DNA of 64,000 nt, taken from contig JAURZN010000095.1 in assembly GCA_030653355.1 (NCBI GenBank), positions 1 through 64,000 on the forward strand, in the 5' to 3' direction. Both the position numbers and the translations under genes were made by a program. Position 1 is the stretch's first letter. The number at the start of each line of letters is the position of its first letter. The DNA comes from Gallionella sp. Lineage in GTDB: Bacteria; Pseudomonadota; Gammaproteobacteria; Burkholderiales; Gallionellaceae. The notes beneath the pieces are model-generated. The model did not search any database. It was not told where the DNA came from and saw only the letters and a list, made by a program, of their open reading frames with translations. Shown here in pieces: positions 1 through 64,000 of the stretch.

Positions 1-1528
1 GCCCCACGTTATCGCGCTCTGCCGCCATCGCCAGCAGACGATACAACGCACCACTGTCGAGATAATGAAAACCCAACTGCATGGCAACACGCTGCGCCAC
101 CGTACCTTTCCCGGAGGCGGACGGGCCGTCAATCGCAATCACCGGCACAGCCTGCGTCACACTGGCAAGTTCCGAAAAATAGTCAGGGAAGGTTTTAGCC
201 ACGCAAGCGGGATCATTGATACGGATTCCCTGCGCACCAAAGGCTGCCAGCGAGAAACACATCGCCATGCGATGATCGTCGTAAGTGTCGACGCCTTCGG
301 CAGGATTGAGGATCAAAAAACCCGGATCGAGGATTGAGGAGTGAGTAGTGAGTAAAGCAGCAGAGCCGCTGTTTTTATTCAATCCTCGATCCTCGCTCCT
401 CAATCCTGCAATTCGAATGTAGTCCGCGCCCTCTTCCACTGTCGCGCCTACTTTGCGCAACTCGGTCGCCATCGCCGCGATACGGTCGGTTTCCTTGACG
501 CGCCAACTGGCAATATTGCGCAACGTGGTTGTGCCTTCGGCGTACAGGGCTGCGACAGCCAATGTCATTGCCGCATCAGGAATGTGATTGCAGTCGAGAT
601 CAATGGCTTTCAGCTTCCCGCCTACAGGCGCGCAAGCCGTGATCCAATTTTCGCCCATTGTGATCTGCGCGCCCATCTTTGCCAACACTTCGGCGAAACG
701 CACGTCACCCTGCACGCTGTTGCTGCCCACCCCTTCCACCCGCACCGGCCCGCCGCCTATCGCGCCCGCAGCCAGAAAATAGGATGCGGACGACGCATCA
801 CCTTCCACGTATATCGTGCCGGGACTTTGATAGCACTGCCCGCCAAAGACGACAAAACACTGCCAGCCCTGCCGCTCAACCTTGACGCCAAAACGCGCCA
901 TCATCGCCAGCGTGATCTCGATGTAAGGCCTGGAAATCAGTTCGCCCAGCACCTCGACTTTTATAGTCTGTCCGGTCAGCGGCAGCGCCATCAACAAACC
1001 CGTGAGGAATTGACTCGACACATCGCCGCGCACCTGCACCGTGTCGCCCGCCAATACAGCAGGAGAAATCTGCAACGGCGGGAAACCTTCATTGCCCAGA
1101 TAGCCAATATTCGCTCCCAGCTGGCGCAAGCCGTCCACCAGATCATTGATAGGCCGTTCGTGCATGCGCGCCACGCCGGACAATGTGTAATTTCCGCCTG
1201 CCAACGCCAGCACCGCCGTCAACGGACGAAAGGCCGTACCCGCATTACCCAGAAACAATTCGGCCTGTTTGACCGGAAACTTCCCGCCGCAGCCAGTCAC
1301 GTTATAGGCATTCCCGCCCAACGACTCAATCCTGACACCCAGCGTTTGCAAGCCTTCAAGCATACGATCCGTATCATCCGAGCGCAGCAGATCGCGCACC
1401 TCGGTCGTGCCCTGCGACAGCGCGGCCAGCAGCAACACGCGATTGGATATGCTTTTCGATCCGGGCAGGACCACCGTACCACGCGCAGACAACAAAGGAG
1501 GCAGATCGATATACTCAATGTGATTCAT
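1..1528 (-). CDS. aroA: Fused EPSP synthase / cytidylate kinase (AroA-Cmk), 3' end outside window
   Basis: The reading frame starts at ATG 1528 and stays open to base 1. Residues 1-458 are 5-enolpyruvylshikimate-3-phosphate synthase, the sixth step of the shikimate pathway: [10 protein letters not shown] near residue 21 binds the substrate phosphate, and [10 protein letters not shown] and TYDDHRMAM are the other signature motifs. With no stop codon the frame passes into a cytidylate kinase whose P-loop GPSASGKGT is at residues 468-476, so CMP/dCMP phosphorylation is on the same polypeptide. In many relatives aroA and cmk are adjacent separate genes. Residues about 374-405, between DYIRI and TYDDHRMAM, are extra compared with E. 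coli AroA and are encoded by an inserted palindromic repeat. It is the last visible gene of the aromatic supraoperon; rpsA would be expected next. The calls are secure, but whether the product is cleaved is unknown. Confidence 0.93.
324..409. repeat. Palindromic heptad repeat inserted in frame in aroA
   Basis: Bases 324-335 (GGATCGAGGATT) are perfectly repeated in inverted form at 381-392. A second register pairs 329-345 with 392-408 at 15 of 17 positions. The arms are built from TCCTCRA-like heptads around an AT-rich centre. The element adds roughly 29 codons to aroA without a stop or frameshift. A related heptad tract lies at the 3' end of gyrA (10336-10358), so this is probably a dispersed repeat family of this genome. 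Confidence 0.8.
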
Positions 1529-1622
1529 ATTGCACTTTCAGGTTCTTGTCATTCCCGCACAGGCGGAAATTCAGTTATTCATAATTGCCGGGATCAACCC
1601 GGCGCCTGTTCATTGACAGAAT

Positions 1623-1698
1623 GTAGCCCGGATGCAGCGCAGCGAAATCCGGGGTTTCGATGTAACGCACATCCCGGATTCCATTGCATCCGGGCTAC
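1623..1698. repeat. REP-like palindromic element between tyrA and aroA
   Basis: GTAGCCCGGATGCA at 1623-1636 is exactly inverted at 1685-1698, with a less regular inner part that includes a GCGAAATCC stretch. The same kind of GTAGCCCGGATG element is scattered in intergenic regions of many Gram-negative genomes. It lies in the 232-base gap between tyrA and aroA-cmk and would form a stem-loop in the supraoperon mRNA. A weaker CATTCCCGC palindrome sits beside it at about 1549-1570. Confidence 0.8.
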
Positions 1699-1760
1699 GC
1701 GCGCTTTATTCTGCTCACAACAAGCTTCAATGAAAAACTACGATAAGCAACTGATTTTAT

Positions 1761-2630
1761 TTATTGCTGCTTCCAGTTGCCGCGCACTTCGCGTGCCAGG
1801 CTGAAAATTTCTTCCAGTTTTGCCGCATCATTATTTTCCAGTGCCGAATGAAGTGTATTGAGCTCAGCGGTATACGCCTGCAATTCGCTCATCAAGGCAG
1901 AGCGGTTTGCCATGCAGATGTCGCGCCACATTTCGGGAGAACTTGCCGCGATACGGGTAAAGTCACGAAAACCGCTGGCGGCGAAGGATAGCAGCACATC
2001 GCGGTTATCGCGCTGCGCCAGATCATGCACCAGCGCAAACGACAACAAATGCGGCAAATGACTCACTGCCGCAAACACGGCATCGTGTTCGCTGTAACTC
2101 AGGCTATAAGTATTCGCACCGCATGCCTGCCAGGCCGCCTGAACGCGCGCCACGGTGTCCTGTGAATTTTCCGGCAGCGGGGTCAGCACCACTTTTTTAC
2201 CGCTATACAGATCAGCGTGTGCGGCAGCTGCGCCGCTTTGCTCGGCACCGGCGATAGGATGCGCGGGAACAAACTGTGCCACCTTGTCACCCAGATTTGC
2301 ATAGGCGGCGGCCACAACATCACTCTTGGTGCTACCGCCATCGGTAAGCAGCGTGTGCGGGCCCAGATAAGGAGCAATGCGCGCCATCAATTCCGCCATC
2401 TGCCCGACGGGTGTCGCCAGCAATACCAGATCGGCGTCATTCACTTCAACAGCCACATCCTGCCCGATGCGATCAATGATACCCAGGCTGCGCGCCTGTT
2501 CCAGCGTGGTTTCGCTGCGCCCGAACCCGACCACTTCAGCAACCGCATTCGCGCGGCGCAACGCCAGCGCGAACGACCCACCAATCAAGCCAACGCCGAA
2601 AATAACAACTTTATTCAATTTCATAATCAC
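1761..2630 (-). CDS. tyrA: Prephenate dehydrogenase
   Basis: This 289-residue protein oxidatively decarboxylates prephenate to 4-hydroxyphenylpyruvate for tyrosine synthesis using NAD(P). An N-terminal Rossmann fold shows FGVGLIGGS at residues 10-18, followed by the dehydrogenase core with HPIAGAEQSG and the helical C-terminal domain. There is no chorismate mutase or ACT domain, so it is the compact monofunctional type. The start can be ATG 2630 or ATG 2624 (MKLNKV); the second fits the usual N-terminus slightly better. It lies between the FimV-like gene and aroA-cmk on the same strand. Confidence 0.93.
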   Translation of the reverse strand: MIMKLNKVVIFGVGLIGGSFALALRRANAVAEVVGFGRSETTLEQARSLGIIDRIGQDVAVEVNDADLVLLATPVGQMAELMARIAPYLGPHTLLTDGGSTKSDVVAAAYANLGDKVAQFVPAHPIAGAEQSGAAAAHADLYSGKKVVLTPLPENSQDTVARVQAAWQACGANTYSLSYSEHDAVFAAVSHLPHLLSFALVHDLAQRDNRDVLLSFAASGFRDFTRIAASSPEMWRDICMANRSALMSELQAYTAELNTLHSALENNDAAKLEEIFSLAREVRGNWKQQ

Positions 2631-2696
2631 AGTGAAAAAGGTGGGAACAGCTATTCGCGTTTTTCCAGAAACGGCGGTACAGGCGTGATTGTGTGT

Positions 2697-3752
2697 TTAC
2701 CACTTCGGTTTAACGAAAGCACCCGTCAAATCCAGCGATGCCCTCGCATCCGACATCAAATGAGGCTGCACGCCCTTTTCGGAGATGACAGAGCTAACTC
2801 CTGGTGTCAGTCTGTAAGACTTTCTGTAAACCCACCACAGCAGTGCCGATAGCACCAGAACCACGGCAAGCAATAACCAGGTCAGTATGTTCTGCCCTGC
2901 CGTGACCGCTGTTGGCGGAGCCGTTACTGAAACAGGCGCGGTTACAGGAAGTGCGGGAGTTACGCCAACTTCCACAGTCGCCGAGGTGCCGACTTCGCTC
3001 TTCAACCTGATAACCTCTTTAAGTAAGCTGATATGCTTCTCAAGCAAAACGATTTGCTGTTCGATTTTGATATTTTCTTTTTCAAGCGCGTAAATATCAT
3101 CCGCATATTCCCCGTGCTTTTTAATCTGCAATTGAGCATCGGCCGCTTTTTCCGTTGCTTGCACCACAGCAACCGGCTGCACGCGAGCTTTGTGCTTGCG
3201 TTCGGGTTTTATTTTTTCAGGTAACGCTGCCTTGAGCGGCTTTGATACCGGCACAATAGTTTTTTCAGTCACCGGATTTTTCGGCAACGCCGCGCTCATC
3301 TCAGGCGAGGCCACACTATCACTTGAAACAACGGGAACACTCTCGGAATCCACCTTGAATTCGGGTAGAAACACGAAGGCATTAAAAACCGTTCCGCCGA
3401 GCTGCGATTCGGACTTGATGATGACGCGATAAAACATTTCTTCGCTTCGTTCACCAGCCACGCTTAAATAATGCTGACTATCCGGTCTTTGTTTGATAGA
3501 AAAACTCAACCGTCCTTCATAAAGCGCATCACATCCATTCGCCGTCACCCCGATGATCGATGAACGACATTCGGCGCTGTTAACCTGCGAAAATCTGACA
3601 TCCTCGCTGTAACTGCCAATCAAGGATATATCAGCCAGAAACGGCTCGCCTATATGGCTGCGTATTTTCCCTTCACCCAGTGACATTGCTGCCACGGATG
3701 GAGCAATACTGATTGCCAGTAATAGCAGCAATAATTTTAATGGCATGCGCAT
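2697..3752 (-). CDS. FimV-like membrane protein
   Basis: A 351-residue protein with a hydrophobic N-terminal signal ending near AAM (residue 23), then a domain resembling the N-terminal region of FimV (LGEGKIRSHIGEPFLADISL). A charged linker follows, then a coiled-coil segment (about residues 215-255), a proline- and threonine-rich stretch, and one transmembrane helix near residues 288-310 (ILTWLLLAVVLVLSALLWW). FimV proteins bind peptidoglycan and help type IV pili and polar organisation. This copy lacks the long TPR-bearing acidic cytoplasmic domain of Pseudomonas FimV. Its place inside the aromatic operon has no obvious metabolic logic. The family assignment is by N-terminal similarity only. 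Confidence 0.7.
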   Translation of the reverse strand: MRMPLKLLLLLLAISIAPSVAAMSLGEGKIRSHIGEPFLADISLIGSYSEDVRFSQVNSAECRSSIIGVTANGCDALYEGRLSFSIKQRPDSQHYLSVAGERSEEMFYRVIIKSESQLGGTVFNAFVFLPEFKVDSESVPVVSSDSVASPEMSAALPKNPVTEKTIVPVSKPLKAALPEKIKPERKHKARVQPVAVVQATEKAADAQLQIKKHGEYADDIYALEKENIKIEQQIVLLEKHISLLKEVIRLKSEVGTSATVEVGVTPALPVTAPVSVTAPPTAVTAGQNILTWLLLAVVLVLSALLWWVYRKSYRLTPGVSSVISEKGVQPHLMSDARASLDLTGAFVKPKW

Positions 3753-3789
3753 TCCAGGGCTCCGTCAGGTTAACAGTCCATTACCCACG

Positions 3790-4806
3790 TTAAAGCGTGC
3801 GCCCGATTGCACCGGCAATTGCGCCCAGCGTGCCCATCAATTTTTTCAGCTCCTGCGGGGTCAGTGCCTGATCGGCATCACACCAGGCATCACACGGACT
3901 GGGATGCATCTCGACCAGCAGACCATCCGCGCCTGCGGCGACCGCCGCTTGCGACAGGGCAGCCACCATCCATGCCTTGCCGCCTGCGTGCGAAGGATCA
4001 ACGATCACCGGCAGATGCGTCTCTTTCTTCAGCACAGGGATTGCAGTCACGTCCAGAACGTTGCGGTAATAGGTTTCAAAGGTACGAATGCCGCGCTCAC
4101 AGAAGATGATGTTGTGATTACCGCCCGCCGCGATGTATTCCGCCGCCATCAGCCACTCGGAGATGGTGGCGGACATGCCGCGCTTGAGGATTACCGGCTT
4201 GTTGATGCGCCCGACCTCCTTGAGCAGATCAAAATTCTGCATGTTGCGCGTACCGATTTGGATCACGTCCACATCGTATTCCATGAAGGTATCCAGCTGA
4301 CGTGCATCCATCAACTCCGTGACGATAGGCAACTTGTATTTTTCTGCCGCCTTGCGGAACATATCCAGGCCGCTGGCACCGTGACCCAGAAAAGCATCAT
4401 GGCTGGTGCGCGGCTTGAACGCAACGCCGCGCATCAGGCGACAACCCGCCTCGGCCACAAATTGCGCGGACAAGTCCATCTGCTCCTGAGTTTCTACCGA
4501 GCAGGGGCCGGCGATCACCTGAATCTGATTGCCACCCAGCTGGATGCCGCCAATGTCGATCACGGTATTATCGCGGTGGGATTCGCGCGAGACGATTTTG
4601 TATTGTTTGGTGACGTGCATTGCCGATTCTACGCCCGGCAAAGGGGTGAACATTTCCTCACTCAGCTGGCGTTCATCACCGATCGCACCGATTACCGTGC
4701 GTTCGATGCCGCGTGAAATATTAGCCTTCAGACCCGCTGTTTCAAGCCGTTTAACCACCGTACCGATTTGTTCGTCGGTGACATCTCTACCCATTACTAT
4801 AATCAT
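3790..4806 (-). CDS. 3-deoxy-7-phosphoheptulonate (DAHP) synthase, class I-beta type
   Basis: This 338-residue enzyme condenses phosphoenolpyruvate and erythrose-4-phosphate, the entry step of the shikimate pathway. An N-terminal ferredoxin-like regulatory domain (MIIVMGRDVTDEQI, residues 1-90) precedes the TIM barrel with VIAGPCSVETQEQ, AFKPRTS, GTRNMQN and VDPSHAGGK. This domain order is that of the Thermotoga-type enzyme rather than E. coli AroF/G/H. ATG 4806 overlaps the hisC stop as ATGA, which decides the start over a longer upstream frame. The presence of the committed enzyme here adds to the usual supraoperon genes. Confidence 0.92.
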   Translation of the reverse strand: MIIVMGRDVTDEQIGTVVKRLETAGLKANISRGIERTVIGAIGDERQLSEEMFTPLPGVESAMHVTKQYKIVSRESHRDNTVIDIGGIQLGGNQIQVIAGPCSVETQEQMDLSAQFVAEAGCRLMRGVAFKPRTSHDAFLGHGASGLDMFRKAAEKYKLPIVTELMDARQLDTFMEYDVDVIQIGTRNMQNFDLLKEVGRINKPVILKRGMSATISEWLMAAEYIAAGGNHNIIFCERGIRTFETYYRNVLDVTAIPVLKKETHLPVIVDPSHAGGKAWMVAALSQAAVAAGADGLLVEMHPSPCDAWCDADQALTPQELKKLMGTLGAIAGAIGRTL

Positions 4807-5906
4807 GCTGTTTCTCCGAGTATCTGCTTCAAGGCAGACAAAAATTTCTGATTCTGTGTTTCCAGACCGATGCTCACACGCAAATAGTCCGGCATCGCGT
4901 AATTGCCTACTGGACGGACAATTACGCCTGACTCCAGCAAGCGGCGGTAAATCCACGCTGCATTCGTCACATAAAAGCTGACAAAATTTCCGAAGGACGG
5001 AATGTATTTCAACCCTAAAGCGCGCAAACCTGTTGTCAGCTGCGCCATACCGCGCAGATTCAATTCAAAAGTGCGCTGTACAAATTCCGTATCCTGCAAC
5101 GCAGCCAGCGCGGCGGCTTGCGCCATGCTGTTTACGTTGAAGGGCTGTCGCACCCGCCCCAGCATATCTATCACCTGCGGATCCCCCAGCGCATAACCAA
5201 CACGCAGCGAGGCCAAGCCGTAAGCCTTGGAAAAAGTGCGCGAAATCAGCAAATTAGGAAACTCTGCCAACCAGCTCACACTGTCGTAACGGCAGTTTTC
5301 GGGTAGATATTCGTTATAGGCTTCGTCCAGCACCACTAATATATTCTCAGGCAAGGCGCGCATGAAAGCATACAGCGCATCGCCGGACAGGAAAGTACCG
5401 GTCGGATTATTCGGATTGGCGATAAAAATCAGCTTGGCATCCTGCTCTACCGCAGCCAGACGCATCGCGTCCAGATCGTGTCCATAATCCCGGGCGGCAA
5501 CACTGATGCCAATCGCACCTACCGCCTGTGTCGCCAGAGGATATACCGCAAACGAGTGATCGGAATACACCACCTTATCGCCTACGGTCAAAAAGGCGCG
5601 CGCCGTCAGTTCCAGCAGATCATTGGAACCATTCCCTAATACCAGCTGACTGTGCGAGACGCCGTAGCGCTGCGCCAGCGCTTCCTTCAGCGCATAACCG
5701 TTGCCGTCCGGATACAGACTGATTTCGTCCAGCGCGGCACGCGCGGCAGCAACAGCCATGGGGCTCGCGCCCAGCGGGTTCTCGTTGGAGGCCAGCTTGA
5801 CGATATTCGTAATGCCCAACTCGCGCTCCAGCTCGGAAATCGGCTTGCCGGGCTGGTAAGGTGCTATTGCACGTATATAGGCCGGAGCCAATTGTGTGTA
5901 ATCCAT
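4803..5906 (-). CDS. hisC: Histidinol-phosphate / aromatic aminotransferase
   Basis: A 367-residue fold-type I PLP aminotransferase. Seen are NENPLGAS, the PNNPTGT loop, DEAYNEY, and the Schiff-base lysine in SRTFSKAYGLA. HisC-type enzymes convert imidazole-acetol phosphate to histidinol phosphate. In the supraoperon of beta- and gammaproteobacteria this paralogue is thought also to transaminate prephenate or aryl pyruvates, which fits its position between pheA and tyrA. The start MDYTQLAP at 5906 was chosen over an upstream extension because it matches the family N-terminus. Whether it serves histidine synthesis, aromatic synthesis or both cannot be read from sequence. Confidence 0.92.
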   Translation of the reverse strand: MDYTQLAPAYIRAIAPYQPGKPISELERELGITNIVKLASNENPLGASPMAVAAARAALDEISLYPDGNGYALKEALAQRYGVSHSQLVLGNGSNDLLELTARAFLTVGDKVVYSDHSFAVYPLATQAVGAIGISVAARDYGHDLDAMRLAAVEQDAKLIFIANPNNPTGTFLSGDALYAFMRALPENILVVLDEAYNEYLPENCRYDSVSWLAEFPNLLISRTFSKAYGLASLRVGYALGDPQVIDMLGRVRQPFNVNSMAQAAALAALQDTEFVQRTFELNLRGMAQLTTGLRALGLKYIPSFGNFVSFYVTNAAWIYRRLLESGVIVRPVGNYAMPDYLRVSIGLETQNQKFLSALKQILGETA

Positions 5907-5925
5907 ATTTCTATCCTGACGCGGC

Positions 5926-6699
5926 CTACAGAGGCTTGCGCAAAATCCAGTAAGTCTCGCCCGGCCAGCTCGGGAACATCGCGCCAAACCACAGGTTGAA
6001 GCGCAGCCACCACTGATAGTTTTCTAGGAAAAAGCCTTTCTTGCGCATGAAGAATGCACCGCTCAGAAACTCCACTTCCAGCCCGTTCGCTTGTGCCATT
6101 TCACGCACACGTTCGGGTGAAAACACGCTGACGTGACCGAATTTACGGGCTGTCGCGCGTATCTTGTCTTCGCGTGCTTGTGCAAACGACTGAGGTGTGG
6201 AGGGCAAGCCGCCTATCAACATGCCGCCCGGCTTCAGATGTGGCACGATTTTCGCGACCAGTTCTTCCGGTTTGAACAAGTGTTCCAGTACATGCAACAG
6301 GATCATCACGTCATATTGTTTGTCATTGTTCAGGGCAAATTCAGCGCTTTCCAGATCGACCTGATAAAACTCGTTGTACCCTACGCGCCTGAGTATATCC
6401 TCGCGTATCAACGCATCGACCGCATCCCAGCTAGCCAGTTCAACCTTGCCGCCGCCCAGCGCTTCGGACGCTCTCAAAAATCCCAGCATCTGCCCGATAT
6501 CCACGCCGATTTCGCAGACATTCAACGCGCCACGACGCGCAGATTCTTCACGCAGAAAATGATAGATGAACCAGTACCTCACCATCCTGATGGGGTAACT
6601 GATGTGGCGCGCATCGGGAGGAACGCCGTAGTTGTCGCACTGAAAAGCCGGGTTGTCTTTTAGAAAATCCACTTCCCAAGCCAATTGTTTTATTGCCAT
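5926..6699 (-). CDS. Class I SAM-dependent methyltransferase
   Basis: A 257-residue protein with a Rossmann-type methyltransferase domain: motif I is the slightly unusual NVCEIGVDIGQMLGF, followed by DVMILLHVLEHLFKPEELV and LKPGGMLIGGLP typical of the Methyltransf_11/23 group. The aromatic C-terminal stretch (NYQWWLRFNLWFGAMFPSWPGETYW) may be membrane-associated or bind a lipid or polysaccharide. It lies 19 bases upstream of hisC and shares the operon but has no known role in amino acid synthesis. The substrate is unknown. Confidence 0.8.
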   Translation of the reverse strand: MAIKQLAWEVDFLKDNPAFQCDNYGVPPDARHISYPIRMVRYWFIYHFLREESARRGALNVCEIGVDIGQMLGFLRASEALGGGKVELASWDAVDALIREDILRRVGYNEFYQVDLESAEFALNNDKQYDVMILLHVLEHLFKPEELVAKIVPHLKPGGMLIGGLPSTPQSFAQAREDKIRATARKFGHVSVFSPERVREMAQANGLEVEFLSGAFFMRKKGFFLENYQWWLRFNLWFGAMFPSWPGETYWILRKPL

Positions 6700-6721
6700 T
6701 TTTAAAACACCTCTTTTTGAT

Positions 6722-6752
6722 GGTGGGTTGTACCCTTTAGGGTAAACCCACC
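6722..6752. repeat. Short GGTGGGTT palindrome before the methyltransferase gene
   Basis: GGTGGGTT at 6722-6729 is inverted at 6745-6752, with an inner GTACCC/GGGTA pair. It fills the 53-base gap between the pheA stop and the methyltransferase start, and would form a stem-loop in the operon mRNA. Elements of the GGTGGGTTA...TAACCCACC type are dispersed in many betaproteobacteria. Confidence 0.65.
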
Positions 6753-7844
6753 CTACACCGCACCCGGATATGAACCCAAAATTTTCATGAAAGCCGCAGA
6801 TTGTCTGAGCTCAACCAGCGCGGCAGCCACCTTGCTATCCGCCTGATGTCCTTCGATATCCACGTAAAACACATATTCCCACACGCCGGAACGCGACGGG
6901 CGTGACTCAAATTTGGTCATGCTAACGCCATGCTTCGCCAGCGGAACCAGTAAGTCATGCACCGCACCGGGACGATTCACCGCAGACAGAACCAGTGAAG
7001 TCTTGTCCAGGCCGGACGGTGCCACCTGCTGATTTCCCAGCACCAGGAAACGCGTGGTATTTCTGGCATCGTCCTCGATATTTTCTACGCACACTTGCAA
7101 TTTAAAATGCAGCGCGGCCTGACTACCCGCAATTGCGGCACTGTTAGACTGCTCTGCTGCCAGTCGCGCCGCTTCCGCATTGCTCGACACGGGAATGCGT
7201 GCCGCATGCGGCAGATTCACGTTCAGCCAACCCTGACACTGGCCCAGAGATTGCGGATGTGAATACACCGTCTGAATTCCGGCCATATCACACTGACTGG
7301 CCAGCAGGCATTGATGTATCGCCAGCATCACTTCACCGCAAATTTTCAGGCCGCTTTGCAAAAACAGATCCAGCGTGCGGCCGATTGCGCCTTCGGTAGA
7401 ATTCTCTACCGGTACCACACCGTATTGGACCGCTCCGCTTTCCACCGCACGAAACACGTCATCTATGGTCGCGCATGACTGACCCTGCACCGCCGTACCG
7501 AAACGCTTGAGGGCGGCCGCCTCGGTAAATGTGCCTTCCGGCCCAAGATAAGCCACCGACATCGGCGCCTCCAGCGCACGACAATTCGACATCACCTCGG
7601 TAAACAGGGCGGCGATAGCCGCATTGCTCAACGGCCCCGGGTTGGCCACTTGCAGACGGCGCAACACCTGTGCCTCGCGTTCGGGACGCAGTACCACGCT
7701 GTCCGGTTGCCCATGCAGCCGTTTTTCGGATTCCTTGACGTGACCGATCTGTTGCGCAAGGGCAGCTCGCTGATTGACCAGCCTGAGCAGTTCGTCATCC
7801 AGATGATTTATCTGCTCGCGATACTGGTTCAGTTGTTCACTCAT
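6753..7844 (-). CDS. pheA: Chorismate mutase / prephenate dehydratase
   Basis: A 363-residue bifunctional P-protein. Residues 1-90 form an AroQ chorismate mutase (YREQINHLDDELLRLVNQRAALAQQIG). Residues about 95-275 are prephenate dehydratase (VAYLGPEGTFTEAA, VPVENSTEGAIG, and NTTRFLVLG containing the catalytic TRF). An ACT domain at about 285-360, with the ESRPSR motif, is the site of phenylalanine feedback. The start ATG 7844 overlaps the serA stop as ATGA, pointing to translational coupling. Confidence 0.96.
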   Translation of the reverse strand: MSEQLNQYREQINHLDDELLRLVNQRAALAQQIGHVKESEKRLHGQPDSVVLRPEREAQVLRRLQVANPGPLSNAAIAALFTEVMSNCRALEAPMSVAYLGPEGTFTEAAALKRFGTAVQGQSCATIDDVFRAVESGAVQYGVVPVENSTEGAIGRTLDLFLQSGLKICGEVMLAIHQCLLASQCDMAGIQTVYSHPQSLGQCQGWLNVNLPHAARIPVSSNAEAARLAAEQSNSAAIAGSQAALHFKLQVCVENIEDDARNTTRFLVLGNQQVAPSGLDKTSLVLSAVNRPGAVHDLLVPLAKHGVSMTKFESRPSRSGVWEYVFYVDIEGHQADSKVAAALVELRQSAAFMKILGSYPGAV

Positions 7845-9031
7845 GGCAATACCGGCAAAGGCAAATCACGCACCATCAGCACGCCGGGGATGGCCGCGAT
7901 ATGCGCGATCAATTCTGCTGGAATAGTCGAATCCGTATCAACCAGCGTGTACGCCATTTCGCCCCGTGACTTGTTCATCATAGTGTGAATATTGATACCC
8001 GACTGCGCCAGCGTGGTGGAAATCTGCCCCAGCATATTCGGCACATTGGCATTAGCAACCGCCAGACGGAATGCCGATTCACGCGGCATCACCAGCGTCG
8101 GAAAATTCACCGTATTGGTAATATTGCCGTGCTCAAGATACTCGCGTACCTGATCTACTACCATCACCGCACAATTTTCCTCGGCTTCCTCGGTAGAAGC
8201 ACCCAGATGCGGCAGCGTCAGCACCCCCGGTTCATTTTGTAATTTTTGCGCAGGAAAATCGCAGATATAGCCGCGCAGACGCTTGTGCGCCAGACCGGCC
8301 AGAACCGCATCGCTGTCCACGATCGCATCGCGCGAAAAGTTCAGCAGCACCGCACCCGACTTCATCGCCTTTACGCGCGCCTCGTTGATCAACCCGCGCG
8401 TCGCGTCCAGCAAGGGCACATGCAGCGTGACAAAGTCACTGTTTTTGAGCAGGTCTTCGATGCTTTGCGCTTTTTTCACCTGCGAAGACAGACTCCACGC
8501 GCCTTCGACGGTAATCTCAGGGTCATAACCATAGACGCGCATCCCCAGACTCAGCGCGGCATCCGCCACCAGACGACCGATCGCACCGAGTCCCACGACA
8601 CCCAGCGTGCGCCCGCGCAATTCGATGCCGGCATAGTGTTTTTTACCGTCTTCCACCAGTTTGTGCAGCGTCGCGTCATCGCCCTGCAAACCGGCAACAA
8701 ATTGCAGCGCAGGCACGATGTTACGCGATGCAAGCAACATGCCGGCGATCACCAGTTCCTTGACCGCATTGGCATTGGCACCCGCCGCGTTGAACACCGG
8801 TATGCCACGCGCCGTCATTTTGGCGACGGGCACATTGTTGGTTCCCGCACCCGCACGCGCAATCGCTTTCACACTGTCAGGAATCACCATATCGTGCATG
8901 ACTTGAGAGCGCACCAGAATGGCATCAGGCTCAGTGACATCAGCCCCCACCTTGTAAGCGGCAGAGGGAAAGCGTTTCAGGCCCTGATTGGAAATCTTGT
9001 TCAGGGTGAGGATACGGTAAGGATTAGCCAT
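7841..9031 (-). CDS. serA: D-3-phosphoglycerate dehydrogenase
   Basis: A 396-residue enzyme oxidising 3-phosphoglycerate, the first step of serine synthesis. It has the D-2-hydroxyacid dehydrogenase layout: a substrate domain, a nucleotide-binding fold with VVGLGAIGRLVAD, the NFSRDAIVD and LPHLGASTEEAEENC signatures, and a C-terminal ACT domain (about residues 325-396) that usually gives serine inhibition. The N-terminus is short compared with E. coli SerA. It sits between serC and pheA, placing two serine genes at the head of the aromatic supraoperon. Confidence 0.95.
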   Translation of the reverse strand: MANPYRILTLNKISNQGLKRFPSAAYKVGADVTEPDAILVRSQVMHDMVIPDSVKAIARAGAGTNNVPVAKMTARGIPVFNAAGANANAVKELVIAGMLLASRNIVPALQFVAGLQGDDATLHKLVEDGKKHYAGIELRGRTLGVVGLGAIGRLVADAALSLGMRVYGYDPEITVEGAWSLSSQVKKAQSIEDLLKNSDFVTLHVPLLDATRGLINEARVKAMKSGAVLLNFSRDAIVDSDAVLAGLAHKRLRGYICDFPAQKLQNEPGVLTLPHLGASTEEAEENCAVMVVDQVREYLEHGNITNTVNFPTLVMPRESAFRLAVANANVPNMLGQISTTLAQSGINIHTMMNKSRGEMAYTLVDTDSTIPAELIAHIAAIPGVLMVRDLPLPVLP

Positions 9032-9078
9032 TATTCACCTGTTATGATTTTAAATTAACGCGGTAATTTATATATTAG

Positions 9079-9100
9079 ATGCGGCTTGCATGTGCCGCAT
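9079..9100. other. Stem-loop between serC and serA
   Basis: ATGCGGC at 9079-9085 pairs with GCCGCAT at 9094-9100. It lies in the 84-base gap between serC and serA. No run of Ts follows on the minus strand, so it is not a convincing terminator; an mRNA stability or processing element is possible. Confidence 0.4.
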
Positions 9101-9115
9101 CCCGCCCATGATTAT

Positions 9116-10198
9116 TCAACCGTTGCTCTGTGCAAACTCATTCATGAATTCCACCAGCGCCTGCACACCGGCCAGCGGCATCGCGTTATAGATTGAGGCG
9201 CGCATACCGCCCACCGAACGATGGCCCTTGAGCTGCAACAAACCACGCGCGTCGGCCTGCTTGATGAATGCGCTATCCAGCGCCGCATCTTTCAGGGTAA
9301 ATGGCACATTCATGCGCGAGCGGTTAGCGATTGCGACCGGGCAGTTGTAGAAACCGTTGCTGCCATCAATCGCGGCATACAGCAGATTGGCCTTGGCGAT
9401 ATTGGCTTGCTCCATCGCGGCGATACCGCCGTTGCGTTTCAACATCTGGAACACCAGGCCGGCGATGTAGATGCCGTAGGTCGGCGGCGTGTTGTACATG
9501 GAATCATTGTCGGCATGCGTCTTATAGTCCAGCATGGTCGGCGTACCCGCGACCACCTGTCCGATCAGATCCTCACGCACAATGACGATAGTCAGACCCG
9601 CCGGGCCGATATTTTTTTGCGCACCCGCATAGATCAGGCCATATTTGGACACATCGACCGGACGCGACAAAATAGTGGAGGACATATCCGCCACCAGCGG
9701 CACGGAACCCGCCTCCGGCAGCCAGTTGAATTCAACACCGCCTATGGTTTCGTTGGGGGTAAAGTGCAGATAAGCCGCATCCGGATCGCACTTCCATGCC
9801 GCAAAATCAGGCACGTAGGAAAAATTCTTGTCTGCACTGGTCGCAACGACATTTACGCTGGCGAATTTTTTCGCTTCCGAAATCGCCTTCTTCGACCACT
9901 CACCGGTATTCAAATAATCCGCTGTCGTCTTGCCGCGCAACAAATTCATCGGGATCATCGCGAACTGTGAACTGGCGCCGCCTTGCAGAAACAACACCTT
10001 ATAATTAGCCGGAATGTCCATCAACTCGCGCAAATCGGCCTCGGCCTGCGCCGCGATACCCATGAATTCCTTGCCGCGATGCGACATTTCCATCACAGAC
10101 ATGCCGCTGCCCTGCCAGTCCAGCATTTCCGACTGCGCCTGTTGCAACACTTCTTTCGGCAATACTGCCGGACCCGCACTAAAGTTGTAGATAGTCAT
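9116..10198 (-). CDS. serC: Phosphoserine aminotransferase
   Basis: A 360-residue PLP enzyme (class V fold) making phosphoserine from 3-phosphohydroxypyruvate, and able in many bacteria to serve pyridoxal phosphate synthesis. Signatures are [12 protein letters not shown] at the N-terminus, [16 protein letters not shown], and the PLP lysine in [14 protein letters not shown]. The start [10 protein letters not shown] at 10198 was preferred to an upstream in-frame ATG on family grounds. It is followed by serA, so both serine-branch enzymes are co-transcribed. Confidence 0.95.
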
Positions 10199-10255
10199 TA
10201 CCACTCTCCGATTTTGAATAAAAATATAAGATTGAGAATTAAGGTACGAAAAAAC

Positions 10256-10358
10256 CTGGCGCGCCACCCCCACTCAGCCCTTCATTCAGCAACAGCAGCC
10301 TTGGCTGCGTTGTTGCGTGGGAAGACCCGTGCGGCCTCAGCCCTCAGTCCTCAGTCCT
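10256..10358. repeat. Repeat-rich spacer at the gyrA-serC junction
   Basis: The 152-base gap holds a GC-rich hairpin (GCAGCC at 10300-10305 pairing with GGCTGC just after) flanked by CTCAGCCCT and CTCAGTCCT heptad-like tracts. The second tract runs through the gyrA stop codon, so the last gyrA codons (GQD) are encoded by repeat sequence. The heptads resemble those inserted in aroA. No T-run terminator is seen, so gyrA-serC readthrough is possible. Confidence 0.55.
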
Positions 10359-12915
10359 GGCCTTCCTCTTCTTCTTCCGGCTCGACAAGACGACTCAGGC
10401 CGGCCAGCTTTTCGCCCTTCTCCATATTCATCAGCGTAACGCCCTGCGTGGTGCGACCCATCTGGCGTATTTCCCTGACGCGCGTACGTATCAGCACGCC
10501 GCTGGTACCGATCAGCATGATCTCGTCATCGGCATTCACCAGCGTTGCCGCAACCACCTTACCGTTGCGCGCTGAAGTCTGAATCGCAATCATGCCCTGC
10601 GTGCCGCGCCCGTGTCGGGTGTATTCCGTGATCGGGCTACGCTTACCGTAACCGTTTTCAGTCGCGGTCAACACGCTTTGCTGTTCATTCTCGGCTACCA
10701 GCAGGGAGATGACGTGTTGTTTGGCGGCCAGCTTCATCCCGCGCACGCCGCGTGAGGCACGACCGGTCGCCCGCACATCGTTTTCATCGAAACGCACGGC
10801 CTTGCCGCCGTTCGAGAACAACATCACATCGTGCTTGCCATCGGTAATCGCCACGCCAATCAGGAAATCGTCTTCATCCAGATTGATCGCGATGATGCCG
10901 CGCTTCATCGGACGTGAGAAATCATTCAGCGTGGTCTTTTTCACCGTACCGTTGGACGTGGCGAAGAACACATATTTGTCTTCGACGAATTCGGTCACCG
11001 GCAGAATTGCGTTGATCTTCTCGCCCTCCTCCAGCGGCAGCAGATTCACGATAGGCTTGCCGCGTGCCGTGCGGCTGCCTTGCGGCACTTCATAGACCTT
11101 GAGCCAGTAAACGCGACCGCGATTGGAGAAGCACAGAATGAAATTGTGCGTGTTGGCGACAAACAGGTTATCGATAAAATCGTCTTCCTTGTTGGTCGTA
11201 GCCTGCTTACCGCGCCCGCCGCGTTTCTGCGCACGGTACTCATCCATTTTCTGCGCCTTGATATAACCGCCGTGCGACAGGGTAACCACCACGTCTTCCG
11301 GCGGAATCAGGTCTTCCATACTCATGTCTTGCGTGTGCGTGACGATCTCGCTGCGGCGTTTGTCGCCAAACTGCGCTTTCACGGCGACCAGTTCATCGCC
11401 GATGATGGCGGTGACGCGTTCCGGCTTGGCCAGAATGTCGAGCAGATCGGCAATCTTATCCATCACATCGCGGTATTCGCCGATGATCTTGTCCTGCTCC
11501 ATGCCGGTCAGGCGTTGCAGACGCAATTCCAGAATAGCCTGTGCCTGTGCATCGGAAAGGTGGTACCAGCGCACCTCATCCTTGCTCACCAGACCGAACT
11601 GCGGTGCCAGCCCGTCCGGACGCGATGCATCACTGACGCGGCTCAACATATCTTCCACCAGCGAAGAACGCCAGCTGCGTGCCATCAGTTCACGCTTGGC
11701 ATCAGCGGGAGAGGGTGCGGCCTTGATCATGGCGATAATCTCGTCCACATTGGAAAGCGCAACCGCCAGACCTTCCAGCACATGGCCGCGTTCGCGGGCT
11801 TTGCGCAGTTCAAACAGAGTGCGGCGCGTGACGACTTCGCGGCGGTGACGCAAGAAAGCGTCCATTATCTGTTTGAGGTTGAGCAACCTGGGCTGACCAT
11901 CCACGATGGCGACCATGTTGATACCAAAACTATCCTGCATCTGGGTATCTTTGTACAGGCGATTGAGCAGCACATCGGCATTCTCGCCACGCTTCAACTC
12001 GATCACCGCACGCATCCCGGACTTGTCCGATTCGTCGCGAATTTCCGAGATGCCTTCCAGACGTTTTTCACGCACCATCTCGCCGATCTTCATCAGCAGA
12101 TTGGCCTTGTTCACCTGGTACGGCAGCTCGTCGATAATAATGGCCTGGCGTTCGCCCTTGCCAATATCCTCGAAGTGACAGCGCGCGCGCATAATCACCC
12201 GACCACGACCGGTACGGTAACCGTCTTTTACTCCCGCCAGACCATAGATAAAACCGGCCGTAGGGAAATCGGGAGCCGGAACGTATTCGATCAGCTCCTC
12301 GATATCCATGTCAGGATTCTTCAGCAGCGCCAGACAGGCATCGATCACCTCAGACATATTGTGCGGTGGAATGTTGGTCGCCATACCCACCGCGATACCG
12401 GAAGAACCGTTCACCAGCAGATTGGGGAAACGTGCAGGCAACACCAGCGGCTCATGCTCTGAACCGTCATAGTTCGGCCCGAAATTCACCGTCTCCTTGT
12501 CCAGGTCGGAAAGCAATTCATGCGCAATTTTGGACATGCGGATTTCGGTATAACGCATCGCCGCCGCATTATCGCCATCCACCGAACCGAAGTTACCCTG
12601 CCCGTCCACCAGCATATAACGCAACGAGAACGGCTGTGCCATACGTACGATGGTGTCATACACAGCGGTATCACCATGCGGGTGATACTTACCGATTACG
12701 TCACCGACGATACGCGCCGATTTTTTGTAAGCGCGATTCCAGTCGTTCGACAATTCGTGCATCGCAAACAGCACCCGGCGGTGTACCGGCTTCAAGCCAT
12801 CGCGCACATCCGGCAGCGCACGTCCAACAATCACGCTCATCGCATAGTCGAGATATGACTTGCGCATTTCTTCTTCAAGGCTGACCGGCAGGGTTTCTTT
12901 AGCGAATTGTTCCAT
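10351..12915 (-). CDS. gyrA: DNA gyrase subunit A
   Basis: An 854-residue subunit of the type IIA topoisomerase that introduces negative supercoils. The N-terminus [21 protein letters not shown], the catalytic Tyr122 in MRYTEIR, and the quinolone region [10 protein letters not shown] with Thr83 and Asp87 (E. coli numbering fits exactly) are seen. The C-terminal beta-pinwheel has a GyrA-box-like QKRGGRGK, and the protein ends in an acidic EEEEEGQD tail. Start ATG 12915 is fixed by the family N-terminus. It heads the serC-serA-pheA block. A terminator-like hairpin lies 23 bases upstream of its start codon. Confidence 0.97.
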
Positions 12916-12937
12916 GGGTATTATGTGTAGTTGGCTC

Positions 12938-12969
12938 AAAAAAACAGCTTGCGAGTTTACCACAAGCTG
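12938..12969 (-). terminator. Intrinsic terminator / attenuator in the gyrA leader
   Basis: On the minus strand CAGCTTG and CAAGCTG (12963-12969 and 12945-12951) form a 7-bp stem with an 11-base loop, followed directly by seven Ts (12944-12938). No minus-strand gene lies upstream, since ubiG is divergent, and the T run ends 22 bases before the gyrA ATG. It could attenuate gyrA transcription or end a short leader RNA. Confidence 0.65.
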
Positions 12970-13042
12970 ATATTTCCAAGCCAGTCATTGCCCGGACATT
13001 ACCTTTGCGACGACAAGGAAGTCTGACTCGGCGCAGGAATAG

Positions 13043-13071
13043 TTGGCTACAGTAACAAGTTTTGCTAAAGT
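13043..13071 (+). promoter_or_regulatory. Predicted sigma-70 promoter of ubiG
   Basis: TTGGCT at 13043-13048 and TAAAGT at 13066-13071 are separated by 17 bases, about 31 bases before the ubiG ATG. It lies in the 187-base divergent gap between gyrA and ubiG. The match is moderate and untested. Confidence 0.5.
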
Positions 13072-13102
13072 CGCGACCTAGCCATCCAACCACACGCCCG
13101 CC

Positions 13103-13798
13103 ATGAGCAACGCCGACCCCGTCGAAATCGAAAAATTCTCCCAGTTAGCCCACAAATGGTGGGACCCGCACAGCGAATTCAAACCGCTGCACGAAATCAA
13201 CCCGCTGCGCCTGAGCTATATCGATCGTTTTGCCGGACTTGCCGGCAAGACCGTACTGGATGTCGGCTGTGGCGGCGGAATCCTGTCGGAAAGCATGGCC
13301 GGACTGAATGCAAACGTCACAGGCATCGATTTATCCGACAAAGCCCTGCAAGTTGCCAGACTGCATCTGCTGGAGAGCGGCAAGCAGGTCAATTATCGCA
13401 AGCTCGCCGTGGAAGACATGGCAGCCGAATGTCCCGGCACCTTTGACATCGTCACCTGCCTTGAAATGCTTGAACACGTACCGAATCCTGACAGCGTGAT
13501 TGCAGCCTGTGCAAAGCTGGTCAAACCGGGTGGCCAGGTATTTTTTTCCACGCTCAACCGCAACCCAAAATCCTATTTGTTCGCCGTAATCGGCGCGGAA
13601 TATGTGCTGAATATGCTGCCGCGCGGCACGCATGACTACGCAAAATTCATCAAGCCCTCCGAACTAGCTCAATCCTGTCGCAATGCCGGGCTGAATGTGA
13701 ATGACCTGATCGGCATGAGCTACAACCCGCTCAGCAAAGTGTATTCCTTAGGCAAAGATACGGACGTGAATTACATGATGGCCTGCCGTCTTGAATAA
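13103..13798 (+). CDS. ubiG: Ubiquinone biosynthesis O-methyltransferase
   Basis: A 231-residue SAM methyltransferase that performs both O-methylations in ubiquinone synthesis. Seen are the family N-terminus [18 protein letters not shown] motif [14 protein letters not shown], and [11 protein letters not shown]. The start ATG 13103 gives the usual length. Its last codons overlap the start of gph, a common pairing in betaproteobacteria. Confidence 0.96.
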
Positions 13799-14507
13799 CA
13801 CCCTCTCCTTCCCCTCTCACACGAGCGGGAAGCGCGACAGTGCGGGAGAGGGGGTTGTCAAAGCCGTTCTGTTCGACCTGGACGGCACCTTCGCCGACAC
13901 CGCCCCCGACCTCGCGGCCGCACTCAATCACGCCCGCGCCGCGCGTCAACTGCCGCCACTTCCCCTGGCAACTATCCGTCCCCAAGCCTCACACGGCGCG
14001 CGCGGCCTGCTCAAAATCGGCTTCGGCATCGAGCCGGATGCGCCGGATTACAACGCCCTGCGCGACATCCTGCTCAAGCACTACGAGCACAATATCTGCG
14101 TGCATACACACCTGTTTGACGGCATGGACGAACTGATTGCCGAACTAGAACATCGCAACATCAAGTGGGGCATCATCACCAACAAACCGCATATCTATAC
14201 CCTGCCCCTGATGCAGGCGCTGGGATATGCCGGGCGCGCCGCCTGTTTGATCAGCGGCGACAGCTACGCAAATGCGAAGCCTCATCCCGAGCCTATGCTC
14301 AGAGCCTGCGACATTATCGGGATAGCGCCCGAGCACTGCCTCTATCTGGGCGACGATGTGCGCGACATGCAAGCCGCCAATGCCGCCGCCATGCGCGGCA
14401 TCATCGCGCGCTACGGCTATATCGGCAGCGATACCGTGCTCGCAGACTGGAACGCGCACGCAATTATTGACCACCCCGGTGAACTTCTATCCCTGATCGC
14501 GCTCTGA
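13791..14507 (+). CDS. gph: Phosphoglycolate phosphatase (HAD family)
   Basis: A 238-residue HAD phosphatase that removes 2-phosphoglycolate. The nucleophile motif is [16 protein letters not shown] (residues 26-41); IITNKP and [13 protein letters not shown] are the later HAD motifs. Gph normally begins only a few residues before this motif, but here no ATG or GTG lies close in frame. The likely start is TTG 13791, overlapping the ubiG stop by 8 bases. That adds about 24 residues encoded by a palindromic repeat (13801-13852). Function is secure, the exact start is not. Confidence 0.88.
13801..13852. repeat. CCCTCTCC palindrome at the 5' end of gph
   Basis: CCCTCTCC at 13801-13808 is inverted at 13845-13852 (GGAGAGGG), with an inner GAGCGGGAAGCGCGACAG core. 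The CCCTCTCC...GGAGAGGG element is a widespread dispersed repeat. It lies inside the predicted N-terminal coding part of gph and directly after the ubiG stop, so its stem-loop may affect gph translation. Confidence 0.7.
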
Positions 14508-14510
14508 ACC

Positions 14511-14519
14511 TGCTACAAT
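14511..14519 (+). promoter_or_regulatory. Extended -10 promoter element of ssrA
   Basis: TGCTACAAT directly after the gph stop is an extended -10 (TGnTACAAT). No good -35 is seen in the 3' end of gph. A start near 14526 would give a precursor with about 30 bases before the mature tmRNA 5' end at 14557. Confidence 0.55.
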
Positions 14520-14556
14520 CGCTGACGTTTTGCAGCGTGAGCAGCAAAAACCAACC

Positions 14557-14924
14557 GGGGACGACTTGGCTTCGACGTGGGTTGCAAAGCAGAGTAGGGC
14601 ATACCGAGGACCCGCAACCTCGTAAATCAGCTGGAAAAAACTAGTCGCAAACGACGAAAACTACGCTTTAGCCGCTTAGTCGGCTAGACCTCACACCATG
14701 CTGTCTGTGGAGTGGCTCAAGGCAGCAATGCCGCGATGAGTGAGGTACTAACACAGAATCGTGTCGTGCAGGGTTACTTTGTACGAAGCTAAAACTAAGG
14801 TAACTCGTCCCGTACCAGCCCGCCAGTTGGCGTGTCCGGGATTAAATTAAATAGCATGGCTAAGTATGTAGAACTGCCTGTAGAGTGCTTGCGGACGCGG
14901 GTTCAATTCCCGCCGTCTCCACCA
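14557..14924 (+). ncRNA. ssrA: Transfer-messenger RNA (tmRNA)
   Basis: The 5' GGGGACG pairs with CGTCTCC near the 3' end to form the acceptor stem, and the gene encodes CCA (ending at 14924). A T-arm GGTTCAATTCC is present. The tag reading frame at 14647-14679 encodes ANDENYALAA followed by TAG. The molecule rescues stalled ribosomes with SmpB. Length and layout are those of one-piece tmRNA. ssrA is a frequent integration target, but no duplicated 3' end was found within this window. Confidence 0.97.
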
Positions 14925-14930
14925 ATATTA

Positions 14931-14964
14931 AGGACTCAGACATTCTCTGAGTCCTTTTCTTTTT
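14931..14964 (+). terminator. Intrinsic terminator of ssrA
   Basis: AGGACTCAGA (14931-14940) pairs perfectly with TCTGAGTCCT (14946-14955) around a 5-base loop, followed by TTTCTTTTT. It starts 6 bases after the tmRNA 3' end. Confidence 0.92.
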
Positions 14965-15002
14965 CCACACCCCCCGCGCACTGTAGCTTAATTTTCAATA
15001 GG

Positions 15003-15110
15003 TTGCGGACTTCGCATCTCACCACTGCCCTCAAGCTCTGCGGGTATTCTCTCTTCATGGAGGGATATTCTCCGGCGACTCTCTCAAGCCCTCCAAGCCG
15101 AAGTCCGCAA
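15003..15110. repeat. Widely spaced inverted repeat between ssrA and the AbiH gene
   Basis: TTGCGGACTTCG at 15003-15014 is exactly inverted at 15099-15110, enclosing 84 bases that contain two GGRTATTCTC copies. No gene is evident in 14965-15219. This is the boundary between the chromosome and the phage/accessory region, so the repeat could be part of an insertion end, but nothing proves it. Confidence 0.5.
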
Positions 15111-15219
15111 AGGTCAAAAATTACCTCCTTTATTTTCAGCGAATTACGCGCGGACTCGGATAAACGGTTTGATGGTGAAATTGCTAGGCGAGAACTTCCG
15201 CGAACTTTAAAATTGCGTC

Positions 15220-16158
15220 ATGGAACAATTTAGATTAACAGCGACGAGCTACCCGACCTCCGCCAACAAACTCTATGTCATTGGCAACGGCTTTGACCTG
15301 TGGCATGGAATTCCTTCTAGCTATGGTGATTTCAAGCAATATGTGAGACACCATGACCATAATCTATTTGAAGCGGTCGAAAATTATCTTCCAACGGAAA
15401 GTAACTGGAGTGACCTTGAAGACGCGTTAGCCAACGTTGATGTAGACGGCATCATCTACAACCTCGGCGACTTTATGGTGTCCTACAGTGCTGACGATTG
15501 GAGTGATTCCTACCACCACGATTTCCAGTACGAGGTCGATCTGGTCGTACAACGGCTATCGACAGAACTCAGGACGCAGTTCGGGCAGTGGATACGGACA
15601 CTGAAAATTCCGACCCCAGATACAGCGACTAAGTGTTTAACTACAATTGACAAGGGGGCGATATTCTTGTCTTTCAATTACACGTCAACACTTAAAGATT
15701 TGTATGGCGTGGCAGATGGACATGTTCTGCACATCCATGGCAACGCAGCCCAGCAAGACCAGGAATTGATACTCGGGCATTCATGGAACCCTAAACAACG
15801 AAAATCGCTCAATGACCGTCCAGACATCGAAGAAGTCGATACTCGCCTCATGGAGGCAAACAATATTCTGGACAACTACTTTTCCACAACCTTCAAGCCA
15901 TCACAGCAACTGATTCAAGAACATAGTCAATTTTTTACACAACTTAATGCAATCGACACAGTATGTGTGCTCGGACATTCACTATCCGACGTAGATCGCC
16001 CTTATTTTCAAGCAATTCTCTCAAGAAAAAGTATTGCCACAGCTCAATGGTACATTGCCTGCCGTTCGAATGAAGATTGTGAAAAAAAATCTGCCAGGCT
16101 CACTGAACTTGGGGTTAATAGTCGCAGGGTTGTGACAGTGCTTTGGGAGGACTTTTAA
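15220..16158 (+). CDS. AbiH-family abortive infection protein
   Basis: A 312-residue protein with the AbiH signature near its N-terminus: KLYVIGNGFDLWHGIPSSYG (residues 19-38), then FLSFNYTSTL and VLHIHGNA in the middle and VLGHSLSDVDRPYF near the C-terminus. AbiH was first described on lactococcal plasmids as an abortive infection protein; its activity is poorly known. Its base composition is more AT-rich than the neighbouring host genes. It stands alone between ssrA and the recombinase cassette, and converges on it, so it looks like accessory cargo. The family call is good; activity against phage is inferred. Confidence 0.82.
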   Translation: MEQFRLTATSYPTSANKLYVIGNGFDLWHGIPSSYGDFKQYVRHHDHNLFEAVENYLPTESNWSDLEDALANVDVDGIIYNLGDFMVSYSADDWSDSYHHDFQYEVDLVVQRLSTELRTQFGQWIRTLKIPTPDTATKCLTTIDKGAIFLSFNYTSTLKDLYGVADGHVLHIHGNAAQQDQELILGHSWNPKQRKSLNDRPDIEEVDTRLMEANNILDNYFSTTFKPSQQLIQEHSQFFTQLNAIDTVCVLGHSLSDVDRPYFQAILSRKSIATAQWYIACRSNEDCEKKSARLTELGVNSRRVVTVLWEDF

Positions 16159-16168
16159 TTATTTCGGT

Positions 16169-16567
16169 CTATCCCCACACCAGCGGCGGATCAACGGCCA
16201 TGTCGAATAGGATCGCATCGTCTGGCAGCGTATCATCCAAAATCGCCGCAATCGTCCACGGAGGCAGCAGGGTTAGGTTGATCATCTTACTTACATAGCT
16301 ACTGTCCACCCGCTCTCGGGTTGCCAGTTCGCGAATAGTGATTACCTCGCCCGATTCAAGCATCGTTCTCCAACGATAGCCACGAGCCAACGCCAATTGC
16401 ATCGACGTTGGTTTCAGTGGCAATTGTGCTGTACCCATTTCACCATTGGGAAGCGTGATTTTTTTGCACCCGCTCCGACGCTTGATCTTGATCGGGATGT
16501 TAAGCGTCAAAGTGCCGTTGCTGAACGGCACGGCCTCGGCGTGGCCTTCGATTTTGATGGAACTCAT
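16169..16567 (-). CDS. HTH protein of the recombinase cassette
   Basis: A 132-residue protein. Residues about 75-110 (EVITIRELATRERVDSSYVS) look like a KorB/ParB-type helix-turn-helix that ends in SKMINLTLLPP. Its start overlaps the recombinase stop by 4 bases, so the two are coupled. Small HTH proteins of this kind regularly follow serine recombinases in proteobacterial accessory regions. It may guide or regulate the recombinase, but the role is unknown. Confidence 0.65.
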   Translation of the reverse strand: MSSIKIEGHAEAVPFSNGTLTLNIPIKIKRRSGCKKITLPNGEMGTAQLPLKPTSMQLALARGYRWRTMLESGEVITIRELATRERVDSSYVSKMINLTLLPPWTIAAILDDTLPDDAILFDMAVDPPLVWG

Positions 16568-17916
16568 GCCATGGCCTCCTCGGTTGACGCTGCCGGTTGC
16601 ATCTCCCTGACAATCTGCTCGATGCCGTTGGCGCGCAGGCGCAGTTCAATGTTGCTCGGTGACACCACCACTTTTTCCACCAGCAGCCTGACGATACGTG
16701 ACTGCTCTGCCGGGAATAGTTGATCCCAAACTAAATCAAGCCGGGTCATGATCACCGTGATCTGTGCCTCGTCGATGTTGGCATCAAAATTATTTACCTG
16801 CGGCACGATCTCACCGATCATCGCCGGATTACGCATGATGCCGCGCAACTGATCCAGTACCGCCCCTTCCAACTGTGCTGCTGGCAACCTCGGCAAGCCT
16901 GATGCCCCGGCGTATTCCTTGGTATCGCGCTGCGGGATGTAATAGCGGTAGCTGCGTCCGCGTCTGTTGGTGGAGTGCCATGGCGACAAGGCGTAGCCGT
17001 CGCTGCCAAATACAATCCCCTTGAGCAGAAACGGCACCTTGGTGACTCGGGTAGTTTTGGCGCGGATGCGACCGTTGGTGGCCATAATCGCCTGCACATC
17101 GTCCCATAGTGATTTATCGATGATCGGCGGATGCTCCGCGTGATACCACTGTTCCTTGTGCCGCAACTCTCCAAGGTAGGTGCGGTTGTTGAGCAGCTTG
17201 TACAGCAGGCTTTTGTCGATCGGCTTGCCCGTGCGCACCTTTCCGTCCTGCGTCACCCATGCCTTGGAGGTAGCACCGTCCAGCTTCAATTCCTTGACCA
17301 GCAAGGTGGTCGATCCGATCTCAACAAAACGCTTGAAGATGTGCCGGGTTAGGCTCGCCTCCTTGGGATTGGGCACCAGTCGGCGATTTTCCACATCGTA
17401 GCCCAAGGGCGGGATGCCACCCATCCACATACCTTTCTTCTTGCTGGCGGTGATCTTGTCGCGGATGCGCTCGCCGGTGACCTCACGCTCGAACTGGGCA
17501 AAGGACAGTAGCACATTGAGCATCAGCCGCCCCATGCTGGTCGTGGTGTTGAACTGCTGGGTGACGGAAACAAATGACACTCCTTGGCGCTCGAACACCT
17601 CGACCATTCTGGAGAAATCGGAAAGGCTGCGGGTCAGGCGGTCAATTTTGTAGATCACGACCACATCGATCTTGCCCGCCTCGATGTCGGCGATCAGGCG
17701 CTTCAATCCCGGACGTTCCATGTTTCCACCGGAAAATGCCGGATCGTCATAATCGTCAGCGACTGCTATCCAGCCTTCTGCGCGCTGGCTGGCGATATAG
17801 GCATGACCGGCATCGCGCTGTGCATCGATTGAGTTGTATTCTTGATCCAGTCCTTCCTCGCTGGACTTGCGGGTGTAGACCGCGCAGCGCAGGCGGCGTT
17901 TGATTGTCTCGCTCAT
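16564..17916 (-). CDS. Large serine recombinase
   Basis: A 450-residue site-specific recombinase. The resolvase domain has the catalytic serine in VYTRKSSEEGLDQE (first of the two serines), RLTRSLSDFSRMVEV, and FAQFEREVTGERIRDK. A recombinase domain follows (GGIPPLGYDVENRRLVPN). The region that normally carries a zinc ribbon reads FGSDGYALSPWH, so the usual cysteines are missing. It is the only integrase-like gene in the window and lies close to ssrA, so it is the best candidate for integrating the prophage. However, the DUF2924 cassette also occurs outside prophages. Confidence 0.9.
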   Translation of the reverse strand: MSETIKRRLRCAVYTRKSSEEGLDQEYNSIDAQRDAGHAYIASQRAEGWIAVADDYDDPAFSGGNMERPGLKRLIADIEAGKIDVVVIYKIDRLTRSLSDFSRMVEVFERQGVSFVSVTQQFNTTTSMGRLMLNVLLSFAQFEREVTGERIRDKITASKKKGMWMGGIPPLGYDVENRRLVPNPKEASLTRHIFKRFVEIGSTTLLVKELKLDGATSKAWVTQDGKVRTGKPIDKSLLYKLLNNRTYLGELRHKEQWYHAEHPPIIDKSLWDDVQAIMATNGRIRAKTTRVTKVPFLLKGIVFGSDGYALSPWHSTNRRGRSYRYYIPQRDTKEYAGASGLPRLPAAQLEGAVLDQLRGIMRNPAMIGEIVPQVNNFDANIDEAQITVIMTRLDLVWDQLFPAEQSRIVRLLVEKVVVSPSNIELRLRANGIEQIVREMQPAASTEEAMA

Positions 17917-18410
17917 TTACTCACCACCTTCTTCGACTTCTTCACGGGTTGATTTTGACGAAGGCCGAAAAACAACGGCCCCGACCAGCGGGTGCTGGTG
18001 ATCTCGCGGGCAATGACCGACAGGTTGTTATAGCGCCGACCTTGGTATTCGTAGGTGCCTTCAGCCTCAATCGTCACCCGGTGCTCGACGTCCTGATACA
18101 GTCGGGTCAGCACGGTGCCGACCGGCGGAATGTAGTGCTTGGTCGGGGTTTGCATCTTGCCGCGCTCGATCAGGGTGGCGATTCGGCGCTGGTTGCTCTC
18201 CAGCATATTGCGGTCCACCTTGCGGAACTCGATCATCTGCAGTTTGTAAGCGATGCGGCGTTCAAGGAACTGCCGGTTGTGCGTCGGCGTATCCCCGCCG
18301 TACAGGCGTTTCCACAATGCCTTGATTGCTGCCATGTCCAGACTCGGCAATTGTGTGATCTGTGCCACCACCGATGGCGGCGTCACGAATGGGTGGATTT
18401 TCTGGTTCAT
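17913..18410 (-). CDS. DUF2924 protein
   Basis: A 165-residue basic protein with the DUF2924 pattern: LWKRLYGGDTPTHNRQFLERRIAYKLQ at residues about 33-59, then a Tudor-like small domain with GTVLTRLYQDVEHRVTI and YNNLSVIAREITSTRWSGPLFFGL. DUF2924 genes nearly always precede a serine recombinase. Its stop overlaps the recombinase start by 4 bases. It probably binds DNA and assists recombination; this is inferred from linkage. Confidence 0.82.
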   Translation of the reverse strand: MNQKIHPFVTPPSVVAQITQLPSLDMAAIKALWKRLYGGDTPTHNRQFLERRIAYKLQMIEFRKVDRNMLESNQRRIATLIERGKMQTPTKHYIPPVGTVLTRLYQDVEHRVTIEAEGTYEYQGRRYNNLSVIAREITSTRWSGPLFFGLRQNQPVKKSKKVVSK

Positions 18411-18625
18411 CGGATATCCTTTCTCTTGAGTGGGTTGGAGACCTCATGAACGCTTCGTCCGGGCGGAATAGCAAGTTCAAACTCGCTCTCTAATTCCATG
18501 GTTTCTGGCTGATGCGATCTTGGCTCACGCGTGCGTGCAATGCCGCGTGCCAGCAACGTGGCGACCTCCTGCCTGCGCTGTTCCGAGGTCATCCGGTCGG
18601 GTGGGGTTTGGTTCACATCCATCAT
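18407..18625 (-). CDS. Small protein at the head of the recombinase cassette
   Basis: A 72-residue hydrophilic protein with MTSEQRRQEVATLLARGIAR near residue 12, a pattern often seen in short ORFs before DUF2924. Its stop overlaps the DUF2924 start by 4 bases, making the fourth gene of a fully overlapping leftward operon. No functional motif was recognised. Start ATG 18625 or the second ATG 18622 are both possible. Confidence 0.6.
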   Translation of the reverse strand: MMDVNQTPPDRMTSEQRRQEVATLLARGIARTREPRSHQPETMELESEFELAIPPGRSVHEVSNPLKRKDIR

Positions 18626-18775
18626 TGGTTAGCACTCCTGTTCTGTCCAACTGTTTCGATGCAGAAATTGTGCAACGACAGGGGCTGAAATCCGGCGAGG
18701 GAATTTCAAACAGCTGCGAACGGATGCGGGCTATTGCGAAAAAGATATGAAGATTTTTTAGCAGGATGATTATTT

Positions 18776-18804
18776 TTGACGAGAGAACGAACGTTCTTTA
18801 GAAT
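18776..18804 (+). promoter_or_regulatory. Strong predicted early promoter with GAAC-N4-GTTC operator
   Basis: TTGACG (18776-18781) and TAGAAT (18799-18804) are 17 bases apart. The spacer contains AGAACGAACGTTCT (18784-18797), a dyad that fits the GAAC-N4-GTTC form of LexA boxes known from Gram-positive bacteria. It would drive the rightward phage operon from 18884, with a leader of about 75 bases. A repressor here would block the promoter directly. The rest of 18626-18883 shows no gene. Confidence 0.6.
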
Positions 18805-18883
18805 AATACCTTCAAAAAATCACTCGTTTCGCAGAGCAATTAGAAAAACATCCATCTCAATTCGATGATAAGGATCACTGCCG

Positions 18884-20125
18884 ATGAAAATCTTCAACCC
18901 ACGCCATTTCCTCCGGCACATCTCGATGCCGACGCTGCGCGAATTCACCGAAGCGCACGTGCTGCATGCCCGCTTGAATATCGACTGGGAACAGCCACCC
19001 GAAACCCTGCCCACACAACTGGCTGATGCGGTCGAGGCACTGGATGCGTCGCTGCCCAATTTAGACCTACCTGCCGCCGAACGTGAGGCAATCGGCCACG
19101 ACATCCATATCTGGTACGACGATCTGCGCCGTGCGCACATGATGTCGAACGGTCTGGCGATCAAAGAATTTCAGGTGGCCTGCAATGGCGATGCCGTGGT
19201 GGAAGCCGCCTTCGCCTCGCGTGACGAACGTGAAAAAGCCCTCTGGATGATGGCATTCCGAGACAAGGCGTTTCGCGATGCCGAACTACACATCGCGTTT
19301 CAGGCAAAAACCAACGGCAAGTATTGGAAGAAACATCGCATCCAGCCGGGCCTCGATCCAACCCGCGATCGCGCGAAACTGGAAGCCTTCTGTCATGAAG
19401 TCGCCAAGCTTTACAAAAAAGTCGGTGCGGGTGATGGCACCCACATCGAGATCAGTGAACGCGCCGCTGATGGCAGCATCCAGTTGGCCATCTATGTCGA
19501 AGGCCCGGTGACAGCCATTGCCCACTTTAGCGAGAACCATTTCAAACGCATCACCACCCGCATCGCACTGGAAACTGCGCTGGTCTACCACCCCGACTCC
19601 GGGTTTGTGGAAACGATCGTCAAAGGTGGTGCTGCCAACCATACTGCCGTCCTCCAGTTGTTCGGCAAGCATGTGGTCGAGAAGGAAATCGCGCCCGAGG
19701 CGATCGAGAAGGCACGATTCAAACTCAATGCGCTGCGTGACGGCATGCTGGAACCGTTTGATGACTGGTCGGTTCACGGAGTCGAAAAGGTTCGGCTGCG
19801 CCGCGCGCGTTTCAGCCCCAATGGCAGCACCGGTATTTCCTTCGAGGTTGAAGCGCCTCCGGCCAAGGATCAGGACGATGCCATCAAGCTCGCACTCGAG
19901 AATCTCAAAATCCAGCACACCTTCGAAGCCGAATACAACCTGATCCGTGCCTGCCTCATGGTTTACCCGCTGACCTCGGCAGATCAAAAAATCACGCATT
20001 TCAGCTTCGACGTGAGTTCGACTGGGTCGTCCACCATCAAAAATCTATCCGCGCACAATCAGCAGATCGCCAACATCGTCTTGCAGGCGCTGAATGTCAT
20101 CGAGGCCGACGAGGTGCCTGCATGA
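18884..20125 (+). CDS. Uncharacterised phage early protein
   Basis: A 413-residue soluble protein, first gene of the rightward phage operon. No enzymatic motif was recognised. Seen are an N-terminal segment typical of a conserved hypothetical (MKIFNPRHFLRHISMPTL), mixed alpha/beta character throughout, and a C-terminal stretch with LSAHNQQIANIVLQALNVIEA. The stop overlaps the next start by 4 bases, so the two proteins may act together. Position after the recombinase cassette and before the replication genes suggests a regulatory or establishment role, not proven. Confidence 0.6.
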   Translation: MKIFNPRHFLRHISMPTLREFTEAHVLHARLNIDWEQPPETLPTQLADAVEALDASLPNLDLPAAEREAIGHDIHIWYDDLRRAHMMSNGLAIKEFQVACNGDAVVEAAFASRDEREKALWMMAFRDKAFRDAELHIAFQAKTNGKYWKKHRIQPGLDPTRDRAKLEAFCHEVAKLYKKVGAGDGTHIEISERAADGSIQLAIYVEGPVTAIAHFSENHFKRITTRIALETALVYHPDSGFVETIVKGGAANHTAVLQLFGKHVVEKEIAPEAIEKARFKLNALRDGMLEPFDDWSVHGVEKVRLRRARFSPNGSTGISFEVEAPPAKDQDDAIKLALENLKIQHTFEAEYNLIRACLMVYPLTSADQKITHFSFDVSSTGSSTIKNLSAHNQQIANIVLQALNVIEADEVPA

Positions 20126-21087
20126 GTCAGTCACAGTGTGATGCCACAGCACTCCTTTGCCGCCTGCTGGATAGCACCAAGCCTAAAATCAATGGGCTGA
20201 CGCTGTGCAGCGGCGAGCATGCCAATGCCGGACAGCAATTGCTGCGCGAACGCGTGCTGGTGATCGGCACCCCGCTTGACTGGGTGACTTGCTCCGAGTG
20301 CGGCATCGAAACTGCGCGCGTCGTGCGCGAACTGGCGCATGACCACATCCTGCTGTTATGTCCGGAATGCGGTGAGGTCAGTGCGCCGCGTCGCCTGCGC
20401 GAGACATTCAAGCCCAGCCTGCCCAAACTGATAGCCGCCCTGCAGCTCGGACTCGGCCTGTCACCCACCGGTGCAAAACCCATCGAACCGGAAATCTGCT
20501 GGCGGCTGGGCACCACCGAGCCCACACGCGGCAAACCGGTCACATGGTATTTCGCGCGCCACCTGCATCAGCCCAAGGTCGCGCAGTACCTGCGGGAACA
20601 GATCAAACTGGACAAGGCCATCCAGTCCTGCCGAATCATCACCTGCAGCGAATTGCCGTTGCCGGACGGCTCTCCCCTGACTGGACTGAATGTCGCCAAC
20701 TTGGCCACACTCGCGCGCATCAGTCAGAGCAAATTTGAGTTTTTTGCAGATCGGCTGACAGCACCTGGACCGCAAGTCCCCGAAGAAGCCACACCGGGAA
20801 CATCCCTGAAATATGTGGATGCGCAGGCCAAGGTCTATATCGACGGGCAGGCCTATGACTTGGAACCACGGCACCGGTCCATTCTGCTGGCACTGATGAA
20901 CGACCTCGACCACGAGATGGACAAGGGTGCACTCAAATCAGCGTGCGGCTCGGAATCACAGCGTTTTTCTCCGAGCAAGGAGTTCGACCGAATCCCGGTT
21001 GTGTATCAGACTTTCATCCGATATCTGCGTGGTGACGAGCGCTATGCATTGATCATTCCTGAAGAGGATCAGCACTGGCTGCACTGA
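20122..21087 (+). CDS. Uncharacterised zinc-finger phage protein
   Basis: A 321-residue protein coupled to the previous gene. A four-cysteine zinc-binding site is visible (CSECG near residue 52 and CPECG near residue 77). The C-terminal half contains YIDGQAYDLEPRHRSILLALM, which resembles the start of a winged-helix DNA-binding domain, and may therefore be a regulator. It is followed by a strong terminator, so the two-gene unit 18884-21087 ends here. Function unknown. Confidence 0.55.
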   Translation: MSQSQCDATALLCRLLDSTKPKINGLTLCSGEHANAGQQLLRERVLVIGTPLDWVTCSECGIETARVVRELAHDHILLLCPECGEVSAPRRLRETFKPSLPKLIAALQLGLGLSPTGAKPIEPEICWRLGTTEPTRGKPVTWYFARHLHQPKVAQYLREQIKLDKAIQSCRIITCSELPLPDGSPLTGLNVANLATLARISQSKFEFFADRLTAPGPQVPEEATPGTSLKYVDAQAKVYIDGQAYDLEPRHRSILLALMNDLDHEMDKGALKSACGSESQRFSPSKEFDRIPVVYQTFIRYLRGDERYALIIPEEDQHWLH

Positions 21088-21115
21088 CTCCGCTTCAATC
21101 CCCATCTTCCTCCAT

Positions 21116-21150
21116 AACCCGGCATTGGCCTCAGCCAATCCGGGTTTTTT
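21116..21150 (+). terminator. Intrinsic terminator after the first early unit
   Basis: CCCGG and CCGGG enclose an inner ATTGGC/GCCAAT stem with a short loop, followed by six Ts (21145-21150). It separates 18884-21087 from the recombination genes. Just downstream GATTCC-GA-GGAATC (21184-21197) is a possible operator, and GTTTGAGGAA occurs twice nearby. Confidence 0.85.
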
Positions 21151-21302
21151 GTTATTTGTTCGCACGAATCGAGTTTGAGGAACGATTCCGAGGAATCTGC
21201 GGAATGGTTTGAGGAATCTCGCTTGAGAAATTCGCTTTACCGGTTGGCGGCACTCGTCGAGTACCCGAAACCGGTGACATCGAAACCATCAAGGAGACTC
21301 AA

Positions 21303-21521
21303 ATGCAGCAACAAGTCAGACACCTCAATCAAGGTGAACTCGCCACGCGCTGGGATTGCAGCGAAGCATCACTCGAGCGTTGGCGCTCGGAGGGCATCGG
21401 CCCCGTGTTCATGAAACTGCACGGTCGCGTGCTCTATCGCATCGAGGATATCGAAAGCTACGAGCAGCAATGCCTGCGCAGCGGCACCTCGAAACCGCTG
21501 GTCACGGGAGGTGCAGCATGA
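21303..21521 (+). CDS. AlpA/excisionase-like HTH protein
   Basis: A 72-residue protein with a MerR/excisionase-type helix-turn-helix: LNQGELATRWDCSEASLERW, then YRIEDIESYEQ typical of the family's wing and final helix. Such proteins regulate phage genes or act as recombination directionality factors. It begins the second rightward operon, preceded by AAGGAGA-like Shine-Dalgarno sequence, and overlaps the next gene by 4 bases. With a serine recombinase nearby, a directionality role is possible but unproven. Confidence 0.72.
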   Translation: MQQQVRHLNQGELATRWDCSEASLERWRSEGIGPVFMKLHGRVLYRIEDIESYEQQCLRSGTSKPLVTGGAA

Positions 21522-22003
21522 GCCATCTCACCCTCACGCCTTCCACGCTGCCGGACCTGTCAGTCAGCCAACTGGCGGCCCTGTCGCAACAGGAATTGCA
21601 GGAATTCGACATCTCGCTGGCGCTGCTTGCGACTTGGGTGAAGTTGTCCCGTGATCGCCTCAACACCGCACTTGAACAACGCTATGGCGAACAGGCGCGT
21701 AGTGCTCTGCTGGAATCGGGACGCGATTTCGGTGTAACGCATCTGTCCGATGATCAACTGCGTGTGACCTACGAATTGCCCAAGCGCGTGTCGTGGGATC
21801 AGGCACAACTCTCCAAGATCGCCGAGCGCATCGTTGCTGCCGGGGATCGCATTCAGGATTACATGGATGTCGACCTGTCGGTGTCGGAGTCGCGTTTCAA
21901 CAACTGGCCGCCCGCACTCAAGGAACAGTTTTCCGCCGCACGCACCGTGAAACCCGGTAAACCCGCCTTCCGTCTGGCACGCGTGGAAGGAGAATCAGCA
22001 TGA
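21518..22003 (+). CDS. Phage protein of the recombination operon
   Basis: A 161-residue protein starting at ATG 21518 (MSHLTLTPSTLPDL), overlapping the HTH gene and the ATPase gene by 4 bases each. It is rich in helices and charged residues, with GVTHLSDDQLRVTYELPKRV in the middle. Genes of this sort commonly accompany Sak4-type recombination modules, but I recognise no domain. An accessory role to the ATPase is inferred from tight coupling. Confidence 0.55.
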   Translation: MSHLTLTPSTLPDLSVSQLAALSQQELQEFDISLALLATWVKLSRDRLNTALEQRYGEQARSALLESGRDFGVTHLSDDQLRVTYELPKRVSWDQAQLSKIAERIVAAGDRIQDYMDVDLSVSESRFNNWPPALKEQFSAARTVKPGKPAFRLARVEGESA

Positions 22004-22821
22004 GCGGACTTCCCATCATCTCTGCCGAACAACGTCGCGCAGAAAAGCGTGGCGTGAAGATGGCCTTGCTTGGCAAGAGCGGGCTCGGAAAAACCTCCCA
22101 GCTCAAAACGCTGGGCATCGACAACACGCTGTTCATCGATCTGGAAGCGGGCGATCTGGCTGTTGCCGACTGGTCGGGCGACACCATCCGTCCGCGCACT
22201 TGGCCCGAGTTTCGCGATCTGGCGGTGTTTCTGGCTGGCCCCAATCCGGCACTGCCCGCCGAACTGCCCTTCTCACAAGCGCACTTCGATCACGTGTGTC
22301 AGCAGTACGGCGACCCGGCCAGTCTGGCCAAGTATCAAACCTATTTCTGCGACTCGATCACCGCCCTGTCACGCCTGTGCTTTACCTGGGCCAAGAGCCA
22401 GCCTGCGGCAATTTCGGAGCGCTCCGGCAAACCGGACAGCCGGGGTGCTTACGGATTGCTCGGACAGGAAATGATCACCGCACTCACCCACCTGCAGCAC
22501 GCACGCGGCAAGAACGTGGTGTTCGTCGCCATCCTCGACGAGAAGATTGATGACTTCAATCGCAAGGTGTTCATGCCACAGATCGAGGGTTCCAAGACCT
22601 CACTCGAACTGCCCGGCATCGTCGATGAGGTCGTGACGCTCGCCGAACTCAAAGCGGATGACGGCAGCAGTTATCGCGCCTTCGTCTGCCACACGCTCAA
22701 TCCATGGGGCTTCCCTGCCAAGGACCGGTCTGGCCGTCTGTCCATGCAGGAAGAACCGCATCTCGGACGACTGATCGCCAAGTGCGCAGCCGCCACCACA
22801 CCTCAATCTGACAAGGAGTAA
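22000..22821 (+). CDS. Sak4-like RecA-fold ATPase (AAA_24)
   Basis: A 273-residue ATPase with Walker A GKSGLGKTS at residues 25-33 and a D/E-rich hydrophobic strand FIDLEAGDL that is typical of phage nucleotide-binding proteins of the AAA_24 group. Sak4 proteins of this group promote single-strand annealing together with a phage SSB. The next gene encodes just such an SSB-like protein, and a Cas4-like nuclease follows, giving a complete recombination set. Confidence 0.78.
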   Translation: MSGLPIISAEQRRAEKRGVKMALLGKSGLGKTSQLKTLGIDNTLFIDLEAGDLAVADWSGDTIRPRTWPEFRDLAVFLAGPNPALPAELPFSQAHFDHVCQQYGDPASLAKYQTYFCDSITALSRLCFTWAKSQPAAISERSGKPDSRGAYGLLGQEMITALTHLQHARGKNVVFVAILDEKIDDFNRKVFMPQIEGSKTSLELPGIVDEVVTLAELKADDGSSYRAFVCHTLNPWGFPAKDRSGRLSMQEEPHLGRLIAKCAAATTPQSDKE

Positions 22822-22824
22822 GCC

Positions 22825-23430
22825 ATGAACTGGAATGATTTTAACGATGCCGAACAACAAACCTCATTCGACCTGATCCCGAAAGGGACGCTGGCAAAAG
22901 TACGCATGACGCTCAAGCCCGGCGGTCACGACGATGCATCCAAGGGGTGGACGGATGGCTATGCCACCGAGAGCTTCGATACCGGCTCGATTTATCTGGC
23001 CGCCGAATTCGTCGTGCTCGAAGGCGAATATGCCAAACGCAAGCTGTGGAGCAACATCGGCCTGCATTCTGCCAAGGGCGATGCATGGGCCAATATGGGA
23101 CGCACCTTCATCCGTGCGCTGCTCAATTCGGCTCATGGTGTGCAGCCTGCCGACCAGTCCCCTGAGGCACAGAAAGCCCGCCGCATTGACAGCTTCGCCG
23201 CCATCGACGGTATTGAGTTCGTCGCACGCATCGATGTCGAAAAAGATGCCAAGGGCGAGAACCGCAACATCGTCAAACAGGCCATCGAACCCGATCACAA
23301 GGATTACGCCCGTTTGATGGGAATGATGCCGAAGATCGGCAACCCATCCCAAGGTGGTCATTCCGGCTCAACCGCACAACCCGCTCCGCAACGCCCTGCC
23401 GCGACCGGCAAACCGGCGTGGGCGCAGTAA
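22825..23430 (+). CDS. SSB-like protein of the recombination module
   Basis: A 201-residue protein preceded by AAGGAG at good spacing. The core (FDLIPKGTLAKVRMTLKPGG, then YLAAEFVVLEGEYAKRKLW and GIEFVARIDVEKD) resembles the OB-fold DUF669-type single-strand binding proteins that partner Sak4 ATPases. The C-terminal 40 residues are proline-, glycine- and alanine-rich, like the flexible tail of SSB. It probably coats single-stranded DNA for annealing. Confidence 0.65.
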   Translation: MNWNDFNDAEQQTSFDLIPKGTLAKVRMTLKPGGHDDASKGWTDGYATESFDTGSIYLAAEFVVLEGEYAKRKLWSNIGLHSAKGDAWANMGRTFIRALLNSAHGVQPADQSPEAQKARRIDSFAAIDGIEFVARIDVEKDAKGENRNIVKQAIEPDHKDYARLMGMMPKIGNPSQGGHSGSTAQPAPQRPAATGKPAWAQ

Positions 23431-23439
23431 GGAGGGATC

Positions 23440-23922
23440 GTGAAATGCTGGATTTGTTCACGAGAGGCGCGTGGCTTTGGGATCACCGACACGCGCTATG
23501 CCATCGGCGATGCAAGACGCTATCCGGTGCGATGGGTGTTCTGTTCAAAGCGCTGTCAGGATGCATTTCATCGGTTCTACAGCGTGCGCGTCGAGGCAGA
23601 ACGCAAGGACGAGGAGATGCCCATGATTGATGCGACCGAATTCGAGCAGGCCGCCATTCGCGGATGCCTCAAGGCGTTCGGCAGCGCAGCGGGCGAGATC
23701 GGTTACGCCAAACCACTGGGCGACTACACCGAAGCAGAAGCCTTGCGGGTGATTGATGCCATCGTCACCTGTTTCGTCAATGCGATGGCCGATCGCTACG
23801 GGTCAACCGGCTTCAACTTCCCACCCGTTCGCGGGTTGGCTGAAGTAGTGCAGGACCCGTTCAGTGATCTAAAAAACGACCTGCCGTGGGAAGAAGGTAC
23901 TGCGCAGAAAGGCGGTGCGTGA
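23440..23922 (+). CDS. DUF6511-type cysteine-rich phage protein
   Basis: A 160-residue protein with a GTG start at 23440, decided by GGAGGG at 23431-23436. The N-terminal 45 residues hold CWIC and a later FCSKRCQDAFH, a likely zinc site of the kind I associate with DUF6511. The remainder is a compact helical domain. It overlaps the nuclease gene by one base. Function is unknown. Confidence 0.6.
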   Translation: MKCWICSREARGFGITDTRYAIGDARRYPVRWVFCSKRCQDAFHRFYSVRVEAERKDEEMPMIDATEFEQAAIRGCLKAFGSAAGEIGYAKPLGDYTEAEALRVIDAIVTCFVNAMADRYGSTGFNFPPVRGLAEVVQDPFSDLKNDLPWEEGTAQKGGA

Positions 23923-24677
23923 TGCTGGACTTCAATCACCGCCCCAAATTGCACGACCTGATCACCGCTCACATTGATGTTGCACTGGTGGCAGAACGCG
24001 CAGAGCAAACCCGTCGTACCTACCTCGGGGCCTCCCGCTTAGGCGTGGCATGTGACCGGGCGCTGCAGTACGAGTTTGCCGGAGCCCCTGCCGATCCAGG
24101 TCGTGATTTCGACGGGCGCGTGCTGCGCATCTTCGAGGTTGGGCATGTACTGGAAGATATGGCGATTCGCTGGCTGCGTCTGGCCGGATTCGACTTGCAT
24201 ACCCGCACGCGCTCTGGCGGCCAGTTTGGCTTCTCGGTTTGTGACGGTCTGATCCAAGGTCATGTGGACGGCATCGTCATGGGCGCACCGGATGATCTAG
24301 GCTGCAGCTTCCCGATGCTATGGGAGTGCAAAACCATGAACGCGCAGAACTGGCGGGATTGCGTAAAGCGCGGCGTGGCTGTCTCCAAACCGGTGTATGC
24401 CGCACAGATGGCGATCTACCAAGCCTACATGGAAGGAACGGTCGATGGCATCAGCCGCAACCCGGCACTGTTCACCGCGATCAACAAGGACACGCAGGAG
24501 ATCTGGTTTGAGCAGGTTGATTTCGATGCGGCACTGGCGCAGCGCGCATCCGATCGTGCCGTGAAGATCATCGCGGCCACCGAGCATGGCGAGTTGCTAC
24601 CGCGATCGTTCAACGATGCCACGCACTTCGAATGCAAGTTCTGTTCATGGCAGGAACGATGCTGGAGGTCGGCATGA
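23922..24677 (+). CDS. Cas4/RecB-like PD-(D/E)XK exonuclease
   Basis: A 251-residue nuclease. The active site is seen as GHVDGIVMG (Asp), then LWECKTMN (E-x-K), with QMAIYQAYM further on. Cysteines at GVACDR and in the C-terminal CKFCSWQERCW match the four Fe-S ligands of Cas4-type enzymes. In phages such nucleases resect ends for the single-strand annealing protein; here the Sak4-like ATPase and SSB-like protein are encoded just upstream. The start ATG 23922 overlaps the previous stop. Confidence 0.82.
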   Translation: MLDFNHRPKLHDLITAHIDVALVAERAEQTRRTYLGASRLGVACDRALQYEFAGAPADPGRDFDGRVLRIFEVGHVLEDMAIRWLRLAGFDLHTRTRSGGQFGFSVCDGLIQGHVDGIVMGAPDDLGCSFPMLWECKTMNAQNWRDCVKRGVAVSKPVYAAQMAIYQAYMEGTVDGISRNPALFTAINKDTQEIWFEQVDFDAALAQRASDRAVKIIAATEHGELLPRSFNDATHFECKFCSWQERCWRSA

Positions 24678-25018
24678 ACGCGGCCCTGATTCCGAAACCA
24701 TCGAGCAAGCCACCGGTGCCACTGATCGGCATGCGCGCCATCGAGCGGATGCTGTTGCGTCATGTGTTTGCGCCGGTGCCGGAAGCGAAGCTGATCGTGG
24801 CGGTGATTTGTCAGGGCATCGCCGATGCAGCTGCGGTCGAGGATTACACACGGCGCAGGGCGTATCAGTTTCTGCTGGGCAGTGATCTCGACCATCTCGC
24901 AGACCTCGTCGAACTCAACCCTGAATTCGTCAGGGAGGTGGCACGCCGAGCGCGCTATCTCACCACACAGAAAACGCCGAAACCTAAAAAACGAACCAGA
25001 AAGTCAGGTGCAAGATGA
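24674..25018 (+). CDS. Small phage protein before the primase
   Basis: A 114-residue protein whose ATG 24674 overlaps the nuclease stop as ATGA and whose stop overlaps the primase start. Helical, with VAVICQGIADAAAVEDYTRR and FLLGSDLDHLADLVELNPEF, and a basic C-terminus of lysines and arginines. No domain recognised. Its position suggests a replication accessory role. Confidence 0.55.
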   Translation: MNAALIPKPSSKPPVPLIGMRAIERMLLRHVFAPVPEAKLIVAVICQGIADAAAVEDYTRRRAYQFLLGSDLDHLADLVELNPEFVREVARRARYLTTQKTPKPKKRTRKSGAR

Positions 25019-27309
25019 TGGATTTCAACGATACAACGGCTCAACAGAGCCCAATCCGCGAGGCAGAACGCGAGGAGATTCGGCAGGCGTTGCTCGCCAG
25101 TCTAGAGTCGGTACTCTTCACGCTGTTTCCCGCTGGAAAAAAACGACACAACAAGCTCCACATCGGCGATGTGCTGGGCAGCCCCGGCGATAGTCTGGAG
25201 ATCGTACTCAGCGGTGAGAAGGCCGGTCTGTGGACCGACCGTGCAGAAGGCAGTGGCGGCGACATCTTCGATCTGATTGCTCGACACCATGGCTGCGATG
25301 CACACAACGATTTCGCTAGCGTCTTACAGCATGCGCGTGATCTTGTGGGACGCGCACCAGCCCTGCCTGCCCGCAAAACCAAACGCGAAGCGCCGGTCGA
25401 CGATCTCGGCCCTGCCACTGCCAAATGGGACTATCAGGATGCTGCTGGCAATCTGATCGCCGTGGTCTATCGCTACGACCCACCCGGTCGCCGCAAGGAG
25501 TTCCGGCCATGGGATGCCAAGCGTCGCAAGATGTCGCCACCCGATCCGCGCCCGCTCTACAACCAACCTGGCATTGCTGCATCCAGTTCCGTAGTGCTGG
25601 TCGAAGGCGAAAAATGTGCACAGGCACTAATTGCGATCGGCCTGTGCGCCACCACCGCGATGCACGGGGCCAAGGCTCCCGTCGATAAAACCGACTGGTC
25701 TCCACTCACTGGCAAGTCGGTCTCCCTCTGGCCGGACAAGGACAAACCGGGCTGGGAGTATGCGCAGTCAGCCTCGCAGGCTGTCTTGGCGGCTGGGGCA
25801 CTATCGTGCGTCATTCTGCTGCCACCCGAAGATCGCCCAGAAGGCTGGGATGCGGCAGACGCGATTGCCGAAGGCTTCGATGTTGCGGTCTTCATTGCCA
25901 GCGGCCCGCGCATTGAAATGCACCTGCCGGATGACGAGCATGAATCCGACGATACCGACGGTCAGGAGCAAACCGAGCAGACGGTATGGGGCACCGAGGA
26001 TGCACTGGCGCTTTCCTTCACCCGTCGCTATCAGCGCGACTGGCGTTATGTCGCGGCATGGGGCAAGTGGCTGATGTGGGACGGTCAGCGCTGGCGTACC
26101 GAGGACACCTTGGCGGCAACCGATCTGATCCGCCATGTCTGCCGCCATGCCGCAGTGCGTTCGGACAATCCCAGAGTGGCCGCCAAACTGGCCGGTTCAA
26201 GCACGATCGGTGGTGTGGAACGTCTTGCCCGTGCCGACCGTCGCCATGCGGGCAACACGGAAGAGTGGGATGCCGACATCTGGTTGCTGAACACGCCCGG
26301 AGGTGTCGTCGATCTGCGCACGGGACGAATGCGAGCGCATTGCAGGGAAGACCGGATGACCAAGATCACCACCGCCACGCCCAAGGGCGACTGCCCGACA
26401 TGGAAGGCGTTTTTGGCTGATGTGACCGGCAACGATCCAGAGCTGATGAGCTACCTGCAACGCATGGCGGGCTACGGCATGACCGGCGTCACCAGCGAAC
26501 ACGCGTTGTTCTTCCTGTACGGCACGGGAGCCAATGGCAAGAGCGTGTTCCTGAATGTCCTCTCCACGATTCTGGGTGACTACGCGGCAAATGCACCGAT
26601 GGACACCTTCATGGAAACACGCTCCGACCGGCACCCCACCGATCTGGCCGGATTGCGTGGAGCGCGTTTCGTGTCGGCGACCGAAACCGAACAGGGACGT
26701 CGCTGGAATGAATCCAAGATGAAGGAAATCACCGGTGGCGATCGGGTGTCCGCACGTTTCATGCGGCAGGATTTTTTTACGTTCATTCCACAATTCAAGC
26801 TCTTCATCGCGGGAAATCATAAACCGTCGATTCGCAATATCGACGAGGCGATGAAACGCCGCATGCATCTGGTGCCCTTCACCGTCACGATTCCGGCAGA
26901 ACGGCGTGACGGGAATCTGACCGTGAAGTTGCTCAGGGAACGCGACGGCATTCTGGCATGGATGCTCGAAGGTTGCCTTGCATGGCAAAAGGAAAAACTC
27001 ATTCGCCCCGAGAAAGTGATCGCCGCGACCGATGAGTATTTCGAAGCGGAAGACTCGATTGGCCGCTGGCTCGAGGAACGCTGTGTACGCAAAGACACGG
27101 CCAAATCTCTCACCGCAGAACTATTCAGCGACTGGAAACGTTGGGCTGACGATTCTGGTGAATTCGCGGGCTCACAGCGGCGCTTCTCCGATCTGCTGCT
27201 CACTCGTGGCTTGGAGAAGTGGCGCAACAACTCCGGCATACGCGGCTTTCAGGGTATCGGACTTCGGGAATTACCGACTGAGAGACGCGTTCCTTATGCA
27301 GAAAACTGA
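25015..27309 (+). CDS. Phage primase-helicase (D5 / P4 alpha type)
   Basis: A 764-residue fusion of a primase and an SF3 helicase. The N-terminal 160 residues carry an AEP/zinc-less primase-like part (GDVLGSPGDSLEIVLSGEK), the TOPRIM-like region has VVLVEGEKCAQAL near residue 195, and the D5_N region precedes the helicase. Walker A is YGTGANGKSVF near residue 503, followed by DLAGLRGARFVSATETEQG and FIAGNHKPSI with the sensor residues. It would prime and unwind phage DNA. A palindrome cluster lies directly downstream. Confidence 0.88.
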   Translation: MMDFNDTTAQQSPIREAEREEIRQALLASLESVLFTLFPAGKKRHNKLHIGDVLGSPGDSLEIVLSGEKAGLWTDRAEGSGGDIFDLIARHHGCDAHNDFASVLQHARDLVGRAPALPARKTKREAPVDDLGPATAKWDYQDAAGNLIAVVYRYDPPGRRKEFRPWDAKRRKMSPPDPRPLYNQPGIAASSSVVLVEGEKCAQALIAIGLCATTAMHGAKAPVDKTDWSPLTGKSVSLWPDKDKPGWEYAQSASQAVLAAGALSCVILLPPEDRPEGWDAADAIAEGFDVAVFIASGPRIEMHLPDDEHESDDTDGQEQTEQTVWGTEDALALSFTRRYQRDWRYVAAWGKWLMWDGQRWRTEDTLAATDLIRHVCRHAAVRSDNPRVAAKLAGSSTIGGVERLARADRRHAGNTEEWDADIWLLNTPGGVVDLRTGRMRAHCREDRMTKITTATPKGDCPTWKAFLADVTGNDPELMSYLQRMAGYGMTGVTSEHALFFLYGTGANGKSVFLNVLSTILGDYAANAPMDTFMETRSDRHPTDLAGLRGARFVSATETEQGRRWNESKMKEITGGDRVSARFMRQDFFTFIPQFKLFIAGNHKPSIRNIDEAMKRRMHLVPFTVTIPAERRDGNLTVKLLRERDGILAWMLEGCLAWQKEKLIRPEKVIAATDEYFEAEDSIGRWLEERCVRKDTAKSLTAELFSDWKRWADDSGEFAGSQRRFSDLLLTRGLEKWRNNSGIRGFQGIGLRELPTERRVPYAEN

Positions 27310-27337
27310 AACATACAACCAACTGATTTTATTGATA

Positions 27338-27424
27338 ACTGACGCAGACTGACATAGCTACCGATTTACCCCTACACGTGCGCACGTAAGAGGTTAACCG
27401 GCATAAGCGTCAGTCTGCGTCAGT
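27338..27424. repeat. Nested palindromes downstream of the primase; candidate replication origin
   Basis: ACTGACGCAGACTGAC (27338-27353) is perfectly inverted at 27409-27424. Between them lie ACGTGCGCACGT (27376-27387) and GGTTAACC (27392-27399), both perfect palindromes. No T run follows, so it is not an intrinsic terminator. The cluster fills the gap between the primase-helicase and the resolvase, a usual place for a phage origin. Confidence 0.6.
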
Positions 27425-27442
27425 CGCCCCAAACACACAAGG

Positions 27443-27916
27443 ATGACCGACATGCAAAACACAATACTCGCCCTCGACTTGGGCACGACAACCGGCTGGG
27501 CGTTGATGACCCGCGACGGCAGCATCACCAGTGGCACCGAATCATTCAAACCGCACCGCTTTGAAGGCGGCGGCATGCGATTCCTACGCTTCAAGCGCTG
27601 GCTGACCGAGATCAAGCAAACCTCTGACAGCATCGATGCCGTGTATTTCGAGGAAGTGCGGCGTCATCTGGGCGTGGATGCGGCCCACGCCTACGGCGGC
27701 TTCATGGCGCATCTGACCGCTTGGTGCGAACACCACCAGATCCCGTATCAGGGTGTTCCGGTCGGCACGATCAAGAAGCACGCCACGGGCAAAGGAAACG
27801 CCAGCAAGGACGAGATGATTGCGGCAGCCAAGGTACGTGGACATTCCCCCGCTGACGATAACGAAGCCGATGCGCTGGCGCTACTGCACTACGCCCTTGG
27901 CTTGCAGGAGGTGTGA
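27443..27916 (+). CDS. RuvC-like Holliday junction resolvase
   Basis: A 157-residue RNase H-fold protein: ILALDLGTTTGWA with the first acidic residue, VYFEEVRRH with the second pair, and DDNEADALALLHYAL at the C-terminus with the last acidic pair. The central KKHATGKGNASKDEMIAAA is typical of phage RuvC-like resolvases. It would resolve recombination or replication junctions before packaging. Confidence 0.8.
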   Translation: MTDMQNTILALDLGTTTGWALMTRDGSITSGTESFKPHRFEGGGMRFLRFKRWLTEIKQTSDSIDAVYFEEVRRHLGVDAAHAYGGFMAHLTAWCEHHQIPYQGVPVGTIKKHATGKGNASKDEMIAAAKVRGHSPADDNEADALALLHYALGLQEV

Positions 27917-27917
27917 A

Positions 27918-28115
27918 ATGAAACCACAACCCTATCGTTGCCCGCTGGGCAAGTTGCAACCGCAGACCACCGATCTGGATGCTGTCAAGGAAGCCGGATG
28001 GCGCGAGCAACACATCCTCGTGGTGAATGAGGCTGATGAACGTCTGGACTTCGTTGAGCGAGAGATCGTGCGCCGCATCGGTGAGCGCCTGTACGGGAGG
28101 AAGCGCAATGGATGA
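27918..28115 (+). CDS. Small phage protein
   Basis: A 65-residue charged protein starting at ATG 27918, preceded by GGAGGT. It overlaps the DUF6362 gene by 8 bases. No motif recognised. Operon position and a good ribosome binding site support it being real. Confidence 0.6.
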   Translation: MKPQPYRCPLGKLQPQTTDLDAVKEAGWREQHILVVNEADERLDFVEREIVRRIGERLYGRKRNG

Positions 28116-28500
28116 CTGGAGTATCGACGAGGTGGAAGCCCGATTTTCGGAGGCGGCAGAAACAGCGCGGCGCTTGCCGCCTGCCCGCGTGATGGGCTAT
28201 CTCAACGTATGGCCGATTCTGCTGCGCATGGCTCCGGAACGCGCCCCGGCGGATGACGAGGTGCATCACTTTCCGCCATCCCCTGCGGCCATTGACCGGA
28301 TGCTGGAAGTCACACGCTGGGTGCAGTGGCTTGATACCGAATCACGGCATATCGTGTGGATGCGCGCAGATCGCTGCGAGTGGTCGCAGATCGCCAGACG
28401 GTTCGGTTGTGCAGTCAGGACGGTTCAGCGCAGACGCAAGATTGCGCTGTCCATCGTGACAGAGCATCTGAATGGAGTGAGTGAAGTTGCGGCAAGTTGA
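28108..28500 (+). CDS. DUF6362 protein with sigma-like HTH
   Basis: A 130-residue protein starting at ATG 28108 after GGGAGG. It shows MGYLNVWPILLRMAPE, MLEVTRWVQWLD and a C-terminal helix-turn-helix (SQIARRFGCAVRTVQRRRK) as in the DUF6362 family. It closes the early operon and precedes a terminator, so it may control the switch to late genes, like other small phage HTH proteins. The role is inferred. Confidence 0.7.
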   Translation: MDDWSIDEVEARFSEAAETARRLPPARVMGYLNVWPILLRMAPERAPADDEVHHFPPSPAAIDRMLEVTRWVQWLDTESRHIVWMRADRCEWSQIARRFGCAVRTVQRRRKIALSIVTEHLNGVSEVAAS

Positions 28501-28638
28501 TAGCGGGTACGAACACATGCGTAAAGATGAGTATTGGTGCGGGTTTCAAGCGTTTTTTAGGGTGTCGCGTTTGGAAGATTTTCTGCTAATATTTGTGCCA
28601 TGTTCGAAGTTTGAACGACCCCATTCAACACATCCCCC

Positions 28639-28663
28639 AAACCGCCCGCGAGGCGGTTTTTTT
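28639..28663 (+). terminator. Intrinsic terminator just before the ParB-methyltransferase start
   Basis: AAACCGCC (28639-28646) pairs with GGCGGTTT (28652-28659), loop CGCGA, with seven Ts at 28657-28663. It ends only 6 bases before the next ATG. The stem closely resembles the hairpin at 36366-36387. The preceding 28501-28638 holds no gene. Confidence 0.85.
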
Positions 28664-28669
28664 ACGCCC

Positions 28670-29995
28670 ATGGAAAAGCTAAACATCGAATATCGCCCGG
28701 TCGGATTGCTGGTTCCGTTCGTGAACAACGCCCGTACCCACAGCGATGACCAGGTCGCGCAGATCGCTGCTTCAATCCGTGAGTTTGGTTTTAACAACCC
28801 AATCTTGGTGGATGGCGAACGTGGCTTGATCGCAGGCCACGGCAGACTGCTCGCCGCACGCAAACTTGGACTGAACACCGTGCCGGTCATCGAACTGGCG
28901 CATCTGTCTCCCACGCAAAAACGTGCCTACATTCTGGCTGACAACCGCCTCGCTGAAAACGCCGGATGGGACAAGGAACTGCTGGCGCTGGAACTGGCCG
29001 ATCTCAAGCTGTCCGAGTTTGATCTCGATCTGCTCGGCTTCAGTGGCGATGAACTCGACGAGTTGCTGAATGCTGCAAACAAGGAAGGCTTGACCGACGA
29101 CGATGCCGTGCCTGAAGTAACGGAGAATCCCGTCTCACGCACCGGTGACGTTTGGCTGCTGGGTAATCACCGCCTGCTCTGTGGCGATGCCACCAAGCCG
29201 GAGGATTACCAACGATTGCTGGGTGCCGAACTGGTCGACATGACGTTCACCGACCCGCCCTACAACGTGAACTACGCCAACACGGCAAAAGACAAACTGC
29301 GCGGTAAAAACCGCCCCATCCTGAACGACAACTTGGGTGACGACTTCGGTGGGTTTCTCACCGCAGCCTGCACCAACATCCTGTCGGTCACCAAGGGTGC
29401 CGTGTATGTCGCTATGAGTTCGTCCGAACTCGACACGCTGCAATCCGCGTTCCGTGCTGCCGGTGGCAAGTGGTCAACGTTCATCATCTGGGCCAAGAAC
29501 ACTTTCACGCTCGGACGCGCAGACTATCAGCGCCAGTACGAGCCGATTCTGTACGGCTGGCGCGACGGAGCCGATCACTTCTGGTGCGGCGCACGCGATC
29601 AGGGCGATGTCTGGCAGATCAAGAAACCTGCCAAGAACGATCTGCACCCAACCATGAAGCCGGTGGAACTGGTGGAGCGCGCCATCCTCAACAGCAGCAA
29701 GAGCCGTGACATCGTGCTCGATCCGTTCGGCGGTTCCGGCACCACACTGATCGCCGCCGAAAAGTCTGGGCGCTATGCACGTCTGATGGAGATGGACCCG
29801 AAGTACGTCGATGTAATAATTAAACGCTGGCAAGAATTCTCGGGCGGCAAGGCCACCCTTCAAGCCGATGGCAAGGCGTTTGATGCGCTATGCGTTGGCG
29901 CTGACGGGATAAATGTCACCGCTGGTGATGTCAGCCTCGTAAGTCACATCGCTGAACTCGCTGGGGTCGTCAGCAATGGCGACACCACCGATTGA
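28670..29995 (+). CDS. ParB-N domain fused to DNA methyltransferase
   Basis: A 441-residue protein. Residues 1-95 are a ParB/Sulfiredoxin-type domain (IAASIREFGFNNPILVD, LIAGHGRLLAARKLG). After a linker comes a DNA methyltransferase of the permuted beta type: TFTDPPYNVNY (motif IV, amino-methylation) precedes IVLDPFGGSGTTLIAAE (motif I). This fusion is common in phages and prophages. It may protect phage DNA from host restriction. No Shine-Dalgarno sequence lies between the terminator and ATG 28670, which is odd; family similarity still supports this start. Confidence 0.88.
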   Translation: MEKLNIEYRPVGLLVPFVNNARTHSDDQVAQIAASIREFGFNNPILVDGERGLIAGHGRLLAARKLGLNTVPVIELAHLSPTQKRAYILADNRLAENAGWDKELLALELADLKLSEFDLDLLGFSGDELDELLNAANKEGLTDDDAVPEVTENPVSRTGDVWLLGNHRLLCGDATKPEDYQRLLGAELVDMTFTDPPYNVNYANTAKDKLRGKNRPILNDNLGDDFGGFLTAACTNILSVTKGAVYVAMSSSELDTLQSAFRAAGGKWSTFIIWAKNTFTLGRADYQRQYEPILYGWRDGADHFWCGARDQGDVWQIKKPAKNDLHPTMKPVELVERAILNSSKSRDIVLDPFGGSGTTLIAAEKSGRYARLMEMDPKYVDVIIKRWQEFSGGKATLQADGKAFDALCVGADGINVTAGDVSLVSHIAELAGVVSNGDTTD

Positions 29996-30094
29996 TTTGA
30001 TGGCCACGCCGTACTTGCGGGTGAGTTTTGTTAGCTCGGCAACAAATGTGTCGTAGTTGGCTTCGTTGCTTGGGTTGGTTTGGATGGCAGTCAT
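29888..30094 (-). CDS. Small leftward phage protein
   Basis: A 68-residue protein (MTAIQTNPSNEANYDTFVAE) whose 3' end overlaps the end of the methyltransferase gene on the other strand by 108 bases. It is the last gene of a leftward set of five small genes. A GGAGAC Shine-Dalgarno-like sequence precedes it. No domain recognised. Confidence 0.5.
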   Translation of the reverse strand: MTAIQTNPSNEANYDTFVAELTKLTRKYGVAIKSIGGVAIADDPSEFSDVTYEADITSGDIYPVSANA

Positions 30095-30118
30095 GTCAGT
30101 CTCCTAAATGCTTGGGGT

Positions 30119-30322
30119 TTAAATCATCTCGTAACCGGCGTGTTCGAGCCGTTGTGCATCGGCGGGTGTGACCACCCAGTATTCGCCGTTTTCGCCGTCG
30201 TTGTCGCCCAGCACCACCCAGTGGGGTTTGATGCAGCGGTTGGCGTAGTTGTTGGCCAACTCAGGGTTGCGGAACACGGCGATGTGGCCTTTGACGAGGG
30301 CTTGGACTTGAGGGTTGATCAT
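30119..30322 (-). CDS. Small leftward phage protein
   Basis: A 67-residue protein with PHWVVLGDNDGENGEYWVV and ADAQRLEHAGYEM. The pattern is that of conserved small proteins that accompany DUF3489 genes, but I cannot name it. An AAGGAGCA sequence precedes the start. It lies downstream of the stem-loop at 30381-30427. Confidence 0.55.
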   Translation of the reverse strand: MINPQVQALVKGHIAVFRNPELANNYANRCIKPHWVVLGDNDGENGEYWVVTPADAQRLEHAGYEMI

Positions 30323-30380
30323 TTTTTGCTCCTTGGCGTGGTTGGTTTCGACACCCGTATGAACGCTCTTTTTGATTGAG

Positions 30381-30427
30381 AAGCCAAGTCAATTCTGCAT
30401 CTTTCTGCAGCTATTTTGACTTGGCTT
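30381..30427. repeat. 12-bp inverted repeat between two leftward genes
   Basis: AAGCCAAGTCAA (30381-30392) is exactly inverted at 30416-30427, enclosing 23 bases with a TGCA/TGCA inner pairing. It lies between the DUF3489 stop and the next leftward gene. No T run follows on the minus strand, so it may be an mRNA processing element or an operator. Confidence 0.65.
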
Positions 30428-30435
30428 TTCGGGGG

Positions 30436-30897
30436 CTAGGCAATCCGGTACACACGGTCGCGTCCTGGCTCCTTGACCGAGGTAATTTCCAATCCCAGTT
30501 TCTTTTTGAAGGCTCCGGCAAAGGTGCCGCGAACCGTGTGCTGTTGCCAGCTGGTGGCCGTGCAAATCTCGTTGATCGTGGCCCCCTCCGGTCGTTTGAG
30601 CATGGCAATGACTTCCGCCTGCTTGCTGTTGGCACGTGTGCGCCGCTGTTCGGGTTCTGTTGGCTGAGTAGCCTCACAGCTCGGACGTGTCACACCCAGC
30701 ACGTCGTAGCCCTCGGCTGCCACGCACCAGTCATCCCCGTCGCGGGTGATCAGCGCGCGGTTGAACAGGGAATCGATCACCTTGTTGCGTGCGCCGCCCT
30801 TGATGTTGTCGGGAAACCAGTCGAGTTTGCCGCCGGTGTGCTTCACGGCGTGTTCGAGAATCTGGCGCTGGGTATCGGTGAGTTTGATGTCGGTCAT
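30436..30897 (-). CDS. DUF3489 protein
   Basis: A 153-residue protein. The N-terminal half starts with a winged-helix-like LTDTQRQILEHAVKHTGG, and the C-terminal part (KQAEVIAMLKRPEGATINEI, then WQQHTVRGTFAGAFKKKLGL) is the DUF3489 domain, a putative DNA-binding fold. Such genes are frequent in proteobacterial mobile regions, usually with the DUF6900 gene upstream as here. A regulatory role in the prophage is likely but not shown. Confidence 0.75.
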   Translation of the reverse strand: MTDIKLTDTQRQILEHAVKHTGGKLDWFPDNIKGGARNKVIDSLFNRALITRDGDDWCVAAEGYDVLGVTRPSCEATQPTEPEQRRTRANSKQAEVIAMLKRPEGATINEICTATSWQQHTVRGTFAGAFKKKLGLEITSVKEPGRDRVYRIA

Positions 30898-30924
30898 GGT
30901 GTTCTCCTCGTGGATTGATGTTGA

Positions 30925-31134
30925 TTAAGGTTGTGCGGCAATTTTGGCTTCGCTGGCTTTGGGCGTTTGGAGCCCGACTTCGCATCCGGCCATGAAGGCG
31001 GCGTGCAAGGCTTCCTTGATGCGCCACACCGCGACATCGTGAAAGTCCAGTCGATCGCTGTGGCGTGTTTCCAGCGTCTCGATGTCCAGGTGCTTCTCGG
31101 CGATCAGGGTCAGGAGGGTGTCGAGTTGGTTCAT
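30925..31134 (-). CDS. DUF6900 protein
   Basis: A 69-residue protein starting at ATG 31134 (MNQLDTLLTLIAEKHLDIET), with the family-like core LETRHSDRLDFHDVAVW and IKEALHAAFMAG. An AAGGAGA sequence precedes the start. It is the second gene of the leftward set. Function is unknown. Confidence 0.7.
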   Translation of the reverse strand: MNQLDTLLTLIAEKHLDIETLETRHSDRLDFHDVAVWRIKEALHAAFMAGCEVGLQTPKASEAKIAAQP

Positions 31135-31145
31135 GGCGTATCTCC

Positions 31146-31343
31146 TTAAACGTTGTGGATTTTTGCAGCCTTGTCGAACCCTACCCAAGCACCGTTTTTG
31201 TCGAGGCCGCGTGCAGCCAACTCTTCGCGGGCAATCAGGTTCAGGTCCAGCTCGCCGCGTGCGACCGCTGCCAGCACCTTAGTCATTGCTGTCTGGATAA
31301 AACCGATTTCGTCGACCGTAAATTCGTTGCTTGTGTAGCTCAT
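31146..31343 (-). CDS. Small leftward phage protein, first of the set
   Basis: A 65-residue protein (MSYTSNEFTVDEIGFIQTAM) ending in NGAWVGFDKAAKIHNV. It is the first gene of the leftward cluster, diverging from the HNH gene; the promoter should lie in 31344-31460, where I see no strong consensus. A similar ATGAACGCT string occurs here (31378) and at 30359. Function unknown. Confidence 0.55.
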   Translation of the reverse strand: MSYTSNEFTVDEIGFIQTAMTKVLAAVARGELDLNLIAREELAARGLDKNGAWVGFDKAAKIHNV

Positions 31344-31460
31344 TTTGTTTGCTCCGTTGTTGTTGATGACGGTGACATGAACGCTTCATTTTTTAAGTTA
31401 ATCAACTGGTTTCTGAACAAAGTTCCAGTACCGTTTGTTAGCTGTTGTTGATTGCCTCCA

Positions 31461-31835
31461 ATGCCCCGCAAAGCCCCCACGCCCTGCCGTCACCCCGGTT
31501 GTCCGGCGGTGCTGGAGGTGTCCGGCTACTGCGACAAGCATCGTGCGGCGATGCACCGTGATTACGACCGGACACGCCGACACGAACCTGATCGGGCGTT
31601 CTACAAATCACTGGCGTGGCAGCGCGCACGAGCGGCGTTCCTGCGGGCACACCCGTTGTGCTGTGCATGTGAGACGAAGGGTTTGATTGTTGCGGCACGT
31701 GCGGTCGATCACATCCAACCGATCAAGTCGGGTGGTGACCGCCTCGACTGGCGCAACCTGCAGGCGTTGTGCATTGCCTGCCACAACCGCAAGACCACCA
31801 GCGAGTGGCAATCGCGCAGGCATACCACCCCCTAG
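31461..31835 (+). CDS. HNH endonuclease
   Basis: A 124-residue HNH nuclease: CRHPGCPA and CDKH near the N-terminus, then the core RAVDHIQPIKSGGDRLDW, ending in NLQALCIACHNRKT with CxxC and the final His-Asn. In HK97-type cos phages an HNH protein next to the terminase helps cut the cos site, and the small and large terminase genes follow here. Confidence 0.88.
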   Translation: MPRKAPTPCRHPGCPAVLEVSGYCDKHRAAMHRDYDRTRRHEPDRAFYKSLAWQRARAAFLRAHPLCCACETKGLIVAARAVDHIQPIKSGGDRLDWRNLQALCIACHNRKTTSEWQSRRHTTP

Positions 31836-31839
31836 GGGG
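31828..31839. other. CCCCCTAGGGGG palindrome near the terminase genes
   Basis: A perfect 12-bp palindrome with the HNH stop codon TAG at its centre, inside a longer imperfect dyad CATACC...GGTATG. It lies about 90 bases upstream of the small terminase start, where cos or pac sites often lie. Its role is not shown. Confidence 0.4.
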
Positions 31840-31927
31840 TATGAATCTCTACAACCCGCACGCAGGGGACCGGACGCCTGCCCAAATTTTTGTGCGTGCA
31901 AAATGAAAAACTTTTTTTGTGGAAATC

Positions 31928-32392
31928 ATGGCCGGACGTAAACCCCTTCCCGTTGCGATCAAGAAGATCAAAGGGACGTTGCAGAAGTGCCGCACCAATC
32001 CGCGTGAGCCGAAGCCCACCGGCGTGCTGTGTTCACCACCCGAGTACATGTCGGAAGGTGCCAAGGAGGCGTGGCGCTACGCGGTGGAAAATTCACCGCC
32101 CGGCTTGCTGTCGGCACTGGATGGCGCGGTGCTGGAACGATGGGCGAATTGCTCCGGCATGTATCGCGAGGCGCTGGCCAAGATCAACCAGACCGGGGTG
32201 TCCGGCATGCTGGTCAAAACCCCCAGCGGCATCTTGCGGCGCTCGCCGCTGATGGACGTGATCCGTGACCTAGCGCTTGAGATGAAAAGCTACGAAACCG
32301 AGATGGGCTTCACCCCGGCATCGCGCTCGCGCGTCACGCTGCCCTCGGGCGGTTCTGAACCGGCTGATCCATGGTCGGAGATCGCAGGCTGA
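31928..32392 (+). CDS. Terminase small subunit, P27 family
   Basis: A 154-residue protein that recognises phage DNA for packaging. The N-terminus MAGRKPLPVAIKKIKGT with KPTGVLCSPPEYMSEGAKEAW is typical of P27-type small subunits. A GTG at 31919 would add three residues. The stop overlaps the large subunit ATG by one base. Confidence 0.85.
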   Translation: MAGRKPLPVAIKKIKGTLQKCRTNPREPKPTGVLCSPPEYMSEGAKEAWRYAVENSPPGLLSALDGAVLERWANCSGMYREALAKINQTGVSGMLVKTPSGILRRSPLMDVIRDLALEMKSYETEMGFTPASRSRVTLPSGGSEPADPWSEIAG

Positions 32393-34110
32393 TGGCGGCG
32401 CGCAACTATGCCGCCATTGCCCGCCAGTATGCCGAGTCCGTTGTCGCCGGAGACACGCCCGCCTGTCGTTGGGTGCAACTGGCCTGCCAGCGGCAACTGA
32501 ACGATCTGGCCAAATTCCGTGGCAAGGGCAGTCCGTACCGCTTCAACCCGAAGCTGACGGATCGGACAGGCAAAGCCTACTACCCTGCCGACAACCTGTG
32601 CGCCTTCATTGAACGGTTGCCGCATGTGAAAGGGCCTCTGGCTGGTGAGTCGATCAAGCTGGAGCCGTGGCAGGTGTTCATCCTCGCCACCGTGTTCGGA
32701 TGGGTCAAACCGAATGGTCGTCGTCGCTTCCGGCGTTCCTACATCGAGGTGCCGCGCGGCAATGCCAAGTCGACGCTCTCCTCAGCGGTCGCGCTGTACA
32801 TGCTGACCGCTGATGGTGAAGGTGGTGCCGAAGTGTATTCACTGGCGACCACCCGCGATCAGGCGCGCATCGTGTTTGGCGATGCACAGACCATGGCGCG
32901 CAAGTCCGCCGGGTTTCGTAGTCGCTTTGGTGTGAACGTCGGCGCGCACAACATGAACGTGCTGACCAGCGGCTCCAAGTTCGAAGCGCTGTCGGCTGAA
33001 GGTTCGACCCTCGATGGTTTGAACATCCACTTCGGTTGCGTCGACGAGTTGCACGCGCACAAAACGCGCACCGTCTATGACGTAGTAGAGACCGGCACGG
33101 GCAAGCGCGACAACTCGCTGCTGTGGGTTATCACCACCGCAGGCAGCAACCGTGCAGGGATTTGCTACGAGGTGCGTACCTTCGTCACCCGTCTGCTCGA
33201 CGGGGTTTTCGAGGACGACAGCCAGTTCGGCATCGTCTACGGCATCGATGATGGCTCCGAGGTTGACTGGACGTCCGAGTCGGCATTGGTCATGGCCAAC
33301 CCGAACTGGAATATTTCGGTGCGTCCCGAAGTTTTGTTGCCGCTGCAGGCCAAGGCGATGCAGATGCCAAGCGCAGTCAACAACTTCAAGACCAAGCACC
33401 TGAACGAGTGGGTCAATGCCGACACGGCATGGATGGACATGCGCGCTTGGGATGCCTGTTCTGATGCCACGCTCGATCTGGACAATTTTAGCGGCCAACC
33501 CTGCTGGATCGGTCTGGATCTGGCAAGCAAGACCGACATCGCAGCCTTGATGCTGGTGTTCCAGCATCCGCACATTGCCGGAGCCTATGCCGTATTCGGA
33601 CGTTACTACCTGCCGGAAGACACGGTTAACTCTTCGGCCAACAGCCAATACTCCGGCTGGATGCGCGCAGGCAGGCTGACGGTGACACCCGGCAACGTGA
33701 TTGACTTTGGCTGGATCGAAGCGGACCTGATCGACTTCGCCAGCCGCTTCGAGATTCAGTCGGTGGCGTTCGACCCGTTCCAGGCCACGCAACTCTCCAC
33801 CCGCATGATCGCGGAGGGATTGCCGATGCTGGAGGTGCGCCCCACCGTGCTCAATTTCAGTGAGCCGATGAAGACGCTGGAAGCTCTGGTCCTGCAAAAG
33901 AAACTCATCCACGACAGCGACCCAGTGCTGGGCTGGATGGCCTCCAACGTGGTGGCGCATCTGGATGCCAAGGACAACATCTATCCGCGCAAGGAACGAC
34001 CCGAGAACAAGATCGACGGCATCGTGGCACTGATCATGGCGATCTCCCGCGCAATTTTGCCGGGTGATGCGGTGGTGCTGGATAGCGATTACGAATTGAT
34101 GATGCTGTAA
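32392..34110 (+). CDS. Terminase large subunit
   Basis: A 572-residue packaging motor of the Terminase_1 (HK97) type. The ATPase has VPRGNAKSTLSSAVAL as Walker A and FGCVDELHAHKTRTV as Walker B with its catalytic residue, followed by a TTAGS coupling motif. The nuclease domain begins with GLDLASKTDIAALMLV, and a second acidic cluster is at KIDGIVALIMA. The start ATG 32392 overlaps the small subunit stop; an ATG at 32371 is an alternative. Confidence 0.93.
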   Translation: MAARNYAAIARQYAESVVAGDTPACRWVQLACQRQLNDLAKFRGKGSPYRFNPKLTDRTGKAYYPADNLCAFIERLPHVKGPLAGESIKLEPWQVFILATVFGWVKPNGRRRFRRSYIEVPRGNAKSTLSSAVALYMLTADGEGGAEVYSLATTRDQARIVFGDAQTMARKSAGFRSRFGVNVGAHNMNVLTSGSKFEALSAEGSTLDGLNIHFGCVDELHAHKTRTVYDVVETGTGKRDNSLLWVITTAGSNRAGICYEVRTFVTRLLDGVFEDDSQFGIVYGIDDGSEVDWTSESALVMANPNWNISVRPEVLLPLQAKAMQMPSAVNNFKTKHLNEWVNADTAWMDMRAWDACSDATLDLDNFSGQPCWIGLDLASKTDIAALMLVFQHPHIAGAYAVFGRYYLPEDTVNSSANSQYSGWMRAGRLTVTPGNVIDFGWIEADLIDFASRFEIQSVAFDPFQATQLSTRMIAEGLPMLEVRPTVLNFSEPMKTLEALVLQKKLIHDSDPVLGWMASNVVAHLDAKDNIYPRKERPENKIDGIVALIMAISRAILPGDAVVLDSDYELMML

Positions 34111-34133
34111 CCAACTTTGACTGGAATTGGCGA

Positions 34134-35420
34134 ATGGGGATGTTTGATTTCTTGTCGCGCTGGCGTGCTTCCAGCAGCGACCGTTCGCCATGGGGTGATT
34201 TTTGGTTTGAGCCGGTTGCAGCACGCAGCGGTAGCGGCATGCGTGTTTCAGCAGATGCGGCACTGCGTTTGTCTGCGGTGTATGCCGCTGTGCGTATCCT
34301 GTCGGAAACCATGGCCTCACTTCCTTTCGTGTTGTATCGGCAGCGTCCCGATGGCGGCAAGGAGCGCGTCACTGATCACTGGCTATATGACCTGTTCGCC
34401 AAGCGTCCAAACCGCTTTCAAAACCCGTTCGAGTGGCGCGAAATGTTGCAGGGCCATTTGGCGTTACGCGGCAATGCGTACAACCGCATCGTGTCGAATG
34501 CGCGCGGTGAGATCATCGAACTGATGCCGATCCATCCGGATCGGATTCGCATGGAGTTGCTGCCAAACGGTGACTACCGCTATCGCGTGACCGACCGGCT
34601 GGGAAATGAAACGATCGTGCCGCGCGGCGAGATCTGGCATCTGCGCGGTCTGTCCTCCGATGGCCTGCTGGGCATGAGTCCGATCGAACTGGCACGCGAA
34701 AGCATCGGCATGGCACTGGCGGCTCAAGATTATGGTGCACGCTTTTTTGCCAACGATGCCAAGCCCACCGGTGGCTGGATCGAGTTTCCGGGATCGTTCA
34801 AGGATAACGATGCCAAACGAGTGTTCCGCGAGTCGTATCAACAGGCACAGTCGGGAGCCAATCGCGGCAAGGTGCTCGTGCTGGAAAACGGCATGAAATT
34901 CCACGAGGTCGGTGTGACCAACAAGGACGCGCAGTTCCTCGAACTACGCAAATTTCAGATCACCGACATCGCCCGGCTGTTCCGTGTACCGCCGCACATG
35001 ATCGGCGACCTGGACCGAGCCACCTTCAGCAACATCGAACAGCAAAGCCTCGAATTCGTCATGCACACCATGACCCCGTGGGCCGAGCGCTGGGAAGCCA
35101 GCATCGAAGCCGACCTGCTGCTCGATGACGACAAACTGGAAGTGGAATTTGATTTCGCCAACCTGATGCGAGGCGATGCCGCCAGTCGCGCCGGTTACTA
35201 CCAGAGCGGCATCCAGAACGGCTGGCTGACCCGCAATGAAGCGCGTATCGCAGAAAACCTAGACCCGATCGACGGGCTGGACGAACCGCTGCGACCACTC
35301 AACATGGTCGAGAACTCCGATGCCGAGGAAGCCGAAGGCGAAACTGAACCAACCAAACAACCCACAGCGCCTCAATCACCCGCTGATTCAGAACAGAAAG
35401 ACGCCGAAGATGAAACGTGA
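34134..35420 (+). CDS. Portal protein, HK97 family
   Basis: A 428-residue portal protein, the ring at the capsid vertex through which DNA enters. Typical segments are AVYAAVRILSETMASLPFVLY, EWREMLQGHLALRGNAYN, and IARLFRVPPHMIGDLDRATFSNIEQQ. The C-terminal 40 residues are acidic and low-complexity. It overlaps the protease gene by 11 bases. Confidence 0.93.
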   Translation: MGMFDFLSRWRASSSDRSPWGDFWFEPVAARSGSGMRVSADAALRLSAVYAAVRILSETMASLPFVLYRQRPDGGKERVTDHWLYDLFAKRPNRFQNPFEWREMLQGHLALRGNAYNRIVSNARGEIIELMPIHPDRIRMELLPNGDYRYRVTDRLGNETIVPRGEIWHLRGLSSDGLLGMSPIELARESIGMALAAQDYGARFFANDAKPTGGWIEFPGSFKDNDAKRVFRESYQQAQSGANRGKVLVLENGMKFHEVGVTNKDAQFLELRKFQITDIARLFRVPPHMIGDLDRATFSNIEQQSLEFVMHTMTPWAERWEASIEADLLLDDDKLEVEFDFANLMRGDAASRAGYYQSGIQNGWLTRNEARIAENLDPIDGLDEPLRPLNMVENSDAEEAEGETEPTKQPTAPQSPADSEQKDAEDET

Positions 35421-36333
35421 ACTCCTGCTGGCCGAGTTTCTGGCCACACCATGGGCGATGATGCCCGAGCGACTAGCTGCCGTAACCTCGGTCATGAGCC
35501 GATGGTCACGCGGTGATGCCGCCACCAAAGCCACACTGGAACAGATCGCCGCAGATCAGTCGGCACGAAACACGCGCCGCCAAGCGCTGGCCAGCTCGGC
35601 TGGCAACGGCATCGCAGTATTGCCGCTGTATGGCGTGGTCACCCAGCGCGGCAACATGGTCGACGACGTATCCGGCCCCGGCAGTGTCAGCACACAACTG
35701 TTTGCAGCGGCCTTGCGCGATGCCATTGCCGATCCTGCGGTCGGCAGCATCCTGATCGACATCGACAGTCCCGGCGGCAGTGTCTATGGCGTGGCCGAAC
35801 TGGCCGACGAGATCGCTGCGGCCCGTAGCCAGAAACCGGTGGTGGCGATCGCCAACAGTCTCGCCGCTTCCGCTGCCTACTGGATAGGTGCGCAGGCCTC
35901 CGAACTGTATGTCACGCCCGGTGGTGAGGTGGGCAGTATCGGCGTGTGGCAGGCGCACTTTGATTATTCCGAAGCGATGTCTCGTGATGGCGTAAAGCCC
36001 ACGCTGATTTCGGCGGGCAAATTCAAGGTCGAAGGCAATCCCTACGCACCACTGGATGACGAGGCCCGTTCGTTCCTGCAATCGCGCACCGACGATTACT
36101 ACGCCGCCTTCACCAAGGCCGTCGCAAAGGGACGTGGTGTCGCCATTTCGCAGGTACGGGAGGGAATGGGACAAGGGCGTGTATTGGGTGCCGATGCCGC
36201 ACTGGCCGAGAATATGGTCGATGGCATCAGCACCTTCTCCGATGTCCTCAAAAAAATGCAGCGCGATGCAAAGTCATCGAGACCAAAGACATCCCGCCTC
36301 GCCATCGCCCGTCGCGAACTGGAAATTATGTAG
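35410..36333 (+). CDS. S49-family prohead protease (ClpP/SppA fold)
   Basis: A 307-residue serine protease that matures the capsid. GIAVLPLYGVVTQRG, LIDIDSPGGSVYG, the nucleophile in NSLAASAAYWIG (Ser154) and the lysine region SAGKFKVEGNPY (residues 201-211) are seen. Start ATG 35410 is chosen because it begins the recognisable protein and overlaps the portal end. A pair of hairpins follows before the capsid gene. Confidence 0.88.
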   Translation: MKRELLLAEFLATPWAMMPERLAAVTSVMSRWSRGDAATKATLEQIAADQSARNTRRQALASSAGNGIAVLPLYGVVTQRGNMVDDVSGPGSVSTQLFAAALRDAIADPAVGSILIDIDSPGGSVYGVAELADEIAAARSQKPVVAIANSLAASAAYWIGAQASELYVTPGGEVGSIGVWQAHFDYSEAMSRDGVKPTLISAGKFKVEGNPYAPLDDEARSFLQSRTDDYYAAFTKAVAKGRGVAISQVREGMGQGRVLGADAALAENMVDGISTFSDVLKKMQRDAKSSRPKTSRLAIARRELEIM

Positions 36334-36365
36334 CAAACCCCGCGAGTAATCGCACCTCAAATCTG

Positions 36366-36387
36366 ACCGCCCTCGTGGCGGTTTTTT
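36366..36387 (+). terminator. Terminator-like hairpin before the capsid gene
   Basis: ACCGCC and GGCGGT pair around loop CTCGT, followed by TTTTTT. A second hairpin, CCCGC/GCGGG at 36392-36406, has the same CTCGT loop. Together they may partly terminate or protect the capsid mRNA. Confidence 0.65.
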
Positions 36388-36429
36388 ATTGCCCGCCTCG
36401 TGCGGGTTGTTTATTTGGAGAACCCAAGC

Positions 36430-37722
36430 ATGAGCAAACAACTACGAGCGTTGCAGGCACGCAAGAGTGCGCTGGTCAAAGAGGCCCGCGCACTGACTGA
36501 TCTGGCGGCAACCGAATCCCGCGACATGACCGATGCCGAGGTCACCGCCTTCGATGCGCTACGCGGAAAAATCGATGCGGCCTCGGCATCCATCGACCGC
36601 GAAGCCGCACTGATCGCCGAAGAAGCACGGTTGTCGGCAAGCAACGCCCTCGGGGTGGTGGTCACCGACAACCGCGAACTGGACCCCAAGCGCGGCTTCG
36701 CCAGCATCGGCGAATTCATGCAGGCAGTGTATCTGTCGCAGAAACCCGGCAAGTCGATGGATGAACGCCTGTTCATAGGTGCTGCAGCACCGACCAGTTT
36801 TGGTAACGAGAGTGCCGGTCAGGATGGCGGCTTTTTGGTGCCACCCGACTTCTCCAAGGAGATTTTCCGGCTGAGTCTGGGCGAGGATTCGCTGATGCCG
36901 CTGACTGACAACGTCGAGATCACGGCAAACAGCATGGCTTTCCCCAAGGATGAAACCACGCCATGGGGTACCAACGGCATTCGTGCCTACTGGCAAGGCG
37001 AAGCAGCGGCTGCCAATGCCACCAAACCGGTGATGGGTCTGTCCACCTTGCGGCTCAAAAAGCTGATGGCATTGGTACCGACCACTGACGAGTTACTGGA
37101 CGATGCCAGTGCCCTGACCAGCTACCTGCCGGACAAGGTCGCCACCTCGATCCGCTGGAAGACCAACGAATCCATCCTGTTCGGTGCAGGCAATGGCATT
37201 CCGATCGGTTGTATGAACGCCGGTGCCGTGGTGACGGTGGCAAAGGAAACCGCTCAGGCCACACAAACACTGGTGCCGCAGAATCTGGCCAAGATGATCG
37301 CGCGCCTGCCACCGGGTTCGTTCGGCAACGCGGTGTGGATCATCAACAACGATGTGCTGCCTGCGCTGTTCACGCTGTCGCTTGGCAACTACCCGATCTA
37401 CCTGCCCAACGGACTGACGGTCGGCGGTATCCAGGTCTCACCCTACGGCACCTTGCTGGGTCGTCCGGTGATCGTGTCGCAGCACGCCAACACCTTCTCG
37501 TCGCAAGGTGACGTGATGCTGGTGGACCTGTCGTACTACCAGACCATCACAAAGGCCGGTGGCTTGCAAACGGCGACCTCGATGCATCTGTATTTCGATG
37601 CCGATCTGACCGCATTCCGCACCACCTTCCGCATGGATGGACAGTCGAAGATCGCCAGCGCGATCGATCCTGCCAAGGGCAGCAGCAAGCTGTCGCCGTT
37701 CATCCAGCTGGCTGCACGCTAA
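36430..37722 (+). CDS. Major capsid protein, HK97 family
   Basis: A 430-residue shell protein. Residues 1-105 are a charged coiled-coil delta domain (LRALQARKSALVKEARAL) likely removed by the protease. The HK97 fold shows QDGGFLVPPDFSKEIF, LVPTTDELLDD, ILFGAGNGIPIGCM and GRPVIVSQHANTF. Start ATG 36430 follows a GGAGAA site. Confidence 0.94.
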   Translation: MSKQLRALQARKSALVKEARALTDLAATESRDMTDAEVTAFDALRGKIDAASASIDREAALIAEEARLSASNALGVVVTDNRELDPKRGFASIGEFMQAVYLSQKPGKSMDERLFIGAAAPTSFGNESAGQDGGFLVPPDFSKEIFRLSLGEDSLMPLTDNVEITANSMAFPKDETTPWGTNGIRAYWQGEAAAANATKPVMGLSTLRLKKLMALVPTTDELLDDASALTSYLPDKVATSIRWKTNESILFGAGNGIPIGCMNAGAVVTVAKETAQATQTLVPQNLAKMIARLPPGSFGNAVWIINNDVLPALFTLSLGNYPIYLPNGLTVGGIQVSPYGTLLGRPVIVSQHANTFSSQGDVMLVDLSYYQTITKAGGLQTATSMHLYFDADLTAFRTTFRMDGQSKIASAIDPAKGSSKLSPFIQLAAR

Positions 37723-37782
37723 TCGTTAAACCCCTATCGGGCGGGACAGGCTCCCGCCTGAACTTTTACAGGAGATTCCAAT

Positions 37783-38235
37783 ATGTTTCCCAACGCAAAA
37801 GGCAGCGAACTGCTGTCCATCCTCGCCACAGTCGATCCGGTCAGTCAGGCAGCTGGTACCGTCACCACCGGCTGGATTTCGGTGGCGAATTTCCATGCCC
37901 TCATGGCCATTCTTGAAACCGGTGCGCTGGGCGTAGCAGGTACGGTGGATGCAAAACTGCAGCAGGCACTGGATGCCGCCGGTACCGGGGTGAAGGACAT
38001 CACCGGTCGTGCCATCGTGCAATTCACCCAGGTGGGCGGTGGCAGTGCCAAGCAGGCTCTCCTCAATCTGAAACCAGAAGATCTGGACATCGCAAACGGC
38101 TACGGCTTCATGCGTCTATCGATCACGGTCGGTGTCGCCGCCAGTGTGGTAGCAGCGCAAATCATCGGCCTCAACCCGCGTTATGCCGATGCGGATGTCT
38201 TCAACCAAGCAGCTGTAACGCAGATCATCTACTGA
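37783..38235 (+). CDS. Probable virion protein after the capsid gene
   Basis: A 150-residue protein in the position of head decoration or stabilising proteins. Sequence: GTVTTGWISVANFHALMAIL, AKLQQALDAAGTGVKDITG and a C-terminus with GLNPRYADADVFNQAAVTQ. A GC hairpin (GGCGGGA/TCCCGCC, 37740-37758) and a GGAGA site precede it. Structural role is inferred from position. Confidence 0.65.
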   Translation: MFPNAKGSELLSILATVDPVSQAAGTVTTGWISVANFHALMAILETGALGVAGTVDAKLQQALDAAGTGVKDITGRAIVQFTQVGGGSAKQALLNLKPEDLDIANGYGFMRLSITVGVAASVVAAQIIGLNPRYADADVFNQAAVTQIIY

Positions 38236-38250
38236 TAACGGAGACAACAC

Positions 38251-38490
38251 ATGGCACGTCACATTCGCTTCACCGAAAACTTCCACGCCGTCGATGGCGC
38301 GGGCAACAGCAGCATCAAATACCGCGCCGGAGAAACTTATCCGGCGACAGAGGAAACAGAACGTCTGACTGCCAGCGGCATCGCGGTGTTAGTTGAAATT
38401 GTGGACGAACCGGCAGCCATCATCGACACGATTACTGCTGATTCGGCTCCCGCCGCTGATACCGCATCTGCCGATACCCCCGTGAGCTAA
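38251..38490 (+). CDS. Small phage head-region protein
   Basis: A 79-residue protein (MARHIRFTENFHAVDGAGNS) with KYRAGETYPATEETERLTASG, then an alanine- and aspartate-rich tail. The short beta-rich core is like head-completion accessory proteins. Function is not known. Confidence 0.6.
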   Translation: MARHIRFTENFHAVDGAGNSSIKYRAGETYPATEETERLTASGIAVLVEIVDEPAAIIDTITADSAPAADTASADTPVS

Positions 38491-38493
38491 CCC

Positions 38494-39069
38494 ATGCCGT
38501 TGCAACTCGTCACCCCTCCCGCACTGGAGCCGGTCACCCTCAGTGAAGCGCGCCTCCACCTGCGGGTGGACATGGCGGACGACGATCCACTGATCAGTGC
38601 GCTGATCTCGGCGGCCAGATTGCACGCAGAGATGCTGACTGCGCGGCAGTTTCTGCCTGCACGCTGGCGCTTGGTGATGGACCGATTCACGCCGATGGTC
38701 CTGCTCAACCGTTCGCCGGTCGTGAGCGTGGTCAGTGTGCGATACCTAGACATGGGCGGTCTCTGGCAAATCATGCCCGTGACCGACTATGTCGTGGAGT
38801 CGAGTTCCGAACCGGCGCGCATCACGCCTGCCTTCGGCAAGATCTGGCCGCCCACCTTGCCGCAGATCGGCAGCGTGGAAATTCTGTTCGATGCTGGCTA
38901 TGCCGATGCCACCAAGGTACCGGATGGCATCAAACGCTGGATGCTGTTGCGTGTCGGCAGCCTGTACCAGCACCGCGAAGAAATGAGCGTGCTGCCTGCC
39001 GGACGTATCGATCCGCTGCCGTTCGTGGATAGCCTGCTCGACCCGTACCGGGTGGTGACCTTGCTATGA
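38494..39069 (+). CDS. Head-tail connector, gp6-like
   Basis: A 191-residue protein of the phiE125 gp8/HK97 gp6-like family: LEPVTLSEARLHLRVDMADD, LISALISAARLHAEMLTARQ and WMLLRVGSLYQHREE. It forms the adaptor ring under the portal. It overlaps the next gene by 4 bases. Confidence 0.85.
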   Translation: MPLQLVTPPALEPVTLSEARLHLRVDMADDDPLISALISAARLHAEMLTARQFLPARWRLVMDRFTPMVLLNRSPVVSVVSVRYLDMGGLWQIMPVTDYVVESSSEPARITPAFGKIWPPTLPQIGSVEILFDAGYADATKVPDGIKRWMLLRVGSLYQHREEMSVLPAGRIDPLPFVDSLLDPYRVVTLL

Positions 39070-39398
39070 GCGTGCGTGTTTCAGCAGGACGTCTGGATCG
39101 CCGCATCACGCTCCAGCAAAAAACCATCACGCGCGGCAATCTGGGTGGGCATCAGGAAGTGTGGACGGATGTTGCAACCGTGTGGGCGGAAGTGCGCGAG
39201 CTGTCCGGTCGGGAAATCTTCAATGCCAAGGCGGTCGGTAGTTCCGCCACCCGCATGATCACCTTGCGCCACCGAGCTGACGTGCATGCGGATCAGCGCG
39301 TGGTGTTTTCCGATGGGCGCATTGCGCGTATCGAATGGCTGCGCCGCACCGAGCGCCACGAATATCTCGAACTATATTGCCTCGACCTCGATGACTGA
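39066..39398 (+). CDS. Head closure protein
   Basis: A 110-residue protein of the SPP1 gp16/HK97 gp7-type (Phage_H_T_join): AGRLDRRITLQQ at the start, TVWAEVRELSGREIFNAKA in the middle and HEYLELYCLDLDD at the end. It seals the filled head before the tail joins. Overlaps both neighbours. Confidence 0.85.
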   Translation: MSVRVSAGRLDRRITLQQKTITRGNLGGHQEVWTDVATVWAEVRELSGREIFNAKAVGSSATRMITLRHRADVHADQRVVFSDGRIARIEWLRRTERHEYLELYCLDLDD

Positions 39399-39894
39399 CC
39401 TCAAGATTAACGGACTCGCCGAACTGCAAAAGCTGCTCGACGAATTGCCTGCGCGAATCGAAGCGAATGTCGTGCGCGGTGGTGTACGTGCCGGAGCACG
39501 GGTGATAGCCGATGAGGCCAAACGTCTGTGCCCGATCGGAGGTGTAGAAAACAGTACCCGCGCAGGCGAACAGCCCGGCGCATTGCGTGATTCGATTCGG
39601 GTATCGGCCAAGTCGCAGCGAGGCCGTGTCACCGCCACCATCAAGGCCGGTGGCAAGAACGGTGTGTTTTATGCAGGCATGGTCGAGTACGGCACAGCGC
39701 GTCACCTGATCAAACCGAAGAATCGCAAAAGTCTGCTCCTTGCCGGTGTCGCACGCGAAGCGGTCCAGCATCCCGGTGCCAAAAAGAAACCCTTCATGCG
39801 TCCGGCACTGGATGGCAAGGCTGCCGACGCGGTGGAAACCATGGCCGATTACGCGCGTACTCGCCTGCCGCTCGAGATCGAGAAGATGAAATGA
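39391..39894 (+). CDS. HK97 gp10-family tail terminator-like protein
   Basis: A 167-residue protein: LAELQKLLDELPARIEANVV, AGARVIADEAKRLCP and YAGMVEYGTARHLIKPK followed by KPFMRPALDG are the gp10 family pattern. Start ATG 39391 overlaps the previous stop by 8 bases. It acts at the head-tail junction. Confidence 0.87.
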   Translation: MTDLKINGLAELQKLLDELPARIEANVVRGGVRAGARVIADEAKRLCPIGGVENSTRAGEQPGALRDSIRVSAKSQRGRVTATIKAGGKNGVFYAGMVEYGTARHLIKPKNRKSLLLAGVAREAVQHPGAKKKPFMRPALDGKAADAVETMADYARTRLPLEIEKMK

Positions 39895-40289
39895 AAGCTG
39901 AAACCGTCATCAAATCATTGCTGGATGCGTCAGTTGAACTCACTACACTGGTTAGCACGCGCATCTATCTGGACACCCGCCCCGAAGCGGACTTACTGCC
40001 TGCCGTGGTGTTCGAACTGATCAGTGATCGACCGGACACACCCGCCTTCCCCGGCATGAATTGCGAGATGTGCACGGCACGCATGCAGGTGAACTGTCTG
40101 GCACGAACGGCAGAATCCGCTGTTGCCCTACGCGAGGCTGTCAAAGCTGCCTGCCATCTGCATTACGGTGTGATCAATGGTATCGCGGTCACCGCCTGTT
40201 TGCAGGACCAGTGCGGTGCCGACAGTTACGACGCACTGGTGGACATCTACACCAAGCCGGTCGATTTCATTTTGCGCTACCTGCGCTAA
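39891..40289 (+). CDS. DUF3168 tail completion protein
   Basis: A 132-residue protein with VIKSLLDASVELTTLVSTRI and LDTRPEADLLPAVVFELISD, in the position and length of gp17-type tail terminators (DUF3168). It ends with YDALVDIYTKPVDFIL. It overlaps gp10 by 4 bases. Confidence 0.8.
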   Translation: MKAETVIKSLLDASVELTTLVSTRIYLDTRPEADLLPAVVFELISDRPDTPAFPGMNCEMCTARMQVNCLARTAESAVALREAVKAACHLHYGVINGIAVTACLQDQCGADSYDALVDIYTKPVDFILRYLR

Positions 40290-40307
40290 CTTCAAAAGGA
40301 ATACCCC

Positions 40308-40499
40308 ATGGCCAAAACCGACCCTGCCACACCTGTGGCAGCCATCGACGCGTCTGCAGTCATCGAGGTCTGGTTCACCGATCTGCTGGCAAGCCTGCCT
40401 GCACTTCGCGAAACCGACACCTACAACCCGCTACGGGTGGCACTCGACGACCTCAAGGTGCGATTGCAACCCGCAGCACCGGTCCCACCCACCCTTTAA
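40308..40499 (+). CDS. Small phage protein before the tail tube gene
   Basis: A 63-residue protein (VIEVWFTDLLASLPALRETD) with good spacing to AAAGGA. No domain recognised. Lies between the tail completion and tail tube genes. Confidence 0.55.
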   Translation: MAKTDPATPVAAIDASAVIEVWFTDLLASLPALRETDTYNPLRVALDDLKVRLQPAAPVPPTL

Positions 40500-40517
40500 T
40501 CTCAGGAGACAACCACC

Positions 40518-41243
40518 ATGAGTCTGACCTTTGGTAGCGGATTTCTGTACGGCATCAATGCCGCAGCGAACTCGACGCCGATCAAACTCGGCAAATTGCA
40601 GGATGTGTCGTTCGACTTCTCGTTCACGCTGAAGGAACTGCGCGGACAGAGCCAGTTTCCGCTGGATGTGCGACGCGGTTCCGGCAAACTCACCGGCAAG
40701 GCAAAATTCGCCGAACTGAACGGGCGCGCGCTGAACGACCTGTTCTTTAGCGGTACCTCGGCGACCGGGCTGCTGCTCTCAGCAGTGAACGAAGTCGGTA
40801 CGGTCACCACCGCCACGGTGACGGTTGCCAATGCCGCCACTTTCGATACCGATCTGGGCGTAGTGTATGGCGCAACGGGCCTGCCGCTGACCAAGGTGGC
40901 GAGTGCACCGGCTGCCGGTCAGTACAGCGTGTCGGTCACTGGCGTGTATACCTTCAACACCGCCGACAATACCAAGCAGGTGCTGATCGACTATCTGTAC
41001 AACGCGACCACCGGCGGCAGCAAGATCACGCTGGGCAATGCGTTGATGGGCAACACGCCAACCTTCATGGGCGTGTTCAGCGCGCAGGTCGGCGGCAAGA
41101 CCAACACCCTGAAACTCAACTCCTGCACTTCGTCGAAACTGGCGCTGGCAACCAAACTGGAAGACTACGCCATCCCCGAATTGGACTTCGAGGCGATGGC
41201 CGATGCAACCGGCTCTCTTGGCATCTTCTCTGTGGCGGACTAA
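40518..41243 (+). CDS. Major tail tube protein
   Basis: A 241-residue beta-rich protein: SLTFGSGFLYGINAA, VSFDFSFTLKELRGQSQFPL, LNDLFFSGTS and YAIPELDFEAMADATGSLG. The pattern and position match siphovirus tail tube proteins, which polymerise around the tape measure. An AGGAGA site precedes the start. Confidence 0.8.
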   Translation: MSLTFGSGFLYGINAAANSTPIKLGKLQDVSFDFSFTLKELRGQSQFPLDVRRGSGKLTGKAKFAELNGRALNDLFFSGTSATGLLLSAVNEVGTVTTATVTVANAATFDTDLGVVYGATGLPLTKVASAPAAGQYSVSVTGVYTFNTADNTKQVLIDYLYNATTGGSKITLGNALMGNTPTFMGVFSAQVGGKTNTLKLNSCTSSKLALATKLEDYAIPELDFEAMADATGSLGIFSVAD

Positions 41244-41245
41244 TC

Positions 41246-41566
41246 ATGATCAACGGTAAAACAATCACCCTCTCGGGGCGCGAGTTTGTCGCTCCACCGG
41301 TCAACTGGGCCACCTTCAAGCAGTTCAAGGCGGAATTTGCCGAAATCCAGAAGGGAACGTGGGTGCCGGACTTCGATGTCATGGGCACCATCATCCTGCA
41401 GGCGTTGCAGCGCAACTACCCTGAACTGACCGAAGCGGAACTGGGCTCCTTGCTCGACATCGGCAATATGGGACAGGCGTTCTCGGCGGTCATGAATGCC
41501 AGCGGTTTTGAGGACCGCACGCCGGGGGAGGTTCACGCGGCGAGCTCATCGACTGGGACGAACTGA
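41246..41566 (+). CDS. Tail assembly chaperone (gpG-like)
   Basis: A 106-residue protein in the place of lambda gpG: REFVAPPVNWATFKQFKAEF and MGTIILQALQRNYPELTEAE. The terminal residues after the G5 run (41524-41528) look unnatural (SSSTGTN), and the alternative frame gives a coherent extension. It chaperones the tape measure protein before tail assembly. Confidence 0.72.
   Translation: MINGKTITLSGREFVAPPVNWATFKQFKAEFAEIQKGTWVPDFDVMGTIILQALQRNYPELTEAELGSLLDIGNMGQAFSAVMNASGFEDRTPGEVHAASSSTGTN
41524..41528 (+). other. Predicted -1 programmed frameshift site
   Basis: Five Gs lie where the gpG-like frame (CCG GGG GAG) can slip to the -1 frame (GGG GGA). The -1 frame has a stop at 41509-41511 and is open from 41512 to 41817; the gpG frame ends at 41566, so the switch must occur in 41512-41563. 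The G run is the only repetitive stretch I see there. No classical lambda GGGAAAG is present. Confidence 0.6.
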
Positions 41567-41817
41567 CCGCGCACATCGCCATGAGTACCGGTTGGTCGTG
41601 GGACACCATCGACCGGGAAATGGACTTGATGCGGCTTGCCGCGCTGAATCATTACTGGGACAGACATCCGCCGCTACACCTGATGGTGCAAAGCTATCTT
41701 GGCATCAAGCCGGTGTCGCGTAGTTTAGCTGCACGGCAACGGGAAGCGGACAACACGGAGCGGGATGTTCAGGAATTTGCCGAGATGTTTACAGCGGCAG
41801 GCGGACTTAGCGCTTGA
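41527..41817 (+). CDS. Tail assembly chaperone extension (gpT-like, -1 frame)
   Basis: The frame reads GGSRGELIDWDELTAHIAM and then STGWSWDTIDREMDLMRLAA, continuous through the ATG at 41581. This supports a G-T fusion made by frameshift rather than independent initiation, though ATG 41581 (78 residues) is an alternative. The C-terminus has AARQREADNTERDVQEF. In lambda the gpGT product binds the tape measure. Its 3' end overlaps the toxin gene on the other strand by 11 bases. Confidence 0.65.
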   Translation, partial: GGSRGELIDWDELTAHIAMSTGWSWDTIDREMDLMRLAALNHYWDRHPPLHLMVQSYLGIKPVSRSLAARQREADNTERDVQEFAEMFTAAGGLSA

Positions 41818-42085
41818 GATCGCGGTAAAAATTCTCGTGAGAACCTATAGCTTCCAGATAAACCAACTGGACACCTTCGTCGAGTGTGTAGCCCAGCAGA
41901 TAGAGCTGTCCTTGACTACGAAATTTGTAGACTAACAACTCAGCGAGATCACCTTTTTTACGCTCGCCGATGGAAGGTTTCTCAGCAACCAGTTCGACCG
42001 CATTATCGACATCTGCCGCGACGTTATCGTGTAGTTTCTTGTACTGACGGGCAAAGCGCCGCGTCTGTTCAACGGTGTAACTCAT
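41807..42085 (-). CDS. RelE/ParE-type toxin
   Basis: A 92-residue protein: MSYTVEQTRRFARQYKKLHD, AELLVYKFRSQGQLYLLGY and a final HENFYRDLKR, the fold pattern of RelE/ParE toxins. RelE types cleave mRNA and ParE types poison gyrase; the sequence alone does not decide. Its start overlaps the antitoxin stop by 4 bases. It is the only leftward pair inside the rightward late operon. Confidence 0.82.
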   Translation of the reverse strand: MSYTVEQTRRFARQYKKLHDNVAADVDNAVELVAEKPSIGERKKGDLAELLVYKFRSQGQLYLLGYTLDEGVQLVYLEAIGSHENFYRDLKR

Positions 42086-42309
42086 GCACAGCGACTGCGT
42101 GGCACGAACGGTGTTGCCTGATCGCGTGGCTCACGCATTGAGGCCAAAGCTTCCGCCACAAAACTAACTGGCAAATCCGGATTGTCGAGTGATGCACGAC
42201 CAATCATGGCCCAATACTCAATCTGTCCTGCGATTGTACGGTGCTCAACCTGTGCTTCGGTGCGCGCCTGCTCGTACAGCGTGTCGTCGATTCTAACTGG
42301 CATACCCAT
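42082..42309 (-). CDS. ParD-like antitoxin
   Basis: A 75-residue protein starting at ATG 42309 (MGMPVRIDDTLYEQARTEAQ) or 42303. The RTIAGQIEYWAMIGR segment is typical of ParD-like ribbon-helix-helix antitoxins. A palindrome CTAC-AAAA-GTAG (42333-42344) lies upstream, within a possible leftward promoter (TTTACA at 42356-42351), fit for autoregulation. Confidence 0.78.
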   Translation of the reverse strand: MGMPVRIDDTLYEQARTEAQVEHRTIAGQIEYWAMIGRASLDNPDLPVSFVAEALASMREPRDQATPFVPRSRCA

Positions 42310-42328
42310 TTTGGCTCTCCCAATAACA

Positions 42329-42356
42329 TTTACTACAAAAGTAGCGACATTGTAAA
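42329..42356 (-). promoter_or_regulatory. Possible promoter/operator of the toxin-antitoxin pair
   Basis: On the minus strand TTTACA (42356-42351) is followed about 15-17 bases on by TAGTAAAT-like sequence. The dyad CTAC-AAAA-GTAG at 42333-42344 overlaps it. This lies just before the tape measure start on the other strand. Weak consensus. Confidence 0.4.
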
Positions 42357-42371
42357 CCCGAAGGACTGAAT

Positions 42372-45101
42372 ATGGCAACCACCATCGGCACCCTCGAAAT
42401 CGAGATGGCCGCGAATATCGCGCGCCTGTCTGCCGATCTCGGGGCCGCACGCAATGAAGTCAACCGCACCATGGGTGAGATTCAGCGTTCGGTATCCAGC
42501 ATGCAGGATGGCATCCAGTCCGGCATGAACGGTGTCACGGCAGCGTTTGGCAAGGTCAATGTTGCCATCGCAGCCATCACCACGGCACTGGCCGGAGGTG
42601 CTGCCTTCAAGAGTGCTGTGGAAGAAACGGTCAACATGACCAAGGAAGCCAATGCGCTGGGTAAGTCACTCGGTATTTCGGCGACCGAAGCATCCATCCT
42701 CAACATCGCACTGGGCGACATCTACCAGTCCAGCGACACCATGCTGGCCGCAAACAAGGCGATGACGAAACAACTGGTCAGCAACGAGGACGCGTTCAAG
42801 TCCTTGGGCGTTGCCACCCGCGATCAGAACGGTCACTACCGCAACAGCCTGGACATCATGCTGGACGTGAACGGGCGGCTGCTCGCCTTCCGCGAAGGCA
42901 CGGATCGCAACATCGAAGGCATGAAGGTCTACGGCAAGGCGTGGGGTGAAGTTCAGGGCATCCTGAAACTCAACACCGAGTTGATGGAAGCCTCGCGCAC
43001 CAAGGCGCGTGAATTGGGGTTGGCCGTCGGCGCAGAAAACGTCGAAGCCACGGCACGCTATCGCGCCGCCATGAATGACGTGGGCGATGTGATCTCGGCT
43101 GTCCGCAAAACCATCGGTGATGCGATGCTGCCGCGCCTGACTGAAACCGCCAACTGGTTCGCCAATATCGGACCTCAGGCGGTCGAAGTCATGCGTGCCG
43201 TGATGGAAACTTTCGTATCCGTTTCCAGCAGCGTGAGTACCGTCGTTTCTGCCGCATGGAATGCAATTGCCGATGTCTTCGCCACGGTGGTCGAGGCAGT
43301 CAAAGCGGCGCTTGGCGATGGCAGTCCCTCGATCTCCGGCATGCAGTTGTTCAAGAACATGTGCGCCGTAGTCGAGATTGCGGTCATCGCCCTGCGCACC
43401 GGCTTTCAGGAGTCGTTCGCCGCGATTGGTCTGGCTGTTGAGCTGGTCGTGATCGGTCTGAAGGAGTTTAGCCAGATCGCTGCCGCTGCCCTCCGTCTCG
43501 ATTGGGCCGGAGTGAAGCAGGCATGGGCCGATGGTTCGGCAGCAGCTGCCGAAGCAGTGGAACGCAATGCCGCGCGTATGTCCAAGGCCGCCGCTCAGGC
43601 GCGTCAGGATATGGGTGCTGCCGTTGATCGTGCCTATGCTGACCCCAAGCAACCTACACCCACTCAGGCTAAAACCGGCGGCCAGCAATCGTCCGGCAAA
43701 ACCGACTCAGGCTCAAAACCCAAGTCGCGTATCAAGGATTTTGAGGCTGGACTTGTCGAACTCAAGGCCGCACGCGATCGCGAGAATGATCTCAATCACA
43801 CATTTTTTGAATTCTCCAAGGAACAAGAACGTACCTACTGGCAGAACATTCTGCAGACCCGCAATCTGTCCAAAGAGGAGCGGATTGCCGTAGAGCGCAA
43901 ACTGCTCGATGCCTCGCTGGCCGTACACAAGGAAGCAGCACAGGCCCAGCAGGAAGAGATCAAGCGCCAGATCGATGCCACCCGCGCAGGTTCGCTCGAG
44001 CGTGTTCAGCTCACCATGCAGGCCGCCGCCAAGATCGGCGAACAATACGGTCTGGAAAGTCGGGAATATCGCAAGGCGCAGGACGAGGTCCGCCGTGCCG
44101 CAATCGAACGCAGCAAGGAAATCGAAAAGCTCGAACAGATGCAGGTCGATGCCAGACGCAATGCCAGCCTGCACGGCCTTGCCATGGAACGTGACCGATT
44201 GAGTCAGTCAAAACAACTTGGCGACATTTCCGGCGCGGAAGAACTGGCCGCCCTGCGTGATCTGGAAGAGCGCAAATACCGCATCGAGCTGAAGGCTGCG
44301 GAGGATCGTGCCGCGCTGGTTGCGGCTGACCCGATCGCATACCAGCAGGCGATGGACAAGATATCCCAGATCAAACAGCAGCATGATCTGGAAATGCAGC
44401 GCAACAGTGCGGCGATGGCACTGGAACAACGTCAGGAAGCACTGCAGATGTTCCAGCCCTTCACCAACGCTTTTGAAAAAAGCGTCAACGGCATGATTCA
44501 GGGCACGCTCACTTTCAGTCAGGCGATGCGCAACATGGCGCAATCCATCGTGCTGGAGTTCGTCAACATGGGCGTGAAGATGGTGGCGCAATGGCTGGCT
44601 GCAGAAGCGGCCAAGACACTGGCTTCCCGGACCGGCACTGCGGTGCGCAGCACACTGGAACAATCTGCCGCCGTCGCCAGCAAGTCGATCGCGGTCACCA
44701 GTGCCAATGTGGAAATCGGTGCCAAGGCAGCCGGTGCCGCAGCGGGTGCGGCGCAATCCCAAGCCTCCATTCCGTTTGCCGGATGGGGACTGGCTGCCGC
44801 CGCGTTTGCCTCTGTCATGGCCTTGGTTCTGGGCGCGAAGAGTGTGGTCGCCTCGGCTGCTGGTGGTTTTGATATTCCGGCGGGCTTGAATCCGATGACG
44901 CAATTGCATGAGCGCGAGATGGTGCTGCCTGCCGAGCATGCGGACACCATTCGTGGCCTGTCCGGCACGGGCGGACAACAACCCATCAACATCCAGTTGA
45001 GCACGTTCGATACCCAAGGTGTGAAGCGCTTCCTGATGGACAACGGCAACGTGATCGCCGATTCCCTGCGTGCGCAGGCCAGAAACTTCAAAACCGTCTA
45101 A
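42372..45101 (+). CDS. Tape measure protein
   Basis: A 909-residue tail length protein. Helical throughout, with N-terminal coiled coil (EIEMAANIARLSADLGAARN), a hydrophobic centre (FVSVSSSVSTVVSAAWNAIA and neighbours), a long charged coiled coil at about 470-700, and a C-terminus with AAGGFDIPAGLNPMTQLHE and MVLPAEHADTIRGLSG typical of siphovirus tape measures. It sets tail length and helps DNA entry. Confidence 0.9.
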   Translation: MATTIGTLEIEMAANIARLSADLGAARNEVNRTMGEIQRSVSSMQDGIQSGMNGVTAAFGKVNVAIAAITTALAGGAAFKSAVEETVNMTKEANALGKSLGISATEASILNIALGDIYQSSDTMLAANKAMTKQLVSNEDAFKSLGVATRDQNGHYRNSLDIMLDVNGRLLAFREGTDRNIEGMKVYGKAWGEVQGILKLNTELMEASRTKARELGLAVGAENVEATARYRAAMNDVGDVISAVRKTIGDAMLPRLTETANWFANIGPQAVEVMRAVMETFVSVSSSVSTVVSAAWNAIADVFATVVEAVKAALGDGSPSISGMQLFKNMCAVVEIAVIALRTGFQESFAAIGLAVELVVIGLKEFSQIAAAALRLDWAGVKQAWADGSAAAAEAVERNAARMSKAAAQARQDMGAAVDRAYADPKQPTPTQAKTGGQQSSGKTDSGSKPKSRIKDFEAGLVELKAARDRENDLNHTFFEFSKEQERTYWQNILQTRNLSKEERIAVERKLLDASLAVHKEAAQAQQEEIKRQIDATRAGSLERVQLTMQAAAKIGEQYGLESREYRKAQDEVRRAAIERSKEIEKLEQMQVDARRNASLHGLAMERDRLSQSKQLGDISGAEELAALRDLEERKYRIELKAAEDRAALVAADPIAYQQAMDKISQIKQQHDLEMQRNSAAMALEQRQEALQMFQPFTNAFEKSVNGMIQGTLTFSQAMRNMAQSIVLEFVNMGVKMVAQWLAAEAAKTLASRTGTAVRSTLEQSAAVASKSIAVTSANVEIGAKAAGAAAGAAQSQASIPFAGWGLAAAAFASVMALVLGAKSVVASAAGGFDIPAGLNPMTQLHEREMVLPAEHADTIRGLSGTGGQQPINIQLSTFDTQGVKRFLMDNGNVIADSLRAQARNFKTV

Positions 45102-45103
45102 TC

Positions 45104-45709
45104 ATGAGCAATCAGGTTTTTCCAACGCTACCGGGGCTGACCTGGAATGTGGTACGCGCCCCCCAGTGGGCGACCCGCATCCAGAAGGCCGTTTCCGGCA
45201 AGGAGTTCCGCAGCGCATGGATGTCGGCACCGATCTACACTTTTCGGTTGTCCTATGAGGTGCTGCGGGAAGCGGCAAGCTTCCAGGAAATTCAGCAACT
45301 GGTCGCATTCTTCAACAACGTGCGTGGCTCGTTCGACTCGTTCCTGTATTCAGATCCGAACGACAACAGCATTACCGCGCAAAACTTCGGTACCGGCAAC
45401 GGCGTGCAAACCGCCTTCCAGTTGATGCGCAGCTATGGCGGCAACCTGGAAGCGGTCGGCCAATTGAACGGCACACCTTCGCTCTACCTCAACGGGGTGT
45501 TGCAAGCCGCAGGTTTTGCGATCGGCAGTACCGGACTAGTGACTTTCACCACGGCACCCGTGGCAGGTAGCGCACTGACCTGGAGCGGCAGCTACTACTA
45601 CCGCTGTCGTTTCCTGCAGGACACGCTGGAATTCAACGAATTCATGAACAGCCTGTGGGAAGCCAAAAAGGTCGAGTTCATCGGCTCCCTCACGCCCAAC
45701 CGCATCTGA
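45104..45709 (+). CDS. DUF2460 distal tail protein
   Basis: A 201-residue protein with FPTLPGLTWNVVRAPQWATR, FRLSYEVLREAASFQEIQQL and FNNVRGSFDSFLYSDPNDN, the DUF2460 family found in gene transfer agent-like tail tips (gp12). It forms part of the distal tail ring. Confidence 0.88.
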   Translation: MSNQVFPTLPGLTWNVVRAPQWATRIQKAVSGKEFRSAWMSAPIYTFRLSYEVLREAASFQEIQQLVAFFNNVRGSFDSFLYSDPNDNSITAQNFGTGNGVQTAFQLMRSYGGNLEAVGQLNGTPSLYLNGVLQAAGFAIGSTGLVTFTTAPVAGSALTWSGSYYYRCRFLQDTLEFNEFMNSLWEAKKVEFIGSLTPNRI

Positions 45710-45710
45710 T

Positions 45711-46565
45711 ATGAAGACTGCCTCTGCCAATCTGCTCGCCATGCTCAATGGCACGGAAAATGCGCTGGTCATGGCCGATTGCTACACGCTGACGCTGTTG
45801 GGTGGTCAGGTGTTGCGCTATACCGACTTCGATCTGGACCTGATGCTGAGCGGCGCACTATATATAAGTAGCGGCATCAAATTCAAGCGCAGCCGGATTC
45901 GTTGGATTGCCGGACTGGAAGTCGACACGCTGGACCTGACGCTTTATGCAAATCCGACCGATACGGTGAACGGCGTGCCTTTCCTGCGCCAGGTCAAGGG
46001 CGGCATTCTGGATGGTGCGACCATACGTCTCGATCGTGCTTACATGATTATCGGCAGCACAGCAGCAGAAGGCTTGCAGCTATTTTCTGGGCGAGTCGCG
46101 GAAGTGCAGACCGGCAGGACGGAAGCACGCCTCAAAGTCAAAAGCTGGCTCGAACTACTCAATGTCAAAATGCCGCGCAACCAGTATCAGGCCGGATGCG
46201 GCAATACTCTGTTCGATGGCATGTGCGGTTTGTCCAAGGCAGCACTCGCCGTCGCAGGAACGGTCAGTGGCACATCGACGGCGACATGGTTTCCGTCTGC
46301 CTTGGCGCAAGCGGCAAGCTGGTTCGATCTGGGTACGGTGACCTTCACCAGTGGCGCGAACAGCGGAATCTCCCGCACCGTACGTGCGTTTGCGGGTGGA
46401 GCCTTTGCCTTCAACCTGCCGTGGCCGAATATGCCGCAACTGGGTGATGCCTTCACGGCTTACCCCGGCTGCGACAAACAGCTTGCAACCTGCACCAGCA
46501 AATTTGCCAACGCGCCGAAATTCCGGGGCGAACCGTTTATCCCTATCCCTGAAACCGCGTACTGA
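45711..46565 (+). CDS. DUF2163 / BR0599-like tail tip protein
   Basis: A 284-residue protein: LAMLNGTENALVMADCYTLT, GLEVDTLDLTLYAN and the C-terminal YPGCDKQLATCTSKFANAPK with FRGEPFIPIPE, characteristic of the DUF2163/BR0599 tail proteins (gp13 of GTA). Two cysteines near the C-terminus fit the iron- or disulphide-bound hub. Same operon as DUF2460. Confidence 0.88.
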   Translation: MKTASANLLAMLNGTENALVMADCYTLTLLGGQVLRYTDFDLDLMLSGALYISSGIKFKRSRIRWIAGLEVDTLDLTLYANPTDTVNGVPFLRQVKGGILDGATIRLDRAYMIIGSTAAEGLQLFSGRVAEVQTGRTEARLKVKSWLELLNVKMPRNQYQAGCGNTLFDGMCGLSKAALAVAGTVSGTSTATWFPSALAQAASWFDLGTVTFTSGANSGISRTVRAFAGGAFAFNLPWPNMPQLGDAFTAYPGCDKQLATCTSKFANAPKFRGEPFIPIPETAY

Positions 46566-46567
46566 TC

Positions 46568-47002
46568 ATGACCGAAGCTCAACAACGAACTGCGCTGGTG
46601 GAAGCAGCGCGCAGCTGGCTCAACACGCCCTACCACCACAAAGCACGGGTCAAGGGTGCCGGTGTGGATTGCGCGCAACTCCTGATTGGCGTGTACGCCG
46701 AGGCGGGGCTGATAGAAGCCTTCGACACCGGTGACTATCCGCCGGACTGGATGCTGCACCGCGAGGAAGAACGCTTTTTGGCATGGGTCGAGCGCTATCT
46801 GGTGGAAGTGGAATCACCCAAACCGGGGGATGTAGCGATCTGGCGTTTCGGTCGGTCGTTCTCGCACGGAGCCATCGTCGTGGAGTGGCCGCAGTTCATC
46901 CACGCCTATCGGGTGGCCGGATGTGTCTGCCTCGGGCAACTCGATCAGGATGTCGACCTGATGCGGCGATCCATCAAGTTTTACAGTTTTTTTCAGGGAT
47001 AA
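46568..47002 (+). CDS. NlpC/P60 tail peptidase
   Basis: A 144-residue cysteine peptidase of the tail tip: VKGAGVDCAQLLIGVYAEAG (catalytic Cys), FSHGAIVVEW (His) and FIHAYRVAGC. In the GTA-type cassette gp14 has this role, degrading peptidoglycan during DNA entry. Confidence 0.87.
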   Translation: MTEAQQRTALVEAARSWLNTPYHHKARVKGAGVDCAQLLIGVYAEAGLIEAFDTGDYPPDWMLHREEERFLAWVERYLVEVESPKPGDVAIWRFGRSFSHGAIVVEWPQFIHAYRVAGCVCLGQLDQDVDLMRRSIKFYSFFQG

Positions 47003-47005
47003 AAA

Positions 47006-50000
47006 ATGGGTGGTTTGTTTGGCGGTGGCGGCAGTGCTCCCAGTGCGCCAGCCCCGCAACGTCTGTCTGGCGTGCGCATGCAAAGCTCGACCTTCGGGCT
47101 GCCCAAGCAGATCGTCTATGGTCGGCATCGCATCACCGGCAACATCCTCTGGTACGGTGATTTCGTGGCCACCGCACAGACCTCGCAAGCGGCCTCCGGT
47201 GGCAAGGGCGGCGGTGGTGGCGGAGGCGGAAGTCCGCAGGTGACCGGCTATCAGTACAGCGCCTCGGTTGCCATCGGCCTGTGTGAAGGTGCCGTCGGCG
47301 GCATCGTCAGCATATGGGAAGGTAAAAAACAGGTCAACGGCATACAGGGTTCACCCACGACCAACAATTTCAAAGGGCTGCTCGCAGGTGGTGGTCAGGC
47401 CAAATTCACCGGCGTGCCGGGACAATCACCTTGGGCATATCTGTCCTCGCGCTATCCGGCACAGGCATTAAATTATCCGGGGCTGGCCTACATTGCCGCC
47501 ACCAAGGTTGATCTGGGCACCAACGCGCAACTACCCAACTACTCCTTTGAGATGCAGGGCATGGCGCAATACTCCGCAGCCATCGTCGATGCCAATCCCC
47601 GTGATCTCATTTATGACTTTCTGACCAACGCCAAGCACGGTGCGCTGTTTCCGTCGGTGCAGGTCGGCGATACGGCGCAGTTCTCCAATTACTGTGTGGC
47701 CAACGGCATCTTCATCAGTGCCGTGGTGGATGCGCAGAAATCGGCTGCCGAATGGATATTGCAGTGGCTCAAGTGCTGCAATTCCACCGTGGTCTACTCG
47801 GACGGGCTACTCAAGTTCGTTCCCTATGGCGACGAGGTGGTGACCGGTAATGGCGTGACCTACACACCTGCCATCGCCCCGATTTACGACCTGGACGATG
47901 ATGCATTCATTGCAGATACCGGCAGCGATCCGGTGACCGTGGTGCGCAAGGCGCAATCGGACACGCCCAATTCGATCAAGGTCGAGTTTGCAAACCGGGG
48001 AAATTTTTACAACCCGGAACTCGCAGAAGCGCTCGATCAGTCCAACATCGAAGCCTACGGCTTGCGTCCTGCCTCACCCGAAAAACTATCGGAAATCTGC
48101 AATGCCAGCATCGCGCGGCATGTCGCGCAACTGATTCTGCAGCGCGGCCTGTACATCCGCAACCATTACGAATTCCGCCTGCCGTGGAAATACGCGCTGC
48201 TGGAACCGATGGATGTGGTGACGCTCACCGATAGTGCCTTGGGACTGAACCGTGAACCGGTGCGTATCGTGAGCATCGAGGAAGACGAGTTCGGCTTGCT
48301 GACTGTGAGTGCCGAAGAGTTGCCGGTCGGTGTGGCTGCTGCCGCCCGATACGCGCAACAGGCAGGCAGCGGGTTTGCCGCCAACTACAACGTCGATCCG
48401 GGCAATGTTAATGCGCCAGTGATTTTTGAAGCGCCGGATCTGCTCACCGCAGGCACCGGACTAGAGGTCTGGATTGCCGCATCGGGTGGTGCCAACTGGG
48501 GCGGCTGCGAAGTGTGGGTGTCGCGCGACAACGCCACTTATCAGAAGGTCGGCGAGATTCATGGCGCGTCACGTCACGGCGTACTGACGGCGGCCATAGC
48601 TAGCAGCAATGATCCTGACCGAACCAACATACTGGCCGTGGATATATCGCTATCCGGTGGACAACTGACCGGCGGCACACAGGCGGATGCCGATGCACTG
48701 AATACGCTGTGCTACGTCGATGGCGAACTGATCGCGTACCAGACGGCTACCCTGACCGGTACTGGCAAATACACGCTTGGTACCTATCTGCGACGCGGAG
48801 CCTATGGCACGACCATCAGGGCACACAACAAGGGTGGGCTGTTCGCACGACTGGATCAGGCGATCTTTGGTTACCCGTTCACCGCCGACATGATCGGGTT
48901 GCCGCTCTATATCAAGCTGCTGTCCTTCAACCAGTTTGGTAGTGCGAGGCAGTCGCTCGACATGGTGCAGCCTGTCACCTACAACGTGACCGGCATCGCA
49001 TTGAAGTCCCCGCTGCCGAATGTTGCAGGGCTGTCGAATGCCTACCGGAACGGACAAACCTTGCTGTCATGGCAACCGGTAACGGATTTCCGCAGTGTCG
49101 ATTATGAGGTACGACTGGGCGTCAACTGGCAAACCGCAATCGTGCAGGGTCGCACGCCATTGCATGAGTTCGTGGTGGCCCAATCCGGCACCTATTGGGT
49201 GGCGGCACATTTCAGTAATGCCAGTGGTGTGACAGCCTATTCGGCTACAGCGCAATCCATCACCATCGGTGGCGGCGTGTTGCCCGCAAACATTGTGGCC
49301 AGCGTGGACGAAGCGGTAACCGGATGGCGTGGTAGTTGCACCACCCCAGCTTTTCGCGATCCTGTAGAAAATGCCGTAAAACTCGGTGGTTCGGCCCTGT
49401 TCTCTGGCATTCCGCTGATCTCTGCTGCCAACACTGTGGAGTATTACGGCGGCATCGCCACCGGTGGTTACTACCAGATCCCGGTTTCACACGAGATCGA
49501 CATCGGTACCGCACAAACCTGCAACGTGTCGGTCAGTGTGCAAGCAGCATCCGATACGCCGTTTGGTTCGGTGGCGGCAATCCCGGTGTTCTCCGCGCAG
49601 GCCAGTGTGGCGGGCAATTTCTCGGGTAAATCGAGTCTGGCTATCGAGATCGATACCGCACCCAACACACTGGTCTGGCAAGGCTGGCGACCGTTCGTGC
49701 CGGGACAGTATGTCGCGCGCCGTTTCCGTTTCAGGGTGAAGCTCGACAGCAACGATCCCTCGGTGTCGACGATTCTGTCTGGCATGAGCTTCACGGTGGA
49801 CATGCCGGATCGGGTGGATACCGGCACGGCATTGGCCGTACCGGCAGCAGGTAAGGCGATCGTGTTCGCCACGCCGTTCCAGATCTTACCCAACGTGCAG
49901 ATCACCATCCTCAACCCCAGTGCCGGAGACGTCATCGCCTTTCCGGCACAACCCACCACGACCGGCTTTACCGTGCAAATCACCAATGCTGGGGTCGGCA

Positions 50001-50038
50001 TGGCACGCAACATCAATTGGCTCGCCAAGGGCTACTAA
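47006..50038 (+). CDS. Tail tip / host specificity protein (gpJ-like)
   Basis: A 1010-residue protein of the tail tip. A glycine run (GGGGGGGGS near residue 72) separates the first domain from the hub body (YSASVAIGLCEGAVGGIVSI). IYDFLTNAKHGALFP, YYGGIATGGYYQIPVSHE and FN3-like modules follow. It is homologous in layout to lambda gpJ or GTA gp15 and probably contacts the host surface. Confidence 0.82.
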   Translation: MGGLFGGGGSAPSAPAPQRLSGVRMQSSTFGLPKQIVYGRHRITGNILWYGDFVATAQTSQAASGGKGGGGGGGGSPQVTGYQYSASVAIGLCEGAVGGIVSIWEGKKQVNGIQGSPTTNNFKGLLAGGGQAKFTGVPGQSPWAYLSSRYPAQALNYPGLAYIAATKVDLGTNAQLPNYSFEMQGMAQYSAAIVDANPRDLIYDFLTNAKHGALFPSVQVGDTAQFSNYCVANGIFISAVVDAQKSAAEWILQWLKCCNSTVVYSDGLLKFVPYGDEVVTGNGVTYTPAIAPIYDLDDDAFIADTGSDPVTVVRKAQSDTPNSIKVEFANRGNFYNPELAEALDQSNIEAYGLRPASPEKLSEICNASIARHVAQLILQRGLYIRNHYEFRLPWKYALLEPMDVVTLTDSALGLNREPVRIVSIEEDEFGLLTVSAEELPVGVAAAARYAQQAGSGFAANYNVDPGNVNAPVIFEAPDLLTAGTGLEVWIAASGGANWGGCEVWVSRDNATYQKVGEIHGASRHGVLTAAIASSNDPDRTNILAVDISLSGGQLTGGTQADADALNTLCYVDGELIAYQTATLTGTGKYTLGTYLRRGAYGTTIRAHNKGGLFARLDQAIFGYPFTADMIGLPLYIKLLSFNQFGSARQSLDMVQPVTYNVTGIALKSPLPNVAGLSNAYRNGQTLLSWQPVTDFRSVDYEVRLGVNWQTAIVQGRTPLHEFVVAQSGTYWVAAHFSNASGVTAYSATAQSITIGGGVLPANIVASVDEAVTGWRGSCTTPAFRDPVENAVKLGGSALFSGIPLISAANTVEYYGGIATGGYYQIPVSHEIDIGTAQTCNVSVSVQAASDTPFGSVAAIPVFSAQASVAGNFSGKSSLAIEIDTAPNTLVWQGWRPFVPGQYVARRFRFRVKLDSNDPSVSTILSGMSFTVDMPDRVDTGTALAVPAAGKAIVFATPFQILPNVQITILNPSAGDVIAFPAQPTTTGFTVQITNAGVGMARNINWLAKGY

Positions 50039-50052
50039 CTCCAGGAGTTCTC

Positions 50053-50994
50053 ATGTCTCAAAACTCACTCGTCGTGGCCGATGGCACCGGCGCGCAGGTG
50101 CTCGCCGCAATGAACAATGCGCTGGATACACTGCGCACGCAGTTTTCTGGTCCGACGCCACCCGGCACACCCTTGCCGTATCAGGTCTGGGCAGATACCA
50201 CCACCGGTGTGCTGAAGGTCCGTGATGCGGCCAATACCGTCTGGATTCCAGTTCAGCCCCTGAGTGGTCTCGGTTACAACGTCACCAAGACACTGGCGGG
50301 CGGCACCTACACGCTGACCGAGTTTGAGGCACTGGCCTCCAGCTTCGAGTTCAACGGCGCGCTGACCTCAAACCTGGTCATCGTGGTGCCGAACAACATG
50401 CCGGTGTTCGCCGTGGAAAATCTGACCACCGGTGCCTTAACGGTGACGATCAAGACCGCAGCTGGCACAGGACAAGCCATCGGTCAGGGCGAAATATCGA
50501 TGTTGTATTGCAACGGCGTGAACTGCGAGTTCATCTCGGATACGCAGGGAACTGCGCCGCAGCGCCCCATTCTCTCCTTGCTGCGCACAACCGCACTGGC
50601 ACTGACGGCCAATGTGTGGAACACCGTCGTGTTTCCGATTCCGTCGGTGCAGGGAGCGAACGGCGGCATGGTGCAGGACGTAACGACCGGTGGCGCGGTC
50701 ATCTCGCAAACTGGCTGGTACCGAATCACCGGACAGGCGACCTTTACTGTCAGCCCCGCGCTACATATGGCGGTCGCGATCATGCTCAATCGTGCAATCG
50801 CATGGTACGGCGGTGCGGCTACCACGACAGCAGGCTGGTACAGCTCGCCGGTCGTGGATTACATCGCGTACATCGCTGCCGGAACCATTGTCGATCTGGC
50901 CGTGATCCCGTGGGGAGCTACTGCCACCCTGCAGGCATGGGGTGCAACCTACGGCCCCGGTGCCTCACAACTCAAAGTCGTTCGCATCGCCTAA
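50053..50994 (+). CDS. Tail fibre protein
   Basis: A 313-residue protein starting at ATG 50053 after AGGAG. The N-terminal half is a generic phage tail segment (PYQVWADTTTGVLKVRDAAN). The C-terminal half (TALALTANVWNTVVFPIPS, AIMLNRAIAWYGG) looks like a receptor-binding beta domain. It follows the hub, as expected for a fibre. Confidence 0.75.
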   Translation: MSQNSLVVADGTGAQVLAAMNNALDTLRTQFSGPTPPGTPLPYQVWADTTTGVLKVRDAANTVWIPVQPLSGLGYNVTKTLAGGTYTLTEFEALASSFEFNGALTSNLVIVVPNNMPVFAVENLTTGALTVTIKTAAGTGQAIGQGEISMLYCNGVNCEFISDTQGTAPQRPILSLLRTTALALTANVWNTVVFPIPSVQGANGGMVQDVTTGGAVISQTGWYRITGQATFTVSPALHMAVAIMLNRAIAWYGGAATTTAGWYSSPVVDYIAYIAAGTIVDLAVIPWGATATLQAWGATYGPGASQLKVVRIA

Positions 50995-51004
50995 AGGACT
51001 CCCC

Positions 51005-51373
51005 ATGAAAAATCTCGATCACAGCGCCGTGCTGCGCATCCATCCGACTGCTGTACCCAACAAGGATTTCTATGTACGCATCGTGGCCGAAGGTGGGCTG
51101 CCAGAACTGGTTTGGCTCTCACCAGACTTGCCAGAACCGTCTTTGACAGAACTGGAAACGGCCATCGCAACCGAACAGGCAGTTATCAAAGCTGCGGCCT
51201 ACCTTGGTCAGCGCGCCGCAGAGTATCCGGCATTCACCGATTACATCGATGCACAGGTCAAAAAAGCATCCAGCGATCCGGCCACACAGCAAGCCGGGCT
51301 AGAGCAGGAGGCGGCGTACCTCAACGCCTGCCTGTCCATCAAACAGAAATACCCCAAAGGAGATAAATCATGA
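51005..51373 (+). CDS. Phage tail-associated protein, XkdW-like
   Basis: A 122-residue protein: LRIHPTAVPNKDFYVRIVAE and LTELETAIATEQAVIKAAAY. The pattern resembles XkdW-type or fibre assembly accessory proteins. ATG 51005 has no strong ribosome binding site, though GGA lies upstream. Overlaps the next gene by 4 bases. Confidence 0.55.
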   Translation: MKNLDHSAVLRIHPTAVPNKDFYVRIVAEGGLPELVWLSPDLPEPSLTELETAIATEQAVIKAAAYLGQRAAEYPAFTDYIDAQVKKASSDPATQQAGLEQEAAYLNACLSIKQKYPKGDKS

Positions 51374-51675
51374 GTCACGAAATCGATGACGGAAATATCA
51401 AGCTGCACCATCGGCAGGAAGTGGGACGCGAGCACTGGCATGTCGGCAAGGAAATCCCGCTGGCACTGATCGTGGTGATTATGACCCAGACCGCTGCCGG
51501 TATCTGGTGGCTGTCCGGTGTATCTACCAAGCTGGACAGTCTGTCCAGTCAGGTCAAGGAAATGAAAGACGAGCGCTACACCCGCAACGATGCTATGCGC
51601 GATACGGCGCTGGTCAACCAGATGCTGCACGACATGGATCGGCGCGTCACCACACTGGAGGCGAGGCACAAATGA
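51370..51675 (+). CDS. Small single-TM protein of the lysis region
   Basis: A 101-residue protein with one hydrophobic helix at about residues 32-50 (ALIVVIMTQTAAGIWWLSGV) and a coiled C-terminus (LDSLSSQVKEMKDE). It is like pinholin or Rz-like accessory proteins and overlaps the endolysin gene by 4 bases. Confidence 0.6.
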   Translation: MSHEIDDGNIKLHHRQEVGREHWHVGKEIPLALIVVIMTQTAAGIWWLSGVSTKLDSLSSQVKEMKDERYTRNDAMRDTALVNQMLHDMDRRVTTLEARHK

Positions 51676-52121
51676 TCGACAGTCGTGATTTGAATGAGCT
51701 CTCCTCCGCTGCACGCAAACGTGCGCAAGCCTTCTTCGCCGCGTGCGCGGCTGATCCGTATTTGCTTGCCAACGGCATCACTGTGATTGCCACCAGCACC
51801 TACCGTGATTTCGAAGCACAGGATGCGATCTACGCACGGGGGCGCACCGCACCCGGCAAGGTCGTGACCAAGGCCCGCGCTGGTGACAGCTGGCACAACT
51901 GGCGCTGTGCGTTCGATGTGTTGCCACTGCGCTGTGGCAAACCGGTGTGGGGTACGACCGGCACGGACGGCGAGGTATGGCACAAGCTTGGTGAAATTGG
52001 CGAAGCCTGTGGACTGGAATGGGCTGGACGCTGGATTGCATTCCGGGAGTTGGCGCATTTCCAGTACACCGGTGGACTGACGCTGGCCGACTTCAAGGCT
52101 GGCAAAACGATGATGGCATGA
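51672..52121 (+). CDS. M15-family endolysin
   Basis: A 149-residue peptidoglycan peptidase. The zinc site is seen in AGDSWHNWRCAFDV (His and Asp) and ELAHFQYTG (second His), as in L-alanyl-D-glutamate and D-Ala-D-Ala endopeptidases of phages. No signal peptide, so release needs the holin encoded next. Confidence 0.87.
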   Translation: MIDSRDLNELSSAARKRAQAFFAACAADPYLLANGITVIATSTYRDFEAQDAIYARGRTAPGKVVTKARAGDSWHNWRCAFDVLPLRCGKPVWGTTGTDGEVWHKLGEIGEACGLEWAGRWIAFRELAHFQYTGGLTLADFKAGKTMMA

Positions 52122-52131
52122 GGAGATGAGC

Positions 52132-52659
52132 ATGGGAGATTTTGATTGGAAAAAGGCAGTGACTACGATCGCACCGAGTCTGGCAACGGCACTGGCACCC
52201 GAACTCGGGTTGGCCGGTGTCGCGATACGGGCAATCGGTCAGGCGTTCGGCATGCCCGATGCGACTGAGCAGCAAGTGTCCGAGGCAATCGCCAAAGCAA
52301 CACCTGCTGATCTGTTGGCAATGAAAAATGCCGACCAGCAGTTTCAGAAAGACATGGCGAGCATTGGTGTAGATCTGGAAAAAATCGCTGCTGATGATCG
52401 TGCCAATGCGCGCGACCGAGAGATCAAAACTGGCGATAGCTGGACGCCGCGTATTCTGGCTGCCGTGGTCGTCGTGGGATATTTGTCGGTCCAGTGGTAC
52501 ATCCTGTCGCACATCGTGCCAACCGAAATGCGTGAGATCGTGCTGCGCTCAATGGGCACGTTGGATATGGCACTAGGTCTGGTTCTCGGCTACTACTTCG
52601 GCTCCAGTGCGGGGAGCGCACGGAAAGATGTAGTGATTGGGCGGCTGTCGGAGGTGTGA
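52132..52659 (+). CDS. Holin, GTA 3TM type
   Basis: A 175-residue protein. Start ATG 52132 is preferred to 52126 because AGGAG (52121-52125) is properly spaced only for it. A long amphipathic N-terminal half leads to hydrophobic segments at WTPRILAAVVVVGYLSVQWY and LDMALGLVLGYYFGSSAG. This fits GTA_holin_3TM. It ends the phage late operon. Confidence 0.78.
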   Translation: MGDFDWKKAVTTIAPSLATALAPELGLAGVAIRAIGQAFGMPDATEQQVSEAIAKATPADLLAMKNADQQFQKDMASIGVDLEKIAADDRANARDREIKTGDSWTPRILAAVVVVGYLSVQWYILSHIVPTEMREIVLRSMGTLDMALGLVLGYYFGSSAGSARKDVVIGRLSEV

Positions 52660-52824
52660 CACGATGATGTTTGGACATCCAACCTCTCATAACTTGGTGA
52701 ATACACGCATCCATTCGAATCAAACCCTACTTAATCATGTCAATTCATATTTACAATAGTCTGACACCATGCGAACATTAAGAAACTGCCCTTATTGCAA
52801 CTTTATTTTGTGGAAAACGATGTC
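52660..52824. other. AT-rich junction between lysis genes and defence operon
   Basis: No gene is seen. The base composition falls and the stretch is AT-rich (for example TCAATTCATATTTACAATAG). It is a plausible right end of the prophage, but no copy of the ssrA 3' end or of 14925-15110 was seen here, so an attachment site is not established. Confidence 0.4.
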
Positions 52825-53025
52825 ATGTCGGATCGCTGGCTGTCGGTCGAAGAGATAGCTGCATACCTAGGTGTCAGCAAAGACACCGTTTATGCGTGGA
52901 TCAATAAACGGAACATGCCTGCCCAACGCATCGGTCGGTTTTGGAAATTCAAAACGGATGAGGTTGATGAGTGGGTTCGTTCTGGTGGCGCAGCTGAAGG
53001 TAATGACCAAAGCAAGGACTCATAG
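52825..53025 (+). CDS. Excisionase-like HTH regulator
   Basis: A 66-residue protein starting at ATG 52825; a TTG at 52795 would add 10 residues. The MerR/excisionase-type fold is WLSVEEIAAYLGVSKDTVYA, then KRNMPAQRIGRFWKF and VDEWVRSG. Such proteins often precede restriction or methylation genes. It leads into dcm, with an inverted repeat between them, so it may control the operon. Confidence 0.75.
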   Translation: MSDRWLSVEEIAAYLGVSKDTVYAWINKRNMPAQRIGRFWKFKTDEVDEWVRSGGAAEGNDQSKDS

Positions 53026-53042
53026 ATCTTGCTATGCAGCCC

Positions 53043-53072
53043 GTTTTGACCCATTCATAGCGGTGTCAAAAC
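53043..53072. promoter_or_regulatory. Inverted repeat in front of dcm
   Basis: GTTTTGAC (53043-53050) is inverted at 53065-53072 (GTCAAAAC), separated by 14 bases. It contains a TTGACC -35-like element and ends 19 bases before the dcm ATG. It is a possible operator for the upstream HTH protein or for auto-control by the methyltransferase. Confidence 0.5.
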
Positions 53073-53091
53073 TAATATTTGGAGGTAAATG

Positions 53092-54132
53092 ATGTCGAAA
53101 ATTTCTTGTGTTGATCTATTCTGTGGCGCGGGGGGCCTGACGCACGGATTCGTACTAGAAGGACTGCCCGTCGTAGCCGGCATCGACATGGATCCGGCAT
53201 GCCGTTTTCCTTATGAGACAAACAACCAAGCTCAATTCATTGAGCGTGACATCAGCACAGTCACCGAATCTGAATTATTAGCCATCTTTGGTGACGCGGA
53301 CATAAAAGTCCTCGCTGGCTGTGCGCCATGTCAACCCTTCTCTACCTACGCTCATCGATATTCTCTCGACGGAGATGGCAAATGGGGGCTGCTATATGAG
53401 TTCGCTAGGCTTGCGAAGGGTACCAGACCTGACGTAATCACCATGGAGAATGTCCCAACCGTAGCGAAGCATGCAGTCTTTCACGACTTTGTGGATACGC
53501 TCGAAAAACTTGGCTATCACGTATGGTATGACGTTGTGAATAGCTCTCGGTATGGTGTACCTCAAGCTCGGCGACGCATGGTATTACTGGCCTCTCTTTA
53601 TGGAAAAATCGAAATCATCCCGCCTACACGCGAAAAACCCAAAACGGTTCGGGAGGCTATAGGTCGACTAAATCCGCTGAGTGCAGGCGAGGCAGCTCCC
53701 CGTGACAAGCTACATGCCTCATCAACCTTGACTGACATAAATCTCCAGCGTATCCGAGTCTCAAAACCTGGCGGCACATGGCGAGACTGGCCTGAACATC
53801 TCGTCGCCGAATGTCATCGTAGCGAAAGTGGGCGTACCTATCCAAGTGTTTATGGCCGTATGGAATGGGACAAGCCAGCCCCGACCATGACGACACAGTG
53901 CTTCGGATTCGGCAATGGACGTTTCGGCCACCCGGAACAAGACCGTGCTATTTCGTTGCGCGAGGCTGCAATCCTTCAGAGCTTTCCGCGCGATTACGCT
54001 TTCATCCCAGAAGGTGTTGAAGTGAGCTTCACCACCTTGGGGCGCCTCATCGGCAATGCCGTTCCTGTAGATCTAGGACGCGCTATTGCAAAGAGTATCA
54101 ACTCACATCTTTCATCGGTAAAAGATCGTTGA
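53092..54132 (+). CDS. dcm: DNA C5-cytosine methyltransferase
   Basis: A 346-residue enzyme. All key motifs are present: DLFCGAGGLT (motif I, residues 8-17), GCAPCQPFS with catalytic Cys80 (IV), ENVP (VI, residue 119), QARRRMV (VIII), and GNAVPV (X). A short target domain lies between VIII and IX. ATG 53092 fits GGAGG spacing better than ATG 53089. The Vsr gene follows directly, as for cytosine methylases whose deamination must be repaired. Site specificity cannot be read. Confidence 0.93.
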   Translation: MSKISCVDLFCGAGGLTHGFVLEGLPVVAGIDMDPACRFPYETNNQAQFIERDISTVTESELLAIFGDADIKVLAGCAPCQPFSTYAHRYSLDGDGKWGLLYEFARLAKGTRPDVITMENVPTVAKHAVFHDFVDTLEKLGYHVWYDVVNSSRYGVPQARRRMVLLASLYGKIEIIPPTREKPKTVREAIGRLNPLSAGEAAPRDKLHASSTLTDINLQRIRVSKPGGTWRDWPEHLVAECHRSESGRTYPSVYGRMEWDKPAPTMTTQCFGFGNGRFGHPEQDRAISLREAAILQSFPRDYAFIPEGVEVSFTTLGRLIGNAVPVDLGRAIAKSINSHLSSVKDR

Positions 54133-54614
54133 GTCACATGGCGAGGGCTATCTTGATGTCGCGCATAGAACCCTCGTCACCCGAAGCCAGCCGACGTATG
54201 GCCAAAGTTCGGCAGAAAGGAACAGGGTCTGAGCTAGCTTTTCGACGAGAACTATACCGAAACGGCTTGCGGTATCGAATCAACTTTTGTGTCATGAAAA
54301 AACCACGCAGAGTCGCGGATATTGCATTCCCTCGCCTCAAGATTGCTATATTCATTGATGGATGTTTCTGGCACGGTTGCCCGGAACATGCCACATGGCC
54401 GAAACAGAACGCCGAGTTTTGGCGAAATAAGATCGAAACGAATCGAGCGCGCGACATCGATACCGATGTGAGACTCGATGCGCTTGGCTGGAAGGTAGTT
54501 CGAATGTGGGAGCACGAATCACCAGTGGCTGCTGCAGAATCAATATCGGATCTGGTCGCAAAGACCAAGGTGGAATGCCTCAAATCGTCACCCAACTCGA
54601 ATGAAAGAAATTGA
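54129..54614 (+). CDS. vsr: Very short patch repair (Vsr) endonuclease
   Basis: A protein of up to 161 residues. SPEASRRMAKVRQKGTGSEL, ADIAFPRLKIAIFIDGCFWH and HGCPEH are the Vsr signatures, with FIDGCFWHGCPEHATWPKQN close to the E. coli active site. It nicks at T:G mismatches left by deaminated 5-methylcytosine. TTG 54129 overlaps the dcm stop as TTGA; ATG 54138 or 54156 are alternatives. A TTGA junction also links it to the next gene. Confidence 0.9.
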   Translation: MSHMARAILMSRIEPSSPEASRRMAKVRQKGTGSELAFRRELYRNGLRYRINFCVMKKPRRVADIAFPRLKIAIFIDGCFWHGCPEHATWPKQNAEFWRNKIETNRARDIDTDVRLDALGWKVVRMWEHESPVAAAESISDLVAKTKVECLKSSPNSNERN

Positions 54615-57600
54615 CTGAGGATATGATCGGACGCATGGAAATCTCAAACACTGGAATCTGCGAGTCCTACCGTGCTCGGCCTGAACCTGGTCAGTTGGTA
54701 GAAGTGCGTCGCCGCCAGTGGGTCGTCGCCGACGTAACTTCATCCAAGCTTGAATCGAATGCCGCTCCTCAGCATAATGTTTCATTATCGTCTATCGACG
54801 AGGATGGCCTCGGCGAGGAGCTGGAGGTCATTTGGGAGATAGAGCCGGGCGCGCAGGTCATCGAGCGTGCAGGTCTGCCTTCGATCACCGGACAGGATGA
54901 CTCAGACACCCTCGAAGCGTTTCTCGATGCAGTGCGCTGGGGCGCTGCAACCAATGCAGATAGGGGTTTCCTCCAAGCGCCATTCCGCAGTGGCGTCAGC
55001 ATCGAGGATTTCCAACTCGACCCACTGGTTCGAGCCATCGACATGGCTCGCGTCAATCTGCTCATCGCTGACGACGTTGGCTTGGGCAAGACCATCGAGG
55101 CCGGACTCGTCATCCAAGAGATGTTGTTGCGGCACCGTGCCCGCACCGTCCTGATCGTCTGCCCCGCATCGCTGCAAGAGAAGTGGCGCGTGGAGATGCT
55201 GGAAAAGTTTGGCCTCGATTTCAGGGTTGTCGACACGGGCTACATCAAGCAGTTGCGCCGAGAGCGAGGCATCCACGCCAACCCCTGGACTTCGCATCCG
55301 CGCCTGATCGCATCCATGGACTGGGTCAAAAGCGGTGAAGGCTTGCGCGCCATGCGCGACGTTCTGCCTGCGCACACCAGCTATCCACGCAAATTCGACA
55401 TGCTCGTCGTCGACGAAGCACACAACATCGCCCCCGCTGCCGGTGTGAACTACGCGCTGGAGAGCCAGCGCACGCGCTTCATTCGTTCGATCAGTCCGCA
55501 CTTCCAGCATCGGCTATTCCTCACGGCCACACCGCACAACGGCTACACCGAATCCTTTACTTCTCTGCTGGAGTTGCTGGACGACCAGCGTTTCGCCCGA
55601 AACATCCTTCCCGATGAAAAGCAGTTGAGTCAGGTGATGATCCGCCGCCTCAAAAGCGACCTGGTAGATGCCGAAGGCAAGCCGCTCTATGCACAGCGCA
55701 AGTTGCAAGCGCTGCTGGCCTCGTATTCCCCACAAGAGCGCGCCATTCACCAAAAGCTGAACGACTACTGCGCGAGCCGCGAGCAGGATGCCGAAAAGGT
55801 CGGCAATACGTTCGGCACGTCGTTCGTCAACCAGTTGCTCAAGAAGCGGCTCTTTTCTTCTCCCGCCGCTTTCGCATCCACCCTTGAGAAGCACATTGCC
55901 AGTCTGGCCAATGGCAGCCAACGCAAGGACAAGGATGCAATGACCGACCGCATTTTGCGCAAAGCCATCCTGCGGGTAGATGAAGATTACGCCAACGAGC
56001 AGGAGGTCGAAAACGCCCAGTCCGAGGCCGTAGAAGAAGCCTCACGTCGCGCGCAACCGCTGACAGCAGACCAACAACAAATGCTGAACGACCTGCGGTC
56101 GTGGGCTCAGACGGCCAAAAACCAGGTCGACGCCAAAGCCAAGGCGATCCTCGGCTGGCTCACAACCAATCTCAAGACCGACGGTCAGTGGAATGATCGC
56201 CGGGTCATCTTGTTCACCGAATATCGCACCACTCACCAGTGGATGCACGAGATTCTCGCCAGCCACGATTTCGCTGGCGATCGACTGGCCACCCTTCATG
56301 GCAGCATGCCGCAGGATGAGCGCGAGAAGATCAAAGCAGCCTTCCAGACTTCACCCAAAGATTCAGCAGTCCGCATCCTGCTGGCCACCGATGCCGCATC
56401 CGAAGGTATCGACTTGCAGAACCACTGTAACTGCCTCATCCATCTGGAGATACCTTACAACCCCAATGTGATGGAGCAGCGCAATGGCCGTATCGACCGG
56501 CACGGTCAGCGCCAGAAGGAAGTGTTGATCTGGCACCCCGTCGATGGCGGCGAACAGGGCAAAGCAACCATTGGCGGCCACGGTGACGACATCATCCGTG
56601 CACTGCGCAAACTCGAATCCATGCGTGCGGACATGGGCAGCGTCAACCCGGTCATCGCGCCACAAATGTCGGGGCTGATCGAAGGCTCACTCAAAGACCT
56701 CGACACCCGCTTGGCTGAAGCCAAAATCGCCAAGGCCAGACGCTTTGTGCGCGCCGAGCGCGAACTGAAAGATCGAGTCGCCAAGCTGCACGAACGGCTC
56801 CTCACCACGCAGCAAGATTTCCACCTCACACCAGAGCATATCCTCATGGCGGTCAAGACAGGCCTCGCGTTGGCAGGCCGCCCCCCGCTCGAGCCTTTTA
56901 CCTTGGCTGATGCTCCGGCGGGGAGCGTATTCAAGATGCCCGCGCTGTCGGGCTCGTGGGCGCGTTGCCTCGAAGGGCTGCGCCACCCCCACACACTGCA
57001 AATTCGGCCCATCACCTTCGATCATGCCGTCGCCACGGGGCGTGACGACGTAGTGCTGGTTCACCTCAACCATCGACTGGTGCAGATGTGTCTGCGCTTG
57101 CTGCGCGCCGAGGTCTGGGCACAAGACGATGTGAAGAAGTTGCATCGCGTCACGGTGCGTTCGGTGCCGGACGCACTGATCGACGGGCCTGCCGTAGTCG
57201 TCATCTCGCGGCTGGTCGTCACTGGCGGAAACCATCATCGCCTCCATGAAGAGCTGACGGTGGCAGGAGGCTATCTGGGGGATAAATCCTTCCGTCGAGA
57301 AGAAGGCGTCACCAAAGTCCAGCAATGGCTGGATCAGGCCAAGCCACTTACTGCCGCAGATTCGCTGTTCGATGCCATCCGTGTACGTTTCGACCGTGCT
57401 CAAAGCGCTATTTTGCAGTCGGTCGACGCCCGTTCAAAAGACAGGCTCAAGTTCCTGACCAACACCCTTCAATCCCGCAAGCAGCAGGAAGTGGCCGACA
57501 TTGGCACCGTACTTGATGAACTTGAAAAAGCCATTCAAGCCGAATTGAGAAAAGATCAGCAACCGGCGCAGCTTTCCCTGTTCTCGGAAGACGAACGAAC

Positions 57601-57772
57601 ACAGCTCAGGCGCGACACCGCCGCACTTGAAGCCCGCTTGGCCCGCATTCCGGGTGAGCGCGAACAAGAGGCTCAAGCCATCGAAACCCGCTATGCACAA
57701 CTCAATGATCGCACCTTCCCGGTTGCTGTCATTTTCATCATTCCTGCATCTCTGTCGAGGGTAGTAAAATGA
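54611..57772 (+). CDS. drmD: DrmD-like SNF2 helicase (DISARM class 1 type)
   Basis: A protein of up to 1053 residues. The N-terminus PGQLVEVRRRQWVVADV with LGEELEVIWEIEPGA is characteristic of DISARM DrmD. Walker A DDVGLGKTIEAG near residue 156, VVDEAHNIAP near 265, TATPHNGYTE near 306, and QRNGRIDRHGQRQ near 624 are the SNF2 helicase motifs. The C-terminus is a long coiled region with a glutamine-rich end. TTG 54611 overlaps the vsr stop (TTGA); ATG 54623 is an alternative. In class 1 DISARM DrmD pairs with DrmMI; both partners are here but DrmA, DrmB and DrmC are not in the window. Confidence 0.85.
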   Translation: MTEDMIGRMEISNTGICESYRARPEPGQLVEVRRRQWVVADVTSSKLESNAAPQHNVSLSSIDEDGLGEELEVIWEIEPGAQVIERAGLPSITGQDDSDTLEAFLDAVRWGAATNADRGFLQAPFRSGVSIEDFQLDPLVRAIDMARVNLLIADDVGLGKTIEAGLVIQEMLLRHRARTVLIVCPASLQEKWRVEMLEKFGLDFRVVDTGYIKQLRRERGIHANPWTSHPRLIASMDWVKSGEGLRAMRDVLPAHTSYPRKFDMLVVDEAHNIAPAAGVNYALESQRTRFIRSISPHFQHRLFLTATPHNGYTESFTSLLELLDDQRFARNILPDEKQLSQVMIRRLKSDLVDAEGKPLYAQRKLQALLASYSPQERAIHQKLNDYCASREQDAEKVGNTFGTSFVNQLLKKRLFSSPAAFASTLEKHIASLANGSQRKDKDAMTDRILRKAILRVDEDYANEQEVENAQSEAVEEASRRAQPLTADQQQMLNDLRSWAQTAKNQVDAKAKAILGWLTTNLKTDGQWNDRRVILFTEYRTTHQWMHEILASHDFAGDRLATLHGSMPQDEREKIKAAFQTSPKDSAVRILLATDAASEGIDLQNHCNCLIHLEIPYNPNVMEQRNGRIDRHGQRQKEVLIWHPVDGGEQGKATIGGHGDDIIRALRKLESMRADMGSVNPVIAPQMSGLIEGSLKDLDTRLAEAKIAKARRFVRAERELKDRVAKLHERLLTTQQDFHLTPEHILMAVKTGLALAGRPPLEPFTLADAPAGSVFKMPALSGSWARCLEGLRHPHTLQIRPITFDHAVATGRDDVVLVHLNHRLVQMCLRLLRAEVWAQDDVKKLHRVTVRSVPDALIDGPAVVVISRLVVTGGNHHRLHEELTVAGGYLGDKSFRREEGVTKVQQWLDQAKPLTAADSLFDAIRVRFDRAQSAILQSVDARSKDRLKFLTNTLQSRKQQEVADIGTVLDELEKAIQAELRKDQQPAQLSLFSEDERTQLRRDTAALEARLARIPGEREQEAQAIETRYAQLNDRTFPVAVIFIIPASLSRVVK

Positions 57773-58401
57773 TGACTTGGCAGGAATACCAAGAAGCCGT
57801 CGCCGTGCTCTATGAGCAAACCGATGGATTCGGAAATGTCAGCAGGAATGTCATGGTGCCGGACAAGATTACCGGTCAGCCACGGCAAATTGACGTGCTG
57901 ATCGAAATCAAGGCCAAGGGACACGCCTTAAGGATGATCGTCGATGCCAAGTTCCATGCCGTCCCCATTGATGTGAGGGATGTCGAATCAGTTCTTGCGC
58001 TCGCAGATGCAGTTGGCGCAAATAAAGCCATCGTCGTCGCGGCGAATGGCTGGACTGAGCCTGCCAAGAAAAAAGCAGAACATGTCGGATGCTCTCTCGA
58101 ACTGCTCTCAGTCGAAGAGGCCTTGGATCTGATCGTTCCAGACAAATGGAAGATGTGCCCTTCCTGCGGTGTAGATTGCATCGTGCTTGATCAAGAAGGG
58201 GCGGTAACGTTCGAAGGAGGTTCTTGGTTCTGGTGGCTTGCCGGTCAGTGTCGCGGATGTAAAAACGCGCGCATCCACTGCCAAGACTGCGGAGTGAAGG
58301 CGTATATTGATCTCGGTGAATCAATGGTCTGCGGATGCGGGCACCGATGGTCTAGCGCCCACGAAGGTATCAAGATTGCATTTTTCGAGGAGCAATCTTA
58401 A
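57769..58401 (+). CDS. Mrr-like restriction nuclease with zinc ribbons
   Basis: A 210-residue protein. An Mrr-type PD-(D/E)XK fold at residues 1-118 has its active site in QIDVLIEIKA (Asp42) and MIVDAKFHAV (Asp59, Lys61), with DVESVLALADAVGANKAIVV. The C-terminal 80 residues carry CPSC, CRGC, CQDC and CGCG, two zinc-ribbon pairs. Its ATG overlaps the helicase stop as ATGA, and its stop overlaps the methyltransferase start by one base. It is not part of the classic DISARM gene set and may be the effector nuclease here. Confidence 0.8.
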   Translation: MMTWQEYQEAVAVLYEQTDGFGNVSRNVMVPDKITGQPRQIDVLIEIKAKGHALRMIVDAKFHAVPIDVRDVESVLALADAVGANKAIVVAANGWTEPAKKKAEHVGCSLELLSVEEALDLIVPDKWKMCPSCGVDCIVLDQEGAVTFEGGSWFWWLAGQCRGCKNARIHCQDCGVKAYIDLGESMVCGCGHRWSSAHEGIKIAFFEEQS

Positions 58402-61400
58402 TGATGACGCCGATTCAACACCACGATTGGCTGTCGCTGATCGAGATCTCCGGCCCTTTCCTCGCAGTTCCCGTTCTGAAGGAAGCCTTTCCACAAGGGC
58501 TGGAAGAACTTGATGCCACCAAGCGCAAACGTCTGCGCCAAGCCTACGAGGAGTGGCGCGAAGCGCTGGAGCTGGAAGACGCCCAGTTCGCCGAGTTGCA
58601 CGTAGCATGGATCGACGAAGTGCTGTCGCGAGGACTTGAACTCGACGAAGACGGCAGAGGCGATGTTCTCAAGCGCGCTGACTGGTGCGCAGCCAACCTC
58701 CAAGCCAGCTTGCCAGAACACGGCGTGACGCTGTCGCCTAGTCTTGCGGTGATTGATGAGCAATGCGCCAACAAGCCACTGCTGCTGATCCAAACCTATC
58801 CGCAGGATGTCGACCTCGGTACAACCCTGAAGCTAGACGGCTGGGCCGCCACACCCGCCGATCGCATGGTGCAGTTGTGTCGTTCATTGGGTTGTCGCCT
58901 CGGGCTGTTGACCAATGGCGAGCGCTGGATGCTGGTGGATGCCCCGGTGGGTGCCGTTACCACCTTTGCCAGTTGGTATGCCCGCATCTGGAGCCAAGAG
59001 CCCATCACTCTGCAAGCCTTCGTGCACTTGCTCGGCATTCGTCGTTTCTTTGTCGACGAATCCGAACAATTGCCCGCGCTGTTCGATCGCTCACTGAAAT
59101 TTCAGGACGAAGTTACCGATGCCCTTGGCGAGCAGGTACGCCGCGCCGTCGAAGTATTGATCCAGTCGCTCGACAAGGCCGATCAGGACCGCAATCGTGA
59201 GCTCCTGCACGACGTCAAGGAACCTGAGCTCTATGAGGCCGCGCTTACGGTGATGATGCGCTTGGTATTCCTTCTCTCCGCCGAGGAGCGTGGTCTGCTC
59301 CTGATGGGTGACGAGCGCTACGAAGCCAACTACGCGCTCTCGACCTTGCGCATGCAGTTGCGCAAAGAATCAGAGGAGATCCTCGAGCGCCGCTGGGATG
59401 CTTGGTCGCGTTTGCTGGCGATCTTCCGCGCAGTGTTTGGTGGTATCGAGCATGAGAACTTGCGCCTGCCCGCACTGGGCGGATCGCTATTCGATCCGGA
59501 TCGCTTCCCTTTCCTCGAAGGCCGAGCCAAGGGCTCCAACTGGCGCACCGATGCAGCCAAGCCGCTGCCTATCGACAACCGTACCGTGCTGTTGTTGCTG
59601 CAGGCCATTCAGCAATTTCAGGGCCGCACGCTGTCTTACCGCGCACTGGATGTCGAACAGATCGGCTACGTGTATGAAGGCTTGCTCGAACGCACCGTCA
59701 AGCGCACCGATGAGGTCACGCTAGAACTGGATGCCACCAAGAGCGCCAAGACTCCATGGATCAAGCTGGCCGAGCTAGATTCGGCGCGCTTGGATGGTAC
59801 CGCGCGACTGGCCGAGTTGCTGCAAGAGCGCTCCGGCAGCTCTGCCAGCCGAGTGCGCAATGATCTGGCCAAACCCGTCGATGACACCTTGGCCGATCGC
59901 CTACTGACAGCTTGCCAAGGCGACACCAAGCTCCGCGACCGTGTCAAACCATATGCCCATCTGCTGCGCACCGACCCATGGGGCTATCCGCTGGTGTATC
60001 CCGCCGGAGCCTTCATCGTCACCACCGGATCCGACCGACGCGAAACCGGTACCCACTACACCCCGAAATCGCTGACCGAATCGATCGTCGTCGAGACCCT
60101 CACGCCAGTGGCCTATGTCGGCCCGGCAGAGGGAACGCCGCGCGAGCAATGGGCGCTGAAGTCTCCTTCTGAACTGCTTGACCTCAAAATCTGCGACCCG
60201 GCCATGGGCTCGGGTGCCTTCTTGGTTCAAGCCTGCCGCTGGCTGGCTGATCGCGTCCTCGAGTCATGGTCACAGGTTGAGGTTTTGGGTAAAACCGTGA
60301 GTGTGGATGGCGAGATTCTGGAAGCAGGAGCGGCCAAGGAACCCCTACCCCGCGACAGCGAAGCACGCACGGTAATCGCACGCCGCCTCATCGCCGAACG
60401 TTGTCTGTACGGAGTCGACTTGAACCCGCTGGCCGTCGAACTCGCCAAGCTGTCCATCTGGCTGGTGACACTGGCAAAGGATCGCCCGTTTGGCTTCCTC
60501 GACCACAACCTGCGCTGCGGTGACAGTTTGTTGGGTATCCATCGACTGGATCAGCTCACTGAATTGAGCATGACGCCCGACGGCAAAGGGCAGCAACGCT
60601 TGTTTGGCAAGAACATCGAAAAAGCCGTTATTGAGGCAATTGAGCTACGCCAGAGTTTGCGCGACATGCCGATTCGCGACATCCATGATGTTGAGGCCAT
60701 GGCGCAATTGGACGCAAATGCGCGACAGAAGCTAGAAATACCTGAACTCATCGCTGACGCGCTGGTTGGAGAGGTGCTTGCGACAGTTGGAAATGACTAC
60801 GCTTTGAAAAATGGACTGTCATCACTTGCTATTCATGCTGGGCAAGCAATCAGCGGCGATGAAGCAGCATTTAGAACAATAGCTCTCCGAGCAAACACAA
60901 CACTTGCTTTTGATTTACCCGTAGGCAAGCCAATACGGAAGCCGTTTCATTGGCCGCTGGAGTTCCCCGAAGTATTGTCAGGCTTCAATTGTGGGTTTGA
61001 TGCTTTTATTGGCAATCCGCCATTTGCTTTTGGAAAAAACGTAAGCACAAGTTGCGGCACTTCCTACAACTCGTTCCTGGTTTTAACCAATCCTGCTGCC
61101 ACAAAAAACGTCGATCTTTGCGCCCATTTTTTTCATTGTGCTTTTGTTCTCCTTAACAGCGATGGAGCGCAGGGCATGCTTGCGACATCCTCAATCGCCG
61201 AGGGTGAGACCAGACTCGCCGCCCTAGAAAATCTTATTTCTGCCGGAGGGACTATATATTCAGCCACATCAAAGTCAAAGTGGCCTGGCGCTGCGAATGT
61301 TTTCATATGTCGCGTGTCACTTTCGAAGCGCAAATGGCAGGGGGTATTCACTCTTGACGGGAAATACGTCAAGGGTATCTCATCTTTTCTGACTCCAGAC

Positions 61401-62498
61401 ACCAACTGGCAACCAGTGTCCCTGTTTGAAAATCAAGGTATCGCATTTTATGGAGCCATCCCCAATGGTGATGGATTCCTCATTTCACGAGCTGAAGCTG
61501 AGACTTTATTAACCAAACACCCAGATCACCACAAGGTTCTTTATCCATTTCTAACAGGAAAAGATCTCAACTCCAATCCCACTCAATCTGCGAGCCGCTT
61601 TGCGATTAATTTTTGGGACTGGAATGAAAATGTCGCCTCAAAATTCAAAGATGCTTTCCAAATTGTGAGTGACCGGGTAAAGCCATATCGAGAGACTCTA
61701 AAAAACACAAAGCCGAAGCTTGCTACGAAATGGTGGATTTACGAGGCCAATCCAAAAGGATTGCATGATGCTATTGGAAGGGGTGAACACTTTCATGGTG
61801 GAGCAACGAAAACTACGCTAAAGGAGGTTCTGGTTATCGCGAGAGTGAGCAGTACCAATGCATTCACGTTCGTGAACCCGAATCAAGTTTTTGACTGCGC
61901 ACTGATCGTTGTCGCGTCTGATGATTATGGAATTTTTGCGGTCCTTCAGAGCAGCATTCATTTTGCATTTGCATGGCAGCACGGAGGGAAAATGAAATCC
62001 GACCTCCGCTACAGTCCTACGATGTGTCTGGCAACATTTCCTTTCCCGAAGCCTGACAATTATGAGCAGCTACGATTAATTGGGCACTCATTTAATGAAC
62101 GACGGCAAAGCATTCTCACAAAGCGTGAATGGGGTTTAACTCGCCTATCCAATTCACTTCATGATCCAGATTGCAGTGAGTCTGATATTCAGAAGTTACG
62201 CTCCTGCCTAGCAGATTTGGACATAAATGTATTGGAAGCCTATGGCTGGTTGGACATTAAACTAAATCACGACTTCCACCATGTGGATTATCTTCCTGCG
62301 GGTCGGAATCTTCGTTACACGATATCCGAGCCTGCACGCATTGAAATTCTTCGTCGCCTTGCCGATTTGAACCTCCAGCGGCATAAAGAAGAGGCTATTC
62401 AAAGCTCTCTTGCAAGAAATTCAGATAAAAGTGCTCCGAAACCAAGGCGTACCTCGTCAGTGCTTATCAGCGACCTATTTGGCGGAGACAACGCATGA
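58401..62498 (+). CDS. Large adenine-specific DNA methyltransferase (Eco57I / DrmMI type)
   Basis: A 1365-residue enzyme. A long N-terminal region (to about residue 540) of the DrmMI type leads to TGTHYTPKSLTESIVVETL near 550, motif I KICDPAMGSGAFLVQAC near 597, and LYGVDLNPLAVELAKLSIW near 665. Motif IV NPPFAFGKN is near 870. The C-terminal part looks like a target recognition domain. Base composition drops clearly after about 60600, so the target domain may have been replaced by recombination. In class 1 DISARM this protein would protect host DNA. Confidence 0.87.
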   Translation: MMTPIQHHDWLSLIEISGPFLAVPVLKEAFPQGLEELDATKRKRLRQAYEEWREALELEDAQFAELHVAWIDEVLSRGLELDEDGRGDVLKRADWCAANLQASLPEHGVTLSPSLAVIDEQCANKPLLLIQTYPQDVDLGTTLKLDGWAATPADRMVQLCRSLGCRLGLLTNGERWMLVDAPVGAVTTFASWYARIWSQEPITLQAFVHLLGIRRFFVDESEQLPALFDRSLKFQDEVTDALGEQVRRAVEVLIQSLDKADQDRNRELLHDVKEPELYEAALTVMMRLVFLLSAEERGLLLMGDERYEANYALSTLRMQLRKESEEILERRWDAWSRLLAIFRAVFGGIEHENLRLPALGGSLFDPDRFPFLEGRAKGSNWRTDAAKPLPIDNRTVLLLLQAIQQFQGRTLSYRALDVEQIGYVYEGLLERTVKRTDEVTLELDATKSAKTPWIKLAELDSARLDGTARLAELLQERSGSSASRVRNDLAKPVDDTLADRLLTACQGDTKLRDRVKPYAHLLRTDPWGYPLVYPAGAFIVTTGSDRRETGTHYTPKSLTESIVVETLTPVAYVGPAEGTPREQWALKSPSELLDLKICDPAMGSGAFLVQACRWLADRVLESWSQVEVLGKTVSVDGEILEAGAAKEPLPRDSEARTVIARRLIAERCLYGVDLNPLAVELAKLSIWLVTLAKDRPFGFLDHNLRCGDSLLGIHRLDQLTELSMTPDGKGQQRLFGKNIEKAVIEAIELRQSLRDMPIRDIHDVEAMAQLDANARQKLEIPELIADALVGEVLATVGNDYALKNGLSSLAIHAGQAISGDEAAFRTIALRANTTLAFDLPVGKPIRKPFHWPLEFPEVLSGFNCGFDAFIGNPPFAFGKNVSTSCGTSYNSFLVLTNPAATKNVDLCAHFFHCAFVLLNSDGAQGMLATSSIAEGETRLAALENLISAGGTIYSATSKSKWPGAANVFICRVSLSKRKWQGVFTLDGKYVKGISSFLTPDTNWQPVSLFENQGIAFYGAIPNGDGFLISRAEAETLLTKHPDHHKVLYPFLTGKDLNSNPTQSASRFAINFWDWNENVASKFKDAFQIVSDRVKPYRETLKNTKPKLATKWWIYEANPKGLHDAIGRGEHFHGGATKTTLKEVLVIARVSSTNAFTFVNPNQVFDCALIVVASDDYGIFAVLQSSIHFAFAWQHGGKMKSDLRYSPTMCLATFPFPKPDNYEQLRLIGHSFNERRQSILTKREWGLTRLSNSLHDPDCSESDIQKLRSCLADLDINVLEAYGWLDIKLNHDFHHVDYLPAGRNLRYTISEPARIEILRRLADLNLQRHKEEAIQSSLARNSDKSAPKPRRTSSVLISDLFGGDNA

Positions 62499-62611
62499 TC
62501 GCACTACAGCAGGCCAGACAGGTGCCAGAGTTCGCACAGGAAGCCGTCTCACAATTCTTGAAAGAGTTTGAAATGATCAAGGCAGGAAGTATCGGAGCTT
62601 TTGATGACTAG
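62495..62611 (+). CDS. 38-residue ORF between methyltransferase and GHKL ATPase
   Basis: The frame starts at ATG 62495, overlapping the methyltransferase stop as ATGA, and ends at TAG 62611. It encodes an amphipathic helical peptide (ARQVPEFAQEAVSQFLKEFE) ending in GAFDD. The coupled start and the fixed spacing to the next gene suggest that it is real. It may be a small partner or an immunity-like peptide. No homologue is known to me. Confidence 0.5.
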   Translation: MIALQQARQVPEFAQEAVSQFLKEFEMIKAGSIGAFDD

Positions 62612-62620
62612 GAAAACCAC

Positions 62621-64000
62621 ATGACTGACACATACAAAATGACCGTGGATCTGAACGTACTCGATCATCTCGGAATCAACCTCTACAGCAACATCGCAGC
62701 CGTCCTGACCGAGGCCGTGGCGAATGCTTGGGATGCGGATGCAGAAATCGTTGAAATCAAGATTGATCCGGACAATAACTGGATCGAAATCACCGACGAC
62801 GGCATCGGTATGTCGGTTGACGACATGAACGGCAAATATCTTCGAGTCGGTTATAGACGGCGCGACGAAGATGCCCAGAACGGCAGAACGACTGCCAAGG
62901 GGCGCCCCGTCATGGGCCGCAAGGGACTTGGCAAACTCTCCCTATTCTCGATTGCGAACATCATCAATGTGCAGTCGGCGAAAGATGGTCAGGCTCACGG
63001 ACTGAAGATGACCGTCGATGGCATCCACGAATCAGTCCAAAAGAAAGAACCTTTCTACAGCCCAGAATCTCTGCCACCTGCACAGGTAACTGTATCGAAA
63101 GGTACACAGATCGTCCTCTCTGATATCAAGCGTCAGCGCTTGGGACGTGGTGTGCTCGCACTGCGCAAACGTCTGGCCCGGCGCTTTTCAGTCATTGGAG
63201 AAACCCACGGGTTCAAAATCAATATTGACGGGCAACCTGTCACATCAGCAGATCGAGGTGATCTCCCGATGGTTCAGTTTCTTTGGAATTTTGAGGACTA
63301 CGAACCTGATTTGACATCGGCCACTCAACTCTTGGAGCAGGAGTCTCTACCCAATCGTCTTGAAGCTTGGGAGGCTGACTGGAAAGTCAGTGGCTGGATC
63401 GGCACGGCAAGGTTTCCAAAACAATTGGATAGTGAAGAAGCTGGCAATCTAAACGGCATCGTCGTATTCGCACGCGGACGATTATTCCACGAAAACATCC
63501 TCGACAAGCTCAACGATGGTAGGCTCTATACGAAATATCTCACTGGACAGATTGAGGCGAATTTCCTCGATGCTGACGATGCACCGGATATTGCGACCAG
63601 CGATCGTCAACGCGTTCAGGAGGATGATCCACGATACGGTCAGCTCATTGCATTTCTGAGATCATGCCTAGTACAAGTCGAGAAACGATGGAGCGAATGG
63701 CGCAAGAAACACGAAGTCGAGAAAGCCAAGGAAACCTCACCCGCACTGGCCGAGTGGCTCGACTCACTACCCGTCGGTTACAAAAAAAGTGCCGAGACGC
63801 TTATCTCTAAATTGAGCGCGCTGCCCGTCGATGACGAAGAGGATCGCAAGCTGATGTACCGGCATGGCATCCTCGCATTCGAACGGATGAAGCTCCGTGG
63901 CTCAACCGATGAGTTGGCCACGAGCGTCGAGAGTGTGGAAAAACTACTCACCATCCTTGCCGACCGAGACTCGCTCGAAGCATCACTCTATCGCGACATC
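62621..64000 (+). CDS. GHKL-type ATPase (MutL/MORC-like), 3' end outside window
   Basis: At least 460 residues, open to the window edge. The ATP-binding fold is EAVANAWDADAEIVEIKI (Glu31, Asn35, Asp38), ITDDGIGMS (residues 57-65) and MGRKGLGKLSLFSIANI (residues 98-114), the N, G1 and G2 boxes of GHKL ATPases. The transducer-like part (KINIDGQPVT, then IVVFARGRLFHEN) follows. Prokaryotic MutL relatives of this kind are linked to Dcm, Vsr and SNF2 genes in work on the origin of MORC ATPases. It begins 9 bases after the small ORF. The full length is unknown. Confidence 0.88.
   Translation, partial: MTDTYKMTVDLNVLDHLGINLYSNIAAVLTEAVANAWDADAEIVEIKIDPDNNWIEITDDGIGMSVDDMNGKYLRVGYRRRDEDAQNGRTTAKGRPVMGRKGLGKLSLFSIANIINVQSAKDGQAHGLKMTVDGIHESVQKKEPFYSPESLPPAQVTVSKGTQIVLSDIKRQRLGRGVLALRKRLARRFSVIGETHGFKINIDGQPVTSADRGDLPMVQFLWNFEDYEPDLTSATQLLEQESLPNRLEAWEADWKVSGWIGTARFPKQLDSEEAGNLNGIVVFARGRLFHENILDKLNDGRLYTKYLTGQIEANFLDADDAPDIATSDRQRVQEDDPRYGQLIAFLRSCLVQVEKRWSEWRKKHEVEKAKETSPALAEWLDSLPVGYKKSAETLISKLSALPVDDEEDRKLMYRHGILAFERMKLRGSTDELATSVESVEKLLTILADRDSLEASLYRDI

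What the first reader, a model, noticed from the sequence alone, without database searches (positions are those of the whole stretch)
52825..64000. Composite defence operon joining Dcm-Vsr, a DrmD helicase, an Mrr-zinc nuclease, a DrmMI-like methylase and a GHKL ATPase
The sequence shows the gene order and overlaps directly: HTH, dcm, vsr, drmD, Mrr-like, adenine methyltransferase, 38-aa ORF, GHKL ATPase. Known class 1 DISARM is drmD, drmMI, drmA, drmB, drmC. Known MORC-related systems link a GHKL ATPase with Dcm, Vsr and an SNF2 helicase. Here parts of both are packed in one operon with two methyltransferases of different base specificity, and drmA-drmC are not within the window. My inference is a hybrid restriction system in which the helicase and ATPase act with the Mrr nuclease.
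Basis: partly seen in the sequence, partly recalled or inferred. Interest (0 to 1): 0.85.

Follow-up and report, generated by a model that had tools for sequence, protein, structure and literature searches.

The report
DISARM operon with exchangeable weapon slots
This is a complete operon of the known DISARM type, predicted to defend bacteria against viruses, with two extra genes for likely DNA-cutting enzymes sitting between its core genes; relatives carry different genes at the same places, so the system likely works as a fixed base that takes exchangeable weapons.

Summary
The reported gene order is real, but the window cuts the operon short. The 'GHKL ATPase' is a BbrUII/HgiDII-family restriction enzyme (864.7 bits, cut-off 550) with a MORC-like head and a C-terminal D...ExK motif. 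The 38-aa ORF is the tail of a lost KAP-NTPase gene. In 74 class 1 loci the drmMI-drmA junction is an exchangeable slot: 53 hold identified cargo, including three GHKL families that never co-occur, and stacked cargo keeps one order in 20 of 20 pairs. Dcm is a resident of the chassis. Its target-recognition region resembles that of methylases beside free-standing relatives of the GHKL enzyme, and it is the only Dcm at 55% identity or more found in 17 of 17 other genomes with the enzyme near DISARM, and the only C5 methylase found in the window's genome. Best reading: a type II restriction enzyme plugged into DISARM that likely uses DISARM's own m5C mark. Specificity and activity are untested.

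The parts
52795..53025 (+). HTH/excisionase-type regulator, MAD1-like (ATG start 52825)
   Evidence: Pfam HTH_17 64 bits; NF047737 MAD1 76.7 bits, below its cut-off of 80
53089..54132 (+). dcm: m5C DNA methyltransferase, PADLOC DrmMII-like; PCQ, ENV and QARRR motifs present
   Evidence: PADLOC DrmMII 300.5 bits, TIGR00675 above cut-off, motifs
54129..54614 (+). [quoted passage not shown]
   Evidence: TIGR00632 106.1 bits, cut-off 97.85
54611..57772 (+). drmD: SNF2-like helicase of class 1 DISARM
   Evidence: NF038317 1416 bits, cut-off 610
57769..58401 (+). Mrr-type PD-(D/E)xK nuclease with C-terminal CxxC pairs, inserted in slot 1 (drmD-drmMI)
   Evidence: PF04471 36.5 bits; CxxC at 130, 161, 171; absent from sister locus L004
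58401..62498 (+). drmMI: MmeI-like adenine methyltransferase of class 1 DISARM
   Evidence: PADLOC DrmMI 1869 bits; DPAMGSG and NPPF motifs
62495..62611 (+). 38-aa ORF: remnant of the C-terminal tail of a KAP-NTPase gene, scar of former slot-2 cargo
   Evidence: matches the KAP tails of six loci, e.g. residues 690-730 of the 730-residue frame in L039;
62621..64000 (+). GHKL-nuclease of the BbrUII/HgiDII restriction-enzyme family in slot 2 (drmMI-drmA); the gene ends 576 bases beyond the window, at contig C1 64576
64000..64000 (+). Marker only: the operon continues beyond the window on contig C1 with drmA 64586-68569, drmB 68566-70431 and drmC 70433-71194, all on the + strand
   Evidence: NF038325 1516.5 bits (cut-off 950), NF038324 771 bits (240), NF038319 250 bits (133); PDB 7s9v DrmA 2502.5 bits; DrmC HxKxxxxD motif

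Best explanation
This is a complete class 1 DISARM operon whose two gene junctions drmD-drmMI and drmMI-drmA carry inserted genes for an Mrr-type nuclease and a BbrUII/HgiDII-family GHKL restriction enzyme, and the restriction enzyme is predicted to cut incoming DNA at TCGA-cored sites that the operon's own cytosine methyltransferase (Dcm) likely protects in the host. Shown by sequence: the complete drmD-drmMI-drmA-drmB-drmC set; the two inserts; gene-exact exchange of the inserts against a sister locus; the exchangeable drmMI-drmA slot in relatives; and the kinship of this Dcm's target-recognition region with that of methylases beside free-standing relatives of the GHKL enzyme. Inferred: Dcm and DrmMI mark self DNA; Vsr repairs the T:G mismatches that arise from deaminated m5C; DrmAB, with DrmD, loads on unmarked phage DNA as described for the Serratia system; the MORC-like head clamps DNA in an ATP-dependent way and directs the C-terminal D...ExK nuclease to unmethylated sites; Mrr is a further nuclease. 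In this reading Dcm serves two masters, DISARM and the plugged-in restriction enzyme, and the slot is where the chassis changes weapons.
For: Complete DISARM. Enzyme identity: NF050001 864.7 vs cut-off 550; D532/E546/K548 invariant; MORC heads are the top rows of the structural second look. Gene-exact exchange: sister locus L004 is 85-87% DNA-identical in three blocks (drmD, drmMI, drmABC) broken where Mrr and the 38-aa ORF+GHKL sit; L004 has PDC-S39 there, and no Mrr, dcm or vsr in its 24-kb stretch. R-M pairing: 9 of 10 free-standing relatives (34-42% identical) whose surroundings I counted lie beside a Dcm; the recognition region of the 7 of these Dcms that were aligned is 61-68% identical to the window's, against 22-37% for five other C5 methylases. 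Dependence: the operon's Dcm is the only PF00145 protein found in the window's genome (89% complete); in 17 of 17 other genomes with the enzyme near DISARM it is the only Dcm at 55% identity or more, and in 13 of the 17 the only match. DISARM specialisation: 18 DISARM-linked enzymes (window included), two of them at other positions (L054, L083), are one supported set (98/96) apart from 8 free-standing ones. TCGA core: M.HgiDII is an m5C methylase of GTCGAC (PMC5867850, passages) and the Serratia DISARM m5C motif is YMT(mC)GAKR (PMC9142583, passages).
Against: No activity or methylation motif is measured. GTCGAC does not fit YMTCGAKR, so only the TCGA core is shared and the exact site is unknown. 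The Dcm recognition region is as conserved in DISARM loci that lack the enzyme, and on the Dcm tree the enzyme's presence is hardly clustered (14 changes, shuffled mean 16.2, 44 of 500 shuffles as low), so Dcm is not kept for this enzyme. Dcm and the enzyme are not adjacent as in free-standing pairs. Inside DISARM the Dcm-enzyme association is not significant by itself (17 of 17 against 41 of 46, Fisher p 0.31). One free-standing relative (L115) has no Dcm beside it; the Dcm of the Deinococcus locus L116 is only 46% identical in the recognition region; one genome (G405) has a second, 42% identical Dcm and three others weaker matches. The structure model is modest (mean pLDDT 67.6), and Foldseek itself ranks Hsp90 chains above MORC.
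Confidence: 0.55

Rival explanations
1. The GHKL (MORC-like) head is a DISARM-coupled adaptor, and what goes with it is an exchangeable effector: a nuclease domain here, a TIR-like domain or a separate PF20553 protein in relatives. DISARM activation, not a restriction site, would trigger it.
For: Three GHKL families (BbrUII-type 15, GHKL-TIR 8, paraMORC-like with a PF20553 partner 13) occupy the same slot in 36 of 74 loci and never together (expected 5.6 overlaps if independent, P 0.00065, not corrected for phylogeny). GHKL-TIR proteins are 27% identical overall to this enzyme and share the ATP-site motifs. Mrr occurs only with a GHKL gene (7 of 7 assessable).
Against: Free-standing relatives sit beside a Dcm with no DISARM annotated near them; the paraMORC-like family was not joined to the other two by BLAST at 1e-8; the TIR assignment rests on matches to SpbK and its structure model is poor.
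Confidence: 0.25
2. Plain nesting: the junctions are neutral landing places where any defence gene can ride on the DISARM promoter, with no functional tie to DISARM or Dcm.
For: Cargo is very mixed: AspBHI-like, PifA-like KAP, PDC-S39, Schlafen-type helicase, DRT-type reverse transcriptase, PD-T7-1-like, NsnA-like; many match models of defence genes or candidates that occur on their own.
Against: Stacking order is fixed in 20 of 20 pairs (classes defined after seeing the order), GHKL families exclude one another, and the DISARM-linked BbrUII-type enzymes sampled are one lineage, found near DISARM even outside the slot.
Confidence: 0.17
3. One reading: parts of DISARM and of a MORC system fused into a new restriction machine without drmA-drmC.
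For: Gene content inside the window taken alone.
Against: drmA, drmB and drmC follow directly on the contig.
Confidence: 0.02

Closest known systems
Class 1 DISARM (Serratia sp. SCBI operon, PMC9142583, passages seen)
   Same: drmD, drmMI, drmA, drmB, drmC all present; an m5C and an m6A methylase both present; DrmA matches PDB 7s9v over its whole length at 2502 bits
   Different: Mrr nuclease and GHKL restriction enzyme inserted between core genes. The near-Serratia locus L014 (DrmA 2882 bits to 7s9v) has both junctions empty
BbrUII/HgiDII-type type II R-M (GHKL restriction enzyme + m5C methylase)
   Same: GHKL enzyme far above the family cut-off; Dcm related to the partner methylases in its recognition region
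   Different: Methylase and restriction enzyme are split by vsr, drmD, mrr and drmMI instead of adjacent; the enzyme belongs to a DISARM-linked branch
MORC/paraMORC R-M operons (Iyer et al. 2008, PMC2292703, sections 4 and 5 read)
   Same: GHKL-S5 head, C-terminal nuclease of the E-D-ExK kind (their paraMORC3), company of m5C methylase, Vsr and helicases; they also describe a GHKL-TIR family (paraMORC4)
   Different: The two sections read name no DISARM, slot or exchange of cargo
ARMADA/Druantia/DISARM family of YprA helicases (PMC12458937, outline and passages)
   Same: Related DISARM helicases, Vsr-type domains, defence islands on mobile elements
   Different: Vsr there is a helicase-fused domain; the main text has no occurrence of GHKL, MORC, Mrr, DrmD or DrmMI

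Membership tests
Class 1 DISARM | drmA helicase | tested here: met
   NF038325 1516.5 bits, cut-off 950
Class 1 DISARM | drmB | tested here: met
   NF038324 771 bits, cut-off 240
Class 1 DISARM | drmC | tested here: met
   NF038319 250 bits, cut-off 133
   NF038317 1416 bits; PADLOC DrmMI 1869 bits
Class 1 DISARM | anti-phage activity | not testable with these tools
   no experiment
BbrUII/HgiDII restriction-enzyme family | NF050001 score over the curated cut-off | tested here: met
   864.7 vs 550 bits
BbrUII/HgiDII restriction-enzyme family | partner m5C methylase of related recognition type | tested here: met
   recognition region 61-68% identical to 7 partner methylases; the partner is in the operon but not adjacent
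BbrUII/HgiDII restriction-enzyme family | cleavage at GTCGAC or another TCGA-cored site | not testable with these tools
   no biochemistry
MORC family proper | MORC-specific motif in the S5 domain (PMC2292703, section 4) | not tested
   only fold similarity seen; called MORC-like, not MORC
MADS defence system | MAD1 regulator over the NCBIfam cut-off | tested here: not met
   76.7 vs 80 bits

The most novel reading that the evidence does not exclude
Class 1 DISARM is a modular weapons platform: Dcm/Vsr and the drm genes form a constant targeting chassis, and the drmMI-drmA junction is an ordered rack with three allelic positions (S39/KAP type, then a MORC-headed GHKL module, then AspBHI/second-DrmD type). 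The GHKL modules read the chassis' m5C mark and bring interchangeable killing parts (nuclease, TIR-like or a partner enzyme). This would supply the missing executioner of DISARM.
Probability: 0.25. Interest if true: 0.82.

Novelty: new variant of a known kind. Interest (0 to 1): 0.62.

Why it matters
The authors of the DISARM structure paper write that how DrmAB brings a nuclease to foreign DNA has remained a mystery, since DrmC is dispensable, and suggest that DISARM may mix and match components (PMC9142583, passages). Here a defined place inside the operon holds nucleases and other effectors, swaps them with gene-exact borders, and keeps an order. That makes the question directly testable by swapping or deleting slot cargo in a fixed chassis. 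It also suggests how a type II restriction enzyme could enter a genome safely: by borrowing a methylase that a larger system already maintains.

Tried and rejected
Hybrid without drmA-C: rejected by the contig. GHKL as a bare ATPase: rejected. 38-aa ORF as a functional small protein: not supported; it matches a KAP-NTPase tail. MAD1/MADS membership of the HTH: below cut-off. Co-transfer of Dcm with the enzyme: not supported. Dcm-enzyme association by presence/absence: not significant. Borders of the mobile element: unresolved. The left flank is tmRNA 14557-14924; copies of its 3' end lie inverted at 76117-76150 and 76423-76450; the tmRNA flanks of relatives did not show an empty site. So I cannot say whether DISARM lies inside the prophage or beside it. 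E. coli genomes: no match to drmMI DNA. Phage records: one of six matching records covers 80% or more of drmMI, at 30.5% identity. IMG/VR gave 4 loci; L123 and L124 were read, L125 is the same contig as L076, L126 was not read. Of 433 plasmid records matching DrmMI I opened four (H36, H37, H38, H44). Searches of 399 order and 398 phylum genomes (G000 among both) found no further member of the DISARM-linked enzyme branch apart from the window, so its absence outside DISARM is little tested. TIR-domain model: mean pLDDT 54, not used. The structural second look covers mainly residues 3-368, so the nuclease part rests on sequence motifs. Literature: the listings did not point to a description of the slot; passages of PMC8565338 and PMC4618763 held nothing on it; the founding DISARM paper is not held, so priority is not settled.
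Full report
WHAT IS THERE. The window is bases 1-64000 of a 98,898-base contig. All eight reported genes are present, on one strand and tightly packed. The contig continues with the end of the GHKL gene (to 64576), drmA 64586-68569, drmB 68566-70431 and drmC 70433-71194, each over its curated NCBIfam cut-off. The operon is therefore a complete class 1 DISARM: drmD, drmMI, drmA, drmB, drmC, headed by HTH-dcm-vsr, with two inserts. DrmA matches the solved Serratia DrmA (7s9v) over its whole length at 2502 bits. The motifs I looked for in Dcm, Vsr, DrmD, DrmMI, GHKL, Mrr and DrmC are present; DrmA and DrmB were not checked for motifs.

CENSUS. A genome scan with DrmMI kept the best 80 of 422 confirmed loci. 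In 74 of the 80, drmMI and drmA lie on one stretch. Cargo of identified families sits between them in 53 of 74: BbrUII-type GHKL-nuclease 15, paraMORC-like GHKL with a PF20553 protein 13, GHKL-TIR 8, PDC-S39 8, AspBHI-like modification-dependent nuclease 7, PifA-like KAP NTPase 6, second DrmD-like helicase plus a 565-aa protein 6, and rarer ones (one, L023, only a truncated piece); 21 have none of these, three of them with scars, several with unresolved gaps of 300-550 bases. The TIR label rests on SpbK matches only. The three GHKL families never share a locus (expected 5.6 overlaps, P 0.00065 in 20,000 draws over 74 loci; relatedness ignored). Where cargo stacks (16 loci), the order S39/KAP/P594, then GHKL, then second DrmD/AspBHI/others holds in 20 of 20 pairs, and no locus has two of the first or two of the last class. 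I defined these classes after seeing the order. Loci outside the 80: IMG/VR contig L123 has Dcm, Vsr, KAP, then the BbrUII-type enzyme, then drmA, and L124 has the cargo pair of L011; the Microvirga plasmid L157 has an ATP-binding protein and an 'O-methyltransferase' in the slot; Deinococcus and Nocardia plasmids have an empty junction; an Oscillatoria plasmid has xisI/xisH genes there and a hypothetical gene between drmD and drmMI. The drmD-drmMI junction varies too: Mrr in 8 of 80 loci, a Schlafen-type helicase in 3, others. Mrr occurs only with a GHKL gene (7 of 7 assessable; hypergeometric p 0.005, uncorrected).

EXCHANGE IS GENE-EXACT. The sister locus L004 (Rhodoferax; 94% protein identity over 4340 columns) is 85-87% identical in DNA in three blocks (window 54631-57760, 58424-62500, 64582-71196) whose inner ends fall at the gene ends flanking Mrr and the 38-aa ORF+GHKL insert. 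L004 has PDC-S39 in the slot, and no Mrr, dcm or vsr in its 24-kb stretch. On a tree of 73 chassis (72 loci and the window; quick search, some long branches; two loci with the enzyme, L006 and L025, dropped for incomplete drmA) the GHKL state needs at least 25 changes (shuffled mean 31.9, none of 200 as low), and the BbrUII type 11 (shuffled mean 13.1, 30 of 500 as low): some inheritance, much exchange. Scars show deletion within stacks: L075 joins the first 57 residues of an S39 protein to the last 52 of a BbrUII-type enzyme; L028, L029, L053 and L056 keep other ends. The window's 38-aa ORF is such a scar, the tail of a KAP NTPase, in the place where L025, L040 and L043 have KAP before the same enzyme.

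A SPLIT RESTRICTION-MODIFICATION PAIR. I counted the surroundings of ten free-standing relatives of the enzyme (34-42% identical); nine lie beside a Dcm (L085, L086, L114, L117-L120, L155, L156; not L115). Not counted: plasmid hits H8 and H9 (not opened), H10 and H11 (26-28% identical, both with a Dcm beside them), L087 and L088 (below the family cut-off), and L116, which lies next to DISARM. The 130-residue recognition region of the window's Dcm is 61-68% identical to the seven of these partner methylases that were aligned, 62-85% to DISARM Dcms, 46% to that of L116, and 22-37% to five other C5 methylases. M.HgiDII is an m5C methylase of GTCGAC (PMC5867850, passages). The Serratia DISARM m5C motif is YMT(mC)GAKR (PMC9142583, passages; I assign the motif to the methylase by the methylated base). 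L014, whose DrmA scores 2882 bits against Serratia's, has a Dcm with 81% identity to the window's in this region; the Serratia Dcm itself was not compared. The operon's Dcm is the only PF00145 protein found in the window's genome. In 17 of 17 other genomes with the enzyme near DISARM it is the only Dcm at 55% identity or more, and in 13 of 17 the only match; G405 has a second at 42% and three genomes have weaker matches. All 17 have Dcm in the locus, against 41 of 46 without the enzyme (p 0.31, not significant). On the Dcm tree the enzyme is scattered: Dcm belongs to the chassis and the enzyme plugs in. The 18 DISARM-linked enzymes (window and 17 loci, Proteobacteria and one Syntrophobacteraceae genome), two of them outside the slot, form one supported set (98/96); the Deinococcus one falls among the free-standing eight.

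HOW IT LIKELY WORKS. Shown: anatomy, family membership, exchange, recognition-region kinship. From published work on Serratia DISARM: DrmAB binds 5'-overhang DNA, and its ATPase is less stimulated by m5C-methylated DNA (PMC9142583, passages). Inferred: Dcm and DrmMI mark self; Vsr offsets m5C mutagenesis; the GHKL enzyme cuts unmarked TCGA-cored sites; Mrr adds a nuclease. The main rival is that the GHKL head couples swapped effectors to DISARM itself. Against my reading: the shared core is only TCGA, Dcm's recognition region is as conserved where the enzyme is absent, and nothing is measured.

LIMITS. The census is weighted to close relatives of this DrmMI, loci are not independent, exclusivity and order were not corrected for phylogeny, and the founding DISARM paper could not be read.

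Noticed in passing
window 16567-52660: Prophage beside the operon: serine-type integrase (16567-17916, -), terminase, major head, tape measure and tail genes; whether DISARM is its cargo is unresolved.
   Followed up: partly
contig C1 71199-74586 (beyond the window): Two ParB-like genes and a second serine recombinase follow drmC on the other strand; the same trio precedes DISARM in L037, and ParB genes precede it in L048.
   Followed up: partly
window 14557-14924 and C1 76117-76150, 76423-76450: tmRNA gene and two inverted partial copies of its 3' end, as past integrations could leave.
   Followed up: partly
window 15220-16158: AbiH abortive-infection gene just after the tmRNA (PF14253 247 bits).
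   Followed up: no
window 41807-42450 (-): ParE/ParD-like toxin-antitoxin pair between prophage tail genes.
   Followed up: no
L029, L055, L068, L081, L082: AspBHI-like nucleases, expected to need modified cytosine, sit in DISARM loci that also carry the m5C methylase; how self-cutting is avoided is unclear.
   Followed up: no
L064:12822-19136, L080:3711-5156: A UG5-type reverse transcriptase (DRT) and a PD-T7-1-like gene occupy the DISARM slot.
   Followed up: no
L116 / L158 (Deinococcus plasmid p96k): BbrUII-type enzyme, Dcm and Vsr sit just beyond drmC instead of in the slot: a separate association of the same trio with DISARM.
   Followed up: partly
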